A stretch of DNA of 64,000 nt, taken from positions 5,040,501 to 5,104,500 of the forward strand of contig NZ_LT629771.1 of assembly GCF_900105175.1 (NCBI RefSeq), read 5' to 3'. The notes under the pieces are model-generated. The model was not told the origin of the DNA, did no database searches, and saw nothing but the letters and a program-made list of their open reading frames with translations. The number at the start of each line of letters is the position of its first letter. Positions within the stretch are counted from its first letter, which is position 1. Both the position numbers and the translations under genes were made by a program. Source of the DNA: Jiangella sp. DSM 45060. Lineage in GTDB: Bacteria > Actinomycetota > Actinomycetes > Jiangellales > Jiangellaceae. Shown here one piece after another: positions 1 through 64,000 of the stretch.

Positions 1-997
1 GGGCGACGATGTCGATGGTGCGCAGCGCGACGGCGGCGCTGGCCGGGTGGCCGCCGAAGGTGATGCCGTGCCGGAACACCCGGCCGTCGAGGGGCTGCAC
101 CACACGGTCGGTGGCGAGGACGGCGCCCATCGGCAGGTAGGCGGCGGTGATGCCCTTGGCGAGCGTGACGAGGTCGGGGGTGACGCCCTCGCGCGCGCTG
201 CCGAACCACTCGCCCAGCCGGCCGCAGCCGGTGATGACCTCGTCGGCGAGCAGCAGGATGCCGTAGCGGTCGGCGATCTCGCGCAGCCCGCGCCAGTAGC
301 CGGGCGGCGGCGTCAGGCAGCCGCCGGCGTTCTGCACCGGCTCGGCGATGATCAGCGCCACCTCGTCCGGTCCGGCCGCGACGACGGCGGCCTCGACCTC
401 GGCCAGCAGCCGGGCGCAGAACGCGGCCGGGTCGGCGCCGTCGGGCGCGCGGAACGCGTTGGTGTTCGACACGTGCGTGACGTCGATGGGTGGCTGGCCG
501 AAGTCGTCCTTGAACCGCGCGACGCCGGTGAACGCCAGCGCGCCGAGCGTCACCCCGTGGTAGGCGATGTCGCGGGCGATGGCCTTGGTGCGCCGCGGCT
601 GGCCGATGGCGAGGTAGTGCTCGCGGACCAGCTTCCACGCCGCCTCGACCGCCTCGGAGCCGCCGTTGGTGAAGAACGCGCGGGTCAGCCCGGGCGGCGC
701 CAGGCCGGTGAGCCGCTCGGCCAGCTCGATGGCCGGCGGATGCGCCGTCGCCCAGTTCGTGTTGAACGGCAGCCGGGTCAGCTGCTCGGTGACGACCGCG
801 CCCATCTCGGCGCCGTACGAGTAACCGAGCTGCGCGCAGAACAGGCTGGACAGCGCGTCGACGTAGCGGCGGCCGCGGGTGTCGAACACGTACGGCCCCT
901 CGCCCCGCTCGAGCACCAGGAGATCGTCGAGCCGCTGCTTGGAGAAGTGCAGCAGCAGGTGGTCGGCAGCCGTGCGCTGCAGTTCGTCGAGTGTCAT
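1..997 (-). CDS. class III PLP aminotransferase (3' end cut by window edge)
   Basis: This is a fold-type I, class III (omega) aminotransferase that would move an amino group from an amine or amino acid to a keto acid in the cytoplasm. About 332 residues are visible and the C-terminus lies outside the window. Seen: an N-terminal GRRYVDALSS segment, the FFTNGGSEAVEAAWK cofactor-phosphate loop, LLLADEVITGCGR carrying the PLP-ring aspartate, and the Schiff-base lysine in TLAKG near residue 281. The ATG overlaps the TGA of the MFS gene upstream by 4 bp (ATGA), so translation is probably coupled. The substrate cannot be read from the sequence; beta-alanine, GABA or diamine-pyruvate transaminases are alternatives. 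Confidence 0.9.
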   Translation of the reverse strand, partial: MTLDELQRTAADHLLLHFSKQRLDDLLVLERGEGPYVFDTRGRRYVDALSSLFCAQLGYSYGAEMGAVVTEQLTRLPFNTNWATAHPPAIELAERLTGLAPPGLTRAFFTNGGSEAVEAAWKLVREHYLAIGQPRRTKAIARDIAYHGVTLGALAFTGVARFKDDFGQPPIDVTHVSNTNAFRAPDGADPAAFCARLLAEVEAAVVAAGPDEVALIIAEPVQNAGGCLTPPPGYWRGLREIADRYGILLLADEVITGCGRLGEWFGSAREGVTPDLVTLAKGITAAYLPMGAVLATDRVVQPLDGRVFRHGITFGGHPASAAVALRTIDIVA

Positions 998-2325
998 GTG
1001 ACCTCACCGCCTCTGTGCTCAGTGTGGCGTACGCGGGTGACGAGGACGGCGGAGGCAGCGACACTCACCAGCGCGACGGCGAAGAGCGCGCGGTAGCCGT
1101 CGAAGAGGTGGATGACAGCGGCGGCCACCGGCGGTGCGATGGTCTGCGGCACGTTGACGGCGACGTTGAACAGCCCGAGGTCCTTGCCGGCGGCCGCTTC
1201 CCGATCCGGCAGCACGTCGATCGCCAGCGCGTTGCCGCAGGCCAGATACAGTCCGCCGGCCAGGCCCTGGACCGCCGCGAACACCACGACGGCCGCCGTC
1301 GTCGCCGAGGCCAGCGGCACCGCCAGCGCGACGCCGAGGATCGCGGCCGCCGCCACCAGGAACACCGTGCGCCGGCCGGAGCGGTCGCTCCACCAGCCGC
1401 CCACGGCGATGCCGACGACCGTCGTCGCGAACCCGAGCACCGTCAGCAGCCCGATCAGCCGGTTGGCGTCGCCGCGACCGAGCCCCACATAGTCCGTCAG
1501 GATGTACAGCTGGTAGGTCAGGATCAGCTGGTACCCGAGCACGAACAGCAGCCGCGACCCGAACACCCGGAGGAAGTCGGCGTGCTCGCGCGGGCGTCGC
1601 CAGAAGCCGCGGAGCAGCTCGGTCCGCCCGCTCCCCTGTTGGGTCGGCTGCGGCCGGTCGACCAGCACGAACACCGCAGCCGCCGCGACCACCGCGAGGC
1701 CCAGCACGGTGTAGGCGACCGGCCGGTGGTCGACCGCCAGCGGACCCGCGAACGCCGTCCCCGCCGCCGCCCCGGCCATGCCGCCGCCGGCCAGCACCGC
1801 CGACGCCCGGCCGCGGCGGGCCGGCGCGACCCGGTCGGCCAACGTCGCCGCCGCCGCGACGTCGGTGCCGTTGAGCGCGAACTGGATGACCACCCAGAAC
1901 ACGCAGATCCACGCGACCGAGCCGAGCCCGCCCAGCCCCAGCAGGAACCCGGCCGCCACGACGGCGCCGCCGAGCAGCCACGGCGCGCGCCGGCCCAGGC
2001 GGCTCCGCGTGCGATCGCTCAGCGCGCCGACCAGCGGCTGCGCCAGGATCGTGAACCCGAACGACACCGACGTGACGATGGCGAGGTTGGTGACCTTGCG
2101 GTCCGGGTCGATCGCCTCGACGTGATTCGGCAGCAGCACCGCCAGCAGCGCCGCGTAGTTGGCGACGACGGCGAACATGACCAGCGCCAGCGACGGCAGC
2201 AGCGCCCGGGCGGGGGCGGGCGTGGCGGCCTGCGCGGCCTGCGCGGCAGCCTGCGGTCGGGCGAGGGAGTCAGGCGCCACCACGTCGGCTCGTCTCGTCG
2301 GGGGTGCGGGGGTCCGGACGATCAT
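994..2325 (-). CDS. MFS transporter
   Basis: A 443-residue major facilitator superfamily permease of the inner membrane. The sequence shows alternating hydrophobic spans starting with SLALVMFAVVANYAALLAVLL, a loop-2/3 type motif (GALSDRTRSRLGRR) between early helices and a second one (GGWWSDRSGRRT) in the C-terminal half, as expected of two six-helix halves. The reading frame stays open 80 codons further upstream, but that part is low-complexity Arg/Pro/Gly and overlaps dispersed repeats, so the ATG at 2325 is chosen. Its stop overlaps the start of the aminotransferase, suggesting that the two form a transport and metabolism pair. The substrate is unknown. Confidence 0.85.
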   Translation of the reverse strand: MIVRTPAPPTRRADVVAPDSLARPQAAAQAAQAATPAPARALLPSLALVMFAVVANYAALLAVLLPNHVEAIDPDRKVTNLAIVTSVSFGFTILAQPLVGALSDRTRSRLGRRAPWLLGGAVVAAGFLLGLGGLGSVAWICVFWVVIQFALNGTDVAAAATLADRVAPARRGRASAVLAGGGMAGAAAGTAFAGPLAVDHRPVAYTVLGLAVVAAAAVFVLVDRPQPTQQGSGRTELLRGFWRRPREHADFLRVFGSRLLFVLGYQLILTYQLYILTDYVGLGRGDANRLIGLLTVLGFATTVVGIAVGGWWSDRSGRRTVFLVAAAAILGVALAVPLASATTAAVVVFAAVQGLAGGLYLACGNALAIDVLPDREAAAGKDLGLFNVAVNVPQTIAPPVAAAVIHLFDGYRALFAVALVSVAASAVLVTRVRHTEHRGGEVT

Positions 2326-2359
2326 GGACGCGGCGGTGCGCAGCCGCAACCCGAACCGG

Positions 2360-2500
2360 CGCCAGCCCGGTTGTCGGCGGCGCCGGTTGGCCGGCGCTGG
2401 CTGGCCTCGTTGGCCCGCGCTGCCTGGCCTCGGTGGCCGGCGCCGCTTGGCCTCGGTGGCCGGCACTGTCTGACCTCGGTGGGCCGGCGCCGAAATCGCG
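2360..2500. repeat. degenerate GGCC-rich short repeats
   Basis: About four imperfect copies of a roughly 25-30 bp motif built on CTGGCCTCGGTGGCCGGCGC lie between the MFS start and the downstream end of the LuxR-type gene. The copies differ by a few bases and no open frame looks coding. The array abuts one copy of the dispersed palindromic element, and it creates a long spurious N-terminal extension of the MFS frame. Confidence 0.6.
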
Positions 2501-2514
2501 CGGCGTGGTACGTA

Positions 2515-2566
2515 GACCCCGCCCGGCCGGGAGGGCCATCCCACCCTACGGGCGGGCACCGACAAC
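2515..2566 (-). repeat. dispersed palindromic element, copy 1
   Basis: Read on the minus strand it begins GTTGTCGGTGCCCGCCCG, then TAGGGTGGG, CCCTCCC and CGGGCGGG. The outer arms CCCGCCCG and CGGGCGGG pair perfectly over 8 bp; the inner GGGTGGG and CCCTCCC pair apart from one central mismatch. It starts 28 nt after the stop codon of the LuxR-type gene that ends at 2594. It has the same polarity to the upstream gene as the other intergenic copies. Confidence 0.8.
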
Positions 2567-2593
2567 GCGCGCCGAGACCGACGTGGGCCGGCG

Positions 2594-5167
2594 TCAGCCG
2601 TCGGGGAGGAGGCCGAGGCGGCGGGCTCGCAGGAGGGCGGCGTCCCGGCCAGTCGCGCCGAGGACCGCGTACAGCGACCGCAGCTCCTCCTCCACCAGGC
2701 TGGGCGCCATGACCAGCGCGTACGAGATGGCGGCCGCGTCCTCGTGCCGGGTGAGCGCTCGCAGCACCGACCGCTGCCGCTCGGTCAGCGTCACCAGCTC
2801 CGCCCGCGCCGGGTACGCCGGCCGAGCCGACAGCACGGCCGGGTCCAACGCGATCCCGGACCGCTTCGCCAGCACGTCGCGCACCCCGTCGGGCAGCAGG
2901 GTGAACGAGCGCAGCGCGCCGGTCCGGGCGGCGAGCGCGGCGGCCCGGCCGAAGGAGTGGTCCGCGGTCCCCGGTGACCCGAGCGCCTCGGCCGCGGCGG
3001 CCTCGATCAGCAGCAGCTCGATCCGGTCCCGCGGCGTCGCCTCCGGCGCCCACGCCGCCGCGCCGGCCGTGTGCCCGGCGCGGTCCGGCTCGCCGCGCAG
3101 GAGGTGGAACCGGGCCAGCGGCACCGCGGTCCAGCCGGCGTCCGGCCCGGCCGCGCGCAGCAGCGTGTCGACGCGGTTCAGCTCGCCCAGGGCGAGCAGG
3201 AGCTCGGCCCGGCACCGGTCGACGATGCGGGCGGCGAGGCCGCCGGCGGGCGCCGAGTTGGTGGCGGCGGATCGCTCGGCGTCGGCGAGGGCCAGCAGCG
3301 GGTCGCCGAAGCTGAGCGCGTACTGGGTCCGCGCGGCGACGGCGAAGGGCCACAGCTCGGCCTGCCCGGTGTCGTCCTCGGCCCGTTCCAGGTGCGCACG
3401 AGCGGCGTCGCCGTCCAGCCGGTCCGTGGCGACGAACGCGGCGGCCAGGTGGGCGGGCAGCCGGACGAGGTACTCCAGCCACCGGGCCGGCGCGGTGTGC
3501 CGCTCGTAGACGTCCAGCCAGTACCGGGCGTCGACGGTCGCGCCGGCGGCCGCGTGCAGCAGCGCGAGGTCGGCGGCGATGTGTGCGGTGACGGGGTGCG
3601 CGGCGACGTCGTGGGCGGCGGCGTAGGCCTGCGTCCCGGCGGCGACGGCGCGCTGCGCGTTCCCGCCGAGCAGCAGCGCCTGGGCGGACTGGTGCAGCGC
3701 CCACGCCCGATGCATCGGCCAGACGTCGCCGTCGCGGCCGGTCAGCTCGCGCTCCAGCCGGGCTGCGCCGGCGGCGGCACGCTCGTAGCGACCGTCCAGG
3801 CGATCGGCGACGATCCCGATCGACAGCAGCTGCAGCTGCCGGTCGCTGGGCCGCCCCGGCGTCATCTCCTCCGCCCGCAGCAGCTGCTCGCCGCCGGCCC
3901 GGAACGCGCTGGCCAGCGCCTGCAGCGTCCGCACTCCCGGCGGGTGCGACGTCAGGATGCGGGCGGCCGCGGCCGGCAGCCGCAGGTCCGGAACGTCGTG
4001 CGGCACCCGCGCGGTCAGCCCGCCGAACGCGGCGACGAGGTCGTCTGACTGCTCGGTGAGCAGCGTCAGCCCGGCCGCGTTCCACACCCGCGCCAGTAAT
4101 GGCCAGTCGGCGGCGGAGCGGGCGTGCCGGGCGGCCGGACCCGGCGCACCGGCGTCGAGCAGCGCACGGGCGTACCGGCGGTGCCAGGCGGCCGGCTGCT
4201 CCGGCTCGGCGGCGGCCAGCTCGGCCACCAGCGCGTCGCGCAGCACCGGCGGCAACGACCAGACGGCTCCCTCGCCGCCGAACGCCGGGTGGTCCACCCG
4301 TCCCGGCCGGGTGGGCCTCGAACCTACCGCCGGCCACTGACAACCGGCCGCGAGCGCCCGCAGCTCCCCCGCCGCCTCGTCCCCGCCGCCGGCGCCGGCG
4401 CCGCCACCGCCACCGTCGCGCGTCACGCCGAACGCCGGGTGGTCCACCCCTCCCGGCCGGGTGGGCCTCGAACCTACCGCCGGCCACTGACAATCAGCCG
4501 CGAGCGCCCGCAGCTCCCCCGCCACCTCGTCCCCGACGCCGGCGGCACGCAGGTGGACGGGGGTGATCGGGTCGGCCAGCGCGAGCCGGAACGCCGCGCC
4601 CCGGACCGCGGAGGGCAGCCCGTCCAGCACGACCGCCCGCACGTAGTCGGCCGCCGCGCGCCGTCCGTCCTCGGCGGTCGGCGCGTCGATCATCAGGCGC
4701 GCCGGGAGCAGCCAGCCGCGCGTGTGCTCGTGGACGGCGGCCGTGCCGCGCTCGCCCCACGCCGCCGCGAACTCGTCCGGCGTTGCGAGCAGCTGCGGGC
4801 CGGTCAGCTGCGTGACCTCCAGCCCGGCCCGCTGAGCGGCGGTGACCAGTGGCAGCGGCCGGCGACCGCACACCACCAGCCGCACATGCGGAGCCCGGGC
4901 GAGGGCGGCGGCGACGGCGTCCGGCTCGGGCAGGTCGTCGCCGCGGTCGACGACGAGGACGGACTCGCCCGCGGCGGCGATCACGCCCGGCAGGCCGACG
5001 GCGTCGTCGATCCAGGTCACGTCGGCACTGTTCAGAGCAAGCCACTGCGCCACCAGCGCGGTCTTGCCGGTCCCGGGCAGCCCGACGATCGCCCGGAGCG
5101 CGGCCGGCCGGTCCAGGCGATCGAGCAGCCGGTCCCGAGGCACCCGGCCGTCCGTGCGTCGTTCCAC
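2594..5167 (-). CDS. large LuxR-type STAND ATPase regulator with in-frame repeat insertions
   Basis: An 857-residue protein laid out like MalT/LuxR-type STAND regulators: N-terminal P-loop GLPGTGKTA (residues 29-37), VLVVDRGDD as Walker B-like segment, a long alpha-helical TPR-like middle, and a C-terminal helix-turn-helix of about 60 residues opening with LTERQRSVLRALTR. The HTH is a divergent version of the LuxR domain. GTG start, with GGGGGA a few bases upstream. Odd: residues about 208-297 hold a direct repeat of about 40 residues (period 50) containing CQWPAVGSRPTRPG, which is the translated dispersed repeat, plus a poly-Gly linker. The inducer and targets are unknown. The next gene upstream is a second regulator of the same architecture. 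Confidence 0.8.
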   Translation of the reverse strand: MERRTDGRVPRDRLLDRLDRPAALRAIVGLPGTGKTALVAQWLALNSADVTWIDDAVGLPGVIAAAGESVLVVDRGDDLPEPDAVAAALARAPHVRLVVCGRRPLPLVTAAQRAGLEVTQLTGPQLLATPDEFAAAWGERGTAAVHEHTRGWLLPARLMIDAPTAEDGRRAAADYVRAVVLDGLPSAVRGAAFRLALADPITPVHLRAAGVGDEVAGELRALAADCQWPAVGSRPTRPGGVDHPAFGVTRDGGGGGAGAGGGDEAAGELRALAAGCQWPAVGSRPTRPGRVDHPAFGGEGAVWSLPPVLRDALVAELAAAEPEQPAAWHRRYARALLDAGAPGPAARHARSAADWPLLARVWNAAGLTLLTEQSDDLVAAFGGLTARVPHDVPDLRLPAAAARILTSHPPGVRTLQALASAFRAGGEQLLRAEEMTPGRPSDRQLQLLSIGIVADRLDGRYERAAAGAARLERELTGRDGDVWPMHRAWALHQSAQALLLGGNAQRAVAAGTQAYAAAHDVAAHPVTAHIAADLALLHAAAGATVDARYWLDVYERHTAPARWLEYLVRLPAHLAAAFVATDRLDGDAARAHLERAEDDTGQAELWPFAVAARTQYALSFGDPLLALADAERSAATNSAPAGGLAARIVDRCRAELLLALGELNRVDTLLRAAGPDAGWTAVPLARFHLLRGEPDRAGHTAGAAAWAPEATPRDRIELLLIEAAAAEALGSPGTADHSFGRAAALAARTGALRSFTLLPDGVRDVLAKRSGIALDPAVLSARPAYPARAELVTLTERQRSVLRALTRHEDAAAISYALVMAPSLVEEELRSLYAVLGATGRDAALLRARRLGLLPDG
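4276..4543 (-). repeat. intragenic tandem duplication (period 150 bp)
   Basis: Segments 4276-4393 and 4426-4543 are near-identical and offset by exactly 150 bp, which is 50 codons, so the LuxR-type frame is kept. Each unit carries one degenerate copy of the dispersed palindromic element (4291-4344 and 4441-4494). On the coding strand these read GTTGTCAGTGGCCGGCGG or the near-identical second copy. The 32 bp between units encode a Gly-rich linker. An element insertion followed by a local duplication explains the arrangement. Confidence 0.85.
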
Positions 5168-5279
5168 CCGTCCCCCGCGCTCGCTGTTCCCGTGCGGGTC
5201 CAGCGCAGCAGAGGACGCGGGGTGGGCCGGGCCCGGTCTCGCGGATATCCCCCCGGTTCTTACCCCCCCGCCGCGACCC

Positions 5280-7814
5280 TCAGAGCAGGCCGCGACGGCG
5301 TGCCTCGGCCACCGCTTCCGCGCGGCCGGAGACGCCGAGCTTGCGGTAGACGGCGCGGCACTGGCTCTTGACGGTGCCCGCGGCCACGCCGAGGCGGCCG
5401 GCGATGACGGACAGCGTGTCGGACGTCGCCAGCTCGGCCAGCACGGCCGACTCGCGCCGCGTCAGCGACACCAGCGCGTCGGGCTCGGGGAACAGCGCCG
5501 GGAAGCGATCGACGTCGGAACGCAGCTCTGGGAGCCCCGCAGCCAGGGTGCGGAAGTCCGAGCGCGGCATCGCGGCGAACGGGCTGCGCAGGCCGGTGTC
5601 GTCGGACAGTGCGACGGCGTCGGCGAAGGCCCGCGCGGCGGCGGCCGGGTCGCCGGAGCGCAGCCGCGCGGACGCGGCGATCAGGGACAGGTGCAGGCGG
5701 TCGCGCGGGGTGCCGCGGTGCTCGTGCTCGGGCGCGGCGGTGATGGCCAGCGCGCGGGCGTGGTCGCCGTCCAGCAGCAGGCCGCGGGCCTTGGCGACGG
5801 CCAGCCGCGGGTACGGCCGGATGCGCCGCGACGGGATCAGCCGCCGGGCCTCGGCCGGCCGGCCCGCGGCCAGCAGCAGCTCGGCTCGCTGCGCCGTCAG
5901 CATGGCCCGCATCGCCGCGCCGAGCGGCTTGCGGCTCTTCTCGTCCAGCCCCGACTCCAGCAGCCGCAGCGCCTCGGCCGGCCCGTCGGCGTGCCAGCGC
6001 TGCAGCGTCCGGGCGTGCAGCACTATCGGCCACCACTCCATCGTCGGCCAGTGCGGCAGCACCTGCGCGAGCGCGTCGGCGGCGGCGTCCGGACGGTGGT
6101 CCTCGAGGTGCACGTACGCGGCGCCGACGTGCTTGGGGATGGCGTAGAAGCCGGCGTTGAAAAACCGCGGCAGGCCCGGCTCGACCAGCTCGGCCAGCGC
6201 CGCGCGGGCCAGCGTGACGCGCCCGGCGGTGGCGTGCGCGAGCACCGTCAGCGACTCCGGGTGCAGCGCGCCGCTGCCGCGGACGGTCCCGGCCGGCCGG
6301 GCGGCCAGCGCGCGGACGGCGTCGTCGACGCGGTCGAGCAGCAGGTGCGTCGTCGCGGTCTGGGTGACGATGAGCGGACGCAGGTGGTCCAGCTCGCCGG
6401 TGGGGTCGGCGGCCCGCGGCAGCATGCCGTGCAGACGGCGCAGCGCCGGCTGCACCAGCTCGTCGCGGCCGGCGAAGCGCAGCCCGAGCGTGAGCATTCC
6501 CTGGATCCACACGTGGTCGACGCTGACTCGGCCGTGCCTGGACAGCCGCTGCCACTCCGCCGTCGCGACCCCCGCGGTGAGCATCCGGACCGCCTTCGCG
6601 ACGTCGCCGACCGCGTAGTGCGCCACGCCGACGAACAGCGCCAGCAGCGGCTGCGCCCGGAGCACCTGCCGGGGCACGTCGGCGCGGCGCACCCAGTGCT
6701 TGTCCAGGCCGCCGGCGACCTCGCGGAACGCCTGCCCGAGGTGGGTGCGGGCGCGCTGCCACTCCTGCGCGATGACGGCGGACTCGAACGCGGCCGCGCG
6801 CTCGCCGCGGTCCTCGTACCAGTCGGCCAGCCGGCGGTGCGCGGCACGCAGGCGGTCGTCGTCCAGGCGGCGGCGCAGGGCGTCGCGGACCAACGGCTGC
6901 AGCCGGAACCGCGGCTCGCCCAGGCCGTCCTCCCAGCCGCCCAGCCCGCGGTCCTCGACGGCGGCGAGGATCGGGTGGCCGTCGAGGTCGACGTCGAGCA
7001 GCTCCGCCTGCCGCACGCCGACGCCGTCGACCACGGACAGCAGCACGAGGTCGTCGAAGCCGGGCAGCTGCTCGAGGTCGCCGACGAGCATCCGTTGCAG
7101 CCGCGACAGCTGGTCGTTCTCGCCGGCCGCCGGCCACGGGTGCTCCCGCTGCGGCCGGAGCCCCGCGCGGACGGCGAGCGGCCAGCCGTCGCTGGTCTCG
7201 TGCAGCGCCACGACCTGCTCGGCGGTCAGCGGGCTGCGCAGCTCGGAGGCCAACCGGGTGGACTCGTCGGCGGTGAACGCGAGCGTACGGGGGCCGAGAG
7301 TGACGGCGTCGACGCTCAGCTGCGTCGCGGGATCGGTGAGCTCGCCGTCGCGGCGCGTGCCGACCGCGAGTTGGAGCCGGGCGCTGTGCCGCACCAGCCG
7401 CAGCAGGTCGTGCTCCACCCGCGGGTCGACCTGTTCGGCGGCGTCGACGACCAGCGTCAGCGGCCGGTCCACGGTGTCGAGCAACGGCGGCAGCAGCGTC
7501 GGCAGGTGCCCGACGGCGTCGGCGCCGACCTCCACGCCGGCCAGCCCAGGGTGCACCGTCCCCAGCAGCGCGACCACCCGCGACCAGAACCCCAGCCGCG
7601 TCGCGCACTCGTCGTCGGCCGTGACCCAGACCGTCGCCGACCCGGCCGGACGCTCGTGCGCCCACTCCGCCAGCAGCGCCGTCTTCCCGTAGCCGGCCGG
7701 CGCGCGGACGACCCGCAGCGGCAGCTCGTCGTCGCCGAGCTCGGCCAGCAGGCGCGGCCGGCTCAGGTGGTCGCGCGACAGCCGTGGCACGCCCGCGGTG
7801 CTGCCCGGGCTCAC
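5280..7814 (-). CDS. LuxR-family regulator, MalT-like ATP-dependent type (LAL)
   Basis: An 844-residue regulator. Residues 37-46 hold the P-loop APAGYGKTAL, followed by VDAAEQVDP (Walker B-like), a winged and helical region, a TPR-like middle and a canonical GerE/LuxR helix-turn-helix in the last 60 residues (LTRRESAVLAELA, then VAAGTVKSQCRAVYRKLGV). The GTG start at 7814 overlaps the TGA of the upstream GlxA-like gene (GTGA), so the two regulators are probably co-translated. The frame is open far upstream, but that part is antisense or out of frame to other genes. It likely activates transcription on binding a small inducer plus ATP; the ligand is not visible. Confidence 0.9.
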   Translation of the reverse strand: MSPGSTAGVPRLSRDHLSRPRLLAELGDDELPLRVVRAPAGYGKTALLAEWAHERPAGSATVWVTADDECATRLGFWSRVVALLGTVHPGLAGVEVGADAVGHLPTLLPPLLDTVDRPLTLVVDAAEQVDPRVEHDLLRLVRHSARLQLAVGTRRDGELTDPATQLSVDAVTLGPRTLAFTADESTRLASELRSPLTAEQVVALHETSDGWPLAVRAGLRPQREHPWPAAGENDQLSRLQRMLVGDLEQLPGFDDLVLLSVVDGVGVRQAELLDVDLDGHPILAAVEDRGLGGWEDGLGEPRFRLQPLVRDALRRRLDDDRLRAAHRRLADWYEDRGERAAAFESAVIAQEWQRARTHLGQAFREVAGGLDKHWVRRADVPRQVLRAQPLLALFVGVAHYAVGDVAKAVRMLTAGVATAEWQRLSRHGRVSVDHVWIQGMLTLGLRFAGRDELVQPALRRLHGMLPRAADPTGELDHLRPLIVTQTATTHLLLDRVDDAVRALAARPAGTVRGSGALHPESLTVLAHATAGRVTLARAALAELVEPGLPRFFNAGFYAIPKHVGAAYVHLEDHRPDAAADALAQVLPHWPTMEWWPIVLHARTLQRWHADGPAEALRLLESGLDEKSRKPLGAAMRAMLTAQRAELLLAAGRPAEARRLIPSRRIRPYPRLAVAKARGLLLDGDHARALAITAAPEHEHRGTPRDRLHLSLIAASARLRSGDPAAAARAFADAVALSDDTGLRSPFAAMPRSDFRTLAAGLPELRSDVDRFPALFPEPDALVSLTRRESAVLAELATSDTLSVIAGRLGVAAGTVKSQCRAVYRKLGVSGRAEAVAEARRRGLL

Positions 7815-8791
7815 GCCGGGACCTGCTGGAACGTCCGCCGGTAGCGCAGCGGGCTGGTGCCGAGCAGGCGGGCGAAGTGCTGGCGCAGCGACGCCGACGT
7901 GTGGAAGCCGGCCCGCCGGGCCACCTCCTCGACCGGGAGCGACGTGGTCTCCAGCAGCTCGCGGGCGTGGTCGACGCGCTGGCGGATCAGCCACTGCAGC
8001 GGCGTGGTGCCGCACTCGGCGCGGAACCGGCGGACGAGGGTGCGGGTGCTCATGGCGGCGTGCCGGGCGATGTCGGCGAGCTGGTGGTCGTCGGCGAGGC
8101 TGGCGCGCAGCCAGGCCAGCGTGGGCGCCAGTGCCGACCCGCCGGGATCGGCGGCGGCCGGGAGGTACTGCGCCTGGCCGCCCTCGCGGTGCGGCGGCAT
8201 GACGATGCGCCGGGCGACGTAGCCGGCGGCGGCCGCGCCGTGGTCGCGGCGAACGAGGTGCAGGCACAGGTCCAGCCCGGCGGCGACGCCCGCCGCGGTG
8301 AGCACGTCGCCGTCGTCGACGAACAGCACCGACGGGTCGACGCGCACCAGCGGATACCGCGCGGCGAGCTCGTCGGCGTGCGCCCAGTGCGTGGTGGCGC
8401 GGCGGCCGTCCAGCAGGCCCGCCGCCGCGAGCAGGTAGGCGCCGGTGCAGATGGAGCCGATGCGGGCGCCGCGGGCGTGCGCGGTGCGCAGGGCGGCGAT
8501 GACGTCCGGGGACGGTCCCGCGGCCGACTCCGTCGCCGGCACGATGACGGTGTCGGCGGTCTCGACGACGGCGAGCGGTTCCAGTCCGGCGACGGAGAAC
8601 GCGGCGCCGCCCGACGCCGTCGTGGCCAGCGTCGGCTGCGGCGCCCCGATGCGGACGTCGTACAGCCGGCCGTCGCCGGTCAGCCGCTCGGCGCGGTGCC
8701 CGGCCGCCCGCGCCGTCGCGAACACCTGGAACGGGATGGCCAGCTCGAGCGCCACCACGCCCGGCAATGCGAGCACCACGACCTTGTGCAT
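7811..8791 (-). CDS. GlxA-like AraC regulator with DJ-1/PfpI sensor domain
   Basis: A 326-residue transcriptional regulator. Residues 1-165 form a DJ-1/PfpI (class I glutamine amidotransferase-like) domain starting HKVVVLALPGVVALEL with the nucleophile-elbow segment GSICTGAYLLAAAGLL. Residues about 215-326 are a double AraC HTH (LADIARHAAMSTRTLVRRF and VEEVARRAGFHTSASLRQHF). It lies divergent from a stand-alone DJ-1 family gene, 70 bp away. A TAGATT box 6 nt before the ATG suggests a leaderless mRNA. Its GTGA overlap with the downstream LuxR-type gene implies one operon. Confidence 0.93.
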   Translation of the reverse strand: MHKVVVLALPGVVALELAIPFQVFATARAAGHRAERLTGDGRLYDVRIGAPQPTLATTASGGAAFSVAGLEPLAVVETADTVIVPATESAAGPSPDVIAALRTAHARGARIGSICTGAYLLAAAGLLDGRRATTHWAHADELAARYPLVRVDPSVLFVDDGDVLTAAGVAAGLDLCLHLVRRDHGAAAAGYVARRIVMPPHREGGQAQYLPAAADPGGSALAPTLAWLRASLADDHQLADIARHAAMSTRTLVRRFRAECGTTPLQWLIRQRVDHARELLETTSLPVEEVARRAGFHTSASLRQHFARLLGTSPLRYRRTFQQVPA

Positions 8792-8797
8792 GGCGTG

Positions 8798-8803
8798 AAT
8801 CTA
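8798..8803 (-). promoter_or_regulatory. -10 box of leaderless promoter for the GlxA-like gene
   Basis: TAGATT on the minus strand, followed by 6 nt and then the ATG at 8791. This matches the TAnnnT -10 of actinobacterial housekeeping promoters at leaderless spacing. No clear -35 is seen. Confidence 0.6.
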
Positions 8804-8861
8804 TCGAAGGGTGGCATTCCTGCCGTGGCGGCGGCGCGGCACCGTCGCGAAAACTGGCCGG

Positions 8862-9449
8862 ATGCGGGCAGAGGTGTTGATGTACGACGGCATCGCCGAG
8901 ATGGACGCGCTGCTGACGTTCGACGTGCTGGCGCGCGCCCGGCTGATGGGCGTGGACGTGTCGCCGGTACTGGTGACCCCGGACGGGAGCCCGGAGGTGA
9001 CCGGCTGCTACGGGACGCGGTTCGGCGGGCTGGTCCGCTGGGACCCGTCCCGGGCCGACGCGCTGCTCGTCGCCGGTGGGTGGGACTTCGACGTGATCGA
9101 GGCCAGCTCGCTGCCGGCGCGGCTGCGCTCGTACAAGGAGCAGGCGGGGCCGCGGCTGCTGCTGGGCGGCATCGACTCGGGTGCGGTGCTGTTCGGCGCG
9201 GCCGGCCTCATCGACGGCCGCCCCGCGACGACCTACCGCTTCGACATGGAGTACCTCGCGACGTGGGCCGACGTGATCGACGCCCGCATCGTCGACGACG
9301 GCGACCTCGTGACGTCGGGCAGCGGCTGGCTGGCCGGGCTGGACCTCGGGCTCTACCTGGTGGCCGAGCGGCTGGGTGCGCCGCACGTGGCGGTGGAGAT
9401 CGAGGGCCGCATCGGCCACGACCGCCGCGGCACCGTCTGGCGCCGCTGA
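8862..9449 (+). CDS. DJ-1/PfpI family protein
   Basis: A 195-residue single-domain DJ-1/PfpI protein (RAEVLMYDGIAEMDALL at the N-terminus, ADALLVAGGWDF, then GGIDSGAVLFGAAGLIDGR at the nucleophile elbow). The usual catalytic cysteine position reads Asp-Ser (GIDSG), so classical glyoxalase or protease chemistry is doubtful and isonitrile-hydratase-like or non-catalytic roles are possible. The start at 8862 is chosen because homology begins there; 17 further upstream codons are open. It is divergent from the GlxA-like regulator, whose sensor domain is of the same fold, and is its most likely target. Confidence 0.85.
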   Translation: MRAEVLMYDGIAEMDALLTFDVLARARLMGVDVSPVLVTPDGSPEVTGCYGTRFGGLVRWDPSRADALLVAGGWDFDVIEASSLPARLRSYKEQAGPRLLLGGIDSGAVLFGAAGLIDGRPATTYRFDMEYLATWADVIDARIVDDGDLVTSGSGWLAGLDLGLYLVAERLGAPHVAVEIEGRIGHDRRGTVWRR

Positions 9450-9480
9450 CGCGGACCGCGCCAAGATCGCGTCGCAGCGG

Positions 9481-9486
9481 TACCGT
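9481..9486 (+). promoter_or_regulatory. -10 box of leaderless promoter for the cyclase gene
   Basis: TACCGT followed by CTGTCC and the ATG at 9493. This is the TAnnnT-N6-ATG arrangement expected of a leaderless transcript, and no ribosome binding site is present. Confidence 0.55.
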
Positions 9487-9492
9487 CTGTCC

Positions 9493-10263
9493 ATGTCCGT
9501 TCTGTCCGGCCTCATCGAGGCACTCGTGTCCGGTCGCGTCGAGATCGTCGACCTCACCGCGCCGCTGTCCGATCAGACGCCGATCCTGGAGCTGCCGCCG
9601 GAGTTCGGCCAGACCGCACGGTTCCAACTGGAGGAGATCAGCAGGTACGACGACCGCGGGCCGGCCTGGTACTGGAACAACTTCCGCACCGGCGAGCACA
9701 CAGGCACCCACTTCGACGCGCCCGCCCACTGGGTCACCGGCCAGGACCGGGCCGCCATCGACGCCGTGCCGCTGACGTCGTTCGTGGCGCCGGCCGTGGT
9801 GCTCGACGTGACGGCGGAGGTCGCCGCCGACCCCGACTTCCTCATCGAGATCGATCACCTCCGGGCGTTCGAGGCCGAGCACGGCGCGCTGCCCGACGGC
9901 GGCTGGCTGCTGTGCCGCACGGGCTGGTCCGCCCGCACCACGCAGGCGGAGATGATCAACAACACCGCCACCGGCCCGAGCAGCCCCGGCATGTCGGCCG
10001 AGTGCGCCCGCTGGGTGGCCGAGGAGTCGCCGCTGCAGGGCATCGGGGTCGAGACGGTGGGCACCGACGCGGGCGCCGCGCACTCGTTCGACCCCGCCTT
10101 CCCGTGCCACTCCTACCTGCTGGGCAACGGCAAGTACGGCCTGGCCCAGCTGCAGAACCTCGACCGCCTGCCGCCGACGGGGGCGGTGCTCGTCGCGGCG
10201 CCGCTGCGCATCGTCGGCGGCTCCGGATCGCCGGCCCGCGTGCTGGCGCTCACCGAGCGCTGA
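9493..10263 (+). CDS. cyclase family metal-dependent hydrolase
   Basis: A 256-residue protein of the cyclase / kynurenine formamidase-like family. It carries the signature HTGTHFDAPAHW (His-Gly-Thr-His-x-Asp-x-Pro-x-His), which ligates a divalent metal in this fold, and a C-terminal LPPTGAVLVAAPLRIVGGSG typical of the family. Such enzymes hydrolyse N-formylkynurenine or cyclic amides, lactones and similar bonds; the substrate here is not determined. It ends 7 bp before the ThDP enzyme gene on the same strand, so the two are probably one operon and may act on consecutive intermediates. Confidence 0.9.
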   Translation: MSVLSGLIEALVSGRVEIVDLTAPLSDQTPILELPPEFGQTARFQLEEISRYDDRGPAWYWNNFRTGEHTGTHFDAPAHWVTGQDRAAIDAVPLTSFVAPAVVLDVTAEVAADPDFLIEIDHLRAFEAEHGALPDGGWLLCRTGWSARTTQAEMINNTATGPSSPGMSAECARWVAEESPLQGIGVETVGTDAGAAHSFDPAFPCHSYLLGNGKYGLAQLQNLDRLPPTGAVLVAAPLRIVGGSGSPARVLALTER

Positions 10264-10270
10264 CGCCGCC

Positions 10271-11905
10271 GTGCTCGTCTCCGAGGCGGTCGGACGCGCT
10301 CTCGTCGGCGCCGGCATCGACCACGTCTTCGGCGTCGTCGGGTCCGGGAACTTCCACGTGACCGTCGCGATGTCGGCGGCCGGCGCCCGGTTCGTCGCGG
10401 CCCGGCACGAGGGCGGCGCCGCCACCATGGCCGACGCCTACGCGCGCACGTCGGACCGGCCGGCCGCGCTCAGCGTCCATCAGGGCTGCGGCCTGACGAA
10501 CGCGATGACGGGCATCACGGAGGCCGCGAAGTCGCGCACGCCGCTGGTCGTCGTCGCAGCCGAGGTGACCCAGCCGCGGTCGAACTTCTACGTCGACCAG
10601 GACGCCCTGGCCCGTGCGGTCGGGGCGGTGCCGCTGCGGATCACGTCCGCGCGGACCGCCGCCCAGGAGGCCGTCGAGGCGGTGCGCACGGCCGTGCACG
10701 AGCGCCGCACCGTCGTGCTCAACCTGCCGCTGGAGCTCCAGGCGCTCGACGCGGCGGACACCGAGCCGCCGCCGCTGCCGTCGCCGCCCGCACCGCCGCT
10801 CCCGTCCACCGCCGACGTCGCCCGGCTGACGGCGGCGCTCGAGGACGCCCGGCGGCCGGTGTTCGTGGCCGGGCGGGGCGGCCGGTCCGCGGCGGCGCGG
10901 ACGGCCCTCCTGGCGCTGGCCGAGCAGCACGGCGCACTGCTGGCGACGTCTGCCGTCGCGAAGGGGCTGTTCCACGACGAGCCGTGGTCGCTCGACGTCT
11001 CCGGCGGGTTCTCGTCGCCGCTCGCCGCCGAGCTGATCGCCGGCGCCGACCTCATCGTCGGGTGGGGCTGCGCGCTGAACATGTGGACCATGCGGCACGG
11101 CCGGCTGATCGCGCCCGGCACGACGGTCGTGCAGGTCGACGACACCCCGGAGGCCCTCGGCGCGCACCGTGAGCTCGACTTCGGCGTGCTCGGCGACGTC
11201 GGCGCGACGGCGCGGGCGCTGCGGGCCGCACCGGCCGGAGCCGCCCGCGGGTACCGGACGCCGGAGGTCGCGCAGCGGCTGGCCACGCAGCTGCGCTGGC
11301 GCGACGTCCCGTACGACGACCTCACCGGTGCCGGCCGCATCGACCCGCGCACCCTGACCATCGCGCTGGACGACCTGCTGCCCGCCGAGCGTGTCGTCGG
11401 CGTCGACTCGGGCAATTTCATGGGCTACCCGAGCATGTTCCTCTCCGTTCCCGACGAGCGCGGGTTCTGCTTCACTCAGGCCTTCCAGTCCATCGGCCTC
11501 GGCCTGTCGACGGCCATCGGCGCCGCGCTGGCCCAGCCGGACCGGCTGCCGGTGGCCGCCCTGGGCGACGGCGGCGCGCTGATGATGGCGGCCGAGCTCG
11601 ACACCGTGCGCCGCCTGCGGCTGCCGATGGTCGTCGTGGTCTACAACGACGACGCGTACGGCGCCGAGGTGCACCACTTCGCGCCCACGGGACGCGACCT
11701 CAGCTCGGTGACCTTCCCCGAGACCGACATCGCCGCCATCGCCCGCGGCTACGGCTTCACCGCGACGACCGTCCGCGGGCCCGACGACCTCGCCGGTGTG
11801 CGGCGGTGGCTCGACGGACCCCGCGACACCGCCCTGCTCGTCGACGCCAAGGTCGTGACCACCGAGCCGTCGTGGTGGCTGGAGGAGGCCTTCCGCGGCC
11901 ACTGA
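10271..11905 (+). CDS. thiamine-diphosphate-dependent enzyme (acetolactate synthase / benzoylformate decarboxylase-like)
   Basis: A 544-residue three-domain ThDP enzyme. The PYR domain has the activating glutamate in ARHEGGAATMADAYAR (Glu47). A middle domain follows. The PP domain has the GDG...ND diphosphate/Mg2+ motif (GDGGALMM near residue 431, VVYNDDAYG near 458). GTG start. It would decarboxylate a 2-keto acid and transfer or release the product. Linkage to the cyclase suggests a small catabolic operon. Assignment to acetolactate synthase proper is unlikely: no regulatory subunit gene follows. Confidence 0.88.
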   Translation: MLVSEAVGRALVGAGIDHVFGVVGSGNFHVTVAMSAAGARFVAARHEGGAATMADAYARTSDRPAALSVHQGCGLTNAMTGITEAAKSRTPLVVVAAEVTQPRSNFYVDQDALARAVGAVPLRITSARTAAQEAVEAVRTAVHERRTVVLNLPLELQALDAADTEPPPLPSPPAPPLPSTADVARLTAALEDARRPVFVAGRGGRSAAARTALLALAEQHGALLATSAVAKGLFHDEPWSLDVSGGFSSPLAAELIAGADLIVGWGCALNMWTMRHGRLIAPGTTVVQVDDTPEALGAHRELDFGVLGDVGATARALRAAPAGAARGYRTPEVAQRLATQLRWRDVPYDDLTGAGRIDPRTLTIALDDLLPAERVVGVDSGNFMGYPSMFLSVPDERGFCFTQAFQSIGLGLSTAIGAALAQPDRLPVAALGDGGALMMAAELDTVRRLRLPMVVVVYNDDAYGAEVHHFAPTGRDLSSVTFPETDIAAIARGYGFTATTVRGPDDLAGVRRWLDGPRDTALLVDAKVVTTEPSWWLEEAFRGH

Positions 11906-11910
11906 GCACC

Positions 11911-12831
11911 TCACGGCACGAGGACGATCTTGCCCCGGGTCCGGCCGGCCTCACTGCGGCGGTGGACGCTCGCCAGTTCGCGCTGCGGGACGACCTCGGC
12001 GACGTCCACGGCCAGCTCGCCTGCGTCGATGAGCCCGACGAGCTTGGCCAGCTGCTCGCGGTCGTTCCGGGTGACGAAGTGCACGGCGTCCGTGACGGGC
12101 AGCGGGGTGGCGATCGAGACCGCGACGCCGCCGGCGCGCAACCGGGTGGCCAGCGACGCTGCAGCGTCGGGCGGGATCGCCACGAGGTTGATCACGACGT
12201 CCAGTGAGTCCGGGACGGCCTGCGACGTGTAGTCGACGATCTGGTCCGCGCCTGCCGCGCGGACGGCGTCGGCGCTGCGTGCGCTGGCGGTCGCGATCAC
12301 GTGCGCGCCGGCCGACTTCGCCAGCTGGACGGCGAATCCGCCGACCCCGCCGCCTGCCCCGTTGATGAGGACCCGCTGACCCGGGCGCACGTTCGCGTGG
12401 TCGCATACCGCCTGCCAGGCCGTCAGTCCGGCGACGGGGAGCGCCGCCGCGTCGGTGAGCGGGACGGTCCGTGGCGCCTCGACGATCACGTCGGCCGGTG
12501 CTGCAGCGTACTGAGCGGCCGCACCTCCGGCGTCGACGCGGGCGATCACCCGGTCGCCGGGCGACCAGCCGCCGACGTCGTCGCCGACGCCGACGATCGT
12601 GCCCGCGACATCCCAGCCGAACGTGTAGGGCAGGGTCAGCGGGAACACGTCGCGCACCCGGCCGGACCTGATGGCGGTCTCGGTCGGGTTGAACGCGCTC
12701 GCGGCGACCTGGACGAGCACCTCGTCGCGGCCAGGAGCGGGCACCGGCACGGTCTCGTAGCGGATGGCGCCGGGTTCGCCGTAGTGGTGGATGCGTGCGG
12801 CACGCATCGTTGCGGGGACGGTGGACGCCAT
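11911..12831 (-). CDS. zinc-free medium-chain NADP oxidoreductase (quinone reductase-like)
   Basis: A 306-residue MDR-superfamily enzyme. The N-terminal GroES-like fold starts MRAARIHHYGEPGAIRYE. The Rossmann motif is GAGGGVGGFAVQLAKSAGAHVIA near residue 155. No catalytic zinc cysteine set is seen, which fits the quinone oxidoreductase or enoyl reductase branch rather than alcohol dehydrogenases. It faces the ThDP gene tail-to-tail with 5 bp between stops and is divergent from the AraC regulator at 12949, which probably controls it. A second in-frame ATG lies 8 codons downstream. Confidence 0.9.
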   Translation of the reverse strand: MASTVPATMRAARIHHYGEPGAIRYETVPVPAPGRDEVLVQVAASAFNPTETAIRSGRVRDVFPLTLPYTFGWDVAGTIVGVGDDVGGWSPGDRVIARVDAGGAAAQYAAAPADVIVEAPRTVPLTDAAALPVAGLTAWQAVCDHANVRPGQRVLINGAGGGVGGFAVQLAKSAGAHVIATASARSADAVRAAGADQIVDYTSQAVPDSLDVVINLVAIPPDAAASLATRLRAGGVAVSIATPLPVTDAVHFVTRNDREQLAKLVGLIDAGELAVDVAEVVPQRELASVHRRSEAGRTRGKIVLVP

Positions 12832-12936
12832 GGGGTCGACTCCAGTCAGGCGGGTTCGCGATGGTGTCGACGCTAGGCGCGGCGGTTGAGACTCTCCATG
12901 CCTCCAGCGCGCTACTTTCTACGCGTGCGTCTCAGC

Positions 12937-12942
12937 TAGAGT
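12937..12942 (+). promoter_or_regulatory. -10 box of leaderless promoter for the AraC gene
   Basis: TAGAGT, then GCAACG, then the GTG at 12949. It lies in the 117-bp divergent region shared with the oxidoreductase gene. Confidence 0.55.
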
Positions 12943-12948
12943 GCAACG

Positions 12949-13902
12949 GTGGATGTCCTGGGCGACGTCATCATGAGCGCCCGCGTCGGGCGGCCCCGGT
13001 CGGCGCGCGTGAGCTGGCACGCCCCGTGGGGCCAGCGGTTCCCGTCGGTGCCTGGGTCCGCGGCGTTCCAGGTGCTCCTGCGGGGCTCGGGCTGGCTGAT
13101 CCGTCCCGAGGCCGAAGCCATCCCGCTCGGCGCCGGTGATGTGGTCTTCTCCCCGAACGGCCAGGGCTACGGCATGGCAAGCGATCCGTCGGCACCGCTG
13201 GCCGAGCCGCGGTTCGACCCCCAGCACGTCGCCGACCTCGTCGTCACCGACGCCGTCGGCGACCGGGGCCCTGTCACCGTCACGTTGTCCGGCGGCTACC
13301 AGCTCGACCCCGTGCGCACCCACCCGATGCTCCGCGACCTGCCGGACGTGATCGTCATTCCGTCCCGGGCGGGGCGGCACCCGGAACTGCGGGCGGCGAT
13401 CGACCTGCTCGGGGCCGAGGTCGACGACCCCAGGCCGGGGTCGGTCGCCGTGGTCCCCGGCCTCCTCGACGTCCTGCTGGTGTACGTGCTCCGCGCCTGG
13501 CTCGCCGAGACTCCCGCCCACACGTCCGGCTGGGCGGCGGCCTTGACCGACCCGGGGATCAGCGATGCGCTGCGGGCGCTGCACGAGCAGCCCGCCCATC
13601 CGTGGACCGTGCGAGACCTCGCCGCCCGCGCCCGGATGTCGCGTGCGACCTTCGCCCGCCGATTCACCCAGCTGATCGGGCAGCCGCCACTGCGCTACCT
13701 GACCTGGTGGCGCTTGACCACGGCCGCGCACCTGCTCCGCGACACCGACGACTCGTTGGAACGCATCGCGCGTCGCGTCGGGTACTCGTCGGAGTTCGCC
13801 TTCGCCGCCGCCTTCAAACGCCAGCACGCGGTGCCGCCCGGCCGCTACCGCCGCCGAAGCCGGATCGCCCACCACGGCGCCGGCGCCCCGACCCGCCAAT
13901 GA
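12949..13902 (+). CDS. AraC family regulator with cupin-type N-terminal domain
   Basis: A 317-residue regulator. The N-terminal about 180 residues resemble the cupin_6 effector domain of AraC proteins that control oxidoreductases (WLIRPEAEAIPLGAGDVVFSPNG). The C-terminal double HTH has WTVRDLAARARMSRATFARRF and LERIARRVGYSSEFAFAAAF. GTG start with a leaderless-type -10. Divergent arrangement with the MDR oxidoreductase fits the common pairing of these two families and suggests that it activates that gene in response to a small electrophile or its own product. It is followed by a hairpin terminator. Confidence 0.92.
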   Translation: MDVLGDVIMSARVGRPRSARVSWHAPWGQRFPSVPGSAAFQVLLRGSGWLIRPEAEAIPLGAGDVVFSPNGQGYGMASDPSAPLAEPRFDPQHVADLVVTDAVGDRGPVTVTLSGGYQLDPVRTHPMLRDLPDVIVIPSRAGRHPELRAAIDLLGAEVDDPRPGSVAVVPGLLDVLLVYVLRAWLAETPAHTSGWAAALTDPGISDALRALHEQPAHPWTVRDLAARARMSRATFARRFTQLIGQPPLRYLTWWRLTTAAHLLRDTDDSLERIARRVGYSSEFAFAAAFKRQHAVPPGRYRRRSRIAHHGAGAPTRQ

Positions 13903-13904
13903 CG

Positions 13905-13935
13905 AATGGCCCGGACCTCTGGGGTCCGGGCCATT
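13905..13935. terminator. hairpin terminator shared by AraC gene and tRNA-fMet
   Basis: A perfect 13-bp inverted repeat, AATGGCCCGGACC and GGTCCGGGCCATT, separated by 5 nt. It lies 3 nt after the AraC stop codon and 4 nt past the 3' end of the tRNA on the other strand, so it can terminate both convergent transcripts. U-tracts are short (ATT/ATTC). Confidence 0.75.
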
Positions 13936-13939
13936 CAGG

Positions 13940-14016
13940 TGGTAGCGGGGGCAGGATTTGAACCTGCGGCCTCTGGGTTATGAGCCCAGCGAGCTACCGA
14001 GCTGCTCCACCCCGCG
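13940..14016 (-). tRNA. initiator tRNA-Met (CAT)
   Basis: A 77-nt cloverleaf including an encoded CCA (13940-13942). The anticodon CAT sits at 13980-13982. The 5' end CGCGGGG faces CCCCGCTA, leaving the C1-A72 mismatch typical of initiator tRNAs. The anticodon stem has three G-C pairs (CTGGG CTCATAA CCCAG). The D-loop contains AGCTCGGTAGCTC, and the T-arm is CGCAGGTTCAAATCCTGC. These marks identify fMet rather than elongator Met or Ile2. Confidence 0.95.
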
Positions 14017-14109
14017 TCGCTGAAATGAAGTCTACGCGATCGTCTGCGGTGCGCCAAATCGCGAGGACGGCCGCGTCGGGTGTCAGTGGCCGGCGCGAGA
14101 ATGTGCGCC

Positions 14110-14604
14110 ATGACGGACTTCCAGGTGCGCCCCGCCCGCCCCGACGACCGCCCCGCCGTCGCCGCACTCACGGTGGCGGCCTACGACGCCGACGGGTTCC
14201 TGGACGGCGACGAGGAGTACGCCGACGAACTGTCCGACATCGAGCACCGGTCGGTGCAGGCCACGCTGCTGGTGGCGGCCGACGACGACGGCACCGTGCT
14301 GGGGGCGGTCACGTTCTGCCGTCCGCCCAGCCCATACGTCGAGGTGGCACGTCCGGGCGAAGCGGAGTTCCGCATGCTCGCCGTCGATCCCTCGGCACGT
14401 GGCCGCGGCGTCGGCACGGCGCTGGTGCAGCGCTGCCTCGACCTCGCCCGCGAGCACGGCGACCACACGCTGGTGCTGTCGTCACTGCCGACCATGCTCA
14501 CCGCGCACCGGCTGTACGAGCGGCTCGGCTTCGTCCGGACGCCGCGGCGCGACCACGAGCCGCTGCCGGGCTTCCGGCTGATCGCCTACCAGCGCGCCGT
14601 CTGA
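14110..14604 (+). CDS. GNAT family N-acetyltransferase
   Basis: A 164-residue GCN5-related acetyltransferase that moves acetyl from acetyl-CoA to an amine. The acetyl-CoA motif A is FRMLAVDPSARGRGVGTALVQRC (residues about 85-107, with the R/Q-x-x-G-x-G/A core RGRGVG), followed by the motif B segment LYERLGF. The start at 14110 begins the homologous MTDFQVRPARPDD; two further ATGs lie upstream. Substrate unknown. It converges on the UPF0182 gene across a hairpin. Confidence 0.88.
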   Translation: MTDFQVRPARPDDRPAVAALTVAAYDADGFLDGDEEYADELSDIEHRSVQATLLVAADDDGTVLGAVTFCRPPSPYVEVARPGEAEFRMLAVDPSARGRGVGTALVQRCLDLAREHGDHTLVLSSLPTMLTAHRLYERLGFVRTPRRDHEPLPGFRLIAYQRAV

Positions 14605-14613
14605 GCCGCACGC

Positions 14614-14654
14614 GGCCGGAGCCGCCACCCGAGGTACGGGTGACGGCTCCGGCC
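14614..14654. terminator. bidirectional hairpin between GNAT and UPF0182 genes
   Basis: Arms 14614-14631 and 14637-14654 (GGCCGGAGCCG / CGGCTCCGGCC plus CACCCG / CGGGTG, one internal mismatch) around the 5-nt loop AGGTA. It lies 10 nt past the GNAT stop and 9 nt past the UPF0182 stop. No long U-tract is seen, as is common in high-GC actinobacteria. Confidence 0.7.
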
Positions 14655-14662
14655 GGGTGGCG

Positions 14663-17626
14663 TTACTGCCCCGGCGTGGCCCCGGGGGTGGCGCCGCCGG
14701 CGCCCTCGCCGCCGGTGAGCGCCTCGGCCGCCGCGATGGCCGCGTCGAGCCGCTCGAGCGCCGCGCCGTACTCGGCCCAGTTGCCGGCGGCCTGCGCGTC
14801 GCGGGCCTCCTGCCACGCGACCCGGATGGCCTCGAGCGCCGCCGTGAGGTCGGCCGGCTGTTCCGTGGTGGGCGGCGGCGTCGTCTCGGTGTCGGGCGGC
14901 GGGGTGGTCTCGCCTTCGGTCGGCGGCTCCTCCACCACCGGCGGCTCTTCGGTACCGGCGCCGGCGTTGCCCTCGAAGATCTGGTCGAGCGCGCCCTGCA
15001 GGGTGTCGTCGAAGCCGATGCTGTCGCCGAACTGCACCAGGACGCGGCGCAGCAGCGGGTAGGCGGCCTCGCCGGTGGCCCGGGCGACGTAGACCGGCTG
15101 GACGTACAGCAGGCCGCCGCCGACCGGCAGCGTCAGCAGGTTGCCCAGCTGGGTCTCGGCGTCACCGGAACGCAGCAGCGTCAGCTGCTGGGCGACGTCG
15201 GCGTTGGACTCGAAGTCGTTGGCGACCTGGCCCGGACCGTCGATCTGCGTGTTGCTGGGCAGTCTCAGGATCTGCAACTGCCCGTAGTCGTCGCTGCGGG
15301 CGTCGGCGTTGACCGCCATGAACGCGGCCAGGTTCGGCCGTCCTCGCGGTGTGTACGTGGTCGTCAGCGAGAAGATCGGCGCGTCGGTGTCGGGCAGCTG
15401 GATGGTCTGGTAGTACGGCGGCTGCTTGACGTCGACGTTCGACGACGGGTCGGCCGGCACCACCCAGCGGTCCTGGCCGCCGTAGAACGTCGAGGCCTCG
15501 GTGACGTGGTACTGCTCGAGCATGTTGCGCTGCAGCTTGAACAGGTCCTCGGGGTAGCGCAGGTGGTCGAGCAGCGGCGTCGGGATCTCGGAGCGCGGCT
15601 GCACGGAGTCGGGGAACGCGTTCATCCACGCCTGCAGGACCGGGTCGTCCTCGTCCCACGCGTACAGCGTGACGGTGCCGTCGTAGGCGTCGACCGTGGC
15701 CTTCACGGAGTTGCGGACGTAGTTGATGAAGTCGTCGGGCTGGGCGGCCAGCGCCGGACGGGCCGTCCGCGAGTCGCTGGTGGCCTCGCTCAGCGACACC
15801 CGCTGGCTGTACGGCAGCGAGTTCAGCGTCGTGTAACCGTCGAGCACCCAGACGACGCGGCCGTCGACGACCGACGGGAACGGGTTGGCGTCGACCGTGA
15901 GCCACGGCGCGACCTTCTCGACCCGGTCGCGCGGGTTGCGTTCGTACAGCAGCCGCGACTCGGAGTTGAGGCGGTCGGACAGCAGGAAGTTGGCCTCCTG
16001 GAACCGCGTGGCGTAGAGCAGCCGGTTCCAGAACGAGCCGATGGGGACGCCGCCCTCACCGGTGTAGGTGTTGCGCCGCTCGCTGCCGGTCTCGGGGTCT
16101 TCCGGGATGTCGTACTCGACCGGGTCGGTGCCCTCGGGCGCGCCGACGATGGAGTAGCTGGGCGAGTTCTCGCCGAAGTAGATGCGCGGCTCGTACTCGC
16201 CGAGCACACCCTGCGTGGGGATGTCCTCCTCGGCGAAGTTCGGCGACCCGTCGCCCTCGCGGGTGTTGCCGTACGCGGCGACGACGCCGAAGCCGTGGGT
16301 GTAGACGGTGTGCTCGTTGATCCAGTTGCGCTGCTCGGCCGGGATGCCGTCGGAGTCGACCTCACGGACGGCGACCACCATGTCCTGCTCGGCCACCACG
16401 CCGTCCTCGCCCTCGACCGTGTAGCGGTCGACGTCGAGCGGGTCGCTGAACGTGTAGAAGCCGCGGACCTGCTGCAGCTGCTGGAAGGCCGGCGGGATGA
16501 CGCTGGGGTCCATCAGCCGGATGCCGGGGATGGTCGCGGAGTCCTGCGCCAGCTGGCCCTCCTGGACCGACGTGGTGGCGCGGTACTCCTCGGTCTGGAC
16601 GTCCTGGATGCCGTAGGCGTTGCGCGTGGCCTCGATGTTGCGGCTGATGTACGGCGCCTCGCGGCTGGCCTCGCTCGGCCGGACCTGGAACTGCTGGACC
16701 AGGAACGGCCACAGCCCGCCGAGCAGGACCGCCGACAGCACCAGCAGGCCCAGCCCGATGCCGGGCAGCGTCCAGTTGCGCTGCCAGACGTTGACGAAGA
16801 ACAGGATGGCGCAGATGGTCGCGACGAAGATCAGGATGGTCTTGGCCGGCAGCACCGCGTTGATGTCGGTGTACGAGCCACCCGTGAAGCGGTCGTTGTC
16901 CTGCATGACCAGCGCGTACCGGTCGAGCCAGTACGCCACGGCCTTGAGCAGGACGAACAGGCCGATCAGGACGGACAGGTGGGCCGTGGTGGCGGGGCTG
17001 ACCTTCTGCCCGGCGGTCTGCAGCCGGATGCCGCCGTAGACGTAATGGGTGATGGCGGCGACGACCAGGCCCAGCACGACGACGGCGAACCCGAAGCTGA
17101 CGAGGTAGCGCCACCACGGGTAGTCGAAGGCGAAGAAGCCGAGGTCGAGGCCGAACTGGGCGTCCTCCTGGCCGAACTCGCCGCCGTTGCGCCACAACAG
17201 GAAGGTCTGCCACTGCCCGGCGGCGCTGGCGCCGGCCATGATCGCGAGCAGGATGGCGGCCGCCGTCAGCACCCAGGTACGGACCGGGTCGATGGCGTCG
17301 CGGTAGCGGTCGAGGCTCTGCTGCTCGACGCTCATCGGCCGGTACCGCGGCCGGACGCGGTAGGCGACCATGCCGTTGACGACGACCGACGCGGCCATGA
17401 GCAGTCCGAAGACCAGGAACAACCCGATCCGCGTGACCAGCTGTGTCGTGAACACCTGGGTGAAGTCGACCGACTGGTACCACAGTCTGTCGGTCCAGAA
17501 CGTCACGACGAGCACGTACGCGGCAATGAGAACGCCGAGCACGATGAGCGTGGGCAGTAGAGCGCGCGACCGTCGTTGGGGCGCGCCGCGGAACGGTCCG
17601 GCGGGTCGGGGCATGTCCTGGCTCAC
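14663..17626 (-). CDS. UPF0182 family (COG1615) membrane protein
   Basis: A 987-residue integral membrane protein. Seven hydrophobic spans occupy about the first 310 residues (for example LLPTLIVLGVLIAAYVLVV, IGLFLVFGLLMAASVVVNG, TWVLTAAAILLAIMAGA), with conserved LWYQSVDF after helix 1. A large extracytoplasmic domain follows, with SIVGAPEGTDPVEYD and YATRFQEANFLLSD. The C-terminus is a Pro/Thr/Glu tail of about 100 residues. Function unknown; the family is near universal in actinobacteria. In M. tuberculosis the homologue sits next to the Lon-like PDZ protease, as here. Start GTG at 17626 (ATG four codons on is an alternative). A perfect palindrome covers its predicted -35. Confidence 0.93.
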   Translation of the reverse strand: MSQDMPRPAGPFRGAPQRRSRALLPTLIVLGVLIAAYVLVVTFWTDRLWYQSVDFTQVFTTQLVTRIGLFLVFGLLMAASVVVNGMVAYRVRPRYRPMSVEQQSLDRYRDAIDPVRTWVLTAAAILLAIMAGASAAGQWQTFLLWRNGGEFGQEDAQFGLDLGFFAFDYPWWRYLVSFGFAVVVLGLVVAAITHYVYGGIRLQTAGQKVSPATTAHLSVLIGLFVLLKAVAYWLDRYALVMQDNDRFTGGSYTDINAVLPAKTILIFVATICAILFFVNVWQRNWTLPGIGLGLLVLSAVLLGGLWPFLVQQFQVRPSEASREAPYISRNIEATRNAYGIQDVQTEEYRATTSVQEGQLAQDSATIPGIRLMDPSVIPPAFQQLQQVRGFYTFSDPLDVDRYTVEGEDGVVAEQDMVVAVREVDSDGIPAEQRNWINEHTVYTHGFGVVAAYGNTREGDGSPNFAEEDIPTQGVLGEYEPRIYFGENSPSYSIVGAPEGTDPVEYDIPEDPETGSERRNTYTGEGGVPIGSFWNRLLYATRFQEANFLLSDRLNSESRLLYERNPRDRVEKVAPWLTVDANPFPSVVDGRVVWVLDGYTTLNSLPYSQRVSLSEATSDSRTARPALAAQPDDFINYVRNSVKATVDAYDGTVTLYAWDEDDPVLQAWMNAFPDSVQPRSEIPTPLLDHLRYPEDLFKLQRNMLEQYHVTEASTFYGGQDRWVVPADPSSNVDVKQPPYYQTIQLPDTDAPIFSLTTTYTPRGRPNLAAFMAVNADARSDDYGQLQILRLPSNTQIDGPGQVANDFESNADVAQQLTLLRSGDAETQLGNLLTLPVGGGLLYVQPVYVARATGEAAYPLLRRVLVQFGDSIGFDDTLQGALDQIFEGNAGAGTEEPPVVEEPPTEGETTPPPDTETTPPPTTEQPADLTAALEAIRVAWQEARDAQAAGNWAEYGAALERLDAAIAAAEALTGGEGAGGATPGATPGQ

Positions 17627-17633
17627 CCCTGCA

Positions 17634-17639
17634 AAACTA
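17634..17639 (-). promoter_or_regulatory. -10 box before UPF0182 gene
   Basis: TAGTTT on the minus strand, 7 nt before the GTG at 17626, consistent with a leaderless transcript. The predicted -35 position falls inside the palindrome at 17657-17677. Confidence 0.55.
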
Positions 17640-17656
17640 TCTCACTGGTCCGTACG

Positions 17657-17677
17657 GTTCCGACCCGCGGTCGGAAC
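17657..17677. promoter_or_regulatory. perfect palindrome over the UPF0182 -35 region (operator candidate)
   Basis: GTTCCGACC and GGTCGGAAC, exact 9-bp inverted repeats around CGC. The site starts 17 nt upstream of the TAGTTT -10 box, where a -35 hexamer would be, so a bound dimer would block RNA polymerase. It does not match the actinobacterial LexA box. The protein that binds it is unknown. Confidence 0.5.
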
Positions 17678-17732
17678 ATCGCTGTCAGCGGACGGTTCGG
17701 GGCGAACCGTGACCCGTTCGACGCCGGGCCGT

Positions 17733-17782
17733 GACCGATGTCGCCGGCGGCCGCCGCGACCGATGTCGCCGGCGGCCGCCGC
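17733..17782 (+). repeat. 25-bp tandem duplication
   Basis: The unit GACCGATGTCGCCGGCGGCC plus GCCGC occurs twice in a row without mismatch, just upstream of the PPA1309 gene start at 17801. It probably arose by slippage and could alter promoter spacing of that gene. Confidence 0.85.
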
Positions 17783-17800
17783 CCGTGCGACGATGCGGGC

Positions 17801-18328
17801 ATGAGCACGACGGACGAGCAGCCGAGCGCCCTGTACCGCGCGATCGAGGAGATCGAACAGCACGTCCGCGACGACGGCTGGGACCAGCCGGCCCGGCTGT
17901 ACGCGCTGGCCCCGACGGCTGACCTCCTGTCCCGCGAGCCGGCACTCGCCGCGAGCATCGGCATCGAGCCCGACGGGCCCGCCGACTCCCTCACGCCCAT
18001 CGAGCAGGACGTCGCCGGGCGGCCGATCGAGGACCTGCTCGTCGAGATCACCTGGCCCGACACCGTCTCCGGCTGCGCGCTGGTGCTCGAGCGCATCGTG
18101 CTGCCGCCCGGCGCCGAGGACCAGATGCCCGACGACGACGGCCTGGCCGCCCGGTGGGCGCAGCAGCACCCCGACCGCTCCGACGTCCGCGTCGTCGTCG
18201 GCGTCCTCCGCGACGGCCGGCGGGCGTCGGTGCTGCGGATCCGCGGCCACGAAGCCGACGACGAGTTGGTGCGCGGCGCGGAGCTGTCGCCCGAGCTGGG
18301 CAACGCACTGGCCGAGACGTTCGACTGA
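17801..18328 (+). CDS. PPA1309 family protein
   Basis: A 175-residue soluble acidic protein of the actinobacterial PPA1309 family, with the typical opening ALYRAIEEIEQHVRDDGWDQPARLYALAPT and a central LEDLLVEITWPDTVSGCALVLERIVLPP-like stretch. Function unknown. In many actinobacteria it is found beside the UPF0182 gene, to which it is divergent here (174 bp between starts). Its 3' end runs into a repeat-rich region. Confidence 0.88.
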   Translation: MSTTDEQPSALYRAIEEIEQHVRDDGWDQPARLYALAPTADLLSREPALAASIGIEPDGPADSLTPIEQDVAGRPIEDLLVEITWPDTVSGCALVLERIVLPPGAEDQMPDDDGLAARWAQQHPDRSDVRVVVGVLRDGRRASVLRIRGHEADDELVRGAELSPELGNALAETFD

Positions 18329-18349
18329 GGCCGGCTGGTTTCGGCAGGG

Positions 18350-18421
18350 GCGCCGCGCTCGCCGCGGGCGCTGCGCTGGCCTCGGGCGCCGCGCTCGCCG
18401 CGGGCGCTGCGCTGGCCTCGG
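18350..18421 (+). repeat. 36-bp perfect tandem repeat, two copies
   Basis: Copies at 18350-18385 and 18386-18421 begin GCGCCGCGCTCGCCGCGG and end GCGCTGCGCTGGCCTCGG. They are identical and lie 21 bp after the PPA1309 stop, at the left edge of the larger repeat array. No coding role is seen. Confidence 0.9.
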
Positions 18422-18506
18422 GCTGGCTGGGTTCGGCCCGAGCCCGCACGTTTCGGCCTGATTCGCTGCGTTCGTCGCGTGTCGCGGCGTTCGCCGGCTG
18501 AGTACG

Positions 18507-18556
18507 GTCCCCGCCCGGCTGGGAGGGCACCCACCCTACTGGCGGGCGCCGACAAC
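18507..18556 (-). repeat. dispersed palindromic element, copy in array unit 1
   Basis: Same element as at 2515, minus-strand polarity, ending (on the plus strand) GCGCCGACAAC. One outer-stem base differs (ACTGGCGGG instead of ACGGGCGGG), shortening the stem. Confidence 0.8.
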
Positions 18557-18759
18557 GTCCGCGCGCCGACGCACCGTCCCGCTCGCCGACGAACCGTCCG
18601 CGAGCCGACGAACCGCCTCCGGCCGACCGTCGCCGTGACCGGCGTCGTCAGGCCCGGCAGGCCGGCACGCCACCTCGGGCAGCACATCGACTCGGGCCGG
18701 CACGTTCGGCCTGATTCGCTGCGTTCGTCGTGTGTCGCGGCGTTCGCCGGCTGAGTACG

Positions 18760-18809
18760 GTCCCCGCCCGGCTGGGAGGGCACCCACCCTACGGGCGGGC
18801 GCCGACAAC
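18760..18809 (-). repeat. dispersed palindromic element, copy in array unit 2
   Basis: Identical to the unit 3 copy over its 50 bp. The 8-bp outer stem CCCGCCCG / CGGGCGGG is intact. Confidence 0.85.
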
Positions 18810-18997
18810 GTTCGCGCGCCGACCCACCGTCCCGCTCGCCGACGCATCGTCCGCCGCGCCGACCGTGGCCCCTGACCGGCGTCGTCGGGTCCGGCAGGCC
18901 AGCACGCCACCTCGGTCCAGCACGTCGGCTCAAGCCGGCACGTTCGGCCTGATTCGCTGCGTTCGTCGTGTGTCGCGGCGTTCGCCGGCTGAGTACG

Positions 18998-19047
18998 GTC
19001 CCCGCCCGGCTGGGAGGGCACCCACCCTACGGGCGGGCGCCGACAAC
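18998..19047 (-). repeat. dispersed palindromic element, copy in array unit 3
   Basis: Lies 75 nt downstream of the Lon-like protease stop codon in the same polarity seen at other genes (the GTTGTCGGCGCC side faces the stop). Confidence 0.85.
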
Positions 19048-19122
19048 GTCCGCGCGCCGACCCACCGTCCCGCTCGCCGACGCATCGTCCGCCGCGCCGA
19101 CCGTGGCCCCTGACCGGCGTCG

Positions 19123-20172
19123 TCAGGTCGGGCAGGCCGGCAGGTCGCCGGTGTCGCCGGCGACGAAGGACTCGATGGTGCTGACGGCGTCGTCGAGGGT
19201 CTCGATGGGGACGACCTGCATGTCGCCGTTGTTGCCGCCGACCGCTTCGTCGCAGTTGCTGGCCGGGGCGAGGAAGAGCGCGGCGCCGTCGTGGTTGGCG
19301 GCGGCGATCTTCTGCTGGATGCCGCCGATGGGGCCGACCTCGCCGTCGGGGCTGATCTCACCGGTGCCGGCGACGTGCACGCCGTCGAGGAGCTCGCCCG
19401 GGGTGAGGGTGTCGTAGATCGCGACGGCGAAGATCATGCCGGCGCTGGGGCCGCCGATGCGCTCGTCGATGCCGATGGTGATGTCGACCGGCAGGTCGAA
19501 CCCGAGCGTCGGGCTGAACCCGACCAGCGCGCGGCCGTCGTCCTCGGCGGCGATGGTGGTGATCGACTCGGTGAGCTGCCGGCCGTCGCGGTCGACGACG
19601 AACGAGACGGCCTCGCCGGGCTCGTGCGCGGTGACGGCGTCGACGACGTCCTCGGGGGTGGCGACGGGGGTGCCGTCGACCGAGACCACGATGTCGCCCG
19701 GCTCGAGCACGCCCTCGGCGGGTGCGTCGGCGACCACGGCGTCGACGACCACCTTCTCGGGCACGTCGTAGCCGAGCTTGCGCAGCGCGGCGACCTCGGC
19801 GTTCTGCTGCGAGTTGGCGAGCATCGCGGCGTTCTGCTGCCGCGACTGCTCGGCCGTGGTGCCCTCGGGGTAGACCAGCTCACGGGGGATGACGGCGCGG
19901 TCGGGGTCGATCCACGCGCGCAACGCCGTCAGCAGGTCGAGGTCGGCGTCGGCGCGCGTGACCCCGACGGTGGTGAGGTCGAGCACGCCGTCGGTGGGGA
20001 ACGTCTCGGCGCCGTCGATCTGGATGACCTGCTGGCCGTTCCACTCCCCCAGCGTGTCCTCGACCGGCCCCGGCGAGTACACGACGTAGGGCAGGTGCAG
20101 CATGGACGCGACCGCGACGAGCGCGACGATCAGGGCCCCGGCGACGGCGAGCGTCGCGGATCGGCGGGTCAT
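19123..20172 (-). CDS. PDZ domain-containing Lon-like serine protease (YlbL family, S16)
   Basis: A 349-residue membrane-anchored protease. An N-terminal signal anchor (residues about 7-26), a PDZ domain (about 130-210, with LEPGDIVVSVDGTPV) and a C-terminal Lon-type proteolytic domain are seen. The catalytic dyad is visible: Ser243 in GGPSAGM and Lys288 in GGIQQKIAAA. No ATPase domain is present, so it acts outside the ATP-dependent Lon cycle, probably on the outer face of the membrane. Its place next to the UPF0182 gene is conserved in actinobacteria. Degenerate copies of its 3' end occur in the tandem array just downstream. Confidence 0.93.
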   Translation of the reverse strand: MTRRSATLAVAGALIVALVAVASMLHLPYVVYSPGPVEDTLGEWNGQQVIQIDGAETFPTDGVLDLTTVGVTRADADLDLLTALRAWIDPDRAVIPRELVYPEGTTAEQSRQQNAAMLANSQQNAEVAALRKLGYDVPEKVVVDAVVADAPAEGVLEPGDIVVSVDGTPVATPEDVVDAVTAHEPGEAVSFVVDRDGRQLTESITTIAAEDDGRALVGFSPTLGFDLPVDITIGIDERIGGPSAGMIFAVAIYDTLTPGELLDGVHVAGTGEISPDGEVGPIGGIQQKIAAANHDGAALFLAPASNCDEAVGGNNGDMQVVPIETLDDAVSTIESFVAGDTGDLPACPT

Positions 20173-20225
20173 CGGTGTGGTCGGTCCTCACGGTGAACGG
20201 GCTTCGACACCGTAAGAGTACGTGG

Positions 20226-21506
20226 TCAGCCTGTGTGTTCGGCGGCAGCGGCGGTCGCCGCGCGGGCGAGGTCGCCGACCCGATCGTCCAGCCAGGCCGT
20301 CATGGCGTCGCGCCGTTCCGGCGTCGTCGTGGCGGCGGCGTCGCTCACGAGCAGGCTCACCCGGAACTTCCGCTCGTCGGTCCCGGCAATCACCCACACC
20401 TCGGCGTTGTAGCCGCCCTGCGCGTACGGGCCCTCGAGCGTGGTCGTCGCCCACTGGACGTGCACGGTCTCGCCGTCCGGCGTGGTCGTCGCGGTGCAGG
20501 GCTGCGTGATGCGGCCCTTCTCCTCCATGGGCTCGCAGTGGTCGGCCACGGTCAGCTCGGAACCGATCTCCATGATCATCGCCGGCCCCGCCTCGACGTG
20601 CTCGGGCAGTCCGGCGGTGACGTCCGGGCCCGCCTCGGCCATGTCGTCGCCGCTGGCGGTCCAGCCGGCGCCTAGGTTCTCGGCGAGCGCCTGTGCCTGC
20701 TCGCCGACCTCTCCCTCGCTCGGCTGCTGGGGCGCCTCGGGCGGGGATATGCCCGCGGCGAGCTCGGTCCAGGCCCCGTCCGTGACGACCGTGGCGAGCT
20801 GGTCCAGCGAGAACGGCGGCTCGTCGCGGGTCGGCTCGGACTCCTTCTCGGTCGGCGCGTTCATCGCGTCGAGCATGACCGTCAGCCCGCCGGGAAAGAC
20901 CGCCTGGGCGCGGGACTGTAGCCGCTCCGGCTCGCGGTCGGGCTGGGGGTGGTAGGGCCCGGACTGCCGCAGCACCGTGGTGCCGTCGTCGAGGGTGACG
21001 ACCTCGCAGCTGCCGCCGTTGACGATCGTCGGGCACTCGTTCGGCGTCGCGACCGCCGGGAGGTCCACCGTCGCGCTGACCCAGCTGGCGCCGCTGCCGT
21101 CGTCCCAGACGAAGTCGATCCAGACCGACGTCGGCTCGTGGGCGTACGCGTTGGCCCCGCTGATCTCGCCGGGCGGCAGCAGCGCCACGACAGCGTCGAG
21201 GACGGCGTCGGCGTCGAACTCCGCGACGGGGTCGGCCACGGGCGGCGCCTCGGACGCGCCGGAGGCGGCCGGGGCCTCGGTCATGGCGGGCTCGTCGTTG
21301 CCGGCGACGATGAACGGGGCCGCGACGAGGCCGCCGACGCCGGCGACGAGGACGATCGCGGCGGCGCCGACGGCGAACCGGGCCCGGCGCAGCCGCCGCC
21401 GTTCCCGCCCGCGCGCCAGTGCGCCGTCGACGAGGTCGGCGACCGGCGGGTCGATCCGGGCCGCCTCCGCCCGGAGCGCCAGCTCGAGGTCCTCTTCGAT
21501 CGTCAT
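20226..21506 (-). CDS. membrane-anchored anti-sigma-like protein
   Basis: A 426-residue protein with a short cytoplasmic N-terminus (MTIEEDLELALRAEAARIDPP, RGRERRRLRRAR), one membrane span near residues 45-70, and a long extracytoplasmic part rich in acidic residues. No HxxxCxxC zinc anti-sigma motif is seen. Its ATG overlaps the TGA of the upstream sigma factor gene (ATGA), so it is made with it and probably senses an envelope signal and restrains the sigma factor. I do not recognise the outer domain. The pair separates the protease from moaE. Confidence 0.7.
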   Translation of the reverse strand: MTIEEDLELALRAEAARIDPPVADLVDGALARGRERRRLRRARFAVGAAAIVLVAGVGGLVAAPFIVAGNDEPAMTEAPAASGASEAPPVADPVAEFDADAVLDAVVALLPPGEISGANAYAHEPTSVWIDFVWDDGSGASWVSATVDLPAVATPNECPTIVNGGSCEVVTLDDGTTVLRQSGPYHPQPDREPERLQSRAQAVFPGGLTVMLDAMNAPTEKESEPTRDEPPFSLDQLATVVTDGAWTELAAGISPPEAPQQPSEGEVGEQAQALAENLGAGWTASGDDMAEAGPDVTAGLPEHVEAGPAMIMEIGSELTVADHCEPMEEKGRITQPCTATTTPDGETVHVQWATTTLEGPYAQGGYNAEVWVIAGTDERKFRVSLLVSDAAATTTPERRDAMTAWLDDRVGDLARAATAAAAEHTG

Positions 21507-22015
21507 GGTGTCGCTCCGCTCCTGGTCGGGTCGTCGGCATCGGTACCGAGGACGTCGCGCAACCGGTCGAGCGCACGGAAGCAGCGCGAACGCACCGCGC
21601 CGGCCGACAGCCCCAGCTCGGCGGCCGTCTCGTCGACGCTGCGGTCCTCCCAGTAGCGCAGCACCAGGACCGCCCGGTCCTTCGCGTCCAGGCGGGCCAG
21701 CGCGTCGAGCAGGGTGACCCGCAGCGCGACGTCCGGCTCGCGGCCGGGCACCTCCGGCACGGCGTCGGTGGGCCGCTCGCCCGACCCGCGCCGCCGCCGG
21801 TGCGTGATGAACGTGCGCACCAGCGCCGTGCGGGCGTAGGCGATCGGGTCGTCGGGCCGCCGGCGTGTGGTCCAGACGCGGTACACCTTGCCGAGGGTCT
21901 CCTGCACGAGGTCCTCGGCCAGATGCCAGTCGCCCGTCAGCAGCCAGGCGGTCCGGAACAGCCGCCCGCCGCACGCCGCCGCGAAGTCGGTGAAGCCTTC
22001 CTCGTCGCCGGCCAA
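21503..22015 (-). CDS. ECF sigma factor, SigE-family (group 4)
   Basis: A 170-residue extracytoplasmic-function sigma factor. Region 2 (FRTAWLLTGDWHLAEDLVQETLGKVYRVW, residues about 20-48) binds core polymerase and the -10 element. Region 4 (LARLDAKDRAVLVLRYWEDRSVDETAAELGLSAGAVRSRCFRALDRL) forms the -35-binding HTH. The start is TTG at 22015, chosen because CGGAGG lies 8 nt upstream and no ATG or GTG is available in frame nearby. It is translationally coupled to the anti-sigma-like gene. Its regulon cannot be inferred. Confidence 0.9.
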   Translation of the reverse strand: MAGDEEGFTDFAAACGGRLFRTAWLLTGDWHLAEDLVQETLGKVYRVWTTRRRPDDPIAYARTALVRTFITHRRRRGSGERPTDAVPEVPGREPDVALRVTLLDALARLDAKDRAVLVLRYWEDRSVDETAAELGLSAGAVRSRCFRALDRLRDVLGTDADDPTRSGATP

Positions 22016-22073
22016 CGCCAGCCTCCGTTCGTCGTCCTCACCCTTGAAGACGCGGTGGGGCGGCAGGCGCGTT

Positions 22074-22496
22074 TCAGGGCGAGCCGACCCATTCCTCGCT
22101 GCCGTCGTCGAAGCGCTGGTGCTTCCAGATCGGGACCTCGCGCTTGAGGTCGTCGATCAGCTGGCGGCAGGCGGCGAACGCCTCCTGGCGGTGGCCGGCG
22201 GCGGTCGCGACCACGACGGCGATGTCGCCGATCTCGAGGTGACCGACGCGGTGGACGGCGGCCAGCGCGCGCAGCGGGTGCTCGGCGGCGACCTTCTCGG
22301 CCACCGTCCGCAGCGCCTCGGACACCGTGGGGTGCGCCTCGTAGTCGAGACTGGTGACGCCGCGGCCGCCGTCGGCCTCGCGGACCGTGCCGACGAACAC
22401 GACGGTGCCGCCGGCGCCGCGGTCGGACACCGCGGCCAGCACCTCGTCGACGGAGAGCGGGTCGGGCCGCACGTCGAGCAACCGGATGACGTCCAT
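22074..22496 (-). CDS. moaE: molybdopterin synthase catalytic subunit MoaE
   Basis: A 140-residue MoaE, the large subunit of molybdopterin synthase, which with thiocarboxylated MoaD converts cyclic pyranopterin monophosphate to molybdopterin. Seen: GGTVVFVGTVRE with the family's conserved arginine, LDYEAHPTVSE, HRVGHLEIGDIAVVVATAAGHRQEAF, and the C-terminal KREVPIWKHQRFDDGSEEWV with the catalytic lysines. No other moa genes are nearby. It lies 1 bp after the SDR gene (TGA-G-ATG), so the two form an operon; the pairing with an SDR is a positional habit rather than a known functional link. Confidence 0.95.
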   Translation of the reverse strand: MDVIRLLDVRPDPLSVDEVLAAVSDRGAGGTVVFVGTVREADGGRGVTSLDYEAHPTVSEALRTVAEKVAAEHPLRALAAVHRVGHLEIGDIAVVVATAAGHRQEAFAACRQLIDDLKREVPIWKHQRFDDGSEEWVGSP

Positions 22497-22497
22497 C

Positions 22498-23637
22498 TCA
22501 GCTCCGCTTCCGGCGGCGGGCCTTGCGGACCACGACCGCCGTCCCGAGGATCGCGACGGTGGCGCCGGCGGCGCCGATGGTGGCCGCCGTGGCGGCGTCG
22601 CGCTTGCCGATGCGCCGCGACGCCAGCGCGTGCCGGCCGCCGACCTCCTCCATCAGCGCCCGCAGCGCCCCGGCGTTGTCGTAGCGCGGCTCCCAGCCGG
22701 ACTTGCGCAGCCGCTCGGCGGCCACGACCCACGGCCGGGTGACGTAGTGCAGCTCGCTGGCCGGCGCCGGGGTGACGCCGAGCCGGTGCAGCCGCTGGGC
22801 GGTGCCGAACGCGAACGACGCCGGCAGCTCGATGCGGCTGCGGCCGGACAGCTCCTCGACGGCCGACTGGTCGAGGTGGCCGTCGCTGCCGACGGCGACG
22901 GGGCCGCTGACGCCGTGCAGGACGACGTGCTCGAGCGCCGACGCGAGGTCGTCGACGTGGCAGAACTGCCAGGCCGGCTCGCTGCCGCGCACGACCAGCA
23001 GCCGCGGCGCCTCGAAGTGGCGGGTCAGGACGGTGTCGATGCCGGGCCCGACGACCGCGGCCGGGCGGACCACCGTCACCGACATGCCGGGGTGCGACCG
23101 CGGCGCCCGCGCGCTGAGGTCCTCGATCTCGAGCAGGTCGCTGATGACCGAGCCGTCGGGCTCCGCGCGCAGCGGGGCGTCCTCGTCCAGCGGGATGTCG
23201 TTGTCGGGATGCGCGCCGTACACCATGGCGCTGGTGAGGACCGCGACGTGCTTGACGCCGGCCGCCGCGGACGCCGTCAAGATGGTCTGGGTGCCCCGGA
23301 CGTTGCGGTGCGAGCGGACGGCGGGGTCGTCGGTGATGCCGATGTCGACCGCCGCGTGCACCACCGCGTCGACCCCGGCCAGTCGCGTGACGATGGCCGG
23401 ATCGGTGAGATCCATCACGCGCCACGTGACGCCGTCGACGTCGCCGCGGGAGTCGTCGAGACCCACGACCTCGGCGACGTCGTCGCTGGCGGCCAGGCGT
23501 GCGGCCAGCAGGCGGCCGACCCCGGAGGCGGCGCCGGTGACCGCGACGACCAGCCCGTCGCCGCCGTTGCGCCCAGCGCGAACCCGGCCCGACTGTCTGC
23601 GCACGAAATCCCCTTCAACGACTACCGTGGAACGCAT
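22498..23637 (-). CDS. NAD-dependent epimerase/dehydratase (extended SDR) with C-terminal membrane anchor
   Basis: A 379-residue extended SDR. The Rossmann motif is VAVTGAASGVGRLLAARL (a GxxGxxG variant), followed by DAVVHAAVDIG and a YGAH active-site-like segment (SAMVYGAHPDN). The far C-terminus has a hydrophobic stretch (TIGAAGATVAILGTAVVV) and a basic RKARRRKRS tail, suggesting a tail anchor. The YxxxK pair is not clear, so catalysis is uncertain. Start at 23637 with GGGAG 7 nt before; an ATG 8 codons upstream is the alternative. Divergent from the DUF2342 gene (42 bp apart). Confidence 0.82.
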   Translation of the reverse strand: MRSTVVVEGDFVRRQSGRVRAGRNGGDGLVVAVTGAASGVGRLLAARLAASDDVAEVVGLDDSRGDVDGVTWRVMDLTDPAIVTRLAGVDAVVHAAVDIGITDDPAVRSHRNVRGTQTILTASAAAGVKHVAVLTSAMVYGAHPDNDIPLDEDAPLRAEPDGSVISDLLEIEDLSARAPRSHPGMSVTVVRPAAVVGPGIDTVLTRHFEAPRLLVVRGSEPAWQFCHVDDLASALEHVVLHGVSGPVAVGSDGHLDQSAVEELSGRSRIELPASFAFGTAQRLHRLGVTPAPASELHYVTRPWVVAAERLRKSGWEPRYDNAGALRALMEEVGGRHALASRRIGKRDAATAATIGAAGATVAILGTAVVVRKARRRKRS

Positions 23638-23679
23638 GAGGCGCTCCCGAACGCTTCCCATCCTGCCCGAGGCGCTGCC

Positions 23680-25020
23680 ATGAATGATGTCCCCTTCGGT
23701 TTCCGTTCCTCCGACGACCCTGACGACGACCGGCCCGAGACGTCCGGGGCCGGCTCCGGTGGGGCCGGTGGCTCCGGCCCGGACGATCCGTTGGGCGGGC
23801 TGTTCGGCATGTTCGGTCCGGGCGGCCCCGGCGGCAACCCCGACCTCGGCGCCATGTTCCAGCAGCTCGGCCAGATGTTCTCCTGGTCCGGCGGGCCGGT
23901 GAACTGGGACCTCGCCAACCAGGCCGCGCGCGAGGTCGTCTCGGCCGCCGGCGACCGCTCGGTCAGCGGCAGCGACCGACGCGAGGTCGACGACGCGTTC
24001 CGGCTCGCCGACACCTGGCTCGACGGCGCCACCACCTTCCCGTCCACCGGCGGCTCGCCGCGCACCTGGAGCCGGGCCGAGTGGGTCGAGGGCACCCAGG
24101 CCGCCTGGAAGGACCTCGTCGAGCCGCTGGCCGCCCGGGTCTCCGAAGCCATGAGCAAGTCACTGCCGCCCGAGATCGCGCAGGCCGCCGGCCCGCTCGT
24201 CGGCATGATGCAGCAGGTCGGCGTCTCCATGTGGGGCGCGCAGGTGGGCCAGAGCATCGGCAAGCTGGCCGGCGAGGTGGTCGGCTCGGCCGACATCGGC
24301 GTGCCCCTGGCCGCCGGGCACCCGGCGCTGCTGCCGGCCAACGTCCGCGCCTTCGGCGAGGGCCTCGGTGTCGACGCCCGCGACGTCCTGCTCTACCTCG
24401 CGCTGCGCGAGGCCGCCTACGTCCGGCTGTACGGCCACGCGCCGTGGCTGCGCGCGCACATCGTCGCGCTGGTCGAGGAGTACGCCCGCAACGTCTCCGT
24501 CGACACCAGCGCCATCGAGGAGAAGATGCGCGAGATCGACCCGCAGCGGCCCGAGGCGCTGCAGGAGGCGCTCGAGGGCGGGCTGTTCGACGTCCCGACG
24601 ACGCCCGAGCAGCAGGCCGCGCTCGACCGCCTCGAGCTGGCGCTGGCCCTCGTCGAGGGCTGGGTCGACGACGTCGTCACGCAGGCCACGGCCGACCGGC
24701 TGCCGTCGGCGGCGGCGCTACGCGAGACCGTCCGCCGGCGCCGTGCGTCCGGCGGTCCGGCCGAGCAGACCTTCGCCACGCTGGTCGGGCTGCAGCTGCG
24801 CCCGCGCAAGCTGCGCGAGGCGGCCGCGTTCTGGGCGGCGGTCCGCGAGGCCCGGGGTGCCGACGGCCGCGACGCCGTCTGGGCGCACCCCGACCTCATG
24901 CCCTCGGCCGACGACCTCGCCGACCCCGCCGCCTTCCTGGTCGTCGACCAGTGGGACATGTCCGGTCTCGACGACACCCCCGCCCCGCCCGAGGACGAGA
25001 ACGGCGGCAGCCCTTCCTGA
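23680..25020 (+). CDS. zinc-dependent metalloprotease-like protein (DUF2342)
   Basis: A 446-residue protein of the DUF2342 family, annotated elsewhere as zincin-like hydrolase. A Gly/Pro-rich N-terminus (residues 1-60) is followed by a mostly helical domain. LALREAAYVRLYGHAPWL near residue 250 is the segment where the family's metal-binding motif lies; here it reads REAAY, so one expected ligand may be missing. The protein ends in an acidic tail. The stop overlaps the start of the following NUDIX gene (TGATG), implying coupling. Conserved beside the YlbL protease in actinobacteria. Cellular role unknown. Confidence 0.85.
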   Translation: MNDVPFGFRSSDDPDDDRPETSGAGSGGAGGSGPDDPLGGLFGMFGPGGPGGNPDLGAMFQQLGQMFSWSGGPVNWDLANQAAREVVSAAGDRSVSGSDRREVDDAFRLADTWLDGATTFPSTGGSPRTWSRAEWVEGTQAAWKDLVEPLAARVSEAMSKSLPPEIAQAAGPLVGMMQQVGVSMWGAQVGQSIGKLAGEVVGSADIGVPLAAGHPALLPANVRAFGEGLGVDARDVLLYLALREAAYVRLYGHAPWLRAHIVALVEEYARNVSVDTSAIEEKMREIDPQRPEALQEALEGGLFDVPTTPEQQAALDRLELALALVEGWVDDVVTQATADRLPSAAALRETVRRRRASGGPAEQTFATLVGLQLRPRKLREAAAFWAAVREARGADGRDAVWAHPDLMPSADDLADPAAFLVVDQWDMSGLDDTPAPPEDENGGSPS

Positions 25021-25574
25021 TGCCGGTCGACTCGTTGCACGCCGACGCCGTCGCCTTGCTGTCGGAGTGGGCCGCGCCGTCGCCGTCGCAGGATGCGTTG
25101 CGACGTTCGTACCTCGACGTGCTGCGGTCCGAGCCCGGCGCGATGCGTCGCTCGTGCGTGCCCGCGCACCTCACCGGCAGCGCGCTCATCGTCGACCCCG
25201 CCGGTTCGAGGGTGCTGCTGCTCCTGCACGGCCGGGCCGGTCTCTGGCTGCAGGCCGGCGGGCACTGCGAGGACGGCGACGGCTCGCTCGCGGCGACGGC
25301 GCTGCGGGAGGCCACGGAGGAGAGCGGCATCGCCGGGCTGACGCTGGGCGCGAGCGGCCGGCCGGTCAAGCTGGACCGCCACCCGGCGCCGTGCGCTCCC
25401 GGCGTCGCGGAGTGGCATCTGGACGTGCAGTACCTCGCGGTTGCGCCCGCGGGGGCCGTGGCCACGGTCAGCGACGAATCCCGCGACCTCGGCTGGTTCC
25501 CGTACGACGACCTCCCGGCGCCGCTCGGCGGCGGGGTCGTCGAGTTGATCGCCGCTGCCCGCGCCGCCCTCTGA
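25020..25574 (+). CDS. NUDIX hydrolase
   Basis: A 184-residue NUDIX protein. The box starts GGHCEDGDGSLAATALREA and continues TEESGI, matching G-x5-E-x7-R-E-U-x-E-E-x-G-U with all catalytic glutamates. It would cleave a nucleoside diphosphate linked to another moiety; the substrate is open. Its ATG overlaps the DUF2342 stop. Two copies of the dispersed palindromic element follow its stop. Confidence 0.9.
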   Translation: MPVDSLHADAVALLSEWAAPSPSQDALRRSYLDVLRSEPGAMRRSCVPAHLTGSALIVDPAGSRVLLLLHGRAGLWLQAGGHCEDGDGSLAATALREATEESGIAGLTLGASGRPVKLDRHPAPCAPGVAEWHLDVQYLAVAPAGAVATVSDESRDLGWFPYDDLPAPLGGGVVELIAAARAAL

Positions 25575-25593
25575 CGCTCGTCGTGGTGGCGAG

Positions 25594-25680
25594 CGCGCGG
25601 TGACTGTCGGTGCCCGCCCGTAGGGTGGGAAGCCCTCCCAGCCGGGCGGGGTCCCAGCCCACTTTTCGCGCGCGATCACG
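25594..25680 (+). repeat. 87-bp direct repeat containing dispersed palindromic element, first copy
   Basis: Begins CGCGCGGTGACTGTCGGTGC, contains the element core at 25606-25653 (CCCGCCCG TAGGGTGGG AAG CCCTCCC AGC CGGGCGGG) and ends CACTTTTCGCGCGCGATCACG. It is identical to the copy 241 bp to the right. The core starts 31 nt after the NUDIX stop. The hairpin followed closely by CACTTTT could act as a terminator. Confidence 0.9.
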
Positions 25681-25834
25681 CGCCGCCCGCGACCACATCC
25701 GTCACCGCACGGTCAACGCACCCGCGACCGCTTCCGTCGCCATGTGACCGCCTCACCCGCGACCGCGCCCCCGCCACCCGCGAACAACCCGGCCCGCTGC
25801 GCCGGTCGTCGGCGGCCGGAGCTTGGCGGCGATT
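25681..25834. other. spacer between the two 87-bp repeats
   Basis: Non-coding spacer in the 420-bp convergent region 25575-25994. It holds several CACCCGCGACCG-like short repeats (also seen after the second copy) and nothing that looks coding. Confidence 0.5.
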
Positions 25835-25921
25835 CGCGCGGTGACTGTCGGTGCCCGCCCGTAGGGTGGGAAGCCCTCCCAGCCGGGCGGGGTCCCAGCC
25901 CACTTTTCGCGCGCGATCACG
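25835..25921 (+). repeat. 87-bp direct repeat containing dispersed palindromic element, second copy
   Basis: Identical to 25594-25680, with the element core at 25847-25894. The two copies share flanks as well as the core, so this pair arose by duplication rather than by two separate insertions. Confidence 0.9.
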
Positions 25922-25994
25922 GGTCACCCGCGACCGTGGTCAGCCGGCCACAGCGGTCCGGGGTTCGTCCGCGGCGCGCGGCCCGGCCCGGCCG

Positions 25995-26558
25995 TTACGA
26001 GCGCGCCGACGCCTGCTGGCCCACGCCAGCGCCAACGCCCGCGCCCGTCGTCCGGCGGCTGGGGCGCAACGCGTCGACGGTGATGCGGCCACGCCGCACG
26101 CCGCTGCGGGAGTCCAGCCAGGCGTCCAGGAACCGCCAGACGGCGGCGGCTTCGGCGGTCTCGCCGCCGACGACCGCGGCGATGACGCTGATGTGGGCGT
26201 CGCGCAGGCCGGCGGCCAGGGCGCGGTCGCGGCGGCCGCAGCGGGAGCGGACCCGGGCGATCCGCTCGCCGAGATCGACGAACAGCCGCGCCTCGGCCTC
26301 GGTCAGCCGGCGCGCGCCGCCCGGCACCCACGGGCCGTCCGCCGGAGCCGGAGACGTCGTCGACGCCACGCGCATGACCAGTTCGCGCAGCGACTCGACC
26401 GCCTCCACCAGGCCCTGCCGCGAGCTGTGACGCGACTGCAGCCAGAACGCCAGCAGCGCGGCGAGGAACGTCGCCGGGACGGCGAGCGCGCCGGTCAGCA
26501 ACGCGTCCCAGGTGATGGTGCCGGTTGGGATGCCCACGAACGCCTGCGTCGATGTCAC
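25995..26558 (-). CDS. hypothetical membrane protein
   Basis: A 187-residue protein with one N-terminal hydrophobic segment (WDALLTGALAVPATFLAALLAFWL, residues about 16-39) followed by a helical, Arg-rich cytoplasmic part and a Gly/Arg C-terminus. No family is recognised. The GTG at 26558 is chosen because the membrane segment follows closely; the frame is open upstream, but there it overlaps the YgjP-like gene out of frame. It lies 52 bp downstream of that gene on the same strand. Confidence 0.6.
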   Translation of the reverse strand: MTSTQAFVGIPTGTITWDALLTGALAVPATFLAALLAFWLQSRHSSRQGLVEAVESLRELVMRVASTTSPAPADGPWVPGGARRLTEAEARLFVDLGERIARVRSRCGRRDRALAAGLRDAHISVIAAVVGGETAEAAAVWRFLDAWLDSRSGVRRGRITVDALRPSRRTTGAGVGAGVGQQASARS

Positions 26559-26610
26559 CGCAGGACGGTACCCATGATCCGCCACGAATCCACCCGAATC
26601 GGGCAGCCAG

Positions 26611-27186
26611 TCAGGCGGCGTCGTCCTCGTCGCCTGGCTCGCCAGACCCGCCGGGCTCGTCGTCCTCGTCGGGAGAGTCGGACGGGGCCGCGCCCGCCGC
26701 GTGGCTGTAGCCGTCGAGGAAGCCGCGCGCCCGCTCGGCCCGCGGGTACGCCCCGACCAGCGCCCAGAACTCCGGGCCGTGGTCGTTGACCAGCAGATGC
26801 GCCAGCTCGTGCACCAGCACGTAGTCGATGACCCACGTCGGCAGGCCCTGCAGCCGGCTGGACAGCCGGATCGAGCCGTCGCTGGGCGTGCACGAGCCCC
26901 AGCGGGCCCGCTGGCTGGAGCTCCACCGCACGCTGGTCGGCACCGCCCGGCCGCCGAGGTGCTTGCGCGACAGCTCACCGGCCCGGGCCAGCAGCGCTTC
27001 GTCGCTGGGGCGGCGCCGCTTCTCCTGGGCCGCCAGCCGGTCGAGCATGACCTGGACCCAGCGACGCTCCTCGGCCTTGCTGAGGCGCGACGGGAGGCAC
27101 ACGACGATGCGGCCGTTCTCGCGGAACGCCGTGACGGTACGCCGGCGGCGCAGCGAGCGCCGTATCTCGACGTCCGGTGCCTCCAT
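26611..27186 (-). CDS. YgjP-like (DUF45) zinc metallopeptidase
   Basis: A 191-residue protein of the YgjP/DUF45 family, related to WSS1/SprT-type proteases. Seen: an Arg-rich N-terminus (RRSLRRRRTVTAF), the family signature SSQRARWGSCTPSDGSIRLS, and the zinc motif VLVHELAHLLVNDHGPEFW (HExxH plus downstream His). The last 30 residues are a Gly/Asp/Glu tail. Substrate unknown; related proteins act in processing of DNA-protein crosslinks or proteins. A TACGGT box 6 nt before the ATG indicates a leaderless transcript. Confidence 0.9.
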   Translation of the reverse strand: MEAPDVEIRRSLRRRRTVTAFRENGRIVVCLPSRLSKAEERRWVQVMLDRLAAQEKRRRPSDEALLARAGELSRKHLGGRAVPTSVRWSSSQRARWGSCTPSDGSIRLSSRLQGLPTWVIDYVLVHELAHLLVNDHGPEFWALVGAYPRAERARGFLDGYSHAAGAAPSDSPDEDDEPGGSGEPGDEDDAA

Positions 27187-27192
27187 GGTTGC

Positions 27193-27198
27193 ACCGTA
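27193..27198 (-). promoter_or_regulatory. -10 box of leaderless promoter for the YgjP-like gene
   Basis: TACGGT on the minus strand, then GCAACC, then the ATG at 27186. Confidence 0.55.
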
Positions 27199-27229
27199 AA
27201 CCCATCCGCCCGCGAATGCGTGGATGCAA

Positions 27230-27454
27230 TGTGGATAACCGGTCGAGATCGTCGCCTACGGGGCCAATGCCCGGCTCCGCCGCGTTCCTCGGAGCGACGT
27301 GGGCCACACTTTCTTCGTACACATGTGGTGGATTGTGTTTGCCCAGCTCAGAGCGGTAGACAATAGGTAGCCTCCAGGTTGTCAACACGCTGCGCACCGG
27401 TGGTCCACAAGTACTCCGGTAGTCCTGCACAAGTCGTCCACAGAGTTATCCACA
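27230..27454. promoter_or_regulatory. DnaA-box cluster
   Basis: Exact TTATCCACA boxes occur at 27230-27238 (minus strand) and 27446-27454 (plus strand). Between them on the plus strand are TTGTCAACA (27379-27387), TGGTCCACA (27401-27409) and TCGTCCACA (27434-27442), each one base from the Streptomyces-type box TTGTCCACA. The span is visibly less GC-rich than its surroundings (for example around 27305-27370). No dnaA, dnaN or parA gene is near, so this is not the usual actinobacterial oriC position; a DnaA titration, reactivation or regulatory site is more likely. Confidence 0.6.
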
Positions 27455-27785
27455 GCCTTGGGACGGTCCACCGCCGTTCCCGTTGCCGCCACCCCGGGAT
27501 CGCCGTACGTTCACTGACATGTCCGGCGGCTCGAATCCCTTGCACACCACACTTCGCACGGGTCGCCCGATCCCGCTCGGCGGGATCTCGGAAAACGATG
27601 ACACCTCCGCGCGTTCGGGGAAGGCGCGCGCCCGTCAGCGGAACTGAGATCTCGCCGAGCGCATTCTCGCTCGTCATTTCTGCCTCGAAGGATCCGCCGG
27701 CTGGCGTAGTGTGTCGGCTCAACCACACGGGGGACGCGGCTGACCTGCTGCTTCCGCTCCTGCAACGAGGAAAGGAAGGCCACGA
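27455..27785. other. non-coding region upstream of DUF5679 gene
   Basis: No convincing frame. It has a possible TAGTGT -10 at 27707-27712, leaving a leader of about 70 nt before the DUF5679 ATG, which has GGAAAGGAAGG as a ribosome binding site. Short CG-rich inverted repeats are present, but no riboswitch is recognised. Confidence 0.4.
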
Positions 27786-27944
27786 ATGGCTGAGACGTAC
27801 ACGGGGGAGTTCTACTGCGTGAAGTGCAAGGAGAAGCGCGAGGCCACCGGCGACATCGTCGTCAACGACAAGGGCACCCGCATGGCGAAGGCCACCTGCC
27901 CGGTCTGTTCGACGAACCTGAACCGCATCCTCGGGCGCGTCTGA
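27786..27944 (+). CDS. DUF5679 small zinc-ribbon protein
   Basis: A 52-residue protein conserved in actinobacteria. Two Cys pairs form a zinc ribbon: FYCVKCKEKREA and ATCPVCSTNLNRIL. It ends in GRV. A strong ribosome binding site (AAGGAAGG) lies 6-7 nt before the ATG. Function unknown. The gene sits 75 bp before an E1-like gene; in M. tuberculosis the same small protein gene lies in the matching position (Rv3196A, from memory). The small size and zinc knuckles suggest a binding partner or substrate rather than an enzyme. Confidence 0.85.
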   Translation: MAETYTGEFYCVKCKEKREATGDIVVNDKGTRMAKATCPVCSTNLNRILGRV

Positions 27945-28019
27945 CGCCGGCCGGGCCCGCGCTCGCGGGCCTGTGGACAGCCGAACGCACGGCGGCGCCG
28001 AAACCGGCAGGATGCCGCT

Positions 28020-29105
28020 GTGCGTCCGATCCTCCACCCCGCGCTGAGCCGCACCTGGCGTGACGAGTCCACCTTGCAGGTGGGCGCCACGCCGCGGCTC
28101 GCGCTGGTGGTGGGCGGACTGAGCCGGCCCGAGCGGGCCGTCGTCGAGGCGATGACGGGCGAGGCCGACCTCGCGGCGCTGCGTGAGCTGGCCGTGGAGG
28201 TCGGCCTCGGCCGGTCCGCCGCCGACCACCTCACCGAGTTGCTGCTGGCGGCCGGCGCCGTCATCGACGGCGACCGGCCCGGCGCCGCGCCCGGCGCCGC
28301 GCCCGGAACCGAACTGGGCTACGAGCCGGGCGACGAGCGGCGGCAGCCCGACCGGTCCAGCGCCGCGCTGCTGGCCCGCGCCCCGATCGGCGGCGACGAC
28401 GTGCTGGCCGCCCGGTCGCGGCAGCGGGTCGACGTGCACGGCGCCGGGCGGGTCGGCGCGCAGATCGCCCGGCTGCTGGCGGCGGCCGGTGTGGGAACGG
28501 TCGCCGTGCTCGACGGCCGGCCCGTCCGCCCGGCCGACATCAGCCCCGGCGGCCACCCGCCCGACGCCGTCGGCGCGCCCCGGCGGCGTTCGCTCGCCGC
28601 ACTCCTCCCGGCCGACGCGGGCGAAGAACCCGGCGGCCGCCGGCCCGCGGCGCCGAGCCTGGCCGTCCTCGCGCCGAGCGGCGGCACCGGCCGCGACGAG
28701 GCCGCCGAGCTGGTGCGGCAGGGCATCCCGCATCTGCTCGCCCAGGTCGTCGAAGTGACGGGGGTCGTCGGACCGCTGGTGCTGCCCGGCCGGTCGTCCT
28801 GCCTGCGCTGCCTCGACCTCCACCGCACGGCCCGCGACCCGCACTGGCCGCTCGTCGTCGACCAGGCGCTGCGCCGTCCGCCACCCGAGCCGGCCTGCGA
28901 CACCGCGCTGGCCGCCGCCGTCGCCGGACTGGCCGCCACCCAGGTGCTGGCCTGCCTCGACGGCTTCGCGCCGGCCGCGGTCGACGGCACCATCGAGGTG
29001 ACGCTGCCGTCGGGGCTGCCGCGGCGGCGGAGCTGGACCCGTCATCCGCGCTGTGGGTGCGGTTGGGCCACCCGCGAGGGGGACGCGGCACAATGGGTGA
29101 CGTGA
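28020..29105 (+). CDS. E1-like ThiF/TOMM-cyclodehydratase-type protein
   Basis: A 361-residue protein. The N-terminal about 90 residues resemble the winged-helix leader-binding domain of RiPP partner proteins. Next comes a Rossmann/E1-like domain with HGAGRVGAQIARLLAAAGVG and the acidic AVLDGRPV. C-terminal cysteines form a probable structural zinc site (SCLRCLD and RCGCGW). No YcaO gene is present, so it is not a standard azoline cyclodehydratase set. GTG start. Its stop overlaps the ABC1 kinase start region. Conserved with the zinc-ribbon gene in actinobacteria; role unknown. Confidence 0.75.
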   Translation: MRPILHPALSRTWRDESTLQVGATPRLALVVGGLSRPERAVVEAMTGEADLAALRELAVEVGLGRSAADHLTELLLAAGAVIDGDRPGAAPGAAPGTELGYEPGDERRQPDRSSAALLARAPIGGDDVLAARSRQRVDVHGAGRVGAQIARLLAAAGVGTVAVLDGRPVRPADISPGGHPPDAVGAPRRRSLAALLPADAGEEPGGRRPAAPSLAVLAPSGGTGRDEAAELVRQGIPHLLAQVVEVTGVVGPLVLPGRSSCLRCLDLHRTARDPHWPLVVDQALRRPPPEPACDTALAAAVAGLAATQVLACLDGFAPAAVDGTIEVTLPSGLPRRRSWTRHPRCGCGWATREGDAAQWVT

Positions 29106-30412
29106 GCGATGTGCCACGCAACGCCGTGAACCGTGCTTTCAAGCTCGCGTCACTGCCGCTCGGCCTGGCCGGGCGGGCGACGCTGGGCCTGGGACGGCGG
29201 CTGAGCGGCGCCTCGGCCGAGTCCGTCAGCGCCGACCTCCAGCAGCGCACGGCCGAACACGTCTTCCGGGTGCTCGGCGAGCTCAAGGGCGGCGCCATGA
29301 AGTTCGGCCAGACGCTGTCCGTGCTCGAGGCGGGCATCCCGGAAGAGCTGGCCGCGCCCTACCGCGCCACGCTCACCAAGCTGCAGGAGTCCGCGCCGCC
29401 GATGAAGGCGGCGACGGTGCACAGCGTGCTGGCCGCCGACCTCGGGCCCGACTGGCGCGAGCGCTTCCAGTCCTTCGACGACAACCCGGCGGCGTCGGCG
29501 TCCATCGGACAGGTGCACAAGGCGGTGTGGCACGACGGCCGCACGGTCGCCGTCAAGATCCAGTACCCCGGCGCCGGCGACGCGCTGCGCGCCGACCTGC
29601 GCCAGGTGGCCCGGCTGGGCCGCTCCATCGGTGCGCTGGTGCCCGGCATGGACGCGAAGGCGCTGGTCGAAGAGTTGCACGACCGCATGGTCGAAGAGCT
29701 CGACTACCGCATGGAGGCCGACGCGCAGGACGGGTTCGCGCTCGCGTACGCCGACGACCCCGAGTTCGCGGTACCGAGCCTGGTCGAGGGCGCCGAGCAC
29801 GTGCTGGTGTCCGAGTGGCTCGACGGCCTGCCGCTGTCGAAGGTCATCGCCGACGGCACGAAGGAAGAGCGCGACCACGCCGGGCTGCTCTACGTCCGGT
29901 TCCTGTTCTCCGGCCCGGCCCGCGCCGGCCTGCTGCACGCCGACCCCCACCCCGGCAACTACCGCATCACGGCCGACGGCCGGCTCGGCGTGCTCGACTT
30001 CGGCGCCGTCGCGCGGCTGCCCGAGGGGCTGCCGCCGTCCATCGGCCAGCTCATGCGGCGGGCGCTGGCCGGCCAGGCCGACGAGATGCTCGACGGCCTG
30101 CGCGAGGAGGGCTTCGTCAAGGCGCACATCGACCTCGACCCCGAGGACCTCTACGACTACCTCGCGCCGTTCCTCGAACCCGCCCGGGTCGACCGCTTCC
30201 ACTTCAACCGGCCGTGGATGCGCGAGCAATTCGCCCGCATCAACGACCCCCGCCGGCCCGGCTACTCCATCGGGCTGAAGCTGAACCTGCCGCCGTCGTA
30301 CCTGCTCATCCACCGGGTCTGGATCGGCGGCATCGGCGTGCTGTCCCAGCTCGACTGCGAGGCGCCGTTCCGCGCCGAACTGGAGCGCTGGCTGCCCGGC
30401 TTCAGCGCCTGA
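29093..30412 (+). CDS. ABC1/UbiB-type atypical kinase
   Basis: A 439-residue protein kinase-like protein of the ABC1/AarF/ADCK family. Seen: the family-specific KxGQ motif as GGAMKFGQTLSVLE, the Ala-rich loop NPAASASIGQVHKA replacing the Gly-rich loop, the VAVKIQYP lysine, HADPHPGNYRI (catalytic loop) and LGVLDFGAVARL (DFG). Members support quinone or lipid metabolism and act as ATPases more than protein kinases. The start is ATG at 29093 (GAGGGGG 9 nt before); a GTG at 29102 forming GTGA with the upstream stop is the alternative. Probably in an operon with the E1-like gene. M. tuberculosis Rv3197 is the positional equivalent. Confidence 0.93.
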   Translation: MGDVSDVPRNAVNRAFKLASLPLGLAGRATLGLGRRLSGASAESVSADLQQRTAEHVFRVLGELKGGAMKFGQTLSVLEAGIPEELAAPYRATLTKLQESAPPMKAATVHSVLAADLGPDWRERFQSFDDNPAASASIGQVHKAVWHDGRTVAVKIQYPGAGDALRADLRQVARLGRSIGALVPGMDAKALVEELHDRMVEELDYRMEADAQDGFALAYADDPEFAVPSLVEGAEHVLVSEWLDGLPLSKVIADGTKEERDHAGLLYVRFLFSGPARAGLLHADPHPGNYRITADGRLGVLDFGAVARLPEGLPPSIGQLMRRALAGQADEMLDGLREEGFVKAHIDLDPEDLYDYLAPFLEPARVDRFHFNRPWMREQFARINDPRRPGYSIGLKLNLPPSYLLIHRVWIGGIGVLSQLDCEAPFRAELERWLPGFSA

Positions 30413-30419
30413 GCAGCGC

Positions 30420-30614
30420 TCACCACCAGGCGCTGTCCAGGCGTGCCTCGATGGATCGCAGGTTGTCGCGCGCGCACCGGTCGCAGTAGTAGAGCGTGCG
30501 GCCGCGTTCCACGCTGCTGATCCAGGTCAGCGGCAGCTCCTCGGCGGTCGTCCCGCATTGCGCGCACGTCACCGGCACCGCTTCGGGCACGCGGCTCTCC
30601 CCCGTGGTCGTCAT
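30420..30614 (-). CDS. small zinc-ribbon protein
   Basis: A 64-residue protein with two Cys pairs (VTCAQCGTTAEELP and LYYCDRCARDNLRSIEARLD). A GGGGGGA ribosome binding site precedes the ATG. The sequence resembles short actinobacterial proteins of unknown role found near whiB-like genes. It converges on the ABC1 gene with 7 bp between stops. Confidence 0.75.
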   Translation of the reverse strand: MTTTGESRVPEAVPVTCAQCGTTAEELPLTWISSVERGRTLYYCDRCARDNLRSIEARLDSAWW

Positions 30615-30719
30615 GTGTTCCCCCCACCCATTGCGCCGAGGCATCCGAGCCCCGGCGAGACATCGTCGACGGCGGCGCCGGTCGGCCGCAACGACTGGTA
30701 CTGACCACCCCGGACAACG

Positions 30720-30759
30720 CGAACGACCCCGCACCGGTCGGACGGTGCGGGGTCGTTCG
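30720..30759 (-). terminator. strong hairpin terminator
   Basis: A perfect 16-bp inverted repeat, CGAACGACCCCGCACC and GGTGCGGGGTCGTTCG, around an 8-nt loop. On the minus strand it lies 82 nt past the small gene ending at 30842 and upstream of the zinc-ribbon gene, so it most likely ends the minus-strand transcript coming from whiB7 or the small gene. Confidence 0.7.
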
Positions 30760-30841
30760 GAGTGTCGGCAACTGCTCGGACGACGCACGACGGGCGCTCA
30801 CGATGCCCGGCCCGTCGGCGGACGGACCCGGCGTCACCCCG

Positions 30842-31027
30842 TCAGTAGGTGCGGCTGCGCAGCGAGACGGCCGCGGCGGCCAGGTTCCTGGCTCGCTGCG
30901 CCGCCCGGGCGGCCCGCCGGTCCATCCGGCGGGCGGCCAGCACGCGTCGTACTCGTCGTTCTCGCATCGCCCGTTCGCGCTGCTCCGTACAGTGAGCCCG
31001 CGCGAGGGCTTCGTTCATGAGATGCAT
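30842..31027 (-). CDS. small basic helical protein of unknown function
   Basis: A 61-residue Arg/Ala-rich protein (MHLMNEALARAHCTEQRER..., then RRMDRRAARAAQRARNLAAAAVSLRSR). AGGAGCACCGAG before the ATG at 31027 decides the start; the frame continues 30 codons upstream to another ATG without a good ribosome binding site. It has the composition of short coiled or amphipathic actinobacterial proteins often found downstream of whiB-like genes. No domain is recognised. Confidence 0.6.
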   Translation of the reverse strand: MHLMNEALARAHCTEQRERAMRERRVRRVLAARRMDRRAARAAQRARNLAAAAVSLRSRTY

Positions 31028-31193
31028 CTCGGTGCTCCTGAAGTCTCGGTTCACGGTGGTGTCGGTGGTCTGCGGGTCGTTCGGGGTGGCCGCATCGGGC
31101 CGGAGCGTCGTGGTCATGTCGTGGTCCGTTCATCGGGGTCATCGGTCGTCGGCAGGTGCCGTTGGTGCCCGGTCGCGGTGTGCGCTGGTCTCA

Positions 31194-31469
31194 CTACGCC
31201 GCGATCTCGTTCTTACGGGGACGGCCACGCGGACGCTTGCGCGCCACGATGGCTCCGGAGACGAAGAGCTCTCCGCCCCACACGCCCCAGGGCTCGGCCC
31301 GGTCCATCGCACCGGCGAGGCACTGCTCCCGCACAGGGCACTCGCGGCACAACTGCTTGGCGTGTTCGACGTCAGCCGGCGACTCGGCGAACCACAGCTC
31401 CGGGTCCTTCTTGCACGGCATGGACTCGTCGGCCGCTACGGCCCGGTCGAGAACGCTGGTCAGCATCAT
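31194..31469 (-). CDS. whiB7: WhiB7 redox-sensing transcriptional activator
   Basis: A 91-residue WhiB-like protein. Four cluster-binding cysteines (residues 19, 41, 44 and 50, in MPCKKD and LCRECPVREQC) hold a [4Fe-4S] cluster. The GVWGG turn contacts the sigma factor. The C-terminus KRPRGRPRKNEIAA is the AT-hook that marks WhiB7 rather than other Wbl proteins. WhiB7 binds A/T-rich DNA next to -35 elements and, with the primary sigma factor, activates intrinsic antibiotic-resistance genes. The ATG at 31469 is 8 nt after a near-perfect GGGAGGTGA. A leader ORF, attenuator and A/T-block promoter precede it. Confidence 0.95.
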   Translation of the reverse strand: MMLTSVLDRAVAADESMPCKKDPELWFAESPADVEHAKQLCRECPVREQCLAGAMDRAEPWGVWGGELFVSGAIVARKRPRGRPRKNEIAA

Positions 31470-31509
31470 GAGTTCGGTCACCTCCCTTCCACGTGAGTCG
31501 GTTCTGGGC

Positions 31510-31553
31510 AAACAAAAAGGCCGCGGATCCCGGGGTGGGGGTCCGCGGCCTCG
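31510..31553 (-). terminator. intrinsic attenuator in whiB7 leader
   Basis: On the minus strand AGGCCGCGGA and TCCGCGGCCT form a 10-bp stem (31542-31551 and 31518-31527), followed by TTTTTGTTT. It sits 22 nt past the stop of the upstream ORF and 41 nt before the whiB7 start. This is the layout of the ribosome-dependent attenuators known for whiB7/wblC genes, where translation stress over the upstream ORF allows read-through. Confidence 0.85.
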
Positions 31554-31574
31554 GAGGCGCCGGTCGTCTCATGG

Positions 31575-31799
31575 CTAGACCGGTGGACCCCAAGTGCGGA
31601 CACGCACGCCCTGCTTGACCCCATCGACGAGGTGCGTCGTCGCGCCAGTGCTACCTGCCTGCGGACGCACTTCTCCCGTCTGCGGTGCGGTGACGGGCGC
31701 GATCATGCGCTCCCGGGAGCTCAGGGAGACGCCACGGAGGGAAGGCGCATAGGCGAAGCCGACACCGCTCTGCAACGGGTTCAATGTCGTGATCTCCAT
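31575..31799 (-). CDS. whiB7 upstream leader ORF
   Basis: A 74-codon ORF (MEITTLNPLQSGVGFAYAPS... ending RTWGPPV and TAG) with an excellent ribosome binding site, AAAGGAGGGACGCCTG before the ATG at 31799. It ends 22 nt before the attenuator stem. By analogy with characterised whiB7 leaders, ribosome stalling or failed translation here would change RNA folding and prevent termination. The peptide itself resembles no known protein and is probably made only as a sensor. Confidence 0.75.
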   Translation of the reverse strand: MEITTLNPLQSGVGFAYAPSLRGVSLSSRERMIAPVTAPQTGEVRPQAGSTGATTHLVDGVKQGVRVRTWGPPV

Positions 31800-31880
31800 C
31801 AGGCGTCCCTCCTTTCGGCGTCGATCCCGAGCCGGGCCTTCCGACTCGTGGGCACGTCGCATCGCAACGCGCCCGGTAAT

Positions 31881-31921
31881 GCTAATGCGGGCCGCATGTA
31901 AGGGGCAACCCATTTTTACGC
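31881..31921 (-). promoter_or_regulatory. whiB7 promoter with A/T block (WhiB7 autoregulation site)
   Basis: On the minus strand: GTAAAAATGGG, then -35 TTGCCC (31905-31910), an 18-nt spacer, then -10 TAGCAT (31881-31886). WhiB7-dependent promoters have an A/T-rich block a few bases upstream of the -35, bound by the AT-hook; that block is present. The promoter abuts the end of uvrD2 (stop at 31922). Confidence 0.7.
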
Positions 31922-34009
31922 TCATTCTTCGACGACTTCGCGGCACAGCTCCAGGACGTCGGCGCCGTAGCGTTCGAGCTTCGTGCGGCCGACCCCCGGG
32001 ATGGCGGACAGCTGCGTCTCGTTGACCGGCGTGGACTCGGCGATCGCGACCAGCGTGGCGTCGGTGAACACGACGTAGGCCGGCACCTTCTGCTCCTGCG
32101 ACCGCTCCAGCCGCCAGGCCCGCAACCGCTCGAACAGCGCGTCGTCCATGGACGACGGGCAGCTGCCGCACCGGCCGAGCTTGCGGTCGACGGCGTCGAC
32201 CAGCGGCGCGCCGCAGACCCGGCAGCGCGCCGGCGCACCGGACTTGCGGCCGCGGCCGCCGGCGCCACGCTCGGGACGGTGGTCGCTGCGGGCGACGCCG
32301 CCGGGCCGGACGCCGTCGAGGAACCGGCTGGGCCGCCGGTTGCCGCGGCCGCCGGGCTGGCGGGCCAGCGACCACGACACGGACAGGTGCTCGCGGGCGC
32401 GCGTGACGCCGACGTAGAGCAGCCGGCGCTCCTCCTCGATCTGCGCGAGCGTCTCGGCGTAGCTCAGCGGCAGCGTGCCCTCGTGGCAGCCGACGACGAA
32501 GACGGCGTCCCATTCGAGCCCCTTGGCGGAGTGCAGCGAGGAGAGCGTGACGCCGTCGGCCGTGGGCGCGTGCTGGGCCGCGGCCCGCGCCTCGAGCTCG
32601 TCGACGACGTCGGCCAGCGTGGCGCCGGACTTGGCCGCCACGACCTCTTCGGCCAGCGACACCAGCGCCGCCAGCGACTCCCAGCGCTCGCGGGCCTGGC
32701 CGCCGCCGGCGGGTGGGGCGGGCGACCAGCCGGCCGAGCTGAGCACGGCGGCCGTGGCCGCTGCGGCGTCGGGGGCGTCGGGCGCGCCGTCGGTGGTGCG
32801 GACGGCGGCGCGCAGCAGCATGGCCGCCTGGCGCACCTCGCCGCGGTCGAAGAACCGCTCGGCGCCGCGGACGGTGTAGGCGACGCCGGCGTCGGCCAGC
32901 GCCTGCTCGTACGCCTCGGACTGCGCGTTGACCCGGAACAGCACCGCGATCTCGCGCTGCGGCGTGCCGTTGGCGACCAGCTTGGCGATCTGCCCGGCCA
33001 CCCACGAGGCCTCGGCCAGTTCGTCGCTGTGCTCGACGAATGACGGCTTCGGGCCGGGCGGGCGCTGCGCCTCGAGGACGACGCCCTGGTGCGCCTCGCG
33101 GGCGGCGCGGAGCACGGCGTTGGCGACGCCGACGACCTCGGGCGTGGAGCGGTAGTCGCGGAACAGCCGCACGACGGTGGCGCCGGGGAAGCGCTGCGGG
33201 AACCCGATGAGGTAGTCGGGCTGGGCGCCGGCGAAGGAGTAGATGGTCTGGGCGGGATCGCCGACGACGCAGACGTCGGTGCGCTCGCCCATCCAGAGGT
33301 CGAGCAGCTTCTGCTGCACGGGCGAGACGTCCTGGTACTCGTCGACCACGAAGTGGTGGTACTGCGACCGGACCTGCTGGGCGACGCCCGGATGCCCGGA
33401 CAGCAGGCCGACGGCGGCGAGCAGGATGTCTTCCATGTCGAGGACGTTGCGGTCGGTCTTGAGGTCTTCGTACGCGGCGTAGACCTTGGCGACGGACTCG
33501 GGGTCGACGTTGCCGACCTCGCGATGCGCCGCCTCGGCCGCCGTGACGTACGACTCGGGCAGCACGTTGCTGACCTTGGCCCACTCGATCTCGGAGGCGA
33601 GGTCGCGCAGCACCGTGCGGTCGGTGGGCACCCGGCAGCGCGACGCCGCCGAGCCGACGATGGGCAGCTTGCTCGAGCTGATCTCGGGGAGATCGGCGCC
33701 GGTGATCTGCGGCCAGAAGTAGCGGGCCTGGCGCAGCGCCGCGGAGTGGAACGTGCGCGCCTGGACCCCCTCGGCGCCGAGCGAGCGCAGCCGCCCGCGC
33801 ATCTCGCCGGCCGCCCGGGTGGTGAACGTGACGGCGAGCGTGCGGCGCGGGTCGAACGCGCCCGTGTGCACGCCGTGGGCGATGCGGTGGGTGATGGCAC
33901 GGGTCTTGCCGGTGCCGGCGCCGGCGATGACGCAGACCGGCCCGCTGAGCGCCGACGCGACCGCTCGCTGCTCGGGATCGAGGCCGGCGAGGACGTCGGG
34001 TACGCGCAT
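31922..34009 (-). CDS. uvrD2: ATP-dependent DNA helicase UvrD2 with HRDC domain
   Basis: A 695-residue SF1A helicase. Motif I is GAGTGKTRAITHR (near residue 29), motif II VVDEYQDVSP, motif III GDPAQTIYSFAG, motif V SSLHSAKGLEWD and motif VI YVGVTRARE. A four-cysteine zinc ribbon follows (RCRVCGAP...GRCGSCPSS), then a C-terminal HRDC domain (YVVFTDATLVAIAESTPVNETQLSAIPGVG). This domain order marks the actinobacterial UvrD2, a 3'-5' helicase used in DNA repair and essential in mycobacteria. The start at 34009 is chosen because homology begins at MRVPDVLAGLDPEQ; an upstream open part has no helicase motif. Its 3' end abuts the whiB7 promoter. Confidence 0.95.
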   Translation of the reverse strand: MRVPDVLAGLDPEQRAVASALSGPVCVIAGAGTGKTRAITHRIAHGVHTGAFDPRRTLAVTFTTRAAGEMRGRLRSLGAEGVQARTFHSAALRQARYFWPQITGADLPEISSSKLPIVGSAASRCRVPTDRTVLRDLASEIEWAKVSNVLPESYVTAAEAAHREVGNVDPESVAKVYAAYEDLKTDRNVLDMEDILLAAVGLLSGHPGVAQQVRSQYHHFVVDEYQDVSPVQQKLLDLWMGERTDVCVVGDPAQTIYSFAGAQPDYLIGFPQRFPGATVVRLFRDYRSTPEVVGVANAVLRAAREAHQGVVLEAQRPPGPKPSFVEHSDELAEASWVAGQIAKLVANGTPQREIAVLFRVNAQSEAYEQALADAGVAYTVRGAERFFDRGEVRQAAMLLRAAVRTTDGAPDAPDAAAATAAVLSSAGWSPAPPAGGGQARERWESLAALVSLAEEVVAAKSGATLADVVDELEARAAAQHAPTADGVTLSSLHSAKGLEWDAVFVVGCHEGTLPLSYAETLAQIEEERRLLYVGVTRAREHLSVSWSLARQPGGRGNRRPSRFLDGVRPGGVARSDHRPERGAGGRGRKSGAPARCRVCGAPLVDAVDRKLGRCGSCPSSMDDALFERLRAWRLERSQEQKVPAYVVFTDATLVAIAESTPVNETQLSAIPGVGRTKLERYGADVLELCREVVEE

Positions 34010-34123
34010 CGCCCCATCCTCGCAGCCGGTACCGACAGGATGCGAGGCGCCACGGAACAATCCGGGCGACCGGCCGTGTTGAACTAGCTGATACGGCAAC
34101 TAAGCCAGAGGAGCGGAGCGTCG

Positions 34124-34372
34124 ATGTCCCGGTTCACCATGTACAGCACCACCTGGTGTGGCTACTGCTTCCGGCTCAAGACGGCGCTCAACCGCGACGG
34201 CATCACGTTCGACGAGGTCGACATCGAGACCGACCCCGCGTCCGCCGACCTCGTCATGAGCCTGAACGGCGGCAACGCGGTGGTGCCCACGCTGGTGTTC
34301 GCCGACGGCAGCGCCCTGACGAACCCGAGCCCGTCCGAGGTCAAGGAGAAGCTGACCGCTATCGCGGGCTGA
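34124..34372 (+). CDS. mrx1: mycoredoxin (glutaredoxin-like)
   Basis: An 82-residue glutaredoxin-fold protein with the redox motif TTWCGYCFRLK (Cys12, Cys15) and the cis-Pro segment NAVVPTLVFADG. Mycoredoxin-1 reduces mycothiol mixed disulfides. AGAGGAGCGGAG precedes the ATG. Its 3' end overlaps the convergent nudC gene by 14 bp. The order uvrD2-mrx1-nudC matches M. tuberculosis Rv3198c, Rv3198A, Rv3199c. Confidence 0.93.
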   Translation: MSRFTMYSTTWCGYCFRLKTALNRDGITFDEVDIETDPASADLVMSLNGGNAVVPTLVFADGSALTNPSPSEVKEKLTAIAG

Positions 34373-35255
34373 CGTCGTCGGGCAGCGGCCCGCCGAACCA
34401 GCCCTCGACCAGCTTCCGGGCGATCGAGATGCCGCTCGGCGGCAGCACGTCGCCCTCGCGCATGGCCGCGCTGAGCTCGTCGCGGCTGAACCAGCGGGCC
34501 TCGGCGATCTCGTCGCCGTCGGGCGAGGGGTCCTCGCCGGCCGCCGTCGCGTAGTAGCCGAGCATGAGGCTGGACGGGAACGGCCACGGCTGGGCGCCCG
34601 CGTAGCGGCACGACGTGATGCGCACGCCGACCTCCTCGTACAGCTCGCGGACGACGGCGTGCTCGGGCGTCTCCCCCGGCTCGACGAAGCCGGCCAGCGT
34701 CGAGAACCGCCGCCCCGGCCAGGCCGCCGACCGGCCGAGCAGGCAGCGCTCCTTCTCGTCGACCACCAGCACGATGACGGCGGGGTCGGTGCGCGGGAAG
34801 TGCTGCGACCCGTCCGCCTCGCAGACACGGACGTGCCCGCCCTGCTCCGGCCGGGTGGGCGCGCCGCAGCGCGGGCAGAACCGGTGCGTCGCGTGCCAGT
34901 TGGCCAGCGCGACGGCGTGCACGGCCAGCCCGGCGTCGCGGTCGCCCAGGACGGCGCCGACCTCGCGCAGCGTGGCGCCGTCGTCCGGCTTCTCCGCCAC
35001 GTGGACGGCGACGTAGGCGATGTCGCCGTCGAGGCCGAGCAGGAAACGCTCGCCGTCGGGGGCGTCGGCCGGCGCGACGAAGCGCAGCGCGCCGTCGTCG
35101 ACCGGCACCGTCCCGTCGCCGACCAGCAGCACCCGGGTGCGGCCGTCGGCCCACAGCGTGTCGACCCACGCGGCGTCCAGGCGGCGATCGGCCGCGCGGT
35201 CGACGGTGGAGCGCGAGAGCGCGAGGGGACCGGGCAAGACGTAGGCCTCATGCAC
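34359..35255 (-). CDS. nudC: NAD(+) diphosphatase / NADH pyrophosphatase NudC
   Basis: A 298-residue NudC. An N-terminal domain, a zinc-ribbon half (HRFCPRCGAPTRPEQGG), the NUDIX box beginning GFVEPGETPEHAVVRELYEE, and the NudC-specific signature AQPWPFPSSLM after it are all visible. It hydrolyses NADH/NAD to NMN(H) and AMP and can remove NAD caps from RNA. The second Cys pair of the zinc ribbon reads VCEADG, with one cysteine lost. GTG start at 35255, with TAGGGT 8 nt upstream. Divergent from deoD. Confidence 0.93.
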   Translation of the reverse strand: MHEAYVLPGPLALSRSTVDRAADRRLDAAWVDTLWADGRTRVLLVGDGTVPVDDGALRFVAPADAPDGERFLLGLDGDIAYVAVHVAEKPDDGATLREVGAVLGDRDAGLAVHAVALANWHATHRFCPRCGAPTRPEQGGHVRVCEADGSQHFPRTDPAVIVLVVDEKERCLLGRSAAWPGRRFSTLAGFVEPGETPEHAVVRELYEEVGVRITSCRYAGAQPWPFPSSLMLGYYATAAGEDPSPDGDEIAEARWFSRDELSAAMREGDVLPPSGISIARKLVEGWFGGPLPDDVSPR

Positions 35256-35263
35256 GACCCACG

Positions 35264-35269
35264 ACCCTA
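35264..35269 (-). promoter_or_regulatory. -10 candidate for nudC
   Basis: TAGGGT on the minus strand, 8 nt before the GTG at 35255. Together with the deoD -10 it makes a compact divergent promoter pair within 36 bp. Confidence 0.4.
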
Positions 35270-35276
35270 CGCCGGA

Positions 35277-35282
35277 TACCGT
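35277..35282 (+). promoter_or_regulatory. -10 candidate for deoD
   Basis: TACCGT, 8 nt before the GTG at 35291; nearly leaderless spacing. No ribosome binding site is seen. Confidence 0.45.
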
Positions 35283-35290
35283 GTGCACTC

Positions 35291-35995
35291 GTGAGCACCC
35301 ACATTGCCGCCGCGCCCGGCGAGATCGCCGAGACCGTCCTGCTGCCGGGCGATCCACTCCGCGCCGAGTGGATCGCCAAGACGTACCTCGACGACGTCAC
35401 CTGCTACTCGCAGGTCCGCAACATGCTCGGCTTCACCGGCACGTTCCGGGGGCAGCGCATCTCGGTCCAGGGCACCGGCATGGGCCAGCCGTCCATCTCC
35501 ATCTACGTGCACGAGCTGCTGGCCGAGTACGGCGCGAAGACGCTGGTCCGGGTCGGGTCGTGCGGCGGGCTGCTGGCCGACGTCGCCATCCGCGACCTCG
35601 TCATCGGCATCTCCGCGGCCACCGAGTCGTCGATGAACGCGCTGCGCTTCGAGGGCTTCCACTACGCCCCGACGGCGGACTTCTCGCTGGTGCGGGCCTA
35701 CGTCGAGAAGGCCGAGGCGGCCGGCGCGCGGTACCACGTCGGGCAGATCTTCAGCACCGACTCCTTCTACCACGACCGTCCCGAGCTGCGCGATCGCCTG
35801 ACCGAGTACGGCGTCATGGCGGTCGAGATGGAGGCGGCCGCCCTCTACACGCTGGCCGCGAAGTTCGGCGCGCGGGCCGTGGCGGTCTGCACGGTCAGCG
35901 ACAACCTCGTCACCGGCGAGGAGACGTCGGCCGACGAGCGTGAGCGCACCTTCGCGGAGATGGTCGAGCTGGCGCTGGACGCCGTCTCGGCGTGA
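35291..35995 (+). CDS. deoD: purine nucleoside phosphorylase, DeoD type
   Basis: A 234-residue hexameric-type purine nucleoside phosphorylase, which cleaves purine (deoxy)ribonucleosides with phosphate. Seen: VLLPGDPLRAEWIAKTYL (phosphate-loop region), RVGSCGGLL, GVMAVEMEAAALYTLA (nucleoside-binding glutamate) and AVCTVSDNLVTGE (catalytic aspartate). Length is usual for DeoD. GTG start. Its stop overlaps the GTG of the next gene (GTGA). Confidence 0.95.
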   Translation: MSTHIAAAPGEIAETVLLPGDPLRAEWIAKTYLDDVTCYSQVRNMLGFTGTFRGQRISVQGTGMGQPSISIYVHELLAEYGAKTLVRVGSCGGLLADVAIRDLVIGISAATESSMNALRFEGFHYAPTADFSLVRAYVEKAEAAGARYHVGQIFSTDSFYHDRPELRDRLTEYGVMAVEMEAAALYTLAAKFGARAVAVCTVSDNLVTGEETSADERERTFAEMVELALDAVSA

Positions 35996-36984
35996 CCCGC
36001 CGCCGCTGGCCGTGGCCGGCGGCCTGCGCGGCGGTGGCCGCGCTGCTCGCGGTCGTCGTGGTGTGGCCGCAGGCGTTCGGCCTGTCCGGCGTCTACGGCC
36101 CGGCCCAGGTGGTGGCGCTGCGTGGCCTGACGGTGCTGGGCGGCGCCTTGGTCGCGGTGCTCGTGGCGGCGCTGGCGCTCGCCCTCCGGCGGGCGCGGTG
36201 GCCGCTGGCCGCCGTCGCCGGGGTGGTCGCGGCGGCGACGGTGTTCTCGGCCGGCGTGCTGCTGTCGCGCGGGCTGTCGTCCGACTCGGTGCCGCGCGCG
36301 ACGGCGCCGGGCGAGGTGCGGGTGCTGGCGTTCAACACGCTGTACGACGGCGCCGGCTCCCGGGTGGTCGCGGACCTGGTGACGGCGACCGGCGCCGACA
36401 TCGTCGTGCTGCCGGAGACCTCGGCCGCGACGACGCGGCAGGCCGCCGAACTGGCCGGCGGTGGCTTCCAGGTCTTCCACCACCAGGTCGACGCCGGCAT
36501 CACGTCGGCGACGGGGCTGCTGGTGGCGTCGTCGCTGGGGACCTACGGCGAGCCGCAACCGGACCCGTCGAGCGGACTCGGCTCGTACACCGTCCGGCCG
36601 GTCGCCGGGTCGGACGGGCCGCCGATCACCGCCGTCCACGCCTGGCCGCCCACCGGCGGCGCCATGGCCCGCTGGCACGACGACGCCGTCTGGGCGGTGC
36701 GCCAGTGCGCGGGCTCCGAGCGCGCCATCGCCGCCGGCGACTTCAACGCGACGCTGGACCACCCGGCGCTGCGGGCGCTCGGCCCGTGCGCCGACGCCGC
36801 CGCGGCGCGCGCGGCGGCGGGGACCGGCACCTGGCCGGCCGGCTGGCCGCGGTGGGCCGGCGCGCCGATCGACCACGTCCTGGCCGACGCCCGCGCCTGG
36901 GACGTCGTGTCGTTCAGCGTGCTCGACGCGGCCGGCGGTTCGGACCACCGGCCGGTGCTGGCGGTGCTGCGTCCGGCCGGATAG
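35992..36984 (+). CDS. membrane-bound endonuclease/exonuclease/phosphatase family protein
   Basis: A 330-residue protein with three hydrophobic spans in the first about 95 residues, then an EEP-fold domain outside the membrane: VRVLAFNTLYDGA, DIVVLPETSA (catalytic Glu), AIAAGDFNATLDHPALR (Asp/Asn pair), PIDHVLADAR and a final SDHRPVLAVL. The family includes phosphodiesterases and sphingomyelinase-like enzymes; the substrate is open. GTGA overlap with deoD suggests co-translation, possibly by position only. Confidence 0.88.
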   Translation: MTRRRWPWPAACAAVAALLAVVVVWPQAFGLSGVYGPAQVVALRGLTVLGGALVAVLVAALALALRRARWPLAAVAGVVAAATVFSAGVLLSRGLSSDSVPRATAPGEVRVLAFNTLYDGAGSRVVADLVTATGADIVVLPETSAATTRQAAELAGGGFQVFHHQVDAGITSATGLLVASSLGTYGEPQPDPSSGLGSYTVRPVAGSDGPPITAVHAWPPTGGAMARWHDDAVWAVRQCAGSERAIAAGDFNATLDHPALRALGPCADAAAARAAAGTGTWPAGWPRWAGAPIDHVLADARAWDVVSFSVLDAAGGSDHRPVLAVLRPAG

Positions 36985-37003
36985 TGGACTTCCGGTCGCG
37001 ACT

Positions 37004-37019
37004 TCGAACGTTTGTGCGA
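37004..37019. promoter_or_regulatory. LexA (SOS) box
   Basis: TCGAAC-GTTT-GTGCGA differs by one base from the mycobacterial-type SOS box TCGAAC-N4-GTTCGA. It lies directly upstream of a TAGCGT -10 and 12 nt before the DUF222 start, where LexA would block transcription. Confidence 0.7.
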
Positions 37020-37025
37020 TAGCGT
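37020..37025 (+). promoter_or_regulatory. -10 box of leaderless promoter for DUF222 gene
   Basis: TAGCGT, then GCGGAC, then the ATG at 37032. The LexA box overlaps its upstream edge. Confidence 0.6.
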
Positions 37026-37031
37026 GCGGAC

Positions 37032-37556
37032 ATGACGCGCCCCGGAGATCACCCCAGTGCGGCCTGGGCCGGCCTCGCGCCCGGCACCGTGCTCAACGCC
37101 GTCCTCGAGACGTTCGAGCCGCCCGCGCTGTCCCGGCGCGAGCTGCCCCGGGTCGCCGCCGCCTACCAACGTCAGGGCGCCCACCTCGACGCCATGCAGG
37201 CGCGCGTCATCGCCGAACTCGCCGGCCGGGTCGACCCACCCGGCGGCCCGGCCACCGCCGTCACCATCGCCGAGGCGCTGCACCTCGAGCTCGACGCCGC
37301 CACCGACCTCGTCTCCCTCGCCGTCGACCTCGTCAGCGGCCTCCCCGCCACGCTCGCCGCCCTCGACGACGGCCGCATCACGCTGCCCAAGGCGCGGCTC
37401 ATCGCCCAGCGCACCCGCCGGCTCGGCCCGGCCACCCGCGCGGCCGTCGAGGCCGTGGCATTGGCTCGAGCACCTCAGCTCACCGAGGCGCAGCTGCGGC
37501 GCTGGCTCGACGACGCCATGGCGCCCGGCAACGGCGAGGGGCGCGCCACGTCCTGA
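37032..37556 (+). CDS. DUF222 (13E12-type) protein, truncated before HNH domain
   Basis: A 174-residue protein with the DUF222 helical domain (LPRVAAAYQRQGAHLDAMQARVIAELAGRV, ALHLELDAATDLVSLAVDLVSGLPATLAALDDGRITLPKARLIA). Full-length 13E12 family members run to about 400 or more residues and end with an HNH nuclease domain, which is absent here: the frame stops after GEGRATS and no HNH motif follows. It is therefore a remnant or a stand-alone DUF222 gene. The SOS box and leaderless promoter at its front are intact; SOS control is known for 13E12 genes of M. tuberculosis. Confidence 0.75.
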   Translation: MTRPGDHPSAAWAGLAPGTVLNAVLETFEPPALSRRELPRVAAAYQRQGAHLDAMQARVIAELAGRVDPPGGPATAVTIAEALHLELDAATDLVSLAVDLVSGLPATLAALDDGRITLPKARLIAQRTRRLGPATRAAVEAVALARAPQLTEAQLRRWLDDAMAPGNGEGRATS

Positions 37557-37621
37557 CGCCGCCGGCTTCCGCAGTGGGTCGGAGGGGGCGGTGGGTGCTG
37601 CGCCGGCTCCGCTGCGGGGGG

Positions 37622-38551
37622 TCAGGCGAGGGCGTGGAGGGCTTCGGTGGTGACGGCGGTCAGGGCGAGCGTGGCGACGTCGGCGGGGTCGAACCAGCGG
37701 GCGCCGACGGTGGAGCCGCCGACGTCGGCCAGGACCAGGGTGGCCGGCTCGTCGACCACGACGTCGTAGTAGGGGCGCACGCCGTGCCAGTCGATGGCGA
37801 AGCCCTCGGGACCGACCTGCTCGGGCTCGCGGTGGCTGGCGACGCCCAGCAGCCGGCGGATGCGCCCGACCTGGCCGGTCTCCTCGTGCAGCTCGCGCAG
37901 CAGCGCCTGGGCCGGCTGCTCGCCGAAGTCGGTGCCGCCGCCGGGCAGATGCCAGCAGCCGGCGTCGGGGTAGCCGTCGGCGACCTGGGTGAGCAGCACG
38001 CGGCCGTGGGGGTCGCGGACCAGGCCGTACGCCGCGAACCGCTGCACGGTGTGCCGGCCGTCGGGCGCCTGCTGGATGTGGAAGCCGGGCAGTTCGGGCA
38101 TCCGCTCGGGCGGGAGGTCCACCGTCGACAGCGGCAGCTTGAGCACCTGCGCGACGAACGGGCGCAGCTGCAGCGTGGCCGCCTCGTCGAGGCTGACCCA
38201 GCGGACGTCGTCGACCATGGGCGAGAGCGGCTCGGGCTCGCCGCTGATGACCTCGGCCTCGAACAGGATGCGGTCGGTGTGCAGCGTGACCTCGCGGTGC
38301 GGGCGGGCGCGGGTGTCGGCGAGGACGTCGATGGGCGTGACGGCACGCAGCAGCAGCCCGGACTCCGCGGCCGCCTCGCGGACGACGGCGTCGCGCGGGT
38401 GCTCACCGTGCAGCACGCTGCCGCCCGGCAGCGTCCACACGCCAGGGGTGCCCGACCGCACGGACTCGCGGATCAGCAGCACGCGCTTGGACGCGTCGAG
38501 GCAGACGGCGTACGCGGCGATGCGGCGCAGCGGTTTCAGCGCGGGGGTCAC
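37622..38551 (-). CDS. tandem-NUDIX protein
   Basis: A 309-residue protein with two NUDIX domains. The N-terminal box ([18 protein letters not shown], then AAESGL) has Ala in place of the first Glu of the catalytic EE pair, so that domain is probably inactive. The C-terminal box ([18 protein letters not shown], then HEETGQ) is complete. Two-domain NUDIX proteins of this kind can hydrolyse damaged nucleotides or act as sensors; the substrate is not visible. GTG start. It converges on the DUF222 gene with 65 bp between. Confidence 0.88.
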
Positions 38552-38922
38552 GAGACAGGAGTCTCACCCCGGCACACCGTGCCGATCAAGAGCTATCTCC
38601 GAGACCGAGACAATGAGTCATTTCTACTGCCAAACACGCTGCGAACAGGTATGATGCGCACTTCGGCCAGCGATCCGCCGGCCCACGACGCCCGATGCGC
38701 GGGTCGTCACAGAATCGCGATGATCGTCACACTTCGCCGCGTGACCTGGCCGATTGTCCCCCAATTCACCACAGTGGTGGGCATAGGTCCTGTGGTCGCG
38801 CCTCTCGCGCCGCGGCCGGGAACGCGCCTCTCGCATCGGCTCGACGGGGACGGAGCAGCGGGAGCGCGATGGTCGCCGGACGGCGCCCGGCAGGGCGGCG
38901 CGGTCCGGCGGTCATCGTGAGG
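38552..38922. other. 371-bp intergenic region, no gene recognised
   Basis: Lies between the tandem-NUDIX start and the adnB end. The left half is less GC-rich. It holds a TATGAT box (38650-38655, plus strand), a bulged hairpin near 38687-38709, and a perfect CACCAC-A-GTGGTG palindrome at 38767-38779. None of the open frames here looks coding. Confidence 0.4.
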
Positions 38923-41900
38923 TCACTCCTCGGCCACCGGAACGCCCGTGACCAGCGCCGTCAGCTCTGCTTCGTCCATGACGTCGGCCGGCCGGACGGT
39001 GGTGTCCTGGCGCACGTGGTGGAACGCGGCGCCGACGTGGTCGAGCGGGAGGTCGTAGAGCCGGGCGAAGGCCAGCCGGTACGCGGCCAGCTGGACGGTG
39101 CGCGTGGCGGCCTCCTCGTCAGTGGCCGGCGGCCGGCCGGTCTTCCAGTCGACGACGTCGATGCCGCCGTCGTCGGTGCTGAACACGGCGTCGACCCGGC
39201 CGCGCAGCAGCACGCCCGCGACCAGCAGCTCGAACGGCGCCTCGACCTCGACCGGCGTGCGCCCGGCCCACGCGCTGGCCAGGAACGCCTCTTGCAGCGA
39301 CGCCAGCTCGCGGTCGGGCGCGGCGCCGTCGTCGGCGAAGCCGGGCAGTTCGTCGACGTCGACCAGCCGCGGCGCGCCCCACCGCGACTCGAGCCAGGCG
39401 TGGAACAGCGTGCCCCGGCGGGCCAGCGGCGCCGGCGGCCGCGGCACCGGGCGGCGCAGCGCCCGGGCCAGCCGCTCGGGGCTCTCGCGCAGCGCCACCA
39501 GCTGCGACACCGACAGGTGCTCGGGCAGCGCGACGTCGATGGGACGCAGCGACGAGTTCCGCTCGCGCTCGGCCAGCAGCCGCTCGACCTCGGCGTCCCA
39601 CTCGGTGACCGGCTGGGCGAGGTCGAACAGCACGCCGTTGACGGCGCCCTGCGCCGCCCGGACCAGCCCGGCGCCGTCCTCGAGCAGCGCCCGCCGCTGA
39701 CCGAGCGGGTCGTACGGCCAGCGCAGCTCGCGCACCTGCTGGGACAGCGGGTTGGTGTCGTCGGCGTCGGGCGGAGTGGCCCAGACGCCGACCTCGCCGG
39801 CGCCGTCGTCGCACGCCACCTTGATCTCGTGCAGGAACATCGACAGCTCGCGCGGCCGGACGGCGTCGTCCCAGCAGTAGCCCGAGCAGACCAGCAGCCG
39901 CCGCGCCCGGGTGACCGCGACGTAGGCCAGCCGGCGCTCCTCGAGCCGGGCCGCCGCGGCGGCGTCGCCGTAGAAGGCGTCGACGGCGTCGCGTACACCG
40001 ACCTGGTCGGCCGCGCCGGAGAGATCGAGCGGCGGCAGCGACCCGGCGTCGCCGCGCAGCGCGTACGGCAGCTCGCCGGGGTCGCCCAGCCAGGCCCGCT
40101 GCCGCTCGCCGCCGGACGGGAACACCTTGTCGACCAGCCCGGTGACGAAGACGGCGTCCCACTCCAGGCCCTTGGCGCCGTGCACCGTGAGCACCTGGAC
40201 GCGGTCGCCGGACACCTCGACCTCGCCCGGGGCCAGGCCGCGCTCGGCGGTCTCGGCGGCGTCGAGGTAGGCGAGGAACGCCGACAGGGTGGGCGCGTCG
40301 CCGTGCGACTCGAACTCGGCCGCGACATCGAGGAAGCGGTCGAGGTTGGCCCGGCCACCCGGGCCGCGGCGGGCGGCCAGCTCGACGTCGAGGCCGAGCG
40401 TGCGCTGGACGTCGTGCACCAGCTCGGTGAGCGACTGGCCGGTGCGGGTGCGCAGCTCGCGCAGCTCAGCCGAGAGCGCGCGCAGCCGGCGGTCGCCGTC
40501 GGGTGAGAACCAGTCGCCGCCCTGCGGCAGCGCGTCGAGGGCGTCGACGATGCTCAGTTCGTCGACCTCGTCGAGCGCGATGCCCTCGGCGGCGGCCTCG
40601 CGCATGGTGGGACGGCGCGCGCCGCCGGTGTCGTCGTCGGGACGACCCAGCCGCCGCGCCCAGCGGGCCAGCGCGTCGAGGTCGCGTGGCCCGATGCGCC
40701 AACGCGAGCCGGTGAGCAGCCGCATGAGGGCGTCGCCGCGGGACGGGTCGTTGACCACCCGCAGCGTGGCCACGACGTCGCCGACCTCGGCCGTGGCCAG
40801 CAGCCCGCCGACGCCGACGACCTCGACCGGGAGGTCGACGGCGCGCAGCGCGGACTCGAGCCGCGGGATCTGGCCGCGGTTGCGCACCAGCACGGCGACC
40901 GTGCGGCCGTCGTCGGAGGCGTCCCAGAACGCCCGTGCCCGGCGCGCGACGTCGGCGGCTTCGTCGTCGGCGGTCAGGTGCAGCGACGCGACGACGGTGG
41001 ACGGCGGCAGCCCGGGGAACGCGGTGAGCTCGGGGACGTCGAGGCCCTGCGCCCGCAGCGGCTGCGACAGCCGGTTCGCGACCTGCAGGATCTCGGCGCC
41101 GTTGCGGAAGCTGGTGGTCAGGGAGTCGAGCCGGGCGAGGTCATCGTCGCCGGAACGGAACTCGCGGCGGAACGACGTCAGCGTGCCGGCGCTGGCGCCG
41201 CGCCAGCCGTAGATGGACTGGCACGGGTCGCCGACCGCGGTGACGGGGTGGCCGCCGCCGAACAGCGACCGCAGCAGCACCAGCTGGGCGTGGCTGGTGT
41301 CCTGGTACTCGTCGAGCAGCACGACGCCGTAGGTGGCCCGCTCGGCCTCGCCGACCTCGGGGAACCGGTCGGCGAGGGTGGCGGCCAGCTCGGCCTGGTC
41401 GGCGAAGTCGAGCACTTCGTCGGCCTGCTTGCGGGCCCGGAACTCCGCGACGACGGGCAGCAGCGCCACCCGGGCGTCCTGCACGGCCAGGCCCTTCGCG
41501 ACGTCGGCGTAGAGGAGGTCCTTGGTGCGCTGGCCCTTCGCCTTGGGCAGCGCCTCGATGCCCGCCCGCAGCTGCTGGGTGTACTCCTCGACCCGCGACG
41601 GCGTGACGAGGTGCCCGGCCAGCTCGGAGTGGAGGTCGAGCACCTTCTGCACGACGGTGGACGGCGCGTAGCCGACGGCCTGCATGTCGCCGTCGTAGGA
41701 CGACACGACCCGCTGGGAATACTGCCAGGCCACGGCCTCGGTGATGAGCCGGGCGCCGGGCTCGCGGCCGAGGCGCAGCGCGTGCTCGGCGACGATGCGC
41801 CCGGCGTAGGCGTCGTAGGTGAGCACCGTCGGCTCGCCGTCGAGGACGTCGGGCGGGACCAGCCCGCGGGCGGCCAGCTGCGACAGCCGGCGGCGGATGC

Positions 41901-42147
41901 GGGCGGCCAGCTCGCGCGCGGCCTTGCGGGTGAACGTCAGGCCGAGCACGTCTTCGGGCCGGACCAGGCCGGACGCCACCAGCCAGACCACCCGGGCGGC
42001 CATGGTCTCGGTCTTGCCGGACCCGGCGCCCGCGACGACGACGCCCGGCGCGAGCGGCGCGGCGATGGCGGCCGCCTGTTCCGGTGTCGGGTCCGGCTGG
42101 CCGAGGCGGCGGGCGAGCTCAGCCGGCGAGATGAACGTCGTCGTCAC
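38923..42147 (-). CDS. adnB: AdnB-type helicase-nuclease subunit
   Basis: A 1074-residue UvrD-like SF1 motor fused to a C-terminal RecB-type nuclease. Motor motifs: VVAGAGSGKTETMAARV (Walker A), VVLLDEYQDTS (Walker B), AVGDPCQSIYGWRGAS, TVHGAKGLEWDAVFV and AYVAVTRARRLLV. The nuclease motif is GRVDAVFSTDDGGIDVVDWKTG with downstream QLAAYRLAF. With AdnA it forms the actinobacterial double-strand-break resection machine that replaces RecBCD/AddAB. GTG start overlapping the adnA stop (GTGA), giving equal synthesis of the two subunits. Confidence 0.93.
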   Translation of the reverse strand: MTTTFISPAELARRLGQPDPTPEQAAAIAAPLAPGVVVAGAGSGKTETMAARVVWLVASGLVRPEDVLGLTFTRKAARELAARIRRRLSQLAARGLVPPDVLDGEPTVLTYDAYAGRIVAEHALRLGREPGARLITEAVAWQYSQRVVSSYDGDMQAVGYAPSTVVQKVLDLHSELAGHLVTPSRVEEYTQQLRAGIEALPKAKGQRTKDLLYADVAKGLAVQDARVALLPVVAEFRARKQADEVLDFADQAELAATLADRFPEVGEAERATYGVVLLDEYQDTSHAQLVLLRSLFGGGHPVTAVGDPCQSIYGWRGASAGTLTSFRREFRSGDDDLARLDSLTTSFRNGAEILQVANRLSQPLRAQGLDVPELTAFPGLPPSTVVASLHLTADDEAADVARRARAFWDASDDGRTVAVLVRNRGQIPRLESALRAVDLPVEVVGVGGLLATAEVGDVVATLRVVNDPSRGDALMRLLTGSRWRIGPRDLDALARWARRLGRPDDDTGGARRPTMREAAAEGIALDEVDELSIVDALDALPQGGDWFSPDGDRRLRALSAELRELRTRTGQSLTELVHDVQRTLGLDVELAARRGPGGRANLDRFLDVAAEFESHGDAPTLSAFLAYLDAAETAERGLAPGEVEVSGDRVQVLTVHGAKGLEWDAVFVTGLVDKVFPSGGERQRAWLGDPGELPYALRGDAGSLPPLDLSGAADQVGVRDAVDAFYGDAAAAARLEERRLAYVAVTRARRLLVCSGYCWDDAVRPRELSMFLHEIKVACDDGAGEVGVWATPPDADDTNPLSQQVRELRWPYDPLGQRRALLEDGAGLVRAAQGAVNGVLFDLAQPVTEWDAEVERLLAERERNSSLRPIDVALPEHLSVSQLVALRESPERLARALRRPVPRPPAPLARRGTLFHAWLESRWGAPRLVDVDELPGFADDGAAPDRELASLQEAFLASAWAGRTPVEVEAPFELLVAGVLLRGRVDAVFSTDDGGIDVVDWKTGRPPATDEEAATRTVQLAAYRLAFARLYDLPLDHVGAAFHHVRQDTTVRPADVMDEAELTALVTGVPVAEE

Positions 42148-45100
42148 GGGGTCACCTGCTCGCCCTCGGGCCACACCGGGCAGGACGGCCGGGCCGGGCA
42201 GAACCCGCACCAGCCGCCCTTCTCGGCCCGGAACGACGGCTGGCGCATGCCCTCGGCGGTGTGGCGCATGAGCTCGTGCGCCCACGTCGGCTCGCCGTCG
42301 TCGGGCAGCGCGCCCTGCAGCTGCTCTTTGGCCTGGCCCTTGGCGTCCTTGCCGAGCTGGACCAGGCTCGCTCCCCCGCTGCGCCGCTCGCCGTCGGTAT
42401 GGGAATCGAACCCGCCGTGCAGGATGGCCAGCTGGTACGCGGCCAGCTGGGCGTGCTCGGCCACCTCGGCCGTGGTGGGCGCGGACACCCCGGTCTTGTA
42501 GTCGACGACGACCAGCCGGCCGTCGGTGTCGGCGTCGAGGCGGTCGACCCGGCCGACCAGCCGGGCGTCGCCGACCTTGACGTCGAAGTCGAGCTCGGCG
42601 CCCACCATGTCGCGCGGGTTGTCGCGCAGCCAGCGGCCCAGCCGCTGCACCATGTCGCGGACCCGGCCGTACTCGCGCGCGGCCACCCAGCCCTCACCGG
42701 CGTCGATGCCCGGCCAGGCGTTGTCGAGCTCGGTGAGCAGCTTGTCGTCGGACCAGCTCTCGACGGCGGCCCGCTCGGCGAGGTCGTGCAGCAGCGAGCC
42801 GATGCCGGCGCGGCGGAGGTCGGAGTCGGTGGCGCCGCACGCCTTGAGCAGCCAGCGCAGCTCGCACCGGTTGAACTCCTCGACCTTCGACGGCGACACC
42901 CGCACCGGGCGGTCGGGGTGGCCGAGCGGCTCGGTGACGGACACCGGGCGCAGGCCGTACCACTCGTCGGGGTCGGCCTGCGCCACCCCGGCGGCGGCCA
43001 GCCGGGCCAGCTGGTGCGCGGCGCCGTGGCGGCGCTCGATCGGTTCGGCGGGGTCGCAGACGACCCCGCGCAGCTCGGCGACGACGGCGGGGAGGTCGAG
43101 CCCGCGCCCCGGCGCCTGCACCAGCCGCTCGACGGCGCCGTCGGCGGGCAGGGGGTCGATGTCGTCGAGGAACCGCGACGGCTGCGACTCCTCGTTGGAC
43201 ACCGCCGTGACGTAGAGGCGCTGCCGGGCCCGCGTGACGGCGACGTAGAACAGCCGGCGCTCCTCGGCCAGCCGGGCGCTGGCCCGGGTGACGGCGGAGT
43301 CGTCGCGGTGGGCGACGAGGTCGACGAGCGACTCGGTGCCCAGCAGGCTGCCGCGCTCGCGGACGTCGGGCCAGACGCCTTCCTGCACGCCGGCCACCAC
43401 CACGACGTCCCATTCGAGGCCCTTCGCGGCGTGCGCCGTCAGGATGCTGACGCTGGCCGTGGCCGGGCCACCGGGCCGGTAGGTGTCGGCCGGCAATTGC
43501 TGGTCGCGCAGGTGCTCGGCGAACCCCTCGGGCCGGGCGCCGGGCATGCGGTCGACGAACGTGGCGACCGCGTCGAACAGCGCCACGACGGCGTCGAGGT
43601 CGGCGTCGGCGGCCGGCGCGGCGCGTCCCCGCGACAGCGCGGCGCGGGTCCAGCGGGCCTCCAGCCCGGAGCGCGTCCACACCGCCCACAGGACGTCCTC
43701 GGCGGTGGCGCCGTCGGCCTCGGCCGCCTCGCGGGCCGCGGTGATGAGCCCGGCGACGCGGGTGGCCGGTGCGACCGCGTGATCGTCGAGGAAGCGCAGC
43801 TCGTCGGGGGTGGTCAGCGCCTCGACCAGCAGCTCACCGGAGGCACGGCCGCCGCCGGCCGTCAGCTCGTGCGCGCGCAGCTCCTGCCGCAGCCGCCGCA
43901 CGGCCAGCGCGTCGGCGCCGCCCAGCGGGCCGGTGATGAGGTCGAGGGCGGTCTCGACGTCGAGCTCGCGCAGCCCGGTGACCAGTTCGAGCACCGTGAG
44001 CAGCGCCCGGACCGGTGCTTGGTCGGCCAGCGGGACGTCCTCGATGCGCACGCTGACCGGCACGCCGGCGCCGGCCAGCGCGCGGCGCAGCACCGGGATG
44101 GCGGACGCGCTGCGCACCAGCACCGCCATGCGGTCCCACGGGACGTCGTCGAGCAGGTGCGCCGCCCGCAGCCGCCCGGCGACGAACGCGGCCTCCTGGC
44201 TGGCGCTGGCGAGCAGGTGGACGGACGCGCGATCGGCGCCGTGGTCGCCCGACCCGGCCGCGTACAGCTCGCGGTGCCGGCTCAGCCCGCCCAGCCGCGC
44301 CGCGACCCGTCGCGACGCCGCCAGCAGGCGCGGCCCGCAGCGCCGGGACGCCGCGAGCGCCAGCACCGCGCCCGGTGAGCCGTCGGCGGCCGGGAAGCGG
44401 TCGGCGAAGCGGCGGATGGCCTCGGGCTCGGCGCCGCGGAAGCCGTAGATGGACTGGTCGGGGTCGCCGACGACGAGCAGCTCGCGGCCTCCGCCGGCCA
44501 GCAGCCGCAGCAGCTCCTCCTGCGCTGGGTCGCTGTCCTGGTACTCGTCGACGACGACGAACGCACGCGCCTGCCGCTCGCGTGCCAGCAGTTCGGGGTC
44601 GTCGCGCAGCAGCCCGGCGGCGGAACGCACCAGCTCGGCCTGGTCGAACGTCGGCGGGTAGCGGAACGCCGTGACGCCGGCGTATTGCCGCGCGAACCGG
44701 GCCGCGGCCAGCCAGTCGTCGCGCCGGTGCGCGGCGGCCAGCGCGGCCAGCTCGTCGGGGCCGAGGCCGCGCTCGACCGCCCGCATGAGGAAGTCGCGCA
44801 GCTCGGCGGCGAACCCGCGGGTCAGCAGCGCGGGGCGCAGGTGGTCGGGCCAGTAGCCGGCGCCCAGCTGCTCGACGTCGCCGCGCAGCAGCTCGCGGAT
44901 GAGGACGTCCTGCTCGGCCCCGCCCAGCAGCCGCGGCGACGGCTCGCCCTGCGCGACCGCCTCGCGGCGCAGCAGCCCGAACGCGTAGGAGTGGAAGGTG
45001 CGGGCCAGCGGCTCGCGGATGGTCCGGCCGAGCCGCCTCGCGATGCGTTCGCGCAGCTCACCGGCGGCCCGGCGGCTGAACGTCAGCACCAGCACCCGGC

Positions 45101-45299
45101 CGGGGTCGATGCCGTCGTGCTCGACCCGGTGCGCCACCGCCTCGACCAGCGTGGTGGTCTTGCCGGTGCCCGGCCCGGCCAGCAGCAGCAACGGCCCGCC
45201 CCGATGCTCGACGGCGGCCTTCTGGGAGTCGTCGAGGCGGACCGGCGGCGCGGCGGGCCGGACGGTGCGCACCAGACGCACGGCTGCGGGACGCCTCAC
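42144..45299 (-). CDS. adnA: AdnA-type helicase-nuclease subunit
   Basis: A 1051-residue partner of AdnB. UvrD-like motor motifs: LLLLAGPGTGKTTTLVEAV, FVVVDEYQDSDP, VVGDPDQSIYGFRGAE, ILTAHAAKGLEWDVVVV and FYVAVTRARQRLY. A C-terminal RecB-family nuclease follows (GRVDRLDADTDGRLVVVDYKTG) with the cysteine set of an Fe-S-type nuclease (NRCELRWLLKACG plus WCGFCPARPSC). The GTG at 45299 is preferred because GGAAGGAG lies about 10 nt before it; the frame is open 36 codons further. It is the first gene of the adnAB operon. Confidence 0.93.
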   Translation of the reverse strand: MRRPAAVRLVRTVRPAAPPVRLDDSQKAAVEHRGGPLLLLAGPGTGKTTTLVEAVAHRVEHDGIDPGRVLVLTFSRRAAGELRERIARRLGRTIREPLARTFHSYAFGLLRREAVAQGEPSPRLLGGAEQDVLIRELLRGDVEQLGAGYWPDHLRPALLTRGFAAELRDFLMRAVERGLGPDELAALAAAHRRDDWLAAARFARQYAGVTAFRYPPTFDQAELVRSAAGLLRDDPELLARERQARAFVVVDEYQDSDPAQEELLRLLAGGGRELLVVGDPDQSIYGFRGAEPEAIRRFADRFPAADGSPGAVLALAASRRCGPRLLAASRRVAARLGGLSRHRELYAAGSGDHGADRASVHLLASASQEAAFVAGRLRAAHLLDDVPWDRMAVLVRSASAIPVLRRALAGAGVPVSVRIEDVPLADQAPVRALLTVLELVTGLRELDVETALDLITGPLGGADALAVRRLRQELRAHELTAGGGRASGELLVEALTTPDELRFLDDHAVAPATRVAGLITAAREAAEADGATAEDVLWAVWTRSGLEARWTRAALSRGRAAPAADADLDAVVALFDAVATFVDRMPGARPEGFAEHLRDQQLPADTYRPGGPATASVSILTAHAAKGLEWDVVVVAGVQEGVWPDVRERGSLLGTESLVDLVAHRDDSAVTRASARLAEERRLFYVAVTRARQRLYVTAVSNEESQPSRFLDDIDPLPADGAVERLVQAPGRGLDLPAVVAELRGVVCDPAEPIERRHGAAHQLARLAAAGVAQADPDEWYGLRPVSVTEPLGHPDRPVRVSPSKVEEFNRCELRWLLKACGATDSDLRRAGIGSLLHDLAERAAVESWSDDKLLTELDNAWPGIDAGEGWVAAREYGRVRDMVQRLGRWLRDNPRDMVGAELDFDVKVGDARLVGRVDRLDADTDGRLVVVDYKTGVSAPTTAEVAEHAQLAAYQLAILHGGFDSHTDGERRSGGASLVQLGKDAKGQAKEQLQGALPDDGEPTWAHELMRHTAEGMRQPSFRAEKGGWCGFCPARPSCPVWPEGEQVTP

Positions 45300-45403
45300 C
45301 GACTGCCGCTCCTTCCTCTGCTCCCCGACGACTGGTCCCATCCCACCACGCGGGTCCGACAGGGTCGCGGACGCGCGCCGGAGGAGGCGACCCCTGGACC
45401 TTG

Positions 45404-45417
45404 GCAAATCGATTGGC
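45404..45417. promoter_or_regulatory. LacI-type operator 1 (before ThuA operon)
   Basis: GCAAATCGATTGGC, one half-site base off the palindrome GCAAATCGATTTGC. It lies 38 nt before the ThuA gene start. Confidence 0.75.
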
Positions 45418-45455
45418 TAACGTGCGACCCGAGATCACGCCGAGGGAGGACCTGT

Positions 45456-46124
45456 ATGGACACCGGAGCTCGCCGAGCCCTGATCGTGCGGGGCGGCTGG
45501 GAGGGCCACAGCCCGGTCGAGGCCACCGAGCGCTTCGTTCCGCACCTGAAGGAGCACGGGTTCGACGTCGACGTCCACGACGGGCCGGAGGTGTACGCCG
45601 ACGCCGACCGGCTGGCCGCCACCGATCTCGTCGTGCAGTGCTACACGCAGGGCGTGGCCACCGACGAGCAGGTCCTCGGGCTGTCCGCGGCGGTCGCCAA
45701 CGGCACCGGGCTGGCCGGCTGGCACGGCGGGATCTGCGACTCCTTCCGCGGCTCGCCCGACTACCTCCACCTCGTCGGCGGCCAGTGGGCGGCGCATCCC
45801 GGCGGCTTCGTCCGCCACGACGTCGAGGTGGTGCCCGAACAGGCGCACCACGAGCTCGTCGCCGGCCTGAGCCCGCGGTGGTCGCTCGACACCGAGCAGT
45901 ACTGGGTGCTCACGGACGGGCTGAACGACGTGCTCGCCACGACCACCTTCCGGCCCGCCGAGGGGACGCCGTGGCGCGGGGCCGTGACCTGTCCCGCCGT
46001 CTGGACGCGGCGCTGGGGCAAGGGCAAGGTCTTCGTCAGCACCATCGGGCACAAGCTCGACGACCTCGACCATCCCGACGTGCGCACGCTGATCGAGCGA
46101 GGCCTGCTGTGGGCCAGCCGCTGA
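45456..46124 (+). CDS. ThuA domain protein
   Basis: A 222-residue single-domain ThuA-like (trehalose-utilisation type) protein with a glutamine-amidotransferase fold. Seen: ALIVRGGWEGHSPVEATERF, GTGLAGWHGGICDSFRGSPDYLHLVGGQWAAHPGG and a C-terminal WGKGKVFVSTIGHKLDD. GAGGGAGG ribosome binding site. Family members are found in sugar loci with Gfo/Idh/MocA dehydrogenases and may act on oxidised disaccharides; activity here is not proven. First gene after operator 1. Confidence 0.85.
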   Translation: MDTGARRALIVRGGWEGHSPVEATERFVPHLKEHGFDVDVHDGPEVYADADRLAATDLVVQCYTQGVATDEQVLGLSAAVANGTGLAGWHGGICDSFRGSPDYLHLVGGQWAAHPGGFVRHDVEVVPEQAHHELVAGLSPRWSLDTEQYWVLTDGLNDVLATTTFRPAEGTPWRGAVTCPAVWTRRWGKGKVFVSTIGHKLDDLDHPDVRTLIERGLLWASR

Positions 46125-46999
46125 CCCGCATCATCCTGGACACCGACCTCGCGATGGGCGCGCCGGGCTCGGACATCGACGACGGCCTGGCCCTGGCGCT
46201 GGCCCTCGCCGATCCCGGCCTGCGGGTCGAGCTGGTCACGACGGTGGGCGGCAACGGCGACGTCGCCACCTCCACCCGGCTCACCCGCGAGCTGCTCGAG
46301 GTGCTCGGCCGCGCCGACCTCACCGTCGTCGAGGGGGCGCCGGCCGGCGACGACGCCGCGGACGAGATCGCCCGCCGGCTGCTGGCCGAGCCCGGCGAGC
46401 TGACCGTCGTCGCGATCGGGCCGCTGACCAACGTCGCCCGCGCGCTGGCGTCCGGCCCGGAGGTGGCCGCGGCCGCCCGCGAGATCGTCGTGATGGGAGG
46501 GGTCTACCTCGAGCAGACCAACGTCGCGGCGATGCCGGGCGAGTACAACTTCTGGTGCGATCCTGACGCGGCGCAGGCGGTGCTCGCCAGCGGCGCGACC
46601 ATCCGGCTGGTCGGCCTCGACGTCACCCGGAAGGTCCGGCTGACCCGCGGGGACGCCCGCGCGCTCGCCACCGGCGGGGAGTTCGGCCGGCTCGCCGCCA
46701 CTCACGTCGAGGGCTGGATCGACTTCCAGAACCGGACCAAGCCGCGCGACCTGCTGGAACAGGACAGCTGCGCGCTGCACGACCCGCTCGCGGTCGCCGT
46801 CGTGACCCGCCCGGACCTCGTCACCTGGCGGGACGCGCACGTCGCCGTCGAGACGCAGGGCCGGGTGACTCGCGGCGTGGCGATCGCGGACCTGCTGATG
46901 TGGGAGAACCCGCCGGAGCCGAACTGCCGGATCGCCACCGCCGTCGACGTCGCGGCGTTCACCACGCTCTTCGCCGAGCGCATGGCGGCGCTGCCGTGA
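46109..46999 (+). CDS. nucleoside hydrolase (IUNH family)
   Basis: A 296-residue nucleoside hydrolase-like enzyme. The calcium-binding Asp cluster is DTDLAMGAPGSDIDDGLAL (a longer spacing than the usual DxDxxxDD), followed by VAIGPLTNVARAL, EIVVMGGVY and EYNFWCDPDAAQAVL. It would hydrolyse N-glycosidic bonds of ribosyl compounds. The GTG at 46109 overlaps the end of the ThuA gene by 16 bp. Its presence in a sugar locus suggests a ribose-type or modified-nucleoside substrate, or a repurposed glycosidase. Confidence 0.85.
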   Translation: MGQPLTRIILDTDLAMGAPGSDIDDGLALALALADPGLRVELVTTVGGNGDVATSTRLTRELLEVLGRADLTVVEGAPAGDDAADEIARRLLAEPGELTVVAIGPLTNVARALASGPEVAAAAREIVVMGGVYLEQTNVAAMPGEYNFWCDPDAAQAVLASGATIRLVGLDVTRKVRLTRGDARALATGGEFGRLAATHVEGWIDFQNRTKPRDLLEQDSCALHDPLAVAVVTRPDLVTWRDAHVAVETQGRVTRGVAIADLLMWENPPEPNCRIATAVDVAAFTTLFAERMAALP

Positions 47000-47012
47000 C
47001 GCCGGACGGCCA

Positions 47013-47041
47013 TTGACCGGCGGGTGCCCAGGGCTTAGTTT
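47013..47041 (+). promoter_or_regulatory. sigma-70-type promoter of the first Gfo/Idh gene
   Basis: -35 TTGACC (47013-47018), 17-bp spacer, -10 TAGTTT (47036-47041). Operator 2 begins 8 nt downstream, over the expected transcription start. Confidence 0.7.
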
Positions 47042-47049
47042 GCGGGGTA

Positions 47050-47063
47050 CCAAACCGATTTGC
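47050..47063. promoter_or_regulatory. LacI-type operator 2
   Basis: CCAAACCGATTTGC, matching GCAAATCGATTTGC at 12 of 14 bases, with a perfect right half-site. Positioned just downstream of a clear -35/-10 pair, where a repressor would block initiation. Confidence 0.75.
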
Positions 47064-47090
47064 AGTATCGCGACGACCGATAGGACAGAA

Positions 47091-48164
47091 GTGAGCACCC
47101 TGCGCGTCGGAGTCATCGGTCTGGGCGAGGTCGCCCAGCTGATCCACCTGCCCATCATCGAGTCGCTGCCCGGCCAGTACGAGCTGACCGCGATCTGCGA
47201 CATCTCCCCCGGCCTGCTGAAGAGCGTGGGCGACCGCTACAGCGTCAAGGACCGCTACGGCGACTTCCACGACCTGATCGCCGAGGGCGACATCGACTGC
47301 GTGTTCGTGCTCAACAGCGACGAGTACCACGCCGAGTGCGTCGTCGCCGCGCTGGACGCGGGGCTGCACGTGCTGGTCGAGAAGCCCATGTGCCTCAGCC
47401 CGCGGGAGGCCCAGGAGATCATCGCCGCCCGGGACCGGTCCGGCAAGACCGTCATGGTCGCCTACATGCGCCGGTTCGCGCCGGCCTTCACCGAGGCGGT
47501 CGCCCGGCTGCCCGCCCTCGGGCCGATCCGCTACGTCAGGGTGCACGACGTCATCGGCGAGAACCGGCTGATCATCGACCAGACGGCGTACGTCGAGCGG
47601 CCCGGCGACGTGCCGCCGGACCTGATCGAGGAGAAGTGGGCCCGCCGGGCCGCGCTGGTCCGCGAGGCCCTCGGCGACGTTCCCGAGGAGCTCGGCTGGA
47701 CCTACGGCCTGCTCTGCGGCCTGGGCAGCCACGACCTGTCGGCCATGCGCGAGCTGATCGGCCGGCCGCAGCGGGTGGCGGCGGCGAAGATGTGGCGCAA
47801 CGGCGCCTACGTCGTCGCGTTGCTCGACTACGGCGACTTCGTGGTCACCTACGAGACCGGCGTCGACGACCAGCTGCGCTTCGACGCGCACATCGAGGTG
47901 TACGGCGCGAGCGGCTCGATGAAGGTGCAGTACGACACCCCGTACGTCCGGCACTTCCCCACCGTCCTCGAGATCGAGCGCACGGACGGCGACTCCTACG
48001 AGCGCTCGGTGGTGCGGCCGCACCTCAAGGACCCCTACACGCACGAGCTGGAGTACTTCCACGAGGTCGTCACCACCGGCGGCGCACCGAAGACCACGCC
48101 CGAGGACTACGTGGAGGACATGGAGCTGTTCATCGACATCATCCGCGCCCTCGACCAGCCCTGA
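47091..48164 (+). CDS. Gfo/Idh/MocA family oxidoreductase A
   Basis: A 357-residue NAD(P)-dependent sugar or cyclitol dehydrogenase. Rossmann motif VGVIGLGEVAQLIHLPII at residues 4-21, the EKP motif VLVEKPMCLSP (catalytic Lys), and a C-terminal beta-sheet domain. GTG start. It follows operator 2 and stands 122 bp before the dioxygenase gene. Likely oxidises C2-C4 of a sugar or inositol derivative in the cytoplasm; substrate unknown. Confidence 0.92.
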   Translation: MSTLRVGVIGLGEVAQLIHLPIIESLPGQYELTAICDISPGLLKSVGDRYSVKDRYGDFHDLIAEGDIDCVFVLNSDEYHAECVVAALDAGLHVLVEKPMCLSPREAQEIIAARDRSGKTVMVAYMRRFAPAFTEAVARLPALGPIRYVRVHDVIGENRLIIDQTAYVERPGDVPPDLIEEKWARRAALVREALGDVPEELGWTYGLLCGLGSHDLSAMRELIGRPQRVAAAKMWRNGAYVVALLDYGDFVVTYETGVDDQLRFDAHIEVYGASGSMKVQYDTPYVRHFPTVLEIERTDGDSYERSVVRPHLKDPYTHELEYFHEVVTTGGAPKTTPEDYVEDMELFIDIIRALDQP

Positions 48165-48286
48165 CGGCGACCTGCCGAAGATAGGTCGAGTCGACCGGAG
48201 GAAAGGCGTCGTGACCGCGACGACCACGGCCCTAGCGTCGTAGTCGTCCAGGACGGACACCCCGACCAGCCAGAAAGGCCGCTGCG

Positions 48287-49045
48287 ATGACCGACACCCT
48301 GACCGCCGCCGACGTCGCGTTCTTCCGCGAGAACGGCTACCTGCTGCCGGCCCGGCAGCTGCTCGCCGAGGAGCGCCTGACCCGGCTCGAGCAGATCTTC
48401 AACGAGCACCTCGCCGACAAGGGCGACAAGCTCTCCGACGAGCTCGACACGCCGCACTACCGCGACGACCGGCTGCTGGACTTCCTGCTCTCCGACGAGG
48501 TGCTCGACTGGGTCGAGCCGCTGGTCGGACCCGACATCGCCCTGTGGACCAGCCACTTCATCTCCAAGGACCCGTTCACCGGCCGCGCGACGCCCTGGCA
48601 CGAGGACAGCGCGTTCTGGGCGGGCCGGTTCGACGACTACGACAACATCGTGACGATCTGGCTCGCGCTGGAGGACGGCTCGTCCAGGGAGAACGGGTGC
48701 ATGCGGGTGATCCCTGGCTCCCACCTGAACGGCGGCTTCTCCGAGAACTACGAGCCGACGGACATGACCGAGCAGACGTTCCACGCGGGGCTCGCCGGCG
48801 TCGACGAGGAGCGCGCGGTCTACTTCGAGCTCGGCCGCGGCGAGTTCTCGATGCACGACGGACGCATCGTCCACGGCGCCGAGGCCAACACCAGCCCGGT
48901 CCGCCGCACCGGCTACACCATGCGCTACTTCCCCTCCTCGGTGCGCATGCAGGACGTGCCGCAGAACGAGGGTTGGAAGATCTGGCTGGCCCGCGGGCGG
49001 GACCTCGCCGGCAACAGCTACGTCAACGTGCCCGCCCCGGCATGA
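48287..49045 (+). CDS. phytanoyl-CoA dioxygenase family protein
   Basis: A 252-residue Fe(II)/2-oxoglutarate-type oxygenase. Iron ligands are seen as PWHEDSAFW (His-x-Asp near residue 105) and MHDGRIVHGAEANTSPVRRTGYTMRY (distal His, with the Arg that binds 2-oxoglutarate). Such enzymes hydroxylate or demethylate small molecules. GAAAGG ribosome binding site. The next gene starts in its stop codon (ATGA). In this sugar locus it may remove an O-methyl or other ether group, which is inference. Confidence 0.88.
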   Translation: MTDTLTAADVAFFRENGYLLPARQLLAEERLTRLEQIFNEHLADKGDKLSDELDTPHYRDDRLLDFLLSDEVLDWVEPLVGPDIALWTSHFISKDPFTGRATPWHEDSAFWAGRFDDYDNIVTIWLALEDGSSRENGCMRVIPGSHLNGGFSENYEPTDMTEQTFHAGLAGVDEERAVYFELGRGEFSMHDGRIVHGAEANTSPVRRTGYTMRYFPSSVRMQDVPQNEGWKIWLARGRDLAGNSYVNVPAPA

Positions 49046-49959
49046 GGCTCGGCCTGCTCACCGCCTGCCTGCCCGGCGAGTCGCTCGCGGACGTCGCCGG
49101 GTGGGCGGGTGCGCACGGCTACCGCGCGCTGGAGGTGGCCGCGTGGCCCGACCGGCCCGGCCGCGACTGGGAGGCCAGTCACCTCGACGTCGAGTCTTTC
49201 GACGCGGCCGAGGCGGCCCGGGTCCACGACCTGCTCGCCGAGCACGACCTCGAGCTCTCGGCCGTCGCGTACTACGAGAACAACCTGCACGAGGATCCGG
49301 CTGTCCGCGCGGCCACCCACGACCACCTCCGGCGTTGCGTCGACGCGGCGCAGCTGCTGGGGGTCGGCCTGGTCGGCACGTTCGTGGGCCGCGACGTGTC
49401 CCGCACCGTCGCCGAGAACCTCCGTCTCGCCGAGAAGGTGTTCCCGCCGCTCGTCGAGTACGCCGCTGCCCGCGACGTCCGCCTCGTCATCGAGAACTGC
49501 CCGATGGAGGGGTGGCATCCCGACGGCTACCCCGCCAACCTCGCCTACTCGCCCGAGCTGTGGGGCTGGCTGGCGGAGCTCGGCCTGTGGCTCAACTACG
49601 ATCCCTCGCACCTGGTGTGGCTCGGCATCGACCCCGTCGCGGCGCTCTCGGCCCATGCCGACCGCGTCCTGCACGTCCAGGCCAAGGACGTGGAGGTGCG
49701 CCCCACCGACCGCGACCGCTACGGCGTCTTCGGCCGGGTCCTCGACCGGGAGCCCTGGACGAGCGGATGGTGGCGCTACCGGGTGCCCGGCCTGGGCGAG
49801 CTCGACTGGAGCCGCGTGCTCGACACCCTCCGCCGGACCGGCTACGACGGCGTGGTCTCCGTCGAGCACGAGGACCCCGTCTGGAGCGGCAACCCCGGCA
49901 AGGTCCGGCAGGGTCTCGCCATCGCCGAGCGCACCCTGGGCCCGCTCCTCACACCCTGA
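49042..49959 (+). CDS. sugar phosphate isomerase/epimerase (TIM barrel, AP endonuclease 2-like)
   Basis: A 305-residue TIM-barrel protein of the IolE/IolI/xylose isomerase-like superfamily. Metal-binding segments: LVIENCPMEGWHP, LNYDPSHLVWLGID, RVLHVQAKDVE and VSVEHEDPVW. Typical partner of Gfo/Idh/MocA enzymes, acting on the ketone they produce. Coupled to the oxygenase gene by an ATGA overlap. Confidence 0.9.
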   Translation: MRLGLLTACLPGESLADVAGWAGAHGYRALEVAAWPDRPGRDWEASHLDVESFDAAEAARVHDLLAEHDLELSAVAYYENNLHEDPAVRAATHDHLRRCVDAAQLLGVGLVGTFVGRDVSRTVAENLRLAEKVFPPLVEYAAARDVRLVIENCPMEGWHPDGYPANLAYSPELWGWLAELGLWLNYDPSHLVWLGIDPVAALSAHADRVLHVQAKDVEVRPTDRDRYGVFGRVLDREPWTSGWWRYRVPGLGELDWSRVLDTLRRTGYDGVVSVEHEDPVWSGNPGKVRQGLAIAERTLGPLLTP

Positions 49960-49981
49960 CCCCCGACCCGAGAGGCCGCCC

Positions 49982-52054
49982 ATGCACCGCGGTGTGTACT
50001 TCGACGCCTGGTTCCCCCGCCAGCACTGCTATCACCCGAGCCTGCCGCCGCGCCGGCTGCGGATGGTCGACGACCTGGTCGACTACCGCGCGACGGTGCT
50101 GGTCTGGGCCTCGCTCGGCGGCGGCTCGCTGGCGCTGCCCTACCTGGAGGAGGAGGCGTTCGGCCCGGTCGACGCCCGGTCCCGGTTCTACGGCTTCGTC
50201 AACGACAGCGAGTTCATCGCGGCCTGCCACGAGCGCGGCATCAAGGTGCTCGGCATCGTGTTCGAGGCGCAGGGCTGGGAGTTCCCGGTCGAGCTGACCG
50301 AGGACGAGGACGCCGTGCTCGCGCTGAACGAGCTGCGCGGCGCCGGCAAGCGCGACTGGATGGGGCTGCGGGAGTTCTCCTCCAACCGCTACCCGAAGCT
50401 CTGGAAGCCGGTCGAGCACTACTTCCCGCACGGCCTGGTCAACAGCGACGGCGAACCGGTCACCGACCTCATCGAGGAGTGCGTCGTCCGCGACATCGAC
50501 CAGCAGCCATGCCATGCCCACTGGGTGGAGTGCCCGGACCGCGAGCACCAGTGCTTCTACATGGACCGCAACAACCCGGTCTGGCGCGAGTACCTCAAGG
50601 CCGTCATCCGGATCCAGATCGACGCCGGCGTCGACGGCATCCAGCTCGACGAGGCCGAGCTGCCGATGGGCGCGTTCCAGTACGGCGCGTGCTTCTGCAA
50701 GGACTGCATGAAGGGGTTCCGCGCGTACCTGCGGGGCCTGCCGCCGTCGCAGGTCGACATCGCCCTCGACGGCGTCGACCTCGCCACCTTCCACTACGGC
50801 GAGTGGCTGCGCGAGCGGGGCTACGACTTCCGCTCCGGCCGGGAGTCGACCCCGCTGTTCGGCGACTACTACGCCTTCCAGTGCCGGTCGATCAAGACGT
50901 ACTTCGCCGAGCTCGCCGACTACGCCCGCGAGTACGCCCGTTCGGTGGGCCGCGAGATCGTCGTCTCGGGCAACTTCTTCAACCTCGAGCCGATGTACCT
51001 CGCCCTCGCCGACGACGTCGACCTCGTCATCACCGAGATGCGCAACACGACATACCGCCAGCCGGAGTGGTACCGCTACGTCGCGGCGTTCGCCGGCGAC
51101 AAGGACGTCGTGGTCGTCGAGAACCCGTACGGCGGCGTCGTGCCGGAGCTGATCGGCCTGCTGGCCGAGGGCAAGGGGCACGACCTCTTCCGGCTGTCGC
51201 TGTTCGAGGCGGCCGCGCTGGGCGCGAACATGTCGGTGCCCTACGGGTCCTGGATGGGCAGCGTCATCGAGGACTCCTTCTACGCACCACACGGCCTCGC
51301 GACCGAGATCCAGTCGTTCCTCGCCGAGCACGAGCGGCTGTTCTCCCGCCGCACGGCCAACGAGGTCGCCGTCGTGTTCAGCGTCGCCAGCACCCGCGAG
51401 CTGATCGGCAAGGCCGACGCGAGCGACAACACCACCAACCGCCGCGACGAGTCGGTCGTGGTGCCCTACCGCGCGGTCACGCGGCTGCTCGCCGACGCGG
51501 CCGTCCCGTTCGACGTGGTCATCTGGCCCGACGGCGTGACGGCGCCGGACCGCGCGTCCGCCGCCGAGCTGGAGCGCTACTCCACCGTGGTGCTGCCCGA
51601 CGTCCATGCCCTCACCGAGGCGCAGGCCGCGGCGGTCGAGGGCTACCTCGCCGGCGGCGGGACGGTGGTCACCACCGACCGCGTGGCCGACGGCCTCCCG
51701 TCGCACCCGCGTCTGCGCTCCGCCGGCCGTACGTCCGTCGACGACCTGCTCCCGCACGGCCGCCAGGTCGAGACGACGGTCCCGGTGGCGGCCAACCTCC
51801 AGCAGCTCGACGACGGCTCCTTCGCGCTGCACCTGGTCAACTACGACTACGACGCCGCGGCCGACGCGGTTCGCACGCTCACCGACGTGCCGCTGCGGGT
51901 CCGGCTGCCCAAGGCCAAGCAGCACGGGACGGTCGTCGCGAGCGACGGCTCCCGTACGCCGCTGCGGCTCACCCAGGAGGACGGCGTCCACGCGGTGGTC
52001 CTCGACCGGCTGGGCGTCTACGCGATCGTGGTGTTCCATGACGGCGCGCTCTGA
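49982..52054 (+). CDS. GH-like TIM-barrel protein with beta-galactosidase trimerisation-type domain
   Basis: A 690-residue cytoplasmic protein (no signal peptide). The N-terminal about 400 residues look like a glycoside hydrolase TIM barrel: RATVLVWASLGGGSLALP, GIKVLGIVFEAQGWE, DGIQLDEAELPMG (candidate acid pair) and LVITEMRNTTYRQPEW. Residues about 430-570 resemble the A4/GH42 trimerisation (glutamine-amidotransferase-like) domain (DVVIWPDGVTAPD, STVVLPDVHALTEAQAAAVEGYLAGGGTVV). It could release monosaccharides from imported oligosaccharides. The exact GH family is not recognised. Confidence 0.75.
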   Translation: MHRGVYFDAWFPRQHCYHPSLPPRRLRMVDDLVDYRATVLVWASLGGGSLALPYLEEEAFGPVDARSRFYGFVNDSEFIAACHERGIKVLGIVFEAQGWEFPVELTEDEDAVLALNELRGAGKRDWMGLREFSSNRYPKLWKPVEHYFPHGLVNSDGEPVTDLIEECVVRDIDQQPCHAHWVECPDREHQCFYMDRNNPVWREYLKAVIRIQIDAGVDGIQLDEAELPMGAFQYGACFCKDCMKGFRAYLRGLPPSQVDIALDGVDLATFHYGEWLRERGYDFRSGRESTPLFGDYYAFQCRSIKTYFAELADYAREYARSVGREIVVSGNFFNLEPMYLALADDVDLVITEMRNTTYRQPEWYRYVAAFAGDKDVVVVENPYGGVVPELIGLLAEGKGHDLFRLSLFEAAALGANMSVPYGSWMGSVIEDSFYAPHGLATEIQSFLAEHERLFSRRTANEVAVVFSVASTRELIGKADASDNTTNRRDESVVVPYRAVTRLLADAAVPFDVVIWPDGVTAPDRASAAELERYSTVVLPDVHALTEAQAAAVEGYLAGGGTVVTTDRVADGLPSHPRLRSAGRTSVDDLLPHGRQVETTVPVAANLQQLDDGSFALHLVNYDYDAAADAVRTLTDVPLRVRLPKAKQHGTVVASDGSRTPLRLTQEDGVHAVVLDRLGVYAIVVFHDGAL

Positions 52055-52055
52055 G

Positions 52056-53009
52056 ATGCGCATCGCGGTGCTGCGGGGCCGGGAGCGCTTCGAGATCGAC
52101 GACGTGCCGGTACCTCGGCCACGGCCGGACGAAGTGCTGGTGCGGGTGGTCGCGTCCGGTGTCTGCGCCTCCGAGCTGGACCGGTGGGCCGAGGGACCGG
52201 CCGCGGGCGAGGCGCTCTACCTGGGCCACGAGGTGAGCGGCGTCGTCACCGAGGTCGGTGAGGCGGCGACCGGGGTGGCCGTCGGCGATCGCGTCGGCGT
52301 GTGGGTCACCGAGCGCGGGTTCGCGGAGTACGTCGCGGTCCGCGCGGCGTACTGCTTCCCGGCCGGCGACGGGCCGCTCGACGAGGCGCTGGCCGAGCCG
52401 CTCGCGTGCGCCGTCAACGCCGTGGAGCTGGCCGCTCCCCGGCTCGGCGACGACGTCGTGGTGCTCGGTGCGGGGTTCATGGGCAACCTGGTGCAGACGC
52501 TGGCCGGGCTGCGCGGCCCGCGCCAGGTCATCGTCGCCGACACTCGGGCCGACGCGCTCGAGCGGGCCGGCCGGCTGGGCGCCGCCCGCGTCGTCGACGT
52601 CACCCGCGAGTCGCTCGCCGACGTCGTGCGCGGGCGCACCGGCGGCCGCGGCGCGGACGTCACGTTCGAGTGCACGGGCACCCAGCCCGGGCTGACCACC
52701 TGCGGTGACGTGACGCGGATGAGCGGCACGATCGCGATCGTCGGCTTCCACCAGGGCGCGCCGCGGCAGGTCGCGCTGGACCACTGGAACTGGATGGCGT
52801 TCTCGATCGTCAACGCCCACTTCCGCGACCTCGGCACGATCATGCGTGGCATGGACGCCGGCCTGCGACTGGTCTCGTCGGGGGTGCTGTCGATGGCCGG
52901 GCTGGTCACCCACCGCTTCCCGCTGGAGCGGATCGACGACGCGTTCGCGACCCTGCACGACAAGCCCGCCGGCTTCGTGAAGGCGGTGATCGTCTTCCCG
53001 GAGGAGTGA
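52056..53009 (+). CDS. medium-chain zinc-type dehydrogenase
   Basis: A 317-residue MDR-superfamily dehydrogenase of the sorbitol/threonine type. Seen: ASGVCASELDRW (catalytic zinc cysteine), YLGHEVSGVVTEVGE (zinc His-Glu) and a Rossmann segment VVVLGAGFMGNLVQTLAGLRG. The structural-zinc four-cysteine lobe is missing, so it is shorter than usual. An ATG 6 codons upstream, overlapping the GH-like gene, is an alternative start. Probably oxidises a sugar alcohol or aldose in the pathway. Convergent with lacI. Confidence 0.9.
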   Translation: MRIAVLRGRERFEIDDVPVPRPRPDEVLVRVVASGVCASELDRWAEGPAAGEALYLGHEVSGVVTEVGEAATGVAVGDRVGVWVTERGFAEYVAVRAAYCFPAGDGPLDEALAEPLACAVNAVELAAPRLGDDVVVLGAGFMGNLVQTLAGLRGPRQVIVADTRADALERAGRLGAARVVDVTRESLADVVRGRTGGRGADVTFECTGTQPGLTTCGDVTRMSGTIAIVGFHQGAPRQVALDHWNWMAFSIVNAHFRDLGTIMRGMDAGLRLVSSGVLSMAGLVTHRFPLERIDDAFATLHDKPAGFVKAVIVFPEE

Positions 53010-53015
53010 GAACCG

Positions 53016-54044
53016 TCAGGCGGTACCGCGGATGACCAGCGGGCAGGGCAGCACGACGGTGCGTCCGGCCCCGGTGTAGCGCCGTGACAGCCGGCTCAGC
53101 AGGAGGTCGCCGGCCGTGCTGCCCGCCTCGTACGCCGGGTTGCGCACCGTGGTGAGCTGGGGTGTGACGATGGTGGCGGCGTCGACGTCGTCGAACCCCA
53201 TGATCGCGACGTCGCCGGGCACCTCGAGGTCGAGTTCGTGCGCGACGTCCAGGGCGCCGATGGCCATCAGGTCGTTGGCGCAGAACACGGCGTCGGGCGG
53301 GGAGTCGAGCGCCATCAACGTCCGCATGGCCTGATAGCCGCCCTTGCGGGTCCAGTCGCCGCGCACCATCAGCTCGGCGGCCACCTTGTGCTTCGCGGCC
53401 TGCATGGCGGCCCGGAAACCGGCGGTGCGCTGCGAGCCGTAGCGCTGCGGCCCCTGGATCATCGCGATGCGCCGGTAGCCGCGTGCGGTGAGGAACGCCG
53501 TGGCCTCGCGTGACCCGGCTTCGTCGTCGGGGGTGATCGCGTCGCACAGCGGATGGTCGAGGTGGTCGCCGATGCAGATGATCGGGGTGGCGGCCTCGGC
53601 CGGTCCGAACGTGATGTCCGAGGCGGTCTCGCCGGAGGCGAACACGATGCCGTCGACACCGCGGTCCATGACGTCGTCGAAGAACTTGCGCTCGCGTTCG
53701 TGCTGGCCGTCGGTGTTGCAGACGTACGTGCCGTACCCGGCCGCGTCGACGGCGTCGGCCAGGCCCCGCGTCAGCACCGCGTAGAAGGGGTTGGTGATGT
53801 CGGGCACGACGATCGCGATCATGTGCGACTGCCGTGTGCGGAGGTTGCGCGCGACGTGGTTGGGGCGGTAGCCGAGCTCGCGGATCGCCTCCATGACGAC
53901 CTCGCGGGTGGTCGCGTTGACCACGCGCTTGCCCGACAGCACGTGAGAGACGGTGGTCGGGCTGACCCCCGCGCGGTCGGCGACATCGGCGATCGTGACG
54001 CGGGTAGGCGTCGCCGGCGCTTCGGTCCGGTCGCTCCACGGCAT
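53016..54044 (-). CDS. LacI family repressor of the sugar island
   Basis: A 342-residue LacI/GalR regulator. The HTH and hinge helix are TIADVADRAGVSPTTVSHVL and GKRVVNATTREVV (residues about 16-48); a periplasmic-binding-protein-like effector domain follows (IAIVVPDITNPFYAVL, DAVFCANDLMAIGAL, VAIMGFDDVDAAT). TAGAGT 6 nt before the ATG gives a leaderless promoter, and operator 3 (a perfect palindrome) lies 19 nt before the start, so it should repress itself and the divergent araC gene. It is the only LacI protein in the window and the natural ligand of the six operators. Confidence 0.93.
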   Translation of the reverse strand: MPWSDRTEAPATPTRVTIADVADRAGVSPTTVSHVLSGKRVVNATTREVVMEAIRELGYRPNHVARNLRTRQSHMIAIVVPDITNPFYAVLTRGLADAVDAAGYGTYVCNTDGQHERERKFFDDVMDRGVDGIVFASGETASDITFGPAEAATPIICIGDHLDHPLCDAITPDDEAGSREATAFLTARGYRRIAMIQGPQRYGSQRTAGFRAAMQAAKHKVAAELMVRGDWTRKGGYQAMRTLMALDSPPDAVFCANDLMAIGALDVAHELDLEVPGDVAIMGFDDVDAATIVTPQLTTVRNPAYEAGSTAGDLLLSRLSRRYTGAGRTVVLPCPLVIRGTA

Positions 54045-54050
54045 GGCGCT

Positions 54051-54056
54051 ACTCTA
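54051..54056 (-). promoter_or_regulatory. -10 box of leaderless lacI promoter
   Basis: TAGAGT on the minus strand, then AGCGCC, then the ATG at 54044. Operator 3 lies 6 nt further upstream, inside the promoter. Confidence 0.6.
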
Positions 54057-54062
54057 CGGGAG

Positions 54063-54076
54063 TCAAATCGATTTGA
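54063..54076. promoter_or_regulatory. LacI-type operator 3 (lacI/araC divergent region)
   Basis: TCAAATCGATTTGA, a perfect 14-bp palindrome. It is the only candidate regulatory site in the 50 bp between the lacI and araC starts. Confidence 0.8.
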
Positions 54077-54094
54077 GCCGACCGAGGCACACCG

Positions 54095-54922
54095 ATGACC
54101 GACCTGATCGCGCGCTACACCGTCGAATCCCTGCTGCCGGAAGACCTCGGCGCGCGGGTCCTGCGGCAGCGGCTGTCGTCCGTCGGCGTGCACTGGCACG
54201 ACTACTACGAGCTGTGCCTGGTGCTCTCCGGCACGGCCCAGCACGTGCTCAACGGGGAGCGCCACACCATCGCCGCGGGCAGCGCGTTCCTGCTCTCGCC
54301 GGCCGATCTCCACGAGTTCCACGTGCTCGGGCCGGAACCGCTGGACTGCTACAACACCGTCATCGAGCCGGCGGTCGTCGAGCGGCAGCTGGCCGCGCTC
54401 GGCCCGTCGGTGCACGGGTTCCCCTGGCGCACCGACGACTTCGGCGCAGCGGAGCCCGACCTGCGGCGCCTCCTGACGGAGTGCGAACAGCCGCGCCTGG
54501 GCTCGTCGCTGCTGGTCGAGGCGTTGGTCGCCGGCCTGGTCGTCGAGCTGGCCCGGCGCTGCGACGTCGGCAGCGGCCCGCGTGCGCGTCGCCCGGCCGG
54601 CGAGGACCAGCTGCGCGACGCGGTGCTGTTCGTCGACCGCCACTTCCGCGAGCCGATCACGCTGGCCGATGTCGCGACCCGGGCCCATCTGTCGGCGAAC
54701 TACTTCAGCGAGCGGTTCCGGCGCTACACGGGCACACCGTTCCAGCTCTACCTGCAGGAACGCCGGCTGCGGTTCGCGCGGTCGCTGCTGGCCTCGACCA
54801 CGCTGTCGGTGTCCGAGGTCTGCCACGCGTCGGGTTTCAACAGCCTGTCGCACTTCGGCCGGGCCTTCCGGCGCCGGTACGGCGCCGCCCCGTCGGCCGG
54901 TCACGAAAGCATGAAAATGTGA
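54095..54922 (+). CDS. AraC family regulator with cupin sensor domain
   Basis: A 275-residue AraC regulator. The N-terminal cupin (VHWHDYYELCLVLSGTAQHVLNGERHTIAAGSAFLLSP) is of the sugar-binding type. The C-terminal double HTH has ITLADVATRAHLSANYFSERFRRYTG and LSVSEVCHASGFNSLSHFGRAFRRRYG. Divergent from lacI and upstream of the transporter operon; a likely local activator under LacI control. Confidence 0.92.
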   Translation: MTDLIARYTVESLLPEDLGARVLRQRLSSVGVHWHDYYELCLVLSGTAQHVLNGERHTIAAGSAFLLSPADLHEFHVLGPEPLDCYNTVIEPAVVERQLAALGPSVHGFPWRTDDFGAAEPDLRRLLTECEQPRLGSSLLVEALVAGLVVELARRCDVGSGPRARRPAGEDQLRDAVLFVDRHFREPITLADVATRAHLSANYFSERFRRYTGTPFQLYLQERRLRFARSLLASTTLSVSEVCHASGFNSLSHFGRAFRRRYGAAPSAGHESMKM

Positions 54923-54952
54923 CGTCCATGTGACGAGAACCACCTCTATCCC

Positions 54953-54981
54953 TTGACACGGGACGCACCGGCAACGATGCT
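54953..54981 (+). promoter_or_regulatory. promoter of the sugar ABC importer operon
   Basis: -35 TTGACA (54953-54958), 17-bp spacer, -10 GATGCT (54976-54981). Operator 4 starts 12 nt downstream. Confidence 0.65.
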
Positions 54982-54993
54982 TCCCGCCAGAGA

Positions 54994-55007
54994 GCCAAAC
55001 GATTTGC
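54994..55007. promoter_or_regulatory. LacI-type operator 4 (before ABC importer)
   Basis: GCCAAACGATTTGC; with two flanking bases (GAGCCAAACGATTTGC) it is identical to operator 6. Confidence 0.75.
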
Positions 55008-55042
55008 ATCCGGCATACCGGAGTGAGCAAGGAGCTGGTTCG

Positions 55043-56362
55043 GTGAGGATAAAGGTGTCCCGTAGGGCGGCCACAGCGGTCGCCGCCATCGCGATCACGT
55101 CCGTGGTCCTGGCCGCCTGCGGCGGCGAGTCCGACGAGCCGGACGCCGCGCCGCGGGGTGAGGGCGAGGGCCCGGTCGAGGCCCCGTCCGAGCCCGTGAC
55201 GGTCTCGTTCTTCTCGTGGATCGGCAACCAGCCGGAGCTGCAGCTGCTGGCCGAGGAGTTCCACGAGGAGCAGCCCAACATCACCATCGAGTTCGAGAAC
55301 GTCCCGGCCGAGCAGGCCGCCCAGGTCCTGACCACGCGGATCGCGGGCAACAACGCCCCGGACGTCGCGTACGTCAACGCCAGCGACACCGCCGACTACG
55401 CCTCGCGCGGCGCCGCGGTCGACCTGCAGAACTACATCGAGCGCAGCGAGGTGGTGAACCCCGACGACTACGTCGAGGCGTTCAAGACCTTCGTCACCTA
55501 CGACGACGCGATGTACGGCCTGCCGATGGGCGGCGAGACGACCGGCCTGTTCTACCGCACCGACCTGTTCGAGGCGGCCGGGCTCGACGGCCCGCCGCAG
55601 ACCTGGGAGCAGTTCGAGGAGGCGGCCGCCGCGCTGACCGACTCGACGGCCGGCACGTACGGCTTCGAGATGTTCGCGCCGGAGTCCGCCTACTACTGGT
55701 ACCCGTGGCTCTACCAGGCCGGCGGCGACCTGCTGAGCGAGGACGGCGAGATCCTGTTCACCAGCGACGAGGCCCGCGAGGCCGCGGAGTTCTACATCGG
55801 CCTCGCCCAGTACGCCCCGCCGGACTACCTGAACTCCAACTCGTGGGACGGCCGGGTCGCCTTCGCCGAGGGGCAGGTCGGCATGTACATCGCCGGCGCG
55901 TGGTTCGCGGGCACGCTCACCGAGGAGTTCCCCGGCATCGAGGGCAAGTGGGCGACCGCTCCGCTGCCCGAGGGCGAGGCCGGCTGCAAAACCACGATCG
56001 CCGGCGACTCGCTGGTGATGATGGACCAGACCGACAACCCCGACGCCGCCTGGCTGTGGATGGAGTTCCTCTCCCGGCCCGAGACCCTCGCGCGCATGAC
56101 CTACCAGACCGAGGGCACGCTGCTGCCGCCGCTGACGTCGCTGCTCGAGGGCGAGGAGATCACGCAGGCCAAGCCGGTCCTGCAGGGGTTCATCGACCTC
56201 ATGCCGTGCGGCGTCGCCAGCACCGTCGCCAACCCGCTCTACCCGCGGATCGAGACCGTGCTCAACGAGGAGCTGGGCAAGGCGATCTACGGCGACCAGA
56301 GCGCCGAGGACGCGCTGAACAACACCGCACAGCAGGCCGAGGCGATTCTCGCCCGCGGCTGA
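55043..56362 (+). CDS. sugar ABC transporter substrate-binding lipoprotein
   Basis: A 439-residue cluster-B (MalE/UgpB-like) solute-binding protein. Type II signal peptide with lipobox VVLAAC (Cys26), then VTVSFFSWIGNQPELQLLAEEFHEEQPNITIEF. The body has the usual AWFAGTLTEEFPGIEGKWATAPLP near the C-terminal lobe. The GTG start has AAGGAGC 8-9 nt before it. It is tethered outside the membrane and delivers oligosaccharide to the two permeases encoded next. Confidence 0.95.
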   Translation: MRIKVSRRAATAVAAIAITSVVLAACGGESDEPDAAPRGEGEGPVEAPSEPVTVSFFSWIGNQPELQLLAEEFHEEQPNITIEFENVPAEQAAQVLTTRIAGNNAPDVAYVNASDTADYASRGAAVDLQNYIERSEVVNPDDYVEAFKTFVTYDDAMYGLPMGGETTGLFYRTDLFEAAGLDGPPQTWEQFEEAAAALTDSTAGTYGFEMFAPESAYYWYPWLYQAGGDLLSEDGEILFTSDEAREAAEFYIGLAQYAPPDYLNSNSWDGRVAFAEGQVGMYIAGAWFAGTLTEEFPGIEGKWATAPLPEGEAGCKTTIAGDSLVMMDQTDNPDAAWLWMEFLSRPETLARMTYQTEGTLLPPLTSLLEGEEITQAKPVLQGFIDLMPCGVASTVANPLYPRIETVLNEELGKAIYGDQSAEDALNNTAQQAEAILARG

Positions 56363-56378
56363 CGACCGAGGAGGACGA

Positions 56379-57317
56379 ATGTCGAGGGCGGTGGCGCCGG
56401 CCGATACGGACGCCCGGAGCAGCCGGCGCAGCGGGCTCCTCCGGCGGGTGTGGCGAGAACGGTCGGCGTACGTGTTCATCGCACCGGGCGTGATCATCTT
56501 CTCGGTGTTCACGCTGGCCGCGCTGATCTTCGCGTTCTACCTGACGTTCCACCGGTGGAGCATCATCGAGCCGGACAAGCCCTACGTCGGCACGCAGAAC
56601 TACCAGGACATGATCCACGACGAGCGGTTCGTCCAGTCGGTCCTCAACACGATCTACTTCACCGGCGCCTCGGTGCCGCTGACGATGATCATCGGGCTCG
56701 GCCTGGCGCTTCTGCTGAACCAGCCGATCCGCGGACGCGCGATGTTCCGCACCGCCTACTACCTGCCGGTGGTGACGCCGTTCGTGGTGTCGGCGCTGCT
56801 GTGGAAGTGGCTCTACAACGGCGAGTTCGGCCTGTTCAACTACTACCTGCTCCGGACGAAGATCATCGACGAGCCGCTGCTGTGGCTCTCGGACAAGGAC
56901 CTCGCCATGCCGGCCGTCGTCCTCATGAGCGTCTGGAGCGGTGTCGGGTTCTCGATGGTCGTCTACCTCGCCGGGCTGCAGGCCGTCCCCGCGCAGCTGT
57001 ACGAGTCGGCGAAGATCGACGGCGCGGGGATGTGGCGGCGCATCCGCTACGTCACCATCCCGCTGTTGCGCCCGACGACGCTCTTCCTGCTGGTCATCGG
57101 CATCATCGGCTCGTTGCAGGTGTTCACCCAGATCTTCGTCATGACCAGCGGCGGACCGGTCAACCGGACCACGACGATGGTCTATTACATGTACCTCTGG
57201 GCGTTCAAGTACTACGACATGGGCTATGCCAGCACGCTCGCGTTCGCCCTGTTCGCGATGCTCCTCGTCTTCACCGCGCTGCAGCTGCGGCTGTTCCGGG
57301 ACGGAGGAACCGAGTGA
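56379..57317 (+). CDS. sugar ABC transporter permease (MalF/UgpA type)
   Basis: A 312-residue inner-membrane permease with six spans and the ATPase-contact EAA loop, here YESAKIDGAGMWRRIRYVTIPLLRPT. It starts 16 bp after the binding-protein gene with GAGGAGGA as ribosome binding site. It pairs with the next permease. Confidence 0.95.
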   Translation: MSRAVAPADTDARSSRRSGLLRRVWRERSAYVFIAPGVIIFSVFTLAALIFAFYLTFHRWSIIEPDKPYVGTQNYQDMIHDERFVQSVLNTIYFTGASVPLTMIIGLGLALLLNQPIRGRAMFRTAYYLPVVTPFVVSALLWKWLYNGEFGLFNYYLLRTKIIDEPLLWLSDKDLAMPAVVLMSVWSGVGFSMVVYLAGLQAVPAQLYESAKIDGAGMWRRIRYVTIPLLRPTTLFLLVIGIIGSLQVFTQIFVMTSGGPVNRTTTMVYYMYLWAFKYYDMGYASTLAFALFAMLLVFTALQLRLFRDGGTE

Positions 57318-58315
57318 CCGACGTGACGGACGAGCAGACGATCCCGGCGCTCGCGCCGCCGCCCGCGGCCCAGCCGAAGAAGCGGAAGCGACCCCGGGGC
57401 GGCCCGCACGACAAGGACCATGTGACGCTGCGGGCCAAGCTGGGGACGTACCTCATCCTCGCCCCGGTCGCGATCCTGTTCGTGGCGCCGTTCGCCTGGC
57501 TGATCAGCGCGTCGTTCCAGCCGATCAGCACCATCTTCGCCAACCCGCCGACGTGGCTGCCCGACGACCCGACGCTCGACGGCTACAAGGGCTTCCTGAA
57601 CCTCGGCGAGCTCAGCGAGGCGCAGCAGGCGCAGGGCCACGGCGACTGGCGGTGGTTCGCGAACAGCGCGTTCGTGGCGGTGGCGATCACGGTGCTGCAG
57701 ACGTTCTTCAACGCGCTGTGCGCCTACGCGTTCGCGAAGCGGCGGTTCCCGGGCCGCAACGTGATCTTCGTGCTGTTCCTCGCGACGATGATGGTGCCCG
57801 GCCAGGTCACGCTGATCCCGAACTACATCATCATCCAGCACATCCCGTTCTTCGGCGGGAACGACTGGCTGGGCAGCGGCGGGCACGGCTGGCTCGACTC
57901 CTACTGGGGGCTGATCATGCCCGGCGTGGTCAGCGCGTTCGGCATCTTCCTGCTGCGCCAGTTCATGCTCTCGATCCCCGACGAGCTGCTCGACGCCGCC
58001 CGGGTGGACGGCGCCGGCGAGCTGCGGATCTTCTGGAGCGTCGTGCTGCCGCTGTGCACGCCCGCCCTCGCCGCGAACGCGATCTTCACCTTCCAGGGCG
58101 CGTGGGAGGACTTCTTCTGGCCGCTGATCATCATGTCCGACCCGGAGAAGCTCACCGCTCCGGTCGGCCTGGCGCTGTTCGTCGTGCAGAACCGCACCGA
58201 CTGGAACCTGCTGTTCGCGGGGTCGGTGATCGCCACCCTCCCGATGATCCTGGTGTTCGTCATCTTCCAGCGGCACTTCGTCAGGGGCATCGCGGTGACG
58301 GGCATCAAGGGGTGA
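57314..58315 (+). CDS. sugar ABC transporter permease (MalG/UgpE type)
   Basis: A 333-residue permease with a basic N-terminal extension (PKKRKRPRGGPHDKDH) before the first span and an EAA loop DELLDAARVDGAGELRIFWSVVLPLCTPA. The GTG overlaps the previous stop (GTGA). No ATP-binding subunit gene lies in the island, so a shared ATPase of the MsiK/UgpC kind encoded elsewhere is expected. Confidence 0.95.
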   Translation: MTDVTDEQTIPALAPPPAAQPKKRKRPRGGPHDKDHVTLRAKLGTYLILAPVAILFVAPFAWLISASFQPISTIFANPPTWLPDDPTLDGYKGFLNLGELSEAQQAQGHGDWRWFANSAFVAVAITVLQTFFNALCAYAFAKRRFPGRNVIFVLFLATMMVPGQVTLIPNYIIIQHIPFFGGNDWLGSGGHGWLDSYWGLIMPGVVSAFGIFLLRQFMLSIPDELLDAARVDGAGELRIFWSVVLPLCTPALAANAIFTFQGAWEDFFWPLIIMSDPEKLTAPVGLALFVVQNRTDWNLLFAGSVIATLPMILVFVIFQRHFVRGIAVTGIKG

Positions 58316-59310
58316 GCGACGAGCTGACGGTCGGCCTGCTCGGCGCCGGCCGGATCGCCGGCGTCCACGCGCACGCATACCGCGCGTCGCCCGGCGTCCG
58401 GCTGGTGGCGGTCGCGGACCCGGTGGCCGGGAAGGCCGAGCGGATCGCCGCCGAGCACGGCGCCGAGACGGTGCGCGATCTCGGCTCCCTGCTGGAGCTC
58501 GGTGTCGACGTCGTCGACGTCTGCACCCCGCCGCACCGGCATGCCGGCCCGGCGATCGCCGCGTTGGCGGCCGGCCGGCACGTGATCTGCGAGAAGCCGC
58601 TGGCCCGCACGCTCGACGACGCCCGCCGGGTGGTCGCGGCCGCGGCGGCCGCACCGGGCCTGCTGATGGTCGGTCACGTGTCGCGGTTCGAGCCCGACCA
58701 CCGCGGCGCCCGCGACCGCGTGGCCGCGGGCGAGATCGGCGCGGTGCGGCAACTGACCCACAGCACCACGTCGGCGCTCCCGGGCTGGAGCGAGGCCGGC
58801 TGGCTGACCGACCCGGCGCGCTCCGGCGGACCGCTGCTGGACCAGGCCGTGCACAGCTTCGACTACGCCCGCTGGGTCATCGGCAGCCCGGCGGTCCGGG
58901 TGCACTGCATGGCCGCGGCCGGCGGCGCCGGACCGGCGACGTACACACTCACGACGATCAGGTACGAGAGCGGCGCCATCGCGCACGTCGAGTGCGGCTG
59001 GGCGCACCCGGCCGCTCGCGGCTTCAAGCTCGCCGCGGAGATCGTCGGCACCGAGGGCCGGCTGTCCTGGAGCTACGACCAGCTGATGGGCGGTGTGCTG
59101 TACCCGCGCCAGGGCGACGCCGAGTGGTGGGACGTGCTGGCGGACCGGGGGTTCGAGCTGGAGCTGCGGACGTTCTTCGACGCGGTCCGCACCGGCGGCC
59201 CGTCCCCGGTGCCGGCCGCCGAGGCGCTGGAGTCGGTGCGCACGGCGCTGGCCGCCTTGGAGTCCGCCCGCACCGGCCGCACCGTCGACCTCACCACCTG
59301 GAAGGGCTGA
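58312..59310 (+). CDS. Gfo/Idh/MocA family oxidoreductase B
   Basis: A 332-residue NAD(P)-dependent dehydrogenase. Rossmann motif VGLLGAGRIAGVHAHAY, catalytic Lys in VICEKPLARTLDDA, and DQAVHSFDYARWVIG in the C-terminal domain. Coupled to the permease gene (GTGA) and to the next dehydrogenase (TGATG). Acts on the imported sugar or its breakdown products. Confidence 0.92.
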   Translation: MSDELTVGLLGAGRIAGVHAHAYRASPGVRLVAVADPVAGKAERIAAEHGAETVRDLGSLLELGVDVVDVCTPPHRHAGPAIAALAAGRHVICEKPLARTLDDARRVVAAAAAAPGLLMVGHVSRFEPDHRGARDRVAAGEIGAVRQLTHSTTSALPGWSEAGWLTDPARSGGPLLDQAVHSFDYARWVIGSPAVRVHCMAAAGGAGPATYTLTTIRYESGAIAHVECGWAHPAARGFKLAAEIVGTEGRLSWSYDQLMGGVLYPRQGDAEWWDVLADRGFELELRTFFDAVRTGGPSPVPAAEALESVRTALAALESARTGRTVDLTTWKG

Positions 59311-60362
59311 TGCGCCCGATCGGCATCGCGATCCTCGGCGCCGCCCACACGACGCACGCCTGGGCCTACGCCCGCGCGTTGTCCGGGCTGCCGGACGTCC
59401 GGGTGACCGGCGTCCACGACGCGGTGCCCGCCCACGCGCAGTGGATCCGGCGCGACTTCGGTGTCCCGTTCGTCGCGTCCGCCGAGGCGCTCGTCGCCGC
59501 GCCGGACGTCGACGCCGTCATCGTGTGCGGCGCCACCGTGGACCACCGCGCGCACGTGGAGCTCGCGGCGGCACACGGCCGGCACGTGCTGTGCGAGAAG
59601 CCGCTCGCGACGACCGTCTCCGACGCGTCCGCGATCGTCGCGGCCTGCGACGCGGCCGGGGTGCAGCTGCACGTCGCGTTCATGTCGCGGTTCCTGCCCC
59701 TGGTCGGCCGGGCCCGGGCGGCGGTGCGCGCCGGGCGGCTCGGCGAGCTGATCGGGCTGGTGGGCGGCAACCGCGGCCGCCCGCCACTGCCGCCGTCGTA
59801 CCCGCCGTGGATCACCGACCCGGTCGCCGCCGGCGGCGGCGCGCTCATCGACCACTCGGTGCACGTCACCGACGCGATGCGGCATGTCAGCGGCCTCGAG
59901 GTGACCGAGGTCTCCGCCGAGGCCGGCTCGCTGCTCTGGGACCGCGGCGTCGACGACGTCGCGGTGCTCGCGCTGCGCTTCGGCAACGGCGCCGTCGGCA
60001 GCGTCGACCCGAGCTGGTCGGTGCCGGACGGCAACCCCTGGGACTACGACTTCTACCTGCGCCTGGTCGGCACCGAGGGCTCGCTCGACCTCACCGACGC
60101 GGCCGAGTCGCTGCGTGTGGTGTCCGTCCGCGACGGCGGCCCGCGCGGCCTGCGACTGGCGTCGTTCGCCGAGGACGCCGACCGCGCCATGCTCGCGGCG
60201 TTCGCCGGGTCGGTCCGGGCGGGCGCGGTCCAGGACCCGTGCGCGACCGGCGAGGACGGGCTGCGGGCCCTGGAGATCGCTCTCGCCGGCTACCGGTCCG
60301 CCGCCCGTCACGCCCCCATGATCATCAATGATCCAACCACCCAGAGGGGGTCGGATCATTGA
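59310..60362 (+). CDS. Gfo/Idh/MocA family oxidoreductase C
   Basis: A 350-residue paralogue of the previous gene. Rossmann segment GIAILGAAHTTHAWAYARAL (an unusual AAHTTH in place of GxGxxG), catalytic Lys in VLCEKPLATTVSDA, and IDHSVHVTDAMRHVSG. The last 14 residues (starting MIINDPTTQ) are encoded by the terminator's first arm and loop, and the stop lies in the second arm, so the true conserved C-terminus is probably shorter. Final gene of the importer operon. Confidence 0.9.
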   Translation: MRPIGIAILGAAHTTHAWAYARALSGLPDVRVTGVHDAVPAHAQWIRRDFGVPFVASAEALVAAPDVDAVIVCGATVDHRAHVELAAAHGRHVLCEKPLATTVSDASAIVAACDAAGVQLHVAFMSRFLPLVGRARAAVRAGRLGELIGLVGGNRGRPPLPPSYPPWITDPVAAGGGALIDHSVHVTDAMRHVSGLEVTEVSAEAGSLLWDRGVDDVAVLALRFGNGAVGSVDPSWSVPDGNPWDYDFYLRLVGTEGSLDLTDAAESLRVVSVRDGGPRGLRLASFAEDADRAMLAAFAGSVRAGAVQDPCATGEDGLRALEIALAGYRSAARHAPMIINDPTTQRGSDH

Positions 60363-60372
60363 TGATCATGGG
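60315..60372. terminator. bidirectional terminator between importer operon and GH10 gene
   Basis: A perfect 20-bp inverted repeat, CCCATGATCATCAATGATCC and its reverse complement, around an 18-nt loop. Both flanking genes, on opposite strands, end inside it: stops at 60360-60362 (plus) and 60366-60368 (minus). The arms are AT-rich against the surroundings, which is unusual here. Confidence 0.8.
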
Positions 60373-61559
60373 ACTCTCGGTGGGGTCCAGAGGGGGTCGC
60401 GGCAGGGCGCGGCGGCGAAGGCGGCGCTGATCGCGTTGGCGGCCGGCTTGCGCTGCAGGTCGTCGTCGAAGGCGAGCGGCCGCCGAGGGGCGCCGTCCGG
60501 ACGCGGCTGGTCCTCCTCGAGCCAGGTGTAGCGGTCGGTGAGGCCGAACGCCACGACGACCTTGACGGCCTCCTCGTCGAGCGTGACGTCCAGGTAGCGG
60601 CGGTAGACGTCGGCCACCTTCTGGTCGCGCGGGCCGATCGCCGCGGGCAGGCCGTCGTCGAGGACGTCGAGCTCGGTGATGAGGATCGGCAGGCCCCGGT
60701 CGGCGATCTCGCCGAGGAACGCGCGGTAGGCGTTCTCGTTGAACCTGGTGGCGAACCGGTCGGCGAGCAGATGACCCTGGATGCCGACGGCCTGCACCGG
60801 GACGTCGTCGTCGAGCAGGGTGTCGATCGCCGTGAGGTACGCCTGCCGGCGCGGCCCGGGCTGGTCGCCGAACTCGTTGACGGTCTCGAAACCGAACTCG
60901 TTGATGAGCAGCAGCGCGCCGGGGTCCTCCTGGTGCGCGATGTGGAAGCTCTCGCCGATGTAGCTCGGCCCGATCGTGGCGTACCACGGCACGTTGGTGC
61001 GGAACCCGTTCGCGTCGGCGTCGAAGGGGTCGGTCACCTCGTTGGCGACGATCCAGCCGTCGGCGCGGCCGCGGTAGTGCGCCACCTCCGCTTCGATGAC
61101 GCCGTAGAGCAGGTCGCTGGCCTCGGCCGCCGTCAGCCCCCACAGGTCGTCCTCGGTCCAGCCGTCGCCGAATCCCTCGTCCCAGGCGAGGTGGGCGGCG
61201 ATGACCAGCTGCTCGTTCTGCTCGGCGAGCCCGATGATCTGGTCACCGGGGACGAAGTTCAGCGGCGCGTCCGGGCCCGGCTTGAGCTGGTACCAGAGCA
61301 GGTCGTCCTCGGTGAAGAGCAGGCCGGCCTCGCGGGCGTGCAGGGCCGGGTAGTCGGCGTCGAGCTGCCAGGTGGCGATGGAGGACCCGAAGACGATCCC
61401 CCTCTGCCAAGCCTGCTGCCACAGCGGTGGGTACCCGCTGCGGGGACGGCGCGGCCGGCGCCCGGCCTGGGCGACGCCGCCCAGCCCGGTGGCGCCGACG
61501 GCCACGGCTCCGGCGCCGGCCAGCAGGGAACGGCGGGTCATGGGTCTCAACTCGTGCAT
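60366..61559 (-). CDS. secreted GH10 endo-xylanase-like glycosidase
   Basis: A 397-residue GH10-type enzyme. Tat signal peptide (TRRSLLAGAGAVAVGATGLG, cut after AQA near residue 32). Catalytic residues: acid/base Glu174 in WIVANEVTDPFD and nucleophile Glu306 in PILITELDV. The usual HTLVWH stretch reads AAHLAWDEGFGDG, so it is a divergent member. No carbohydrate-binding module. It would cut xylan or a related beta-1,4 polymer outside the cell. GAGGAG ribosome binding site. Operator 5 lies 55 nt upstream, placing it in the LacI regulon. Confidence 0.88.
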   Translation of the reverse strand: MHELRPMTRRSLLAGAGAVAVGATGLGGVAQAGRRPRRPRSGYPPLWQQAWQRGIVFGSSIATWQLDADYPALHAREAGLLFTEDDLLWYQLKPGPDAPLNFVPGDQIIGLAEQNEQLVIAAHLAWDEGFGDGWTEDDLWGLTAAEASDLLYGVIEAEVAHYRGRADGWIVANEVTDPFDADANGFRTNVPWYATIGPSYIGESFHIAHQEDPGALLLINEFGFETVNEFGDQPGPRRQAYLTAIDTLLDDDVPVQAVGIQGHLLADRFATRFNENAYRAFLGEIADRGLPILITELDVLDDGLPAAIGPRDQKVADVYRRYLDVTLDEEAVKVVVAFGLTDRYTWLEEDQPRPDGAPRRPLAFDDDLQRKPAANAISAAFAAAPCRDPLWTPPRVP

Positions 61560-61613
61560 GCGGACTCCTCGGATGGCGGGGATACCGGTCGACGAAAGTG
61601 ACGACGCTCACAC

Positions 61614-61627
61614 GCAAATCGATTGCC
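61614..61627. promoter_or_regulatory. LacI-type operator 5 (before GH10 gene)
   Basis: GCAAATCGATTGCC, with a perfect left half-site, 55 nt before the GH10 start on the minus strand. Confidence 0.75.
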
Positions 61628-61715
61628 ATGAACCGTAGTGGGTGTCCGCCGCTGGGGCAAGACCCCGCGACCGCCCGTGGCGCCGGCGCCACGGCGCCCG
61701 GAACGGCGCCGCCGG

Positions 61716-62066
61716 TCAGGTGTGCAGGACGACCTCGCCGTCGAGCTGTGTCACCCGGTAGGTCCGCAACCCGACGCGCTTCGGCTCGAGCAGCGACCGG
61801 CCGGTCTCGAGGTCGAACTCCCACCCGTGCCACGGGCAGCGGACCACCCGGTCGTCCATGCCGTAGACCAGCTCGTGCGGGCCCGCGGCGACGAGGGTGC
61901 CGCTCAGCGACCCGGCGCAGATCGACGCGCCCATGTGCGGGCACTTGTCGCCGATCGCGAAGAACTCCTCGCCGACACTGATGACGCCGACCCGCCGGCC
62001 GTCGACCTCGACCACCCGGCAGCCGTCTCGCCGGACGTCCTCCACGGGTCCGATGCGCACGTCCAT
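61716..62066 (-). CDS. Rieske [2Fe-2S] ferredoxin-like protein
   Basis: A 116-residue single-domain Rieske protein. Cluster ligands: CPHMG (Cys42, His44) and CPWHGWEFD (Cys77, His80). It would carry electrons to an oxygenase or similar enzyme; no Rieske oxygenase alpha subunit is in the window. GGAG ribosome binding site. Divergent from the amidohydrolase with operator 6 between them. Confidence 0.93.
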   Translation of the reverse strand: MDVRIGPVEDVRRDGCRVVEVDGRRVGVISVGEEFFAIGDKCPHMGASICAGSLSGTLVAAGPHELVYGMDDRVVRCPWHGWEFDLETGRSLLEPKRVGLRTYRVTQLDGEVVLHT

Positions 62067-62095
62067 CCGTTCTCCACTCTCTGGACAATCGTCGA

Positions 62096-62109
62096 GCCAA
62101 ACGATTTGC
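62096..62109. promoter_or_regulatory. LacI-type operator 6 (Rieske/amidohydrolase divergent region)
   Basis: GCCAAACGATTTGC, identical to operator 4. Set between two divergent genes, 30 nt from the Rieske start and 52 nt from the amidohydrolase start. Confidence 0.75.
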
Positions 62110-62160
62110 TAGGGATGACTCTGACGGTTTCGCGACCGTCCCGCAACGGTGGGAGCCCCC

Positions 62161-63309
62161 ATGACCGAACTCCTCGACCAGCCGGCCGCCGAGGACGCCG
62201 AGGCGAGCCGCTACCGCCTGGTCGACTGCGACGTCCACCCGATCATGAAGGGCGGCATGGGCGAGCTCCGGCCGCACCTGTCGCGGGCGGCGCAGCGCCG
62301 GCTCGGCCTCGACGACCGCCGCAACCTGACCACGACCGGCCACCGCGAGGCGGTGTCGATCCCCCGCAACCAGCTCTACGTCAACCAGGCCGGCGTGCTC
62401 CGCGACGACGCCCGCGCCCCCGACGGCTCGGCGCCGGGCTCGGATCCGGCGTTCTCGGCGCGGCAGCTGCTCGACACGCACGGCATCGACCGCGCCGTGC
62501 TCATCGGCGGCGAGGTGCTCGGGCTCGGTGCCCTGCCCGATCCCGACGCGGCCGCGCTCATCGCGTCGGCGTACAACGACTGGCTGGCGCAGACCTGGCT
62601 GGGCGCCGACGACCGCTACCGCGGCACGCTGGTCGTCGGCGCACAGGACCCCGCGCTCGCCGCCCGCGAGATCCGCCGAGCGGGACGCGACGAGCGGTTC
62701 GTCGCCGTGCTGCTGCCGCTCACGAACATCCTCATGGGCGAGCGGCACTACTACCCGATCTACGAGGCCGCGGCCGAGCTCGGGCTCCCGATCACCGTGC
62801 ACCCCAACTCCGGCGAGGGCATCTTCCGCACGTCGCCGCCGATGGCCGGTGGCACCCCCACGTACTACGTCGAGTGGCACACCGGCCTCAGCCAGGTGTT
62901 CCAGGCCAACGTGATCAGCCTGGTCTGCCACGGCGTCTTCGAGCGGTTCCCGGACCTCAAGGTCGTCGTGACCGAGGGCGGGATCGGCTGGATCCCGGAC
63001 GTCGTCTGGCGGCTGGACAAGAACGTCAAGGGCCTGCGCGACGAGGTGCCGTGGATCAAGCGGCTGCCCAGCGAGTACGTCGCCGACCACGTGCGCTTCA
63101 CGACCCAGCCGCTGCCCGAGCCGAAGCGGCGCAGCCACCTCCACGCGCTGCTCGAGGTCGCCCGGGCCGACCGGACGCTGATGTTCAGCTCGGACTACCC
63201 GCACTGGGACTTCGACGAACCACTGCACGTGCTCACTGCGCTGCCGCCGGCCACCCGCGACCGGGTGAAGGCGCGCAACGCGATCGAGACCTACGGCGAC
63301 CGGCTGTGA
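62161..63309 (+). CDS. amidohydrolase family protein (ACMSD-like metal-dependent hydrolase)
   Basis: A 382-residue amidohydrolase-2 protein. Metal-site segments: RLVDCDVHPIM (replaces the common HxH), LPITVHPNSGEG, VSLVCHGVF-type helix and a final LMFSSDYPHWDF (catalytic Asp). The family includes decarboxylases of aromatic acids and hydrolases. The ATG at 62161 is chosen for GTGGGAG 6 nt before it. Together with the Rieske gene it suggests that an aromatic or phenolic part of the substrate is also processed (inference). A dispersed palindromic element follows its stop after 2 nt. Confidence 0.85.
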   Translation: MTELLDQPAAEDAEASRYRLVDCDVHPIMKGGMGELRPHLSRAAQRRLGLDDRRNLTTTGHREAVSIPRNQLYVNQAGVLRDDARAPDGSAPGSDPAFSARQLLDTHGIDRAVLIGGEVLGLGALPDPDAAALIASAYNDWLAQTWLGADDRYRGTLVVGAQDPALAAREIRRAGRDERFVAVLLPLTNILMGERHYYPIYEAAAELGLPITVHPNSGEGIFRTSPPMAGGTPTYYVEWHTGLSQVFQANVISLVCHGVFERFPDLKVVVTEGGIGWIPDVVWRLDKNVKGLRDEVPWIKRLPSEYVADHVRFTTQPLPEPKRRSHLHALLEVARADRTLMFSSDYPHWDFDEPLHVLTALPPATRDRVKARNAIETYGDRL

Positions 63310-63311
63310 GT

Positions 63312-63360
63312 GTCGGTGCCCGCCCGTAGGGTGGGCCGCACCCGGGCCGGGAGGGGTCCA
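63312..63360 (+). repeat. dispersed palindromic element, right-most copy
   Basis: Starts GTCGGTGCCCGCCCG two nt after the amidohydrolase stop; continues TAGGGTGGG then CACCCGGGCCGGGAGGGG. The outer stem has one mismatch, but the inner GGGTG pairs with CACCC. Polarity as in all intergenic copies. Confidence 0.8.
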
Positions 63361-63403
63361 CCTACCACGGCACGGCAGCGGCCGGCTGAGGCTGTCCTGC
63401 TGG

Positions 63404-63712
63404 TCAGTCCGGGAACCAGGCGGCACGGCGCAGGTCGACCCGCTCGCCGTCACGCGTCAACGGTGTTCCCTCGGCGGCGAACTCGGTCAGCGCCCTGACC
63501 TCGTGCCCACGCGGCGGCCGGCCGGCCGCCGTCACCACCCGCCACCAGGACACCGTCCCGCCGACCGTCGACATGACGGTGCCGACCTGACGGGGCCCGC
63601 CGCGGCCGAGCGTCTCGCCCACGACGTCGGCGATGGCACCATAGGACATGGCCCGGCCCGGCGGGATGCGCTCGACCACGCTCAGCACGGCCTCGGCGTA
63701 CTCGTCGTCCAT
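63404..63712 (-). CDS. alkyltransferase-like (ATL/MGMT-fold) protein
   Basis: A 102-residue protein of the MGMT C-terminal fold (VVERIPPGRAMSYGAIADVVGETL, GGPRQVGTVMS, WWRVVTAAGRPPRGHEV). The PCHR active-site motif is absent, so it binds alkylated guanines and flags them for nucleotide excision repair instead of repairing them. In M. tuberculosis the equivalent gene (Rv3204, from memory) lies just beyond the adn locus; here the sugar island lies between. Confidence 0.88.
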   Translation of the reverse strand: MDDEYAEAVLSVVERIPPGRAMSYGAIADVVGETLGRGGPRQVGTVMSTVGGTVSWWRVVTAAGRPPRGHEVRALTEFAAEGTPLTRDGERVDLRRAAWFPD

Positions 63713-63767
63713 CCGCCCATGGTGCCTGACAGCCGCGCGCGTCCCGGCGTGCGACGATGCTCCTTCG

Positions 63768-64000
63768 ATGAAAGAACCCAGAGACAGCGACAACACGTCG
63801 GCCGACGAGATCGTGGTCGACGAGCCGCCGCTGCCTCCCCGCACCCGCCGACCGGCCGACGTCGTGTCGCTGCTGATCGTGAGCGGCGTGCTCACCGGCC
63901 TGGTCGCGATGTCGATCATCGCCGAGCGGACGATGACGGCGATCACCGAGGATCTCGCCGATCTCAACACCCGGGTGCCGGGCAGCATCGTCGGCATCGT
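63768..64000 (+). CDS. membrane protein, N-terminal part (cut by window edge)
   Basis: About 77 residues are visible: an acidic and Pro-rich cytoplasmic N-terminus, a basic RTRRPADVV, and a first hydrophobic span (SLLIVSGVLTGLVAMSII). GATGCT 6 nt before the ATG would allow a leaderless start. The layout resembles flippase-like or lysylphosphatidylglycerol synthase-like proteins often found beside this ATL gene, but too little is visible to assign it. Divergent from the ATL gene. Confidence 0.6.
   Translation, partial: MKEPRDSDNTSADEIVVDEPPLPPRTRRPADVVSLLIVSGVLTGLVAMSIIAERTMTAITEDLADLNTRVPGSIVGI

Follow-up and report, generated by a model that had tools for sequence, protein, structure and literature searches.

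An in-frame, tandemly duplicated palindromic repeat with a promoter-like layout in a Jiangella regulator gene

The gene at 5167..2594 (minus strand) of a 64,000-nucleotide stretch of the Jiangella sp. DSM 45060 genome (hereafter the window) is an open reading frame of 857 aa for a divergent LAL/LuxR-type regulator or ATPase. It contains two copies of a palindromic repeat that is also dispersed through the genome. From comparisons of sequence we consider it probable that a Jiangella repeat of ~62 bp entered this gene in frame at a time before the divergence of several species and was tandemly duplicated in the present genome, and that a portable promoter is what the unit represents or derives from.

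Both copies lie on the minus strand. In gene order the first, delimited by direct-repeat comparison, occupies 4426..4544 (119 nt); the second, at 4276..4394, is on the basis of repeat and orthologue comparison an in-frame tandem duplicate, two copies being seen in this genome only. The copies are 96% identical, their starts are 150 bp (50 codons) apart, and each encodes the peptide CQWPAVGSRPTRPG. A 32-nt core occurs as two exact copies in the window, compared to none in 100 shuffles. The first-pass annotation had described a duplicated element, two same-polarity copies 150 bp apart in the coding sequence and translated within a 50-residue repeat; repeat search and the open reading frame confirm this observation. 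On the coding strand each copy reads TTGTCAGTG-GCCGGCGG-TAGGTT, then CGAGGC, then the palindrome CCACCCGGCCGGG(A/C)GGG. The segment TTGTCAGTG-N8-TAGGTT, a motif of RecA-NDp/PafBC type by the consensus given in PMC5656591, lies at 4471..4493 in copy 1 (minus strand, sense to the host gene), and the same motif is matched at 4321..4343 (minus strand) in copy 2. The palindrome of copy 1, CCACCCGGCCGGGAGGGG (4447..4464, minus strand), begins by start-site geometry at the predicted transcription start; that of copy 2 is CCACCCGGCCGGGACGGG (4297..4314, minus strand).

The repeated region does not resemble old coding DNA, because codon log-odds fall there to a noncoding level: the mean for residues 223–300 is -0.07, compared to 0.41 for the remainder of the host gene, and the lowest value among the 592 other (overlapping) 78-codon stretches is 0.24. 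Two rare codons within the motif, TGT and GTA, are identical in all five carriers compared, as against 2 of 38 A/T-ending codons elsewhere; with a small sample and two rare codons this is suggestive only of a constraint on the motif at the level of DNA. RNA folding of the in-gene copies is no better than that of shuffled sequences (z of 0.07 and 1.11).

The host protein presumably comprises a P-loop ATPase, a helical repeat region and a C-terminal helix-turn-helix (HTH). No Pfam match was found for it at E 0.01; residues 4–53, in the P-loop region, match the MalT model weakly and far under its cut-off, and the HTH is marginal in a PDB search with the window protein (E 0.098). Among four orthologues tested with Pfam, the GerE (LuxR) cut-off is passed by one (L091, 30 versus 23.5 bits) and the score is under the cut-off in three (L120, L088 and L085). 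The reading frame and the downstream HTH had both been described as intact: the frame is indeed open through both copies, while the HTH is weaker than that description implied. The PDB search yielded no solved structure usable as a relative of the host protein. An AlphaFold2 model with two input sequences has a mean pLDDT of 43 (about 23–29 in the insert, which is without secondary structure there), too poor a model to place the inserted peptide as a surface loop or otherwise.

Orthologues were sought in 12 Jiangella genomes, including this one; ten gave a match and in seven congeners the match covers most of the gene. The alignment that the first-pass annotation had proposed as a test of insertion shows the block to be missing from three of the seven (L088, L089 and L091, the last being the most distant at 49% identity), which run straight through the site (LRAAGLL or alike, then W). 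Four (L085, L086, L087 and L090) carry one insert each, and only this genome carries two. The peptide is thus not common to all orthologues. Every carrier has an open frame through the insert, which still resembles the dispersed element at the DNA level: all 12 motif positions are present in L086 (genome G001) and L087 (genome G009, J. muralis), and the motif is worn in L085 and L090. The series of empty, single and double orthologues indicates that the element was first inserted in frame and later duplicated in tandem, again without loss of frame, and so supports the interpretation first placed on this locus. In a tree of the eight rows, rooted at the midpoint only, the two deepest-branching rows are without the insert, so that absence is likely to be the earlier state. 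Two changes are needed on this tree and a single origin of the insert is recovered in 25% of bootstraps; the number of gains is not fixed by eight midpoint-rooted rows.

Loci elsewhere in the genome, unlinked to the host gene, match the core of its copies at E values as low as 5.6e-10. The pattern TTGTCRGTG-N8-TANNNT has 119 exact matches in the genome and its reverse has none; the contig overlaps itself at its ends by about 13 kb (99.2–99.7% identical, untrimmed), so some positions near the ends are counted twice. The loci that we fetched contain 119 sites having up to one motif mismatch, and the palindrome follows in 93. Motif matches in the genome are mostly copies of one family and so are not independent of one another. 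Alignment of 29 A-type loci (one per locus) delimits a shared block of ~62 bp, from about -4 to +58, with sharp edges and unrelated flanks. Among the 96 arrays in the fetched stretches (the arrays were counted there, rather than over the whole genome) 61 are single copies, and the others hold two to five copies on the same strand at spacings of 105–343 bp. At the same intergenic site in close species, the presence and size of arrays differ. No terminal inverted repeats or target-site duplications were seen by eye in the listed copies, which include no exact empty/filled pair.

The family has so far been found only in Jiangella. The strict pattern of motif plus palindrome occurs 68 times here and 36, 21, 19, 9, 5, 3, 3, 0, 0, 0 and 0 times in 11 congeners (eight of the 12 Jiangella genomes have it). 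It was absent from ten genomes that represent five other genera of the order, and the reversed control gave no match in any of the 22 genomes. In a collection of 84,980 species, all 53 stretches that match the strict pattern are titled Jiangella. An Rfam search of window positions 1–30000 returned one tRNA and nothing else, and a limited search of the literature brought up no report that we recognised as describing a repeated damage promoter or such repeats in Jiangella.

A related intergenic element had been invoked at the outset, and further copies do lie elsewhere in the window. One (2507..2565, minus strand, motif and palindrome) has its motif start 29 bp past the stop of the host gene. 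Three form an array between convergent genes (18497..18555, 18750..18808 and 18988..19046, all minus strand with motif and palindrome), and two more, recognised by motif match, form another between convergent genes (25604..25662 and 25845..25903, plus strand); at this last site there are one copy in J. muralis (G009), two in G001 and none in G002 and G006. A further copy (63310..63368, plus strand, motif and palindrome) lies directly 3' of a stop codon, again between convergent genes. Across the fetched loci, 39 of 82 intergenic arrays are placed between convergent genes, compared to the 21–22% expected from relatives' loci (p about 1e-7; 38 of 80 without L179, which lies in the doubled contig end). 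The next gene is co-directional at 24 of the 93 palindrome-bearing sites and is within 100 bp at four of those 24. The repeats therefore do not appear to behave as ordinary gene promoters, and few would be placed so as to serve a gene directly.

The host gene is not alone in carrying the element. Open frames that were called as genes hold 11 of the 96 arrays (that of the window gene included) and also L027, so that about ten other genes of the genome carry the element in frame. Gene contexts were assigned with a gene caller of our own that scores codon usage and learned it from 22 long open reading frames of the window. The set of 11 is what remains of 13 arrays after L041 and L188 were left out on account of noncoding codon scores; L021, near a start codon, is doubtful as an in-gene case, the coding score of L011 and L022 holds for the called gene only and not for the whole stop-to-stop frame, and L027 is counted although its hairpin variant falls outside the palindrome pattern used for arrays. 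Three of these genes have a Pfam domain split by the element. In L195 a LysR_substrate domain is matched at positions 2–88, followed by the element and then by positions 72–208, the two parts overlapping by 17 positions; in L193 a WYL match (1–55 of 70) ends 12 residues ahead of the element; in L191 an Exo_endo_phos domain is matched at 1–84 and, after two elements, at 115–225, the halves alone being under the cut-off and the whole protein over it. In all three the reading frame is open. The remaining genes with an in-frame element include those for a multicopper oxidase (L052), an M14 peptidase (L047) and a histidine kinase (L027), L014 and L011, a gene with what we take to be an E2-like linker (L194) and one for a presumably kinase-like protein (L022).

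Four of these genes carry the element in frame in a second species too: the LysR gene in J. rhizosphaerae, and the Exo_endo_phos, E2-like and L022-like genes in J. muralis. This comparison, from which L132 was left out, cannot show absence, because the loci were chosen for containing the element. The E2-like gene has two copies of the element here and one in J. muralis, and the spacing of the Exo_endo_phos elements is 38 codons in one species and 52 in the other. Spacing is a multiple of three in six of six in-gene cases and in 17 of 44 intergenic ones (p 0.006), a test that is partly circular because broken frames would not score as in-gene. The proposal that the repeat can spread into proteins is thus borne out, and is more general than could be known from the one gene on which it was based.

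The conserved part of the unit resembles a promoter. According to PMC5656591, tTGTCRgtg-8 nt-TannnT is the consensus of LexA-independent DNA-damage promoters (RecA-NDp) and genes with this consensus are tied to pafBC; ClgR is also cited there as recognising it, so that PafBC is a candidate activator of the repeat motif and no more. A PafBC-specific -26 promoter motif is described in PMC11804915. The repeat motif TTGTCRGTG-N8-TANNNT matches the published damage-promoter consensus at fixed positions and with the 8-nt spacer. We take the RecA-NDp consensus to be the same as PafBC's -26 motif. The genome has an adjacent pafB-pafC-like pair of WYL proteins; Pfam gives WYL/WCX for the first, the second scores 127.8 bits with HTH_PafC, and a search of NCBIfam gave no name for the PafB-like protein. 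This DNA-damage-promoter look of the element had been missed in the first-pass annotation.

Sites without a palindrome supply a measure of where transcription would start. Ahead of recA, uvrB and a gene that we presume to be radA-like, palindrome-free motif sites have an ATG at +30 or +31 from the motif start. There are 26 motif sites without a palindrome, of which 13 were inspected for start codons and eight of those tested with Pfam. All eight (three with one motif mismatch) have Pfam-supported genes, with the ATG at 29–31 in seven and at 25 in one; in the remaining five the best start is at 27, 28, 29, 32 and 153. In the repeats it is the palindrome that starts 28–31 from the motif start (29–30 in 73 of 76), and since the ATG of recA, uvrB and the radA-like gene is at the same distance, the palindrome would begin at the expected +1. 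These 76 are a collection found by palindrome only, out of 80 such sites in the genome, four contig-end duplicates having been left out. At least ten of the 12 motif positions are present in 62 of them. In 12 C-type arrays found by palindrome, none of the nine core motif positions varies, while agreement at the 11 free positions is 66% of pairs; a contrast as extreme arose in 7 of 100000 random draws of positions.

The other 14 palindrome-only sites have, at the same place, a GTTCACGC box, mostly with a second such repeat next to it and then the same CCCGCCCGTAGGGTGGG; in two of these sites the second direct repeat is degenerate. This PHO-box-like (E-type) class, the only one with two 11-nt GTTCAC direct repeats, keeps the -10 and the palindrome, and numbers 18 copies in another collection. 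Sites whose third motif position is other than G number 18 here, 13 in G001 and one each in G002, G003 and G009 (the reversed control has one match, in G006). A pattern that excludes both known classes, and would pick up a third class that has a base other than C as fifth motif position beside CCGCCCNTAGNGTGGG, gave 0 matches. The PHO-box label is tentative, because among 21 genomic sites of the GTTCAC-type direct repeat the five outside E-type copies are not clearly ahead of phosphate genes. What is new here is a promoter-like layout with two putative kinds of activator site within one repeat family.

Together these data suggest the following course of events. The repeat would have entered the regulator gene in frame before several species split, later becoming worn in some of them, and a unit of 150 bp (50 codons) would then have been duplicated in tandem in this genome. 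The unit itself would be, or derive from, a portable promoter made up of an activator site, a -10 element and a palindrome that by our reckoning begins at +1, the activator site being of DNA-damage type in most copies and PHO-box-like in a minority. The protein would stay readable after insertion because four of the six frames of the core (the 59 nt of both window host-gene copies) are without a stop and the site accepts changes of length; across all 93 palindrome-bearing sites three to six of the six frames are open. DNA damage could start a transcript in the middle of the host gene, because both copies point in the sense direction. A broader reading, to which we give somewhat less than even credence, is that the family may be a self-spreading, stress-switched promoter cassette with an exchangeable activator site (PafBC-type or PHO-box-like), a -10 and a hairpin at +1, which would seed transcription inducible by damage or starvation throughout the genome, running antisense into convergent genes or starting internally, sense or antisense, in proteins whose frames are left open.

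Two alternatives, each of which we regard as unlikely, leave the promoter match without a role or give the palindrome another one. The element might be a plain REP-like palindrome mobilised by a TnpA-REP (RAYT) enzyme, its promoter match fortuitous and its GTAG the RAYT tetranucleotide. The palindrome, the excess at convergent gene ends and a GTAG ahead of the palindrome in most listed copies would fit such an origin, but the genome gave no match to the Y1 transposase (PF01797) in a search that was positive in 5 of 14 control genomes, and the damage-promoter consensus is matched at fixed positions and at the start-site distance. The GTAG is moreover not kept, some copies having CTAG, ATAG, GTAA or CTAC instead; the TA and the final T are kept, apart from a single exception seen (L023, TG). 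We tried a REP/RAYT origin as a candidate and rejected it on the missing PF01797 match; GTAG/GGAG is not conserved at the foot of the hairpin either.

The repeats might instead be bidirectional terminators or RNA-stabilising hairpins for convergent genes, with accidental copies inside genes. The convergent placement of 39 of 82 arrays speaks for this, as does the strong GC-rich hairpin of the typed A-type consensus (-44.2 kcal/mol); yet that hairpin surpasses shuffled sequences by a modest margin (z -1.61; 14 of 200 shuffles equal it), the listed copies have no T-run directly 3' of the palindrome (in the 25604/25845 pair a TTTT lies about 10 nt further along), and the conserved unit opens about 30 nt ahead of the palindrome, where one or other of two kinds of activator-type site stands. 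An assembly error as the source of the second host-gene copy, which the untrimmed overlap of the contig ends might suggest, is very improbable given that the two copies differ and that two or three in-frame copies also occur in other genes, here and in other species. Least credible of all is a low-complexity linker grown by slippage and alike to the intergenic element by convergence: orthologues do differ in the linker that surrounds the element, which is rich in Gly and Ala, but the core of the element matches unlinked loci, two orthologues keep every motif position and three are without the block.

Insertion of a promoter-like repeat, followed by duplication, is of interest beyond the one gene. 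A second and apparently unrelated case beside that of Rickettsia, set in a high-GC actinobacterium and with clear before and after orthologues, would mean that the creation of protein insertions by short repeats is more widespread. Should the promoter layout prove functional, a single short repeat would both rewire stress transcription and edit proteins. With strict copy numbers that run from 0 to 68, the species of Jiangella offer a ready-made series for testing the promoter reading.

Several known systems invite comparison. With RecA-NDp/PafBC-type promoters the unit shares fixed motif positions, the 8-nt spacer and the start-site distance seen at recA and uvrB here; unlike them it is repeated, has a palindrome at the presumed +1, is seldom close before a gene and lies sometimes within genes in either direction. 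REP elements with RAYT transposases are short palindromes at gene ends, in arrays; the Jiangella repeat is alike in these respects, and differs in that its genome is without a recognised Y1 transposase and the GTAG tetranucleotide is not kept. The E-type minority, in which GTTCACGCCTG-GTTCACGCGGC stands directly ahead of the shared -10 region, recalls the Streptomyces PHO box, given in PMC4415409 as GTTCACC in two 11-nt direct repeats, but unlike the Streptomyces boxes the five other genomic sites are not clearly placed before phosphate genes. Correia elements of Neisseria, promoter-bearing MITEs according to PMC10969869, are likewise small dispersed repeats with promoter sequences; the putative Jiangella promoter is in contrast of a stress-activated type, shows by eye no terminal inverted repeats or target duplication, and is often 3' of genes rather than upstream. 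The same source notes that in-frame fusions occur with other MITEs and singles out Rickettsia palindromic elements (RPEs) for their frequency. The likeness to RPEs drawn in the first-pass annotation holds for behaviour, the insertion being in frame and the frame kept: as far as the source describes them, both are dispersed palindromes of one genus, in frame in unrelated genes and tolerated there. It does not extend to membership, for the block is about 62 bp as against the ~150 bp given for RPEs, and the Jiangella repeat belongs to a high-GC actinobacterium, has a promoter motif and forms in-gene tandem copies in several genes. On length and motif we conclude that the Jiangella repeat behaves like Rickettsia palindromic elements and stands apart from them as a repeat of its own.

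The repeats include a second class, in which the damage motif (TTGTCRGTG-N8-TANNNT, the RecA-NDp/PafBC-type consensus) is replaced by GTTCACGC-type boxes, while the -10 and the palindrome are the same as in the first; this class is found at seven repeat-bearing loci (L181, L182, L184, L186, L187, L188 and L190). A near-match to the damage promoter, with a single mismatch, lies at 14080-14110 (+) of the window, adjoining a tRNA gene (13943-14016); an ATG follows 30 nt downstream and opens a gene for a GNAT acetyltransferase. Similar sites are present in the relatives G006 and G009 (J. muralis).

For a stretch of approximately 18 kb (window 45381-63399), comparison with the equivalent regions of four relatives (G001, G002, G006 and G009) gives no match longer than 300 bp. 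In these relatives the flanks of the stretch are adjacent to each other, and it is likely to be a gained island. Its right edge holds a repeat copy at 63310. At the level of the whole contig, positions 1-13,245 and 7,472,689-7,485,957 overlap in direct orientation (approximately 13 kb, 99.2-99.7% identity). The circular chromosome of strain DSM 45060 was therefore probably left untrimmed in the assembly, and counts near the contig ends are accordingly doubled.

At locus L009 (2056-2500), which has an array of four repeat copies, the gene upstream of the array appears to take its stop codon, the TAA of TAAAGT, from the first copy. At locus L193 (2978-4126, minus strand) an element lies in frame, in antisense orientation, at the WYL domain of a WYL-domain regulator, a protein of the same family as PafBC itself.
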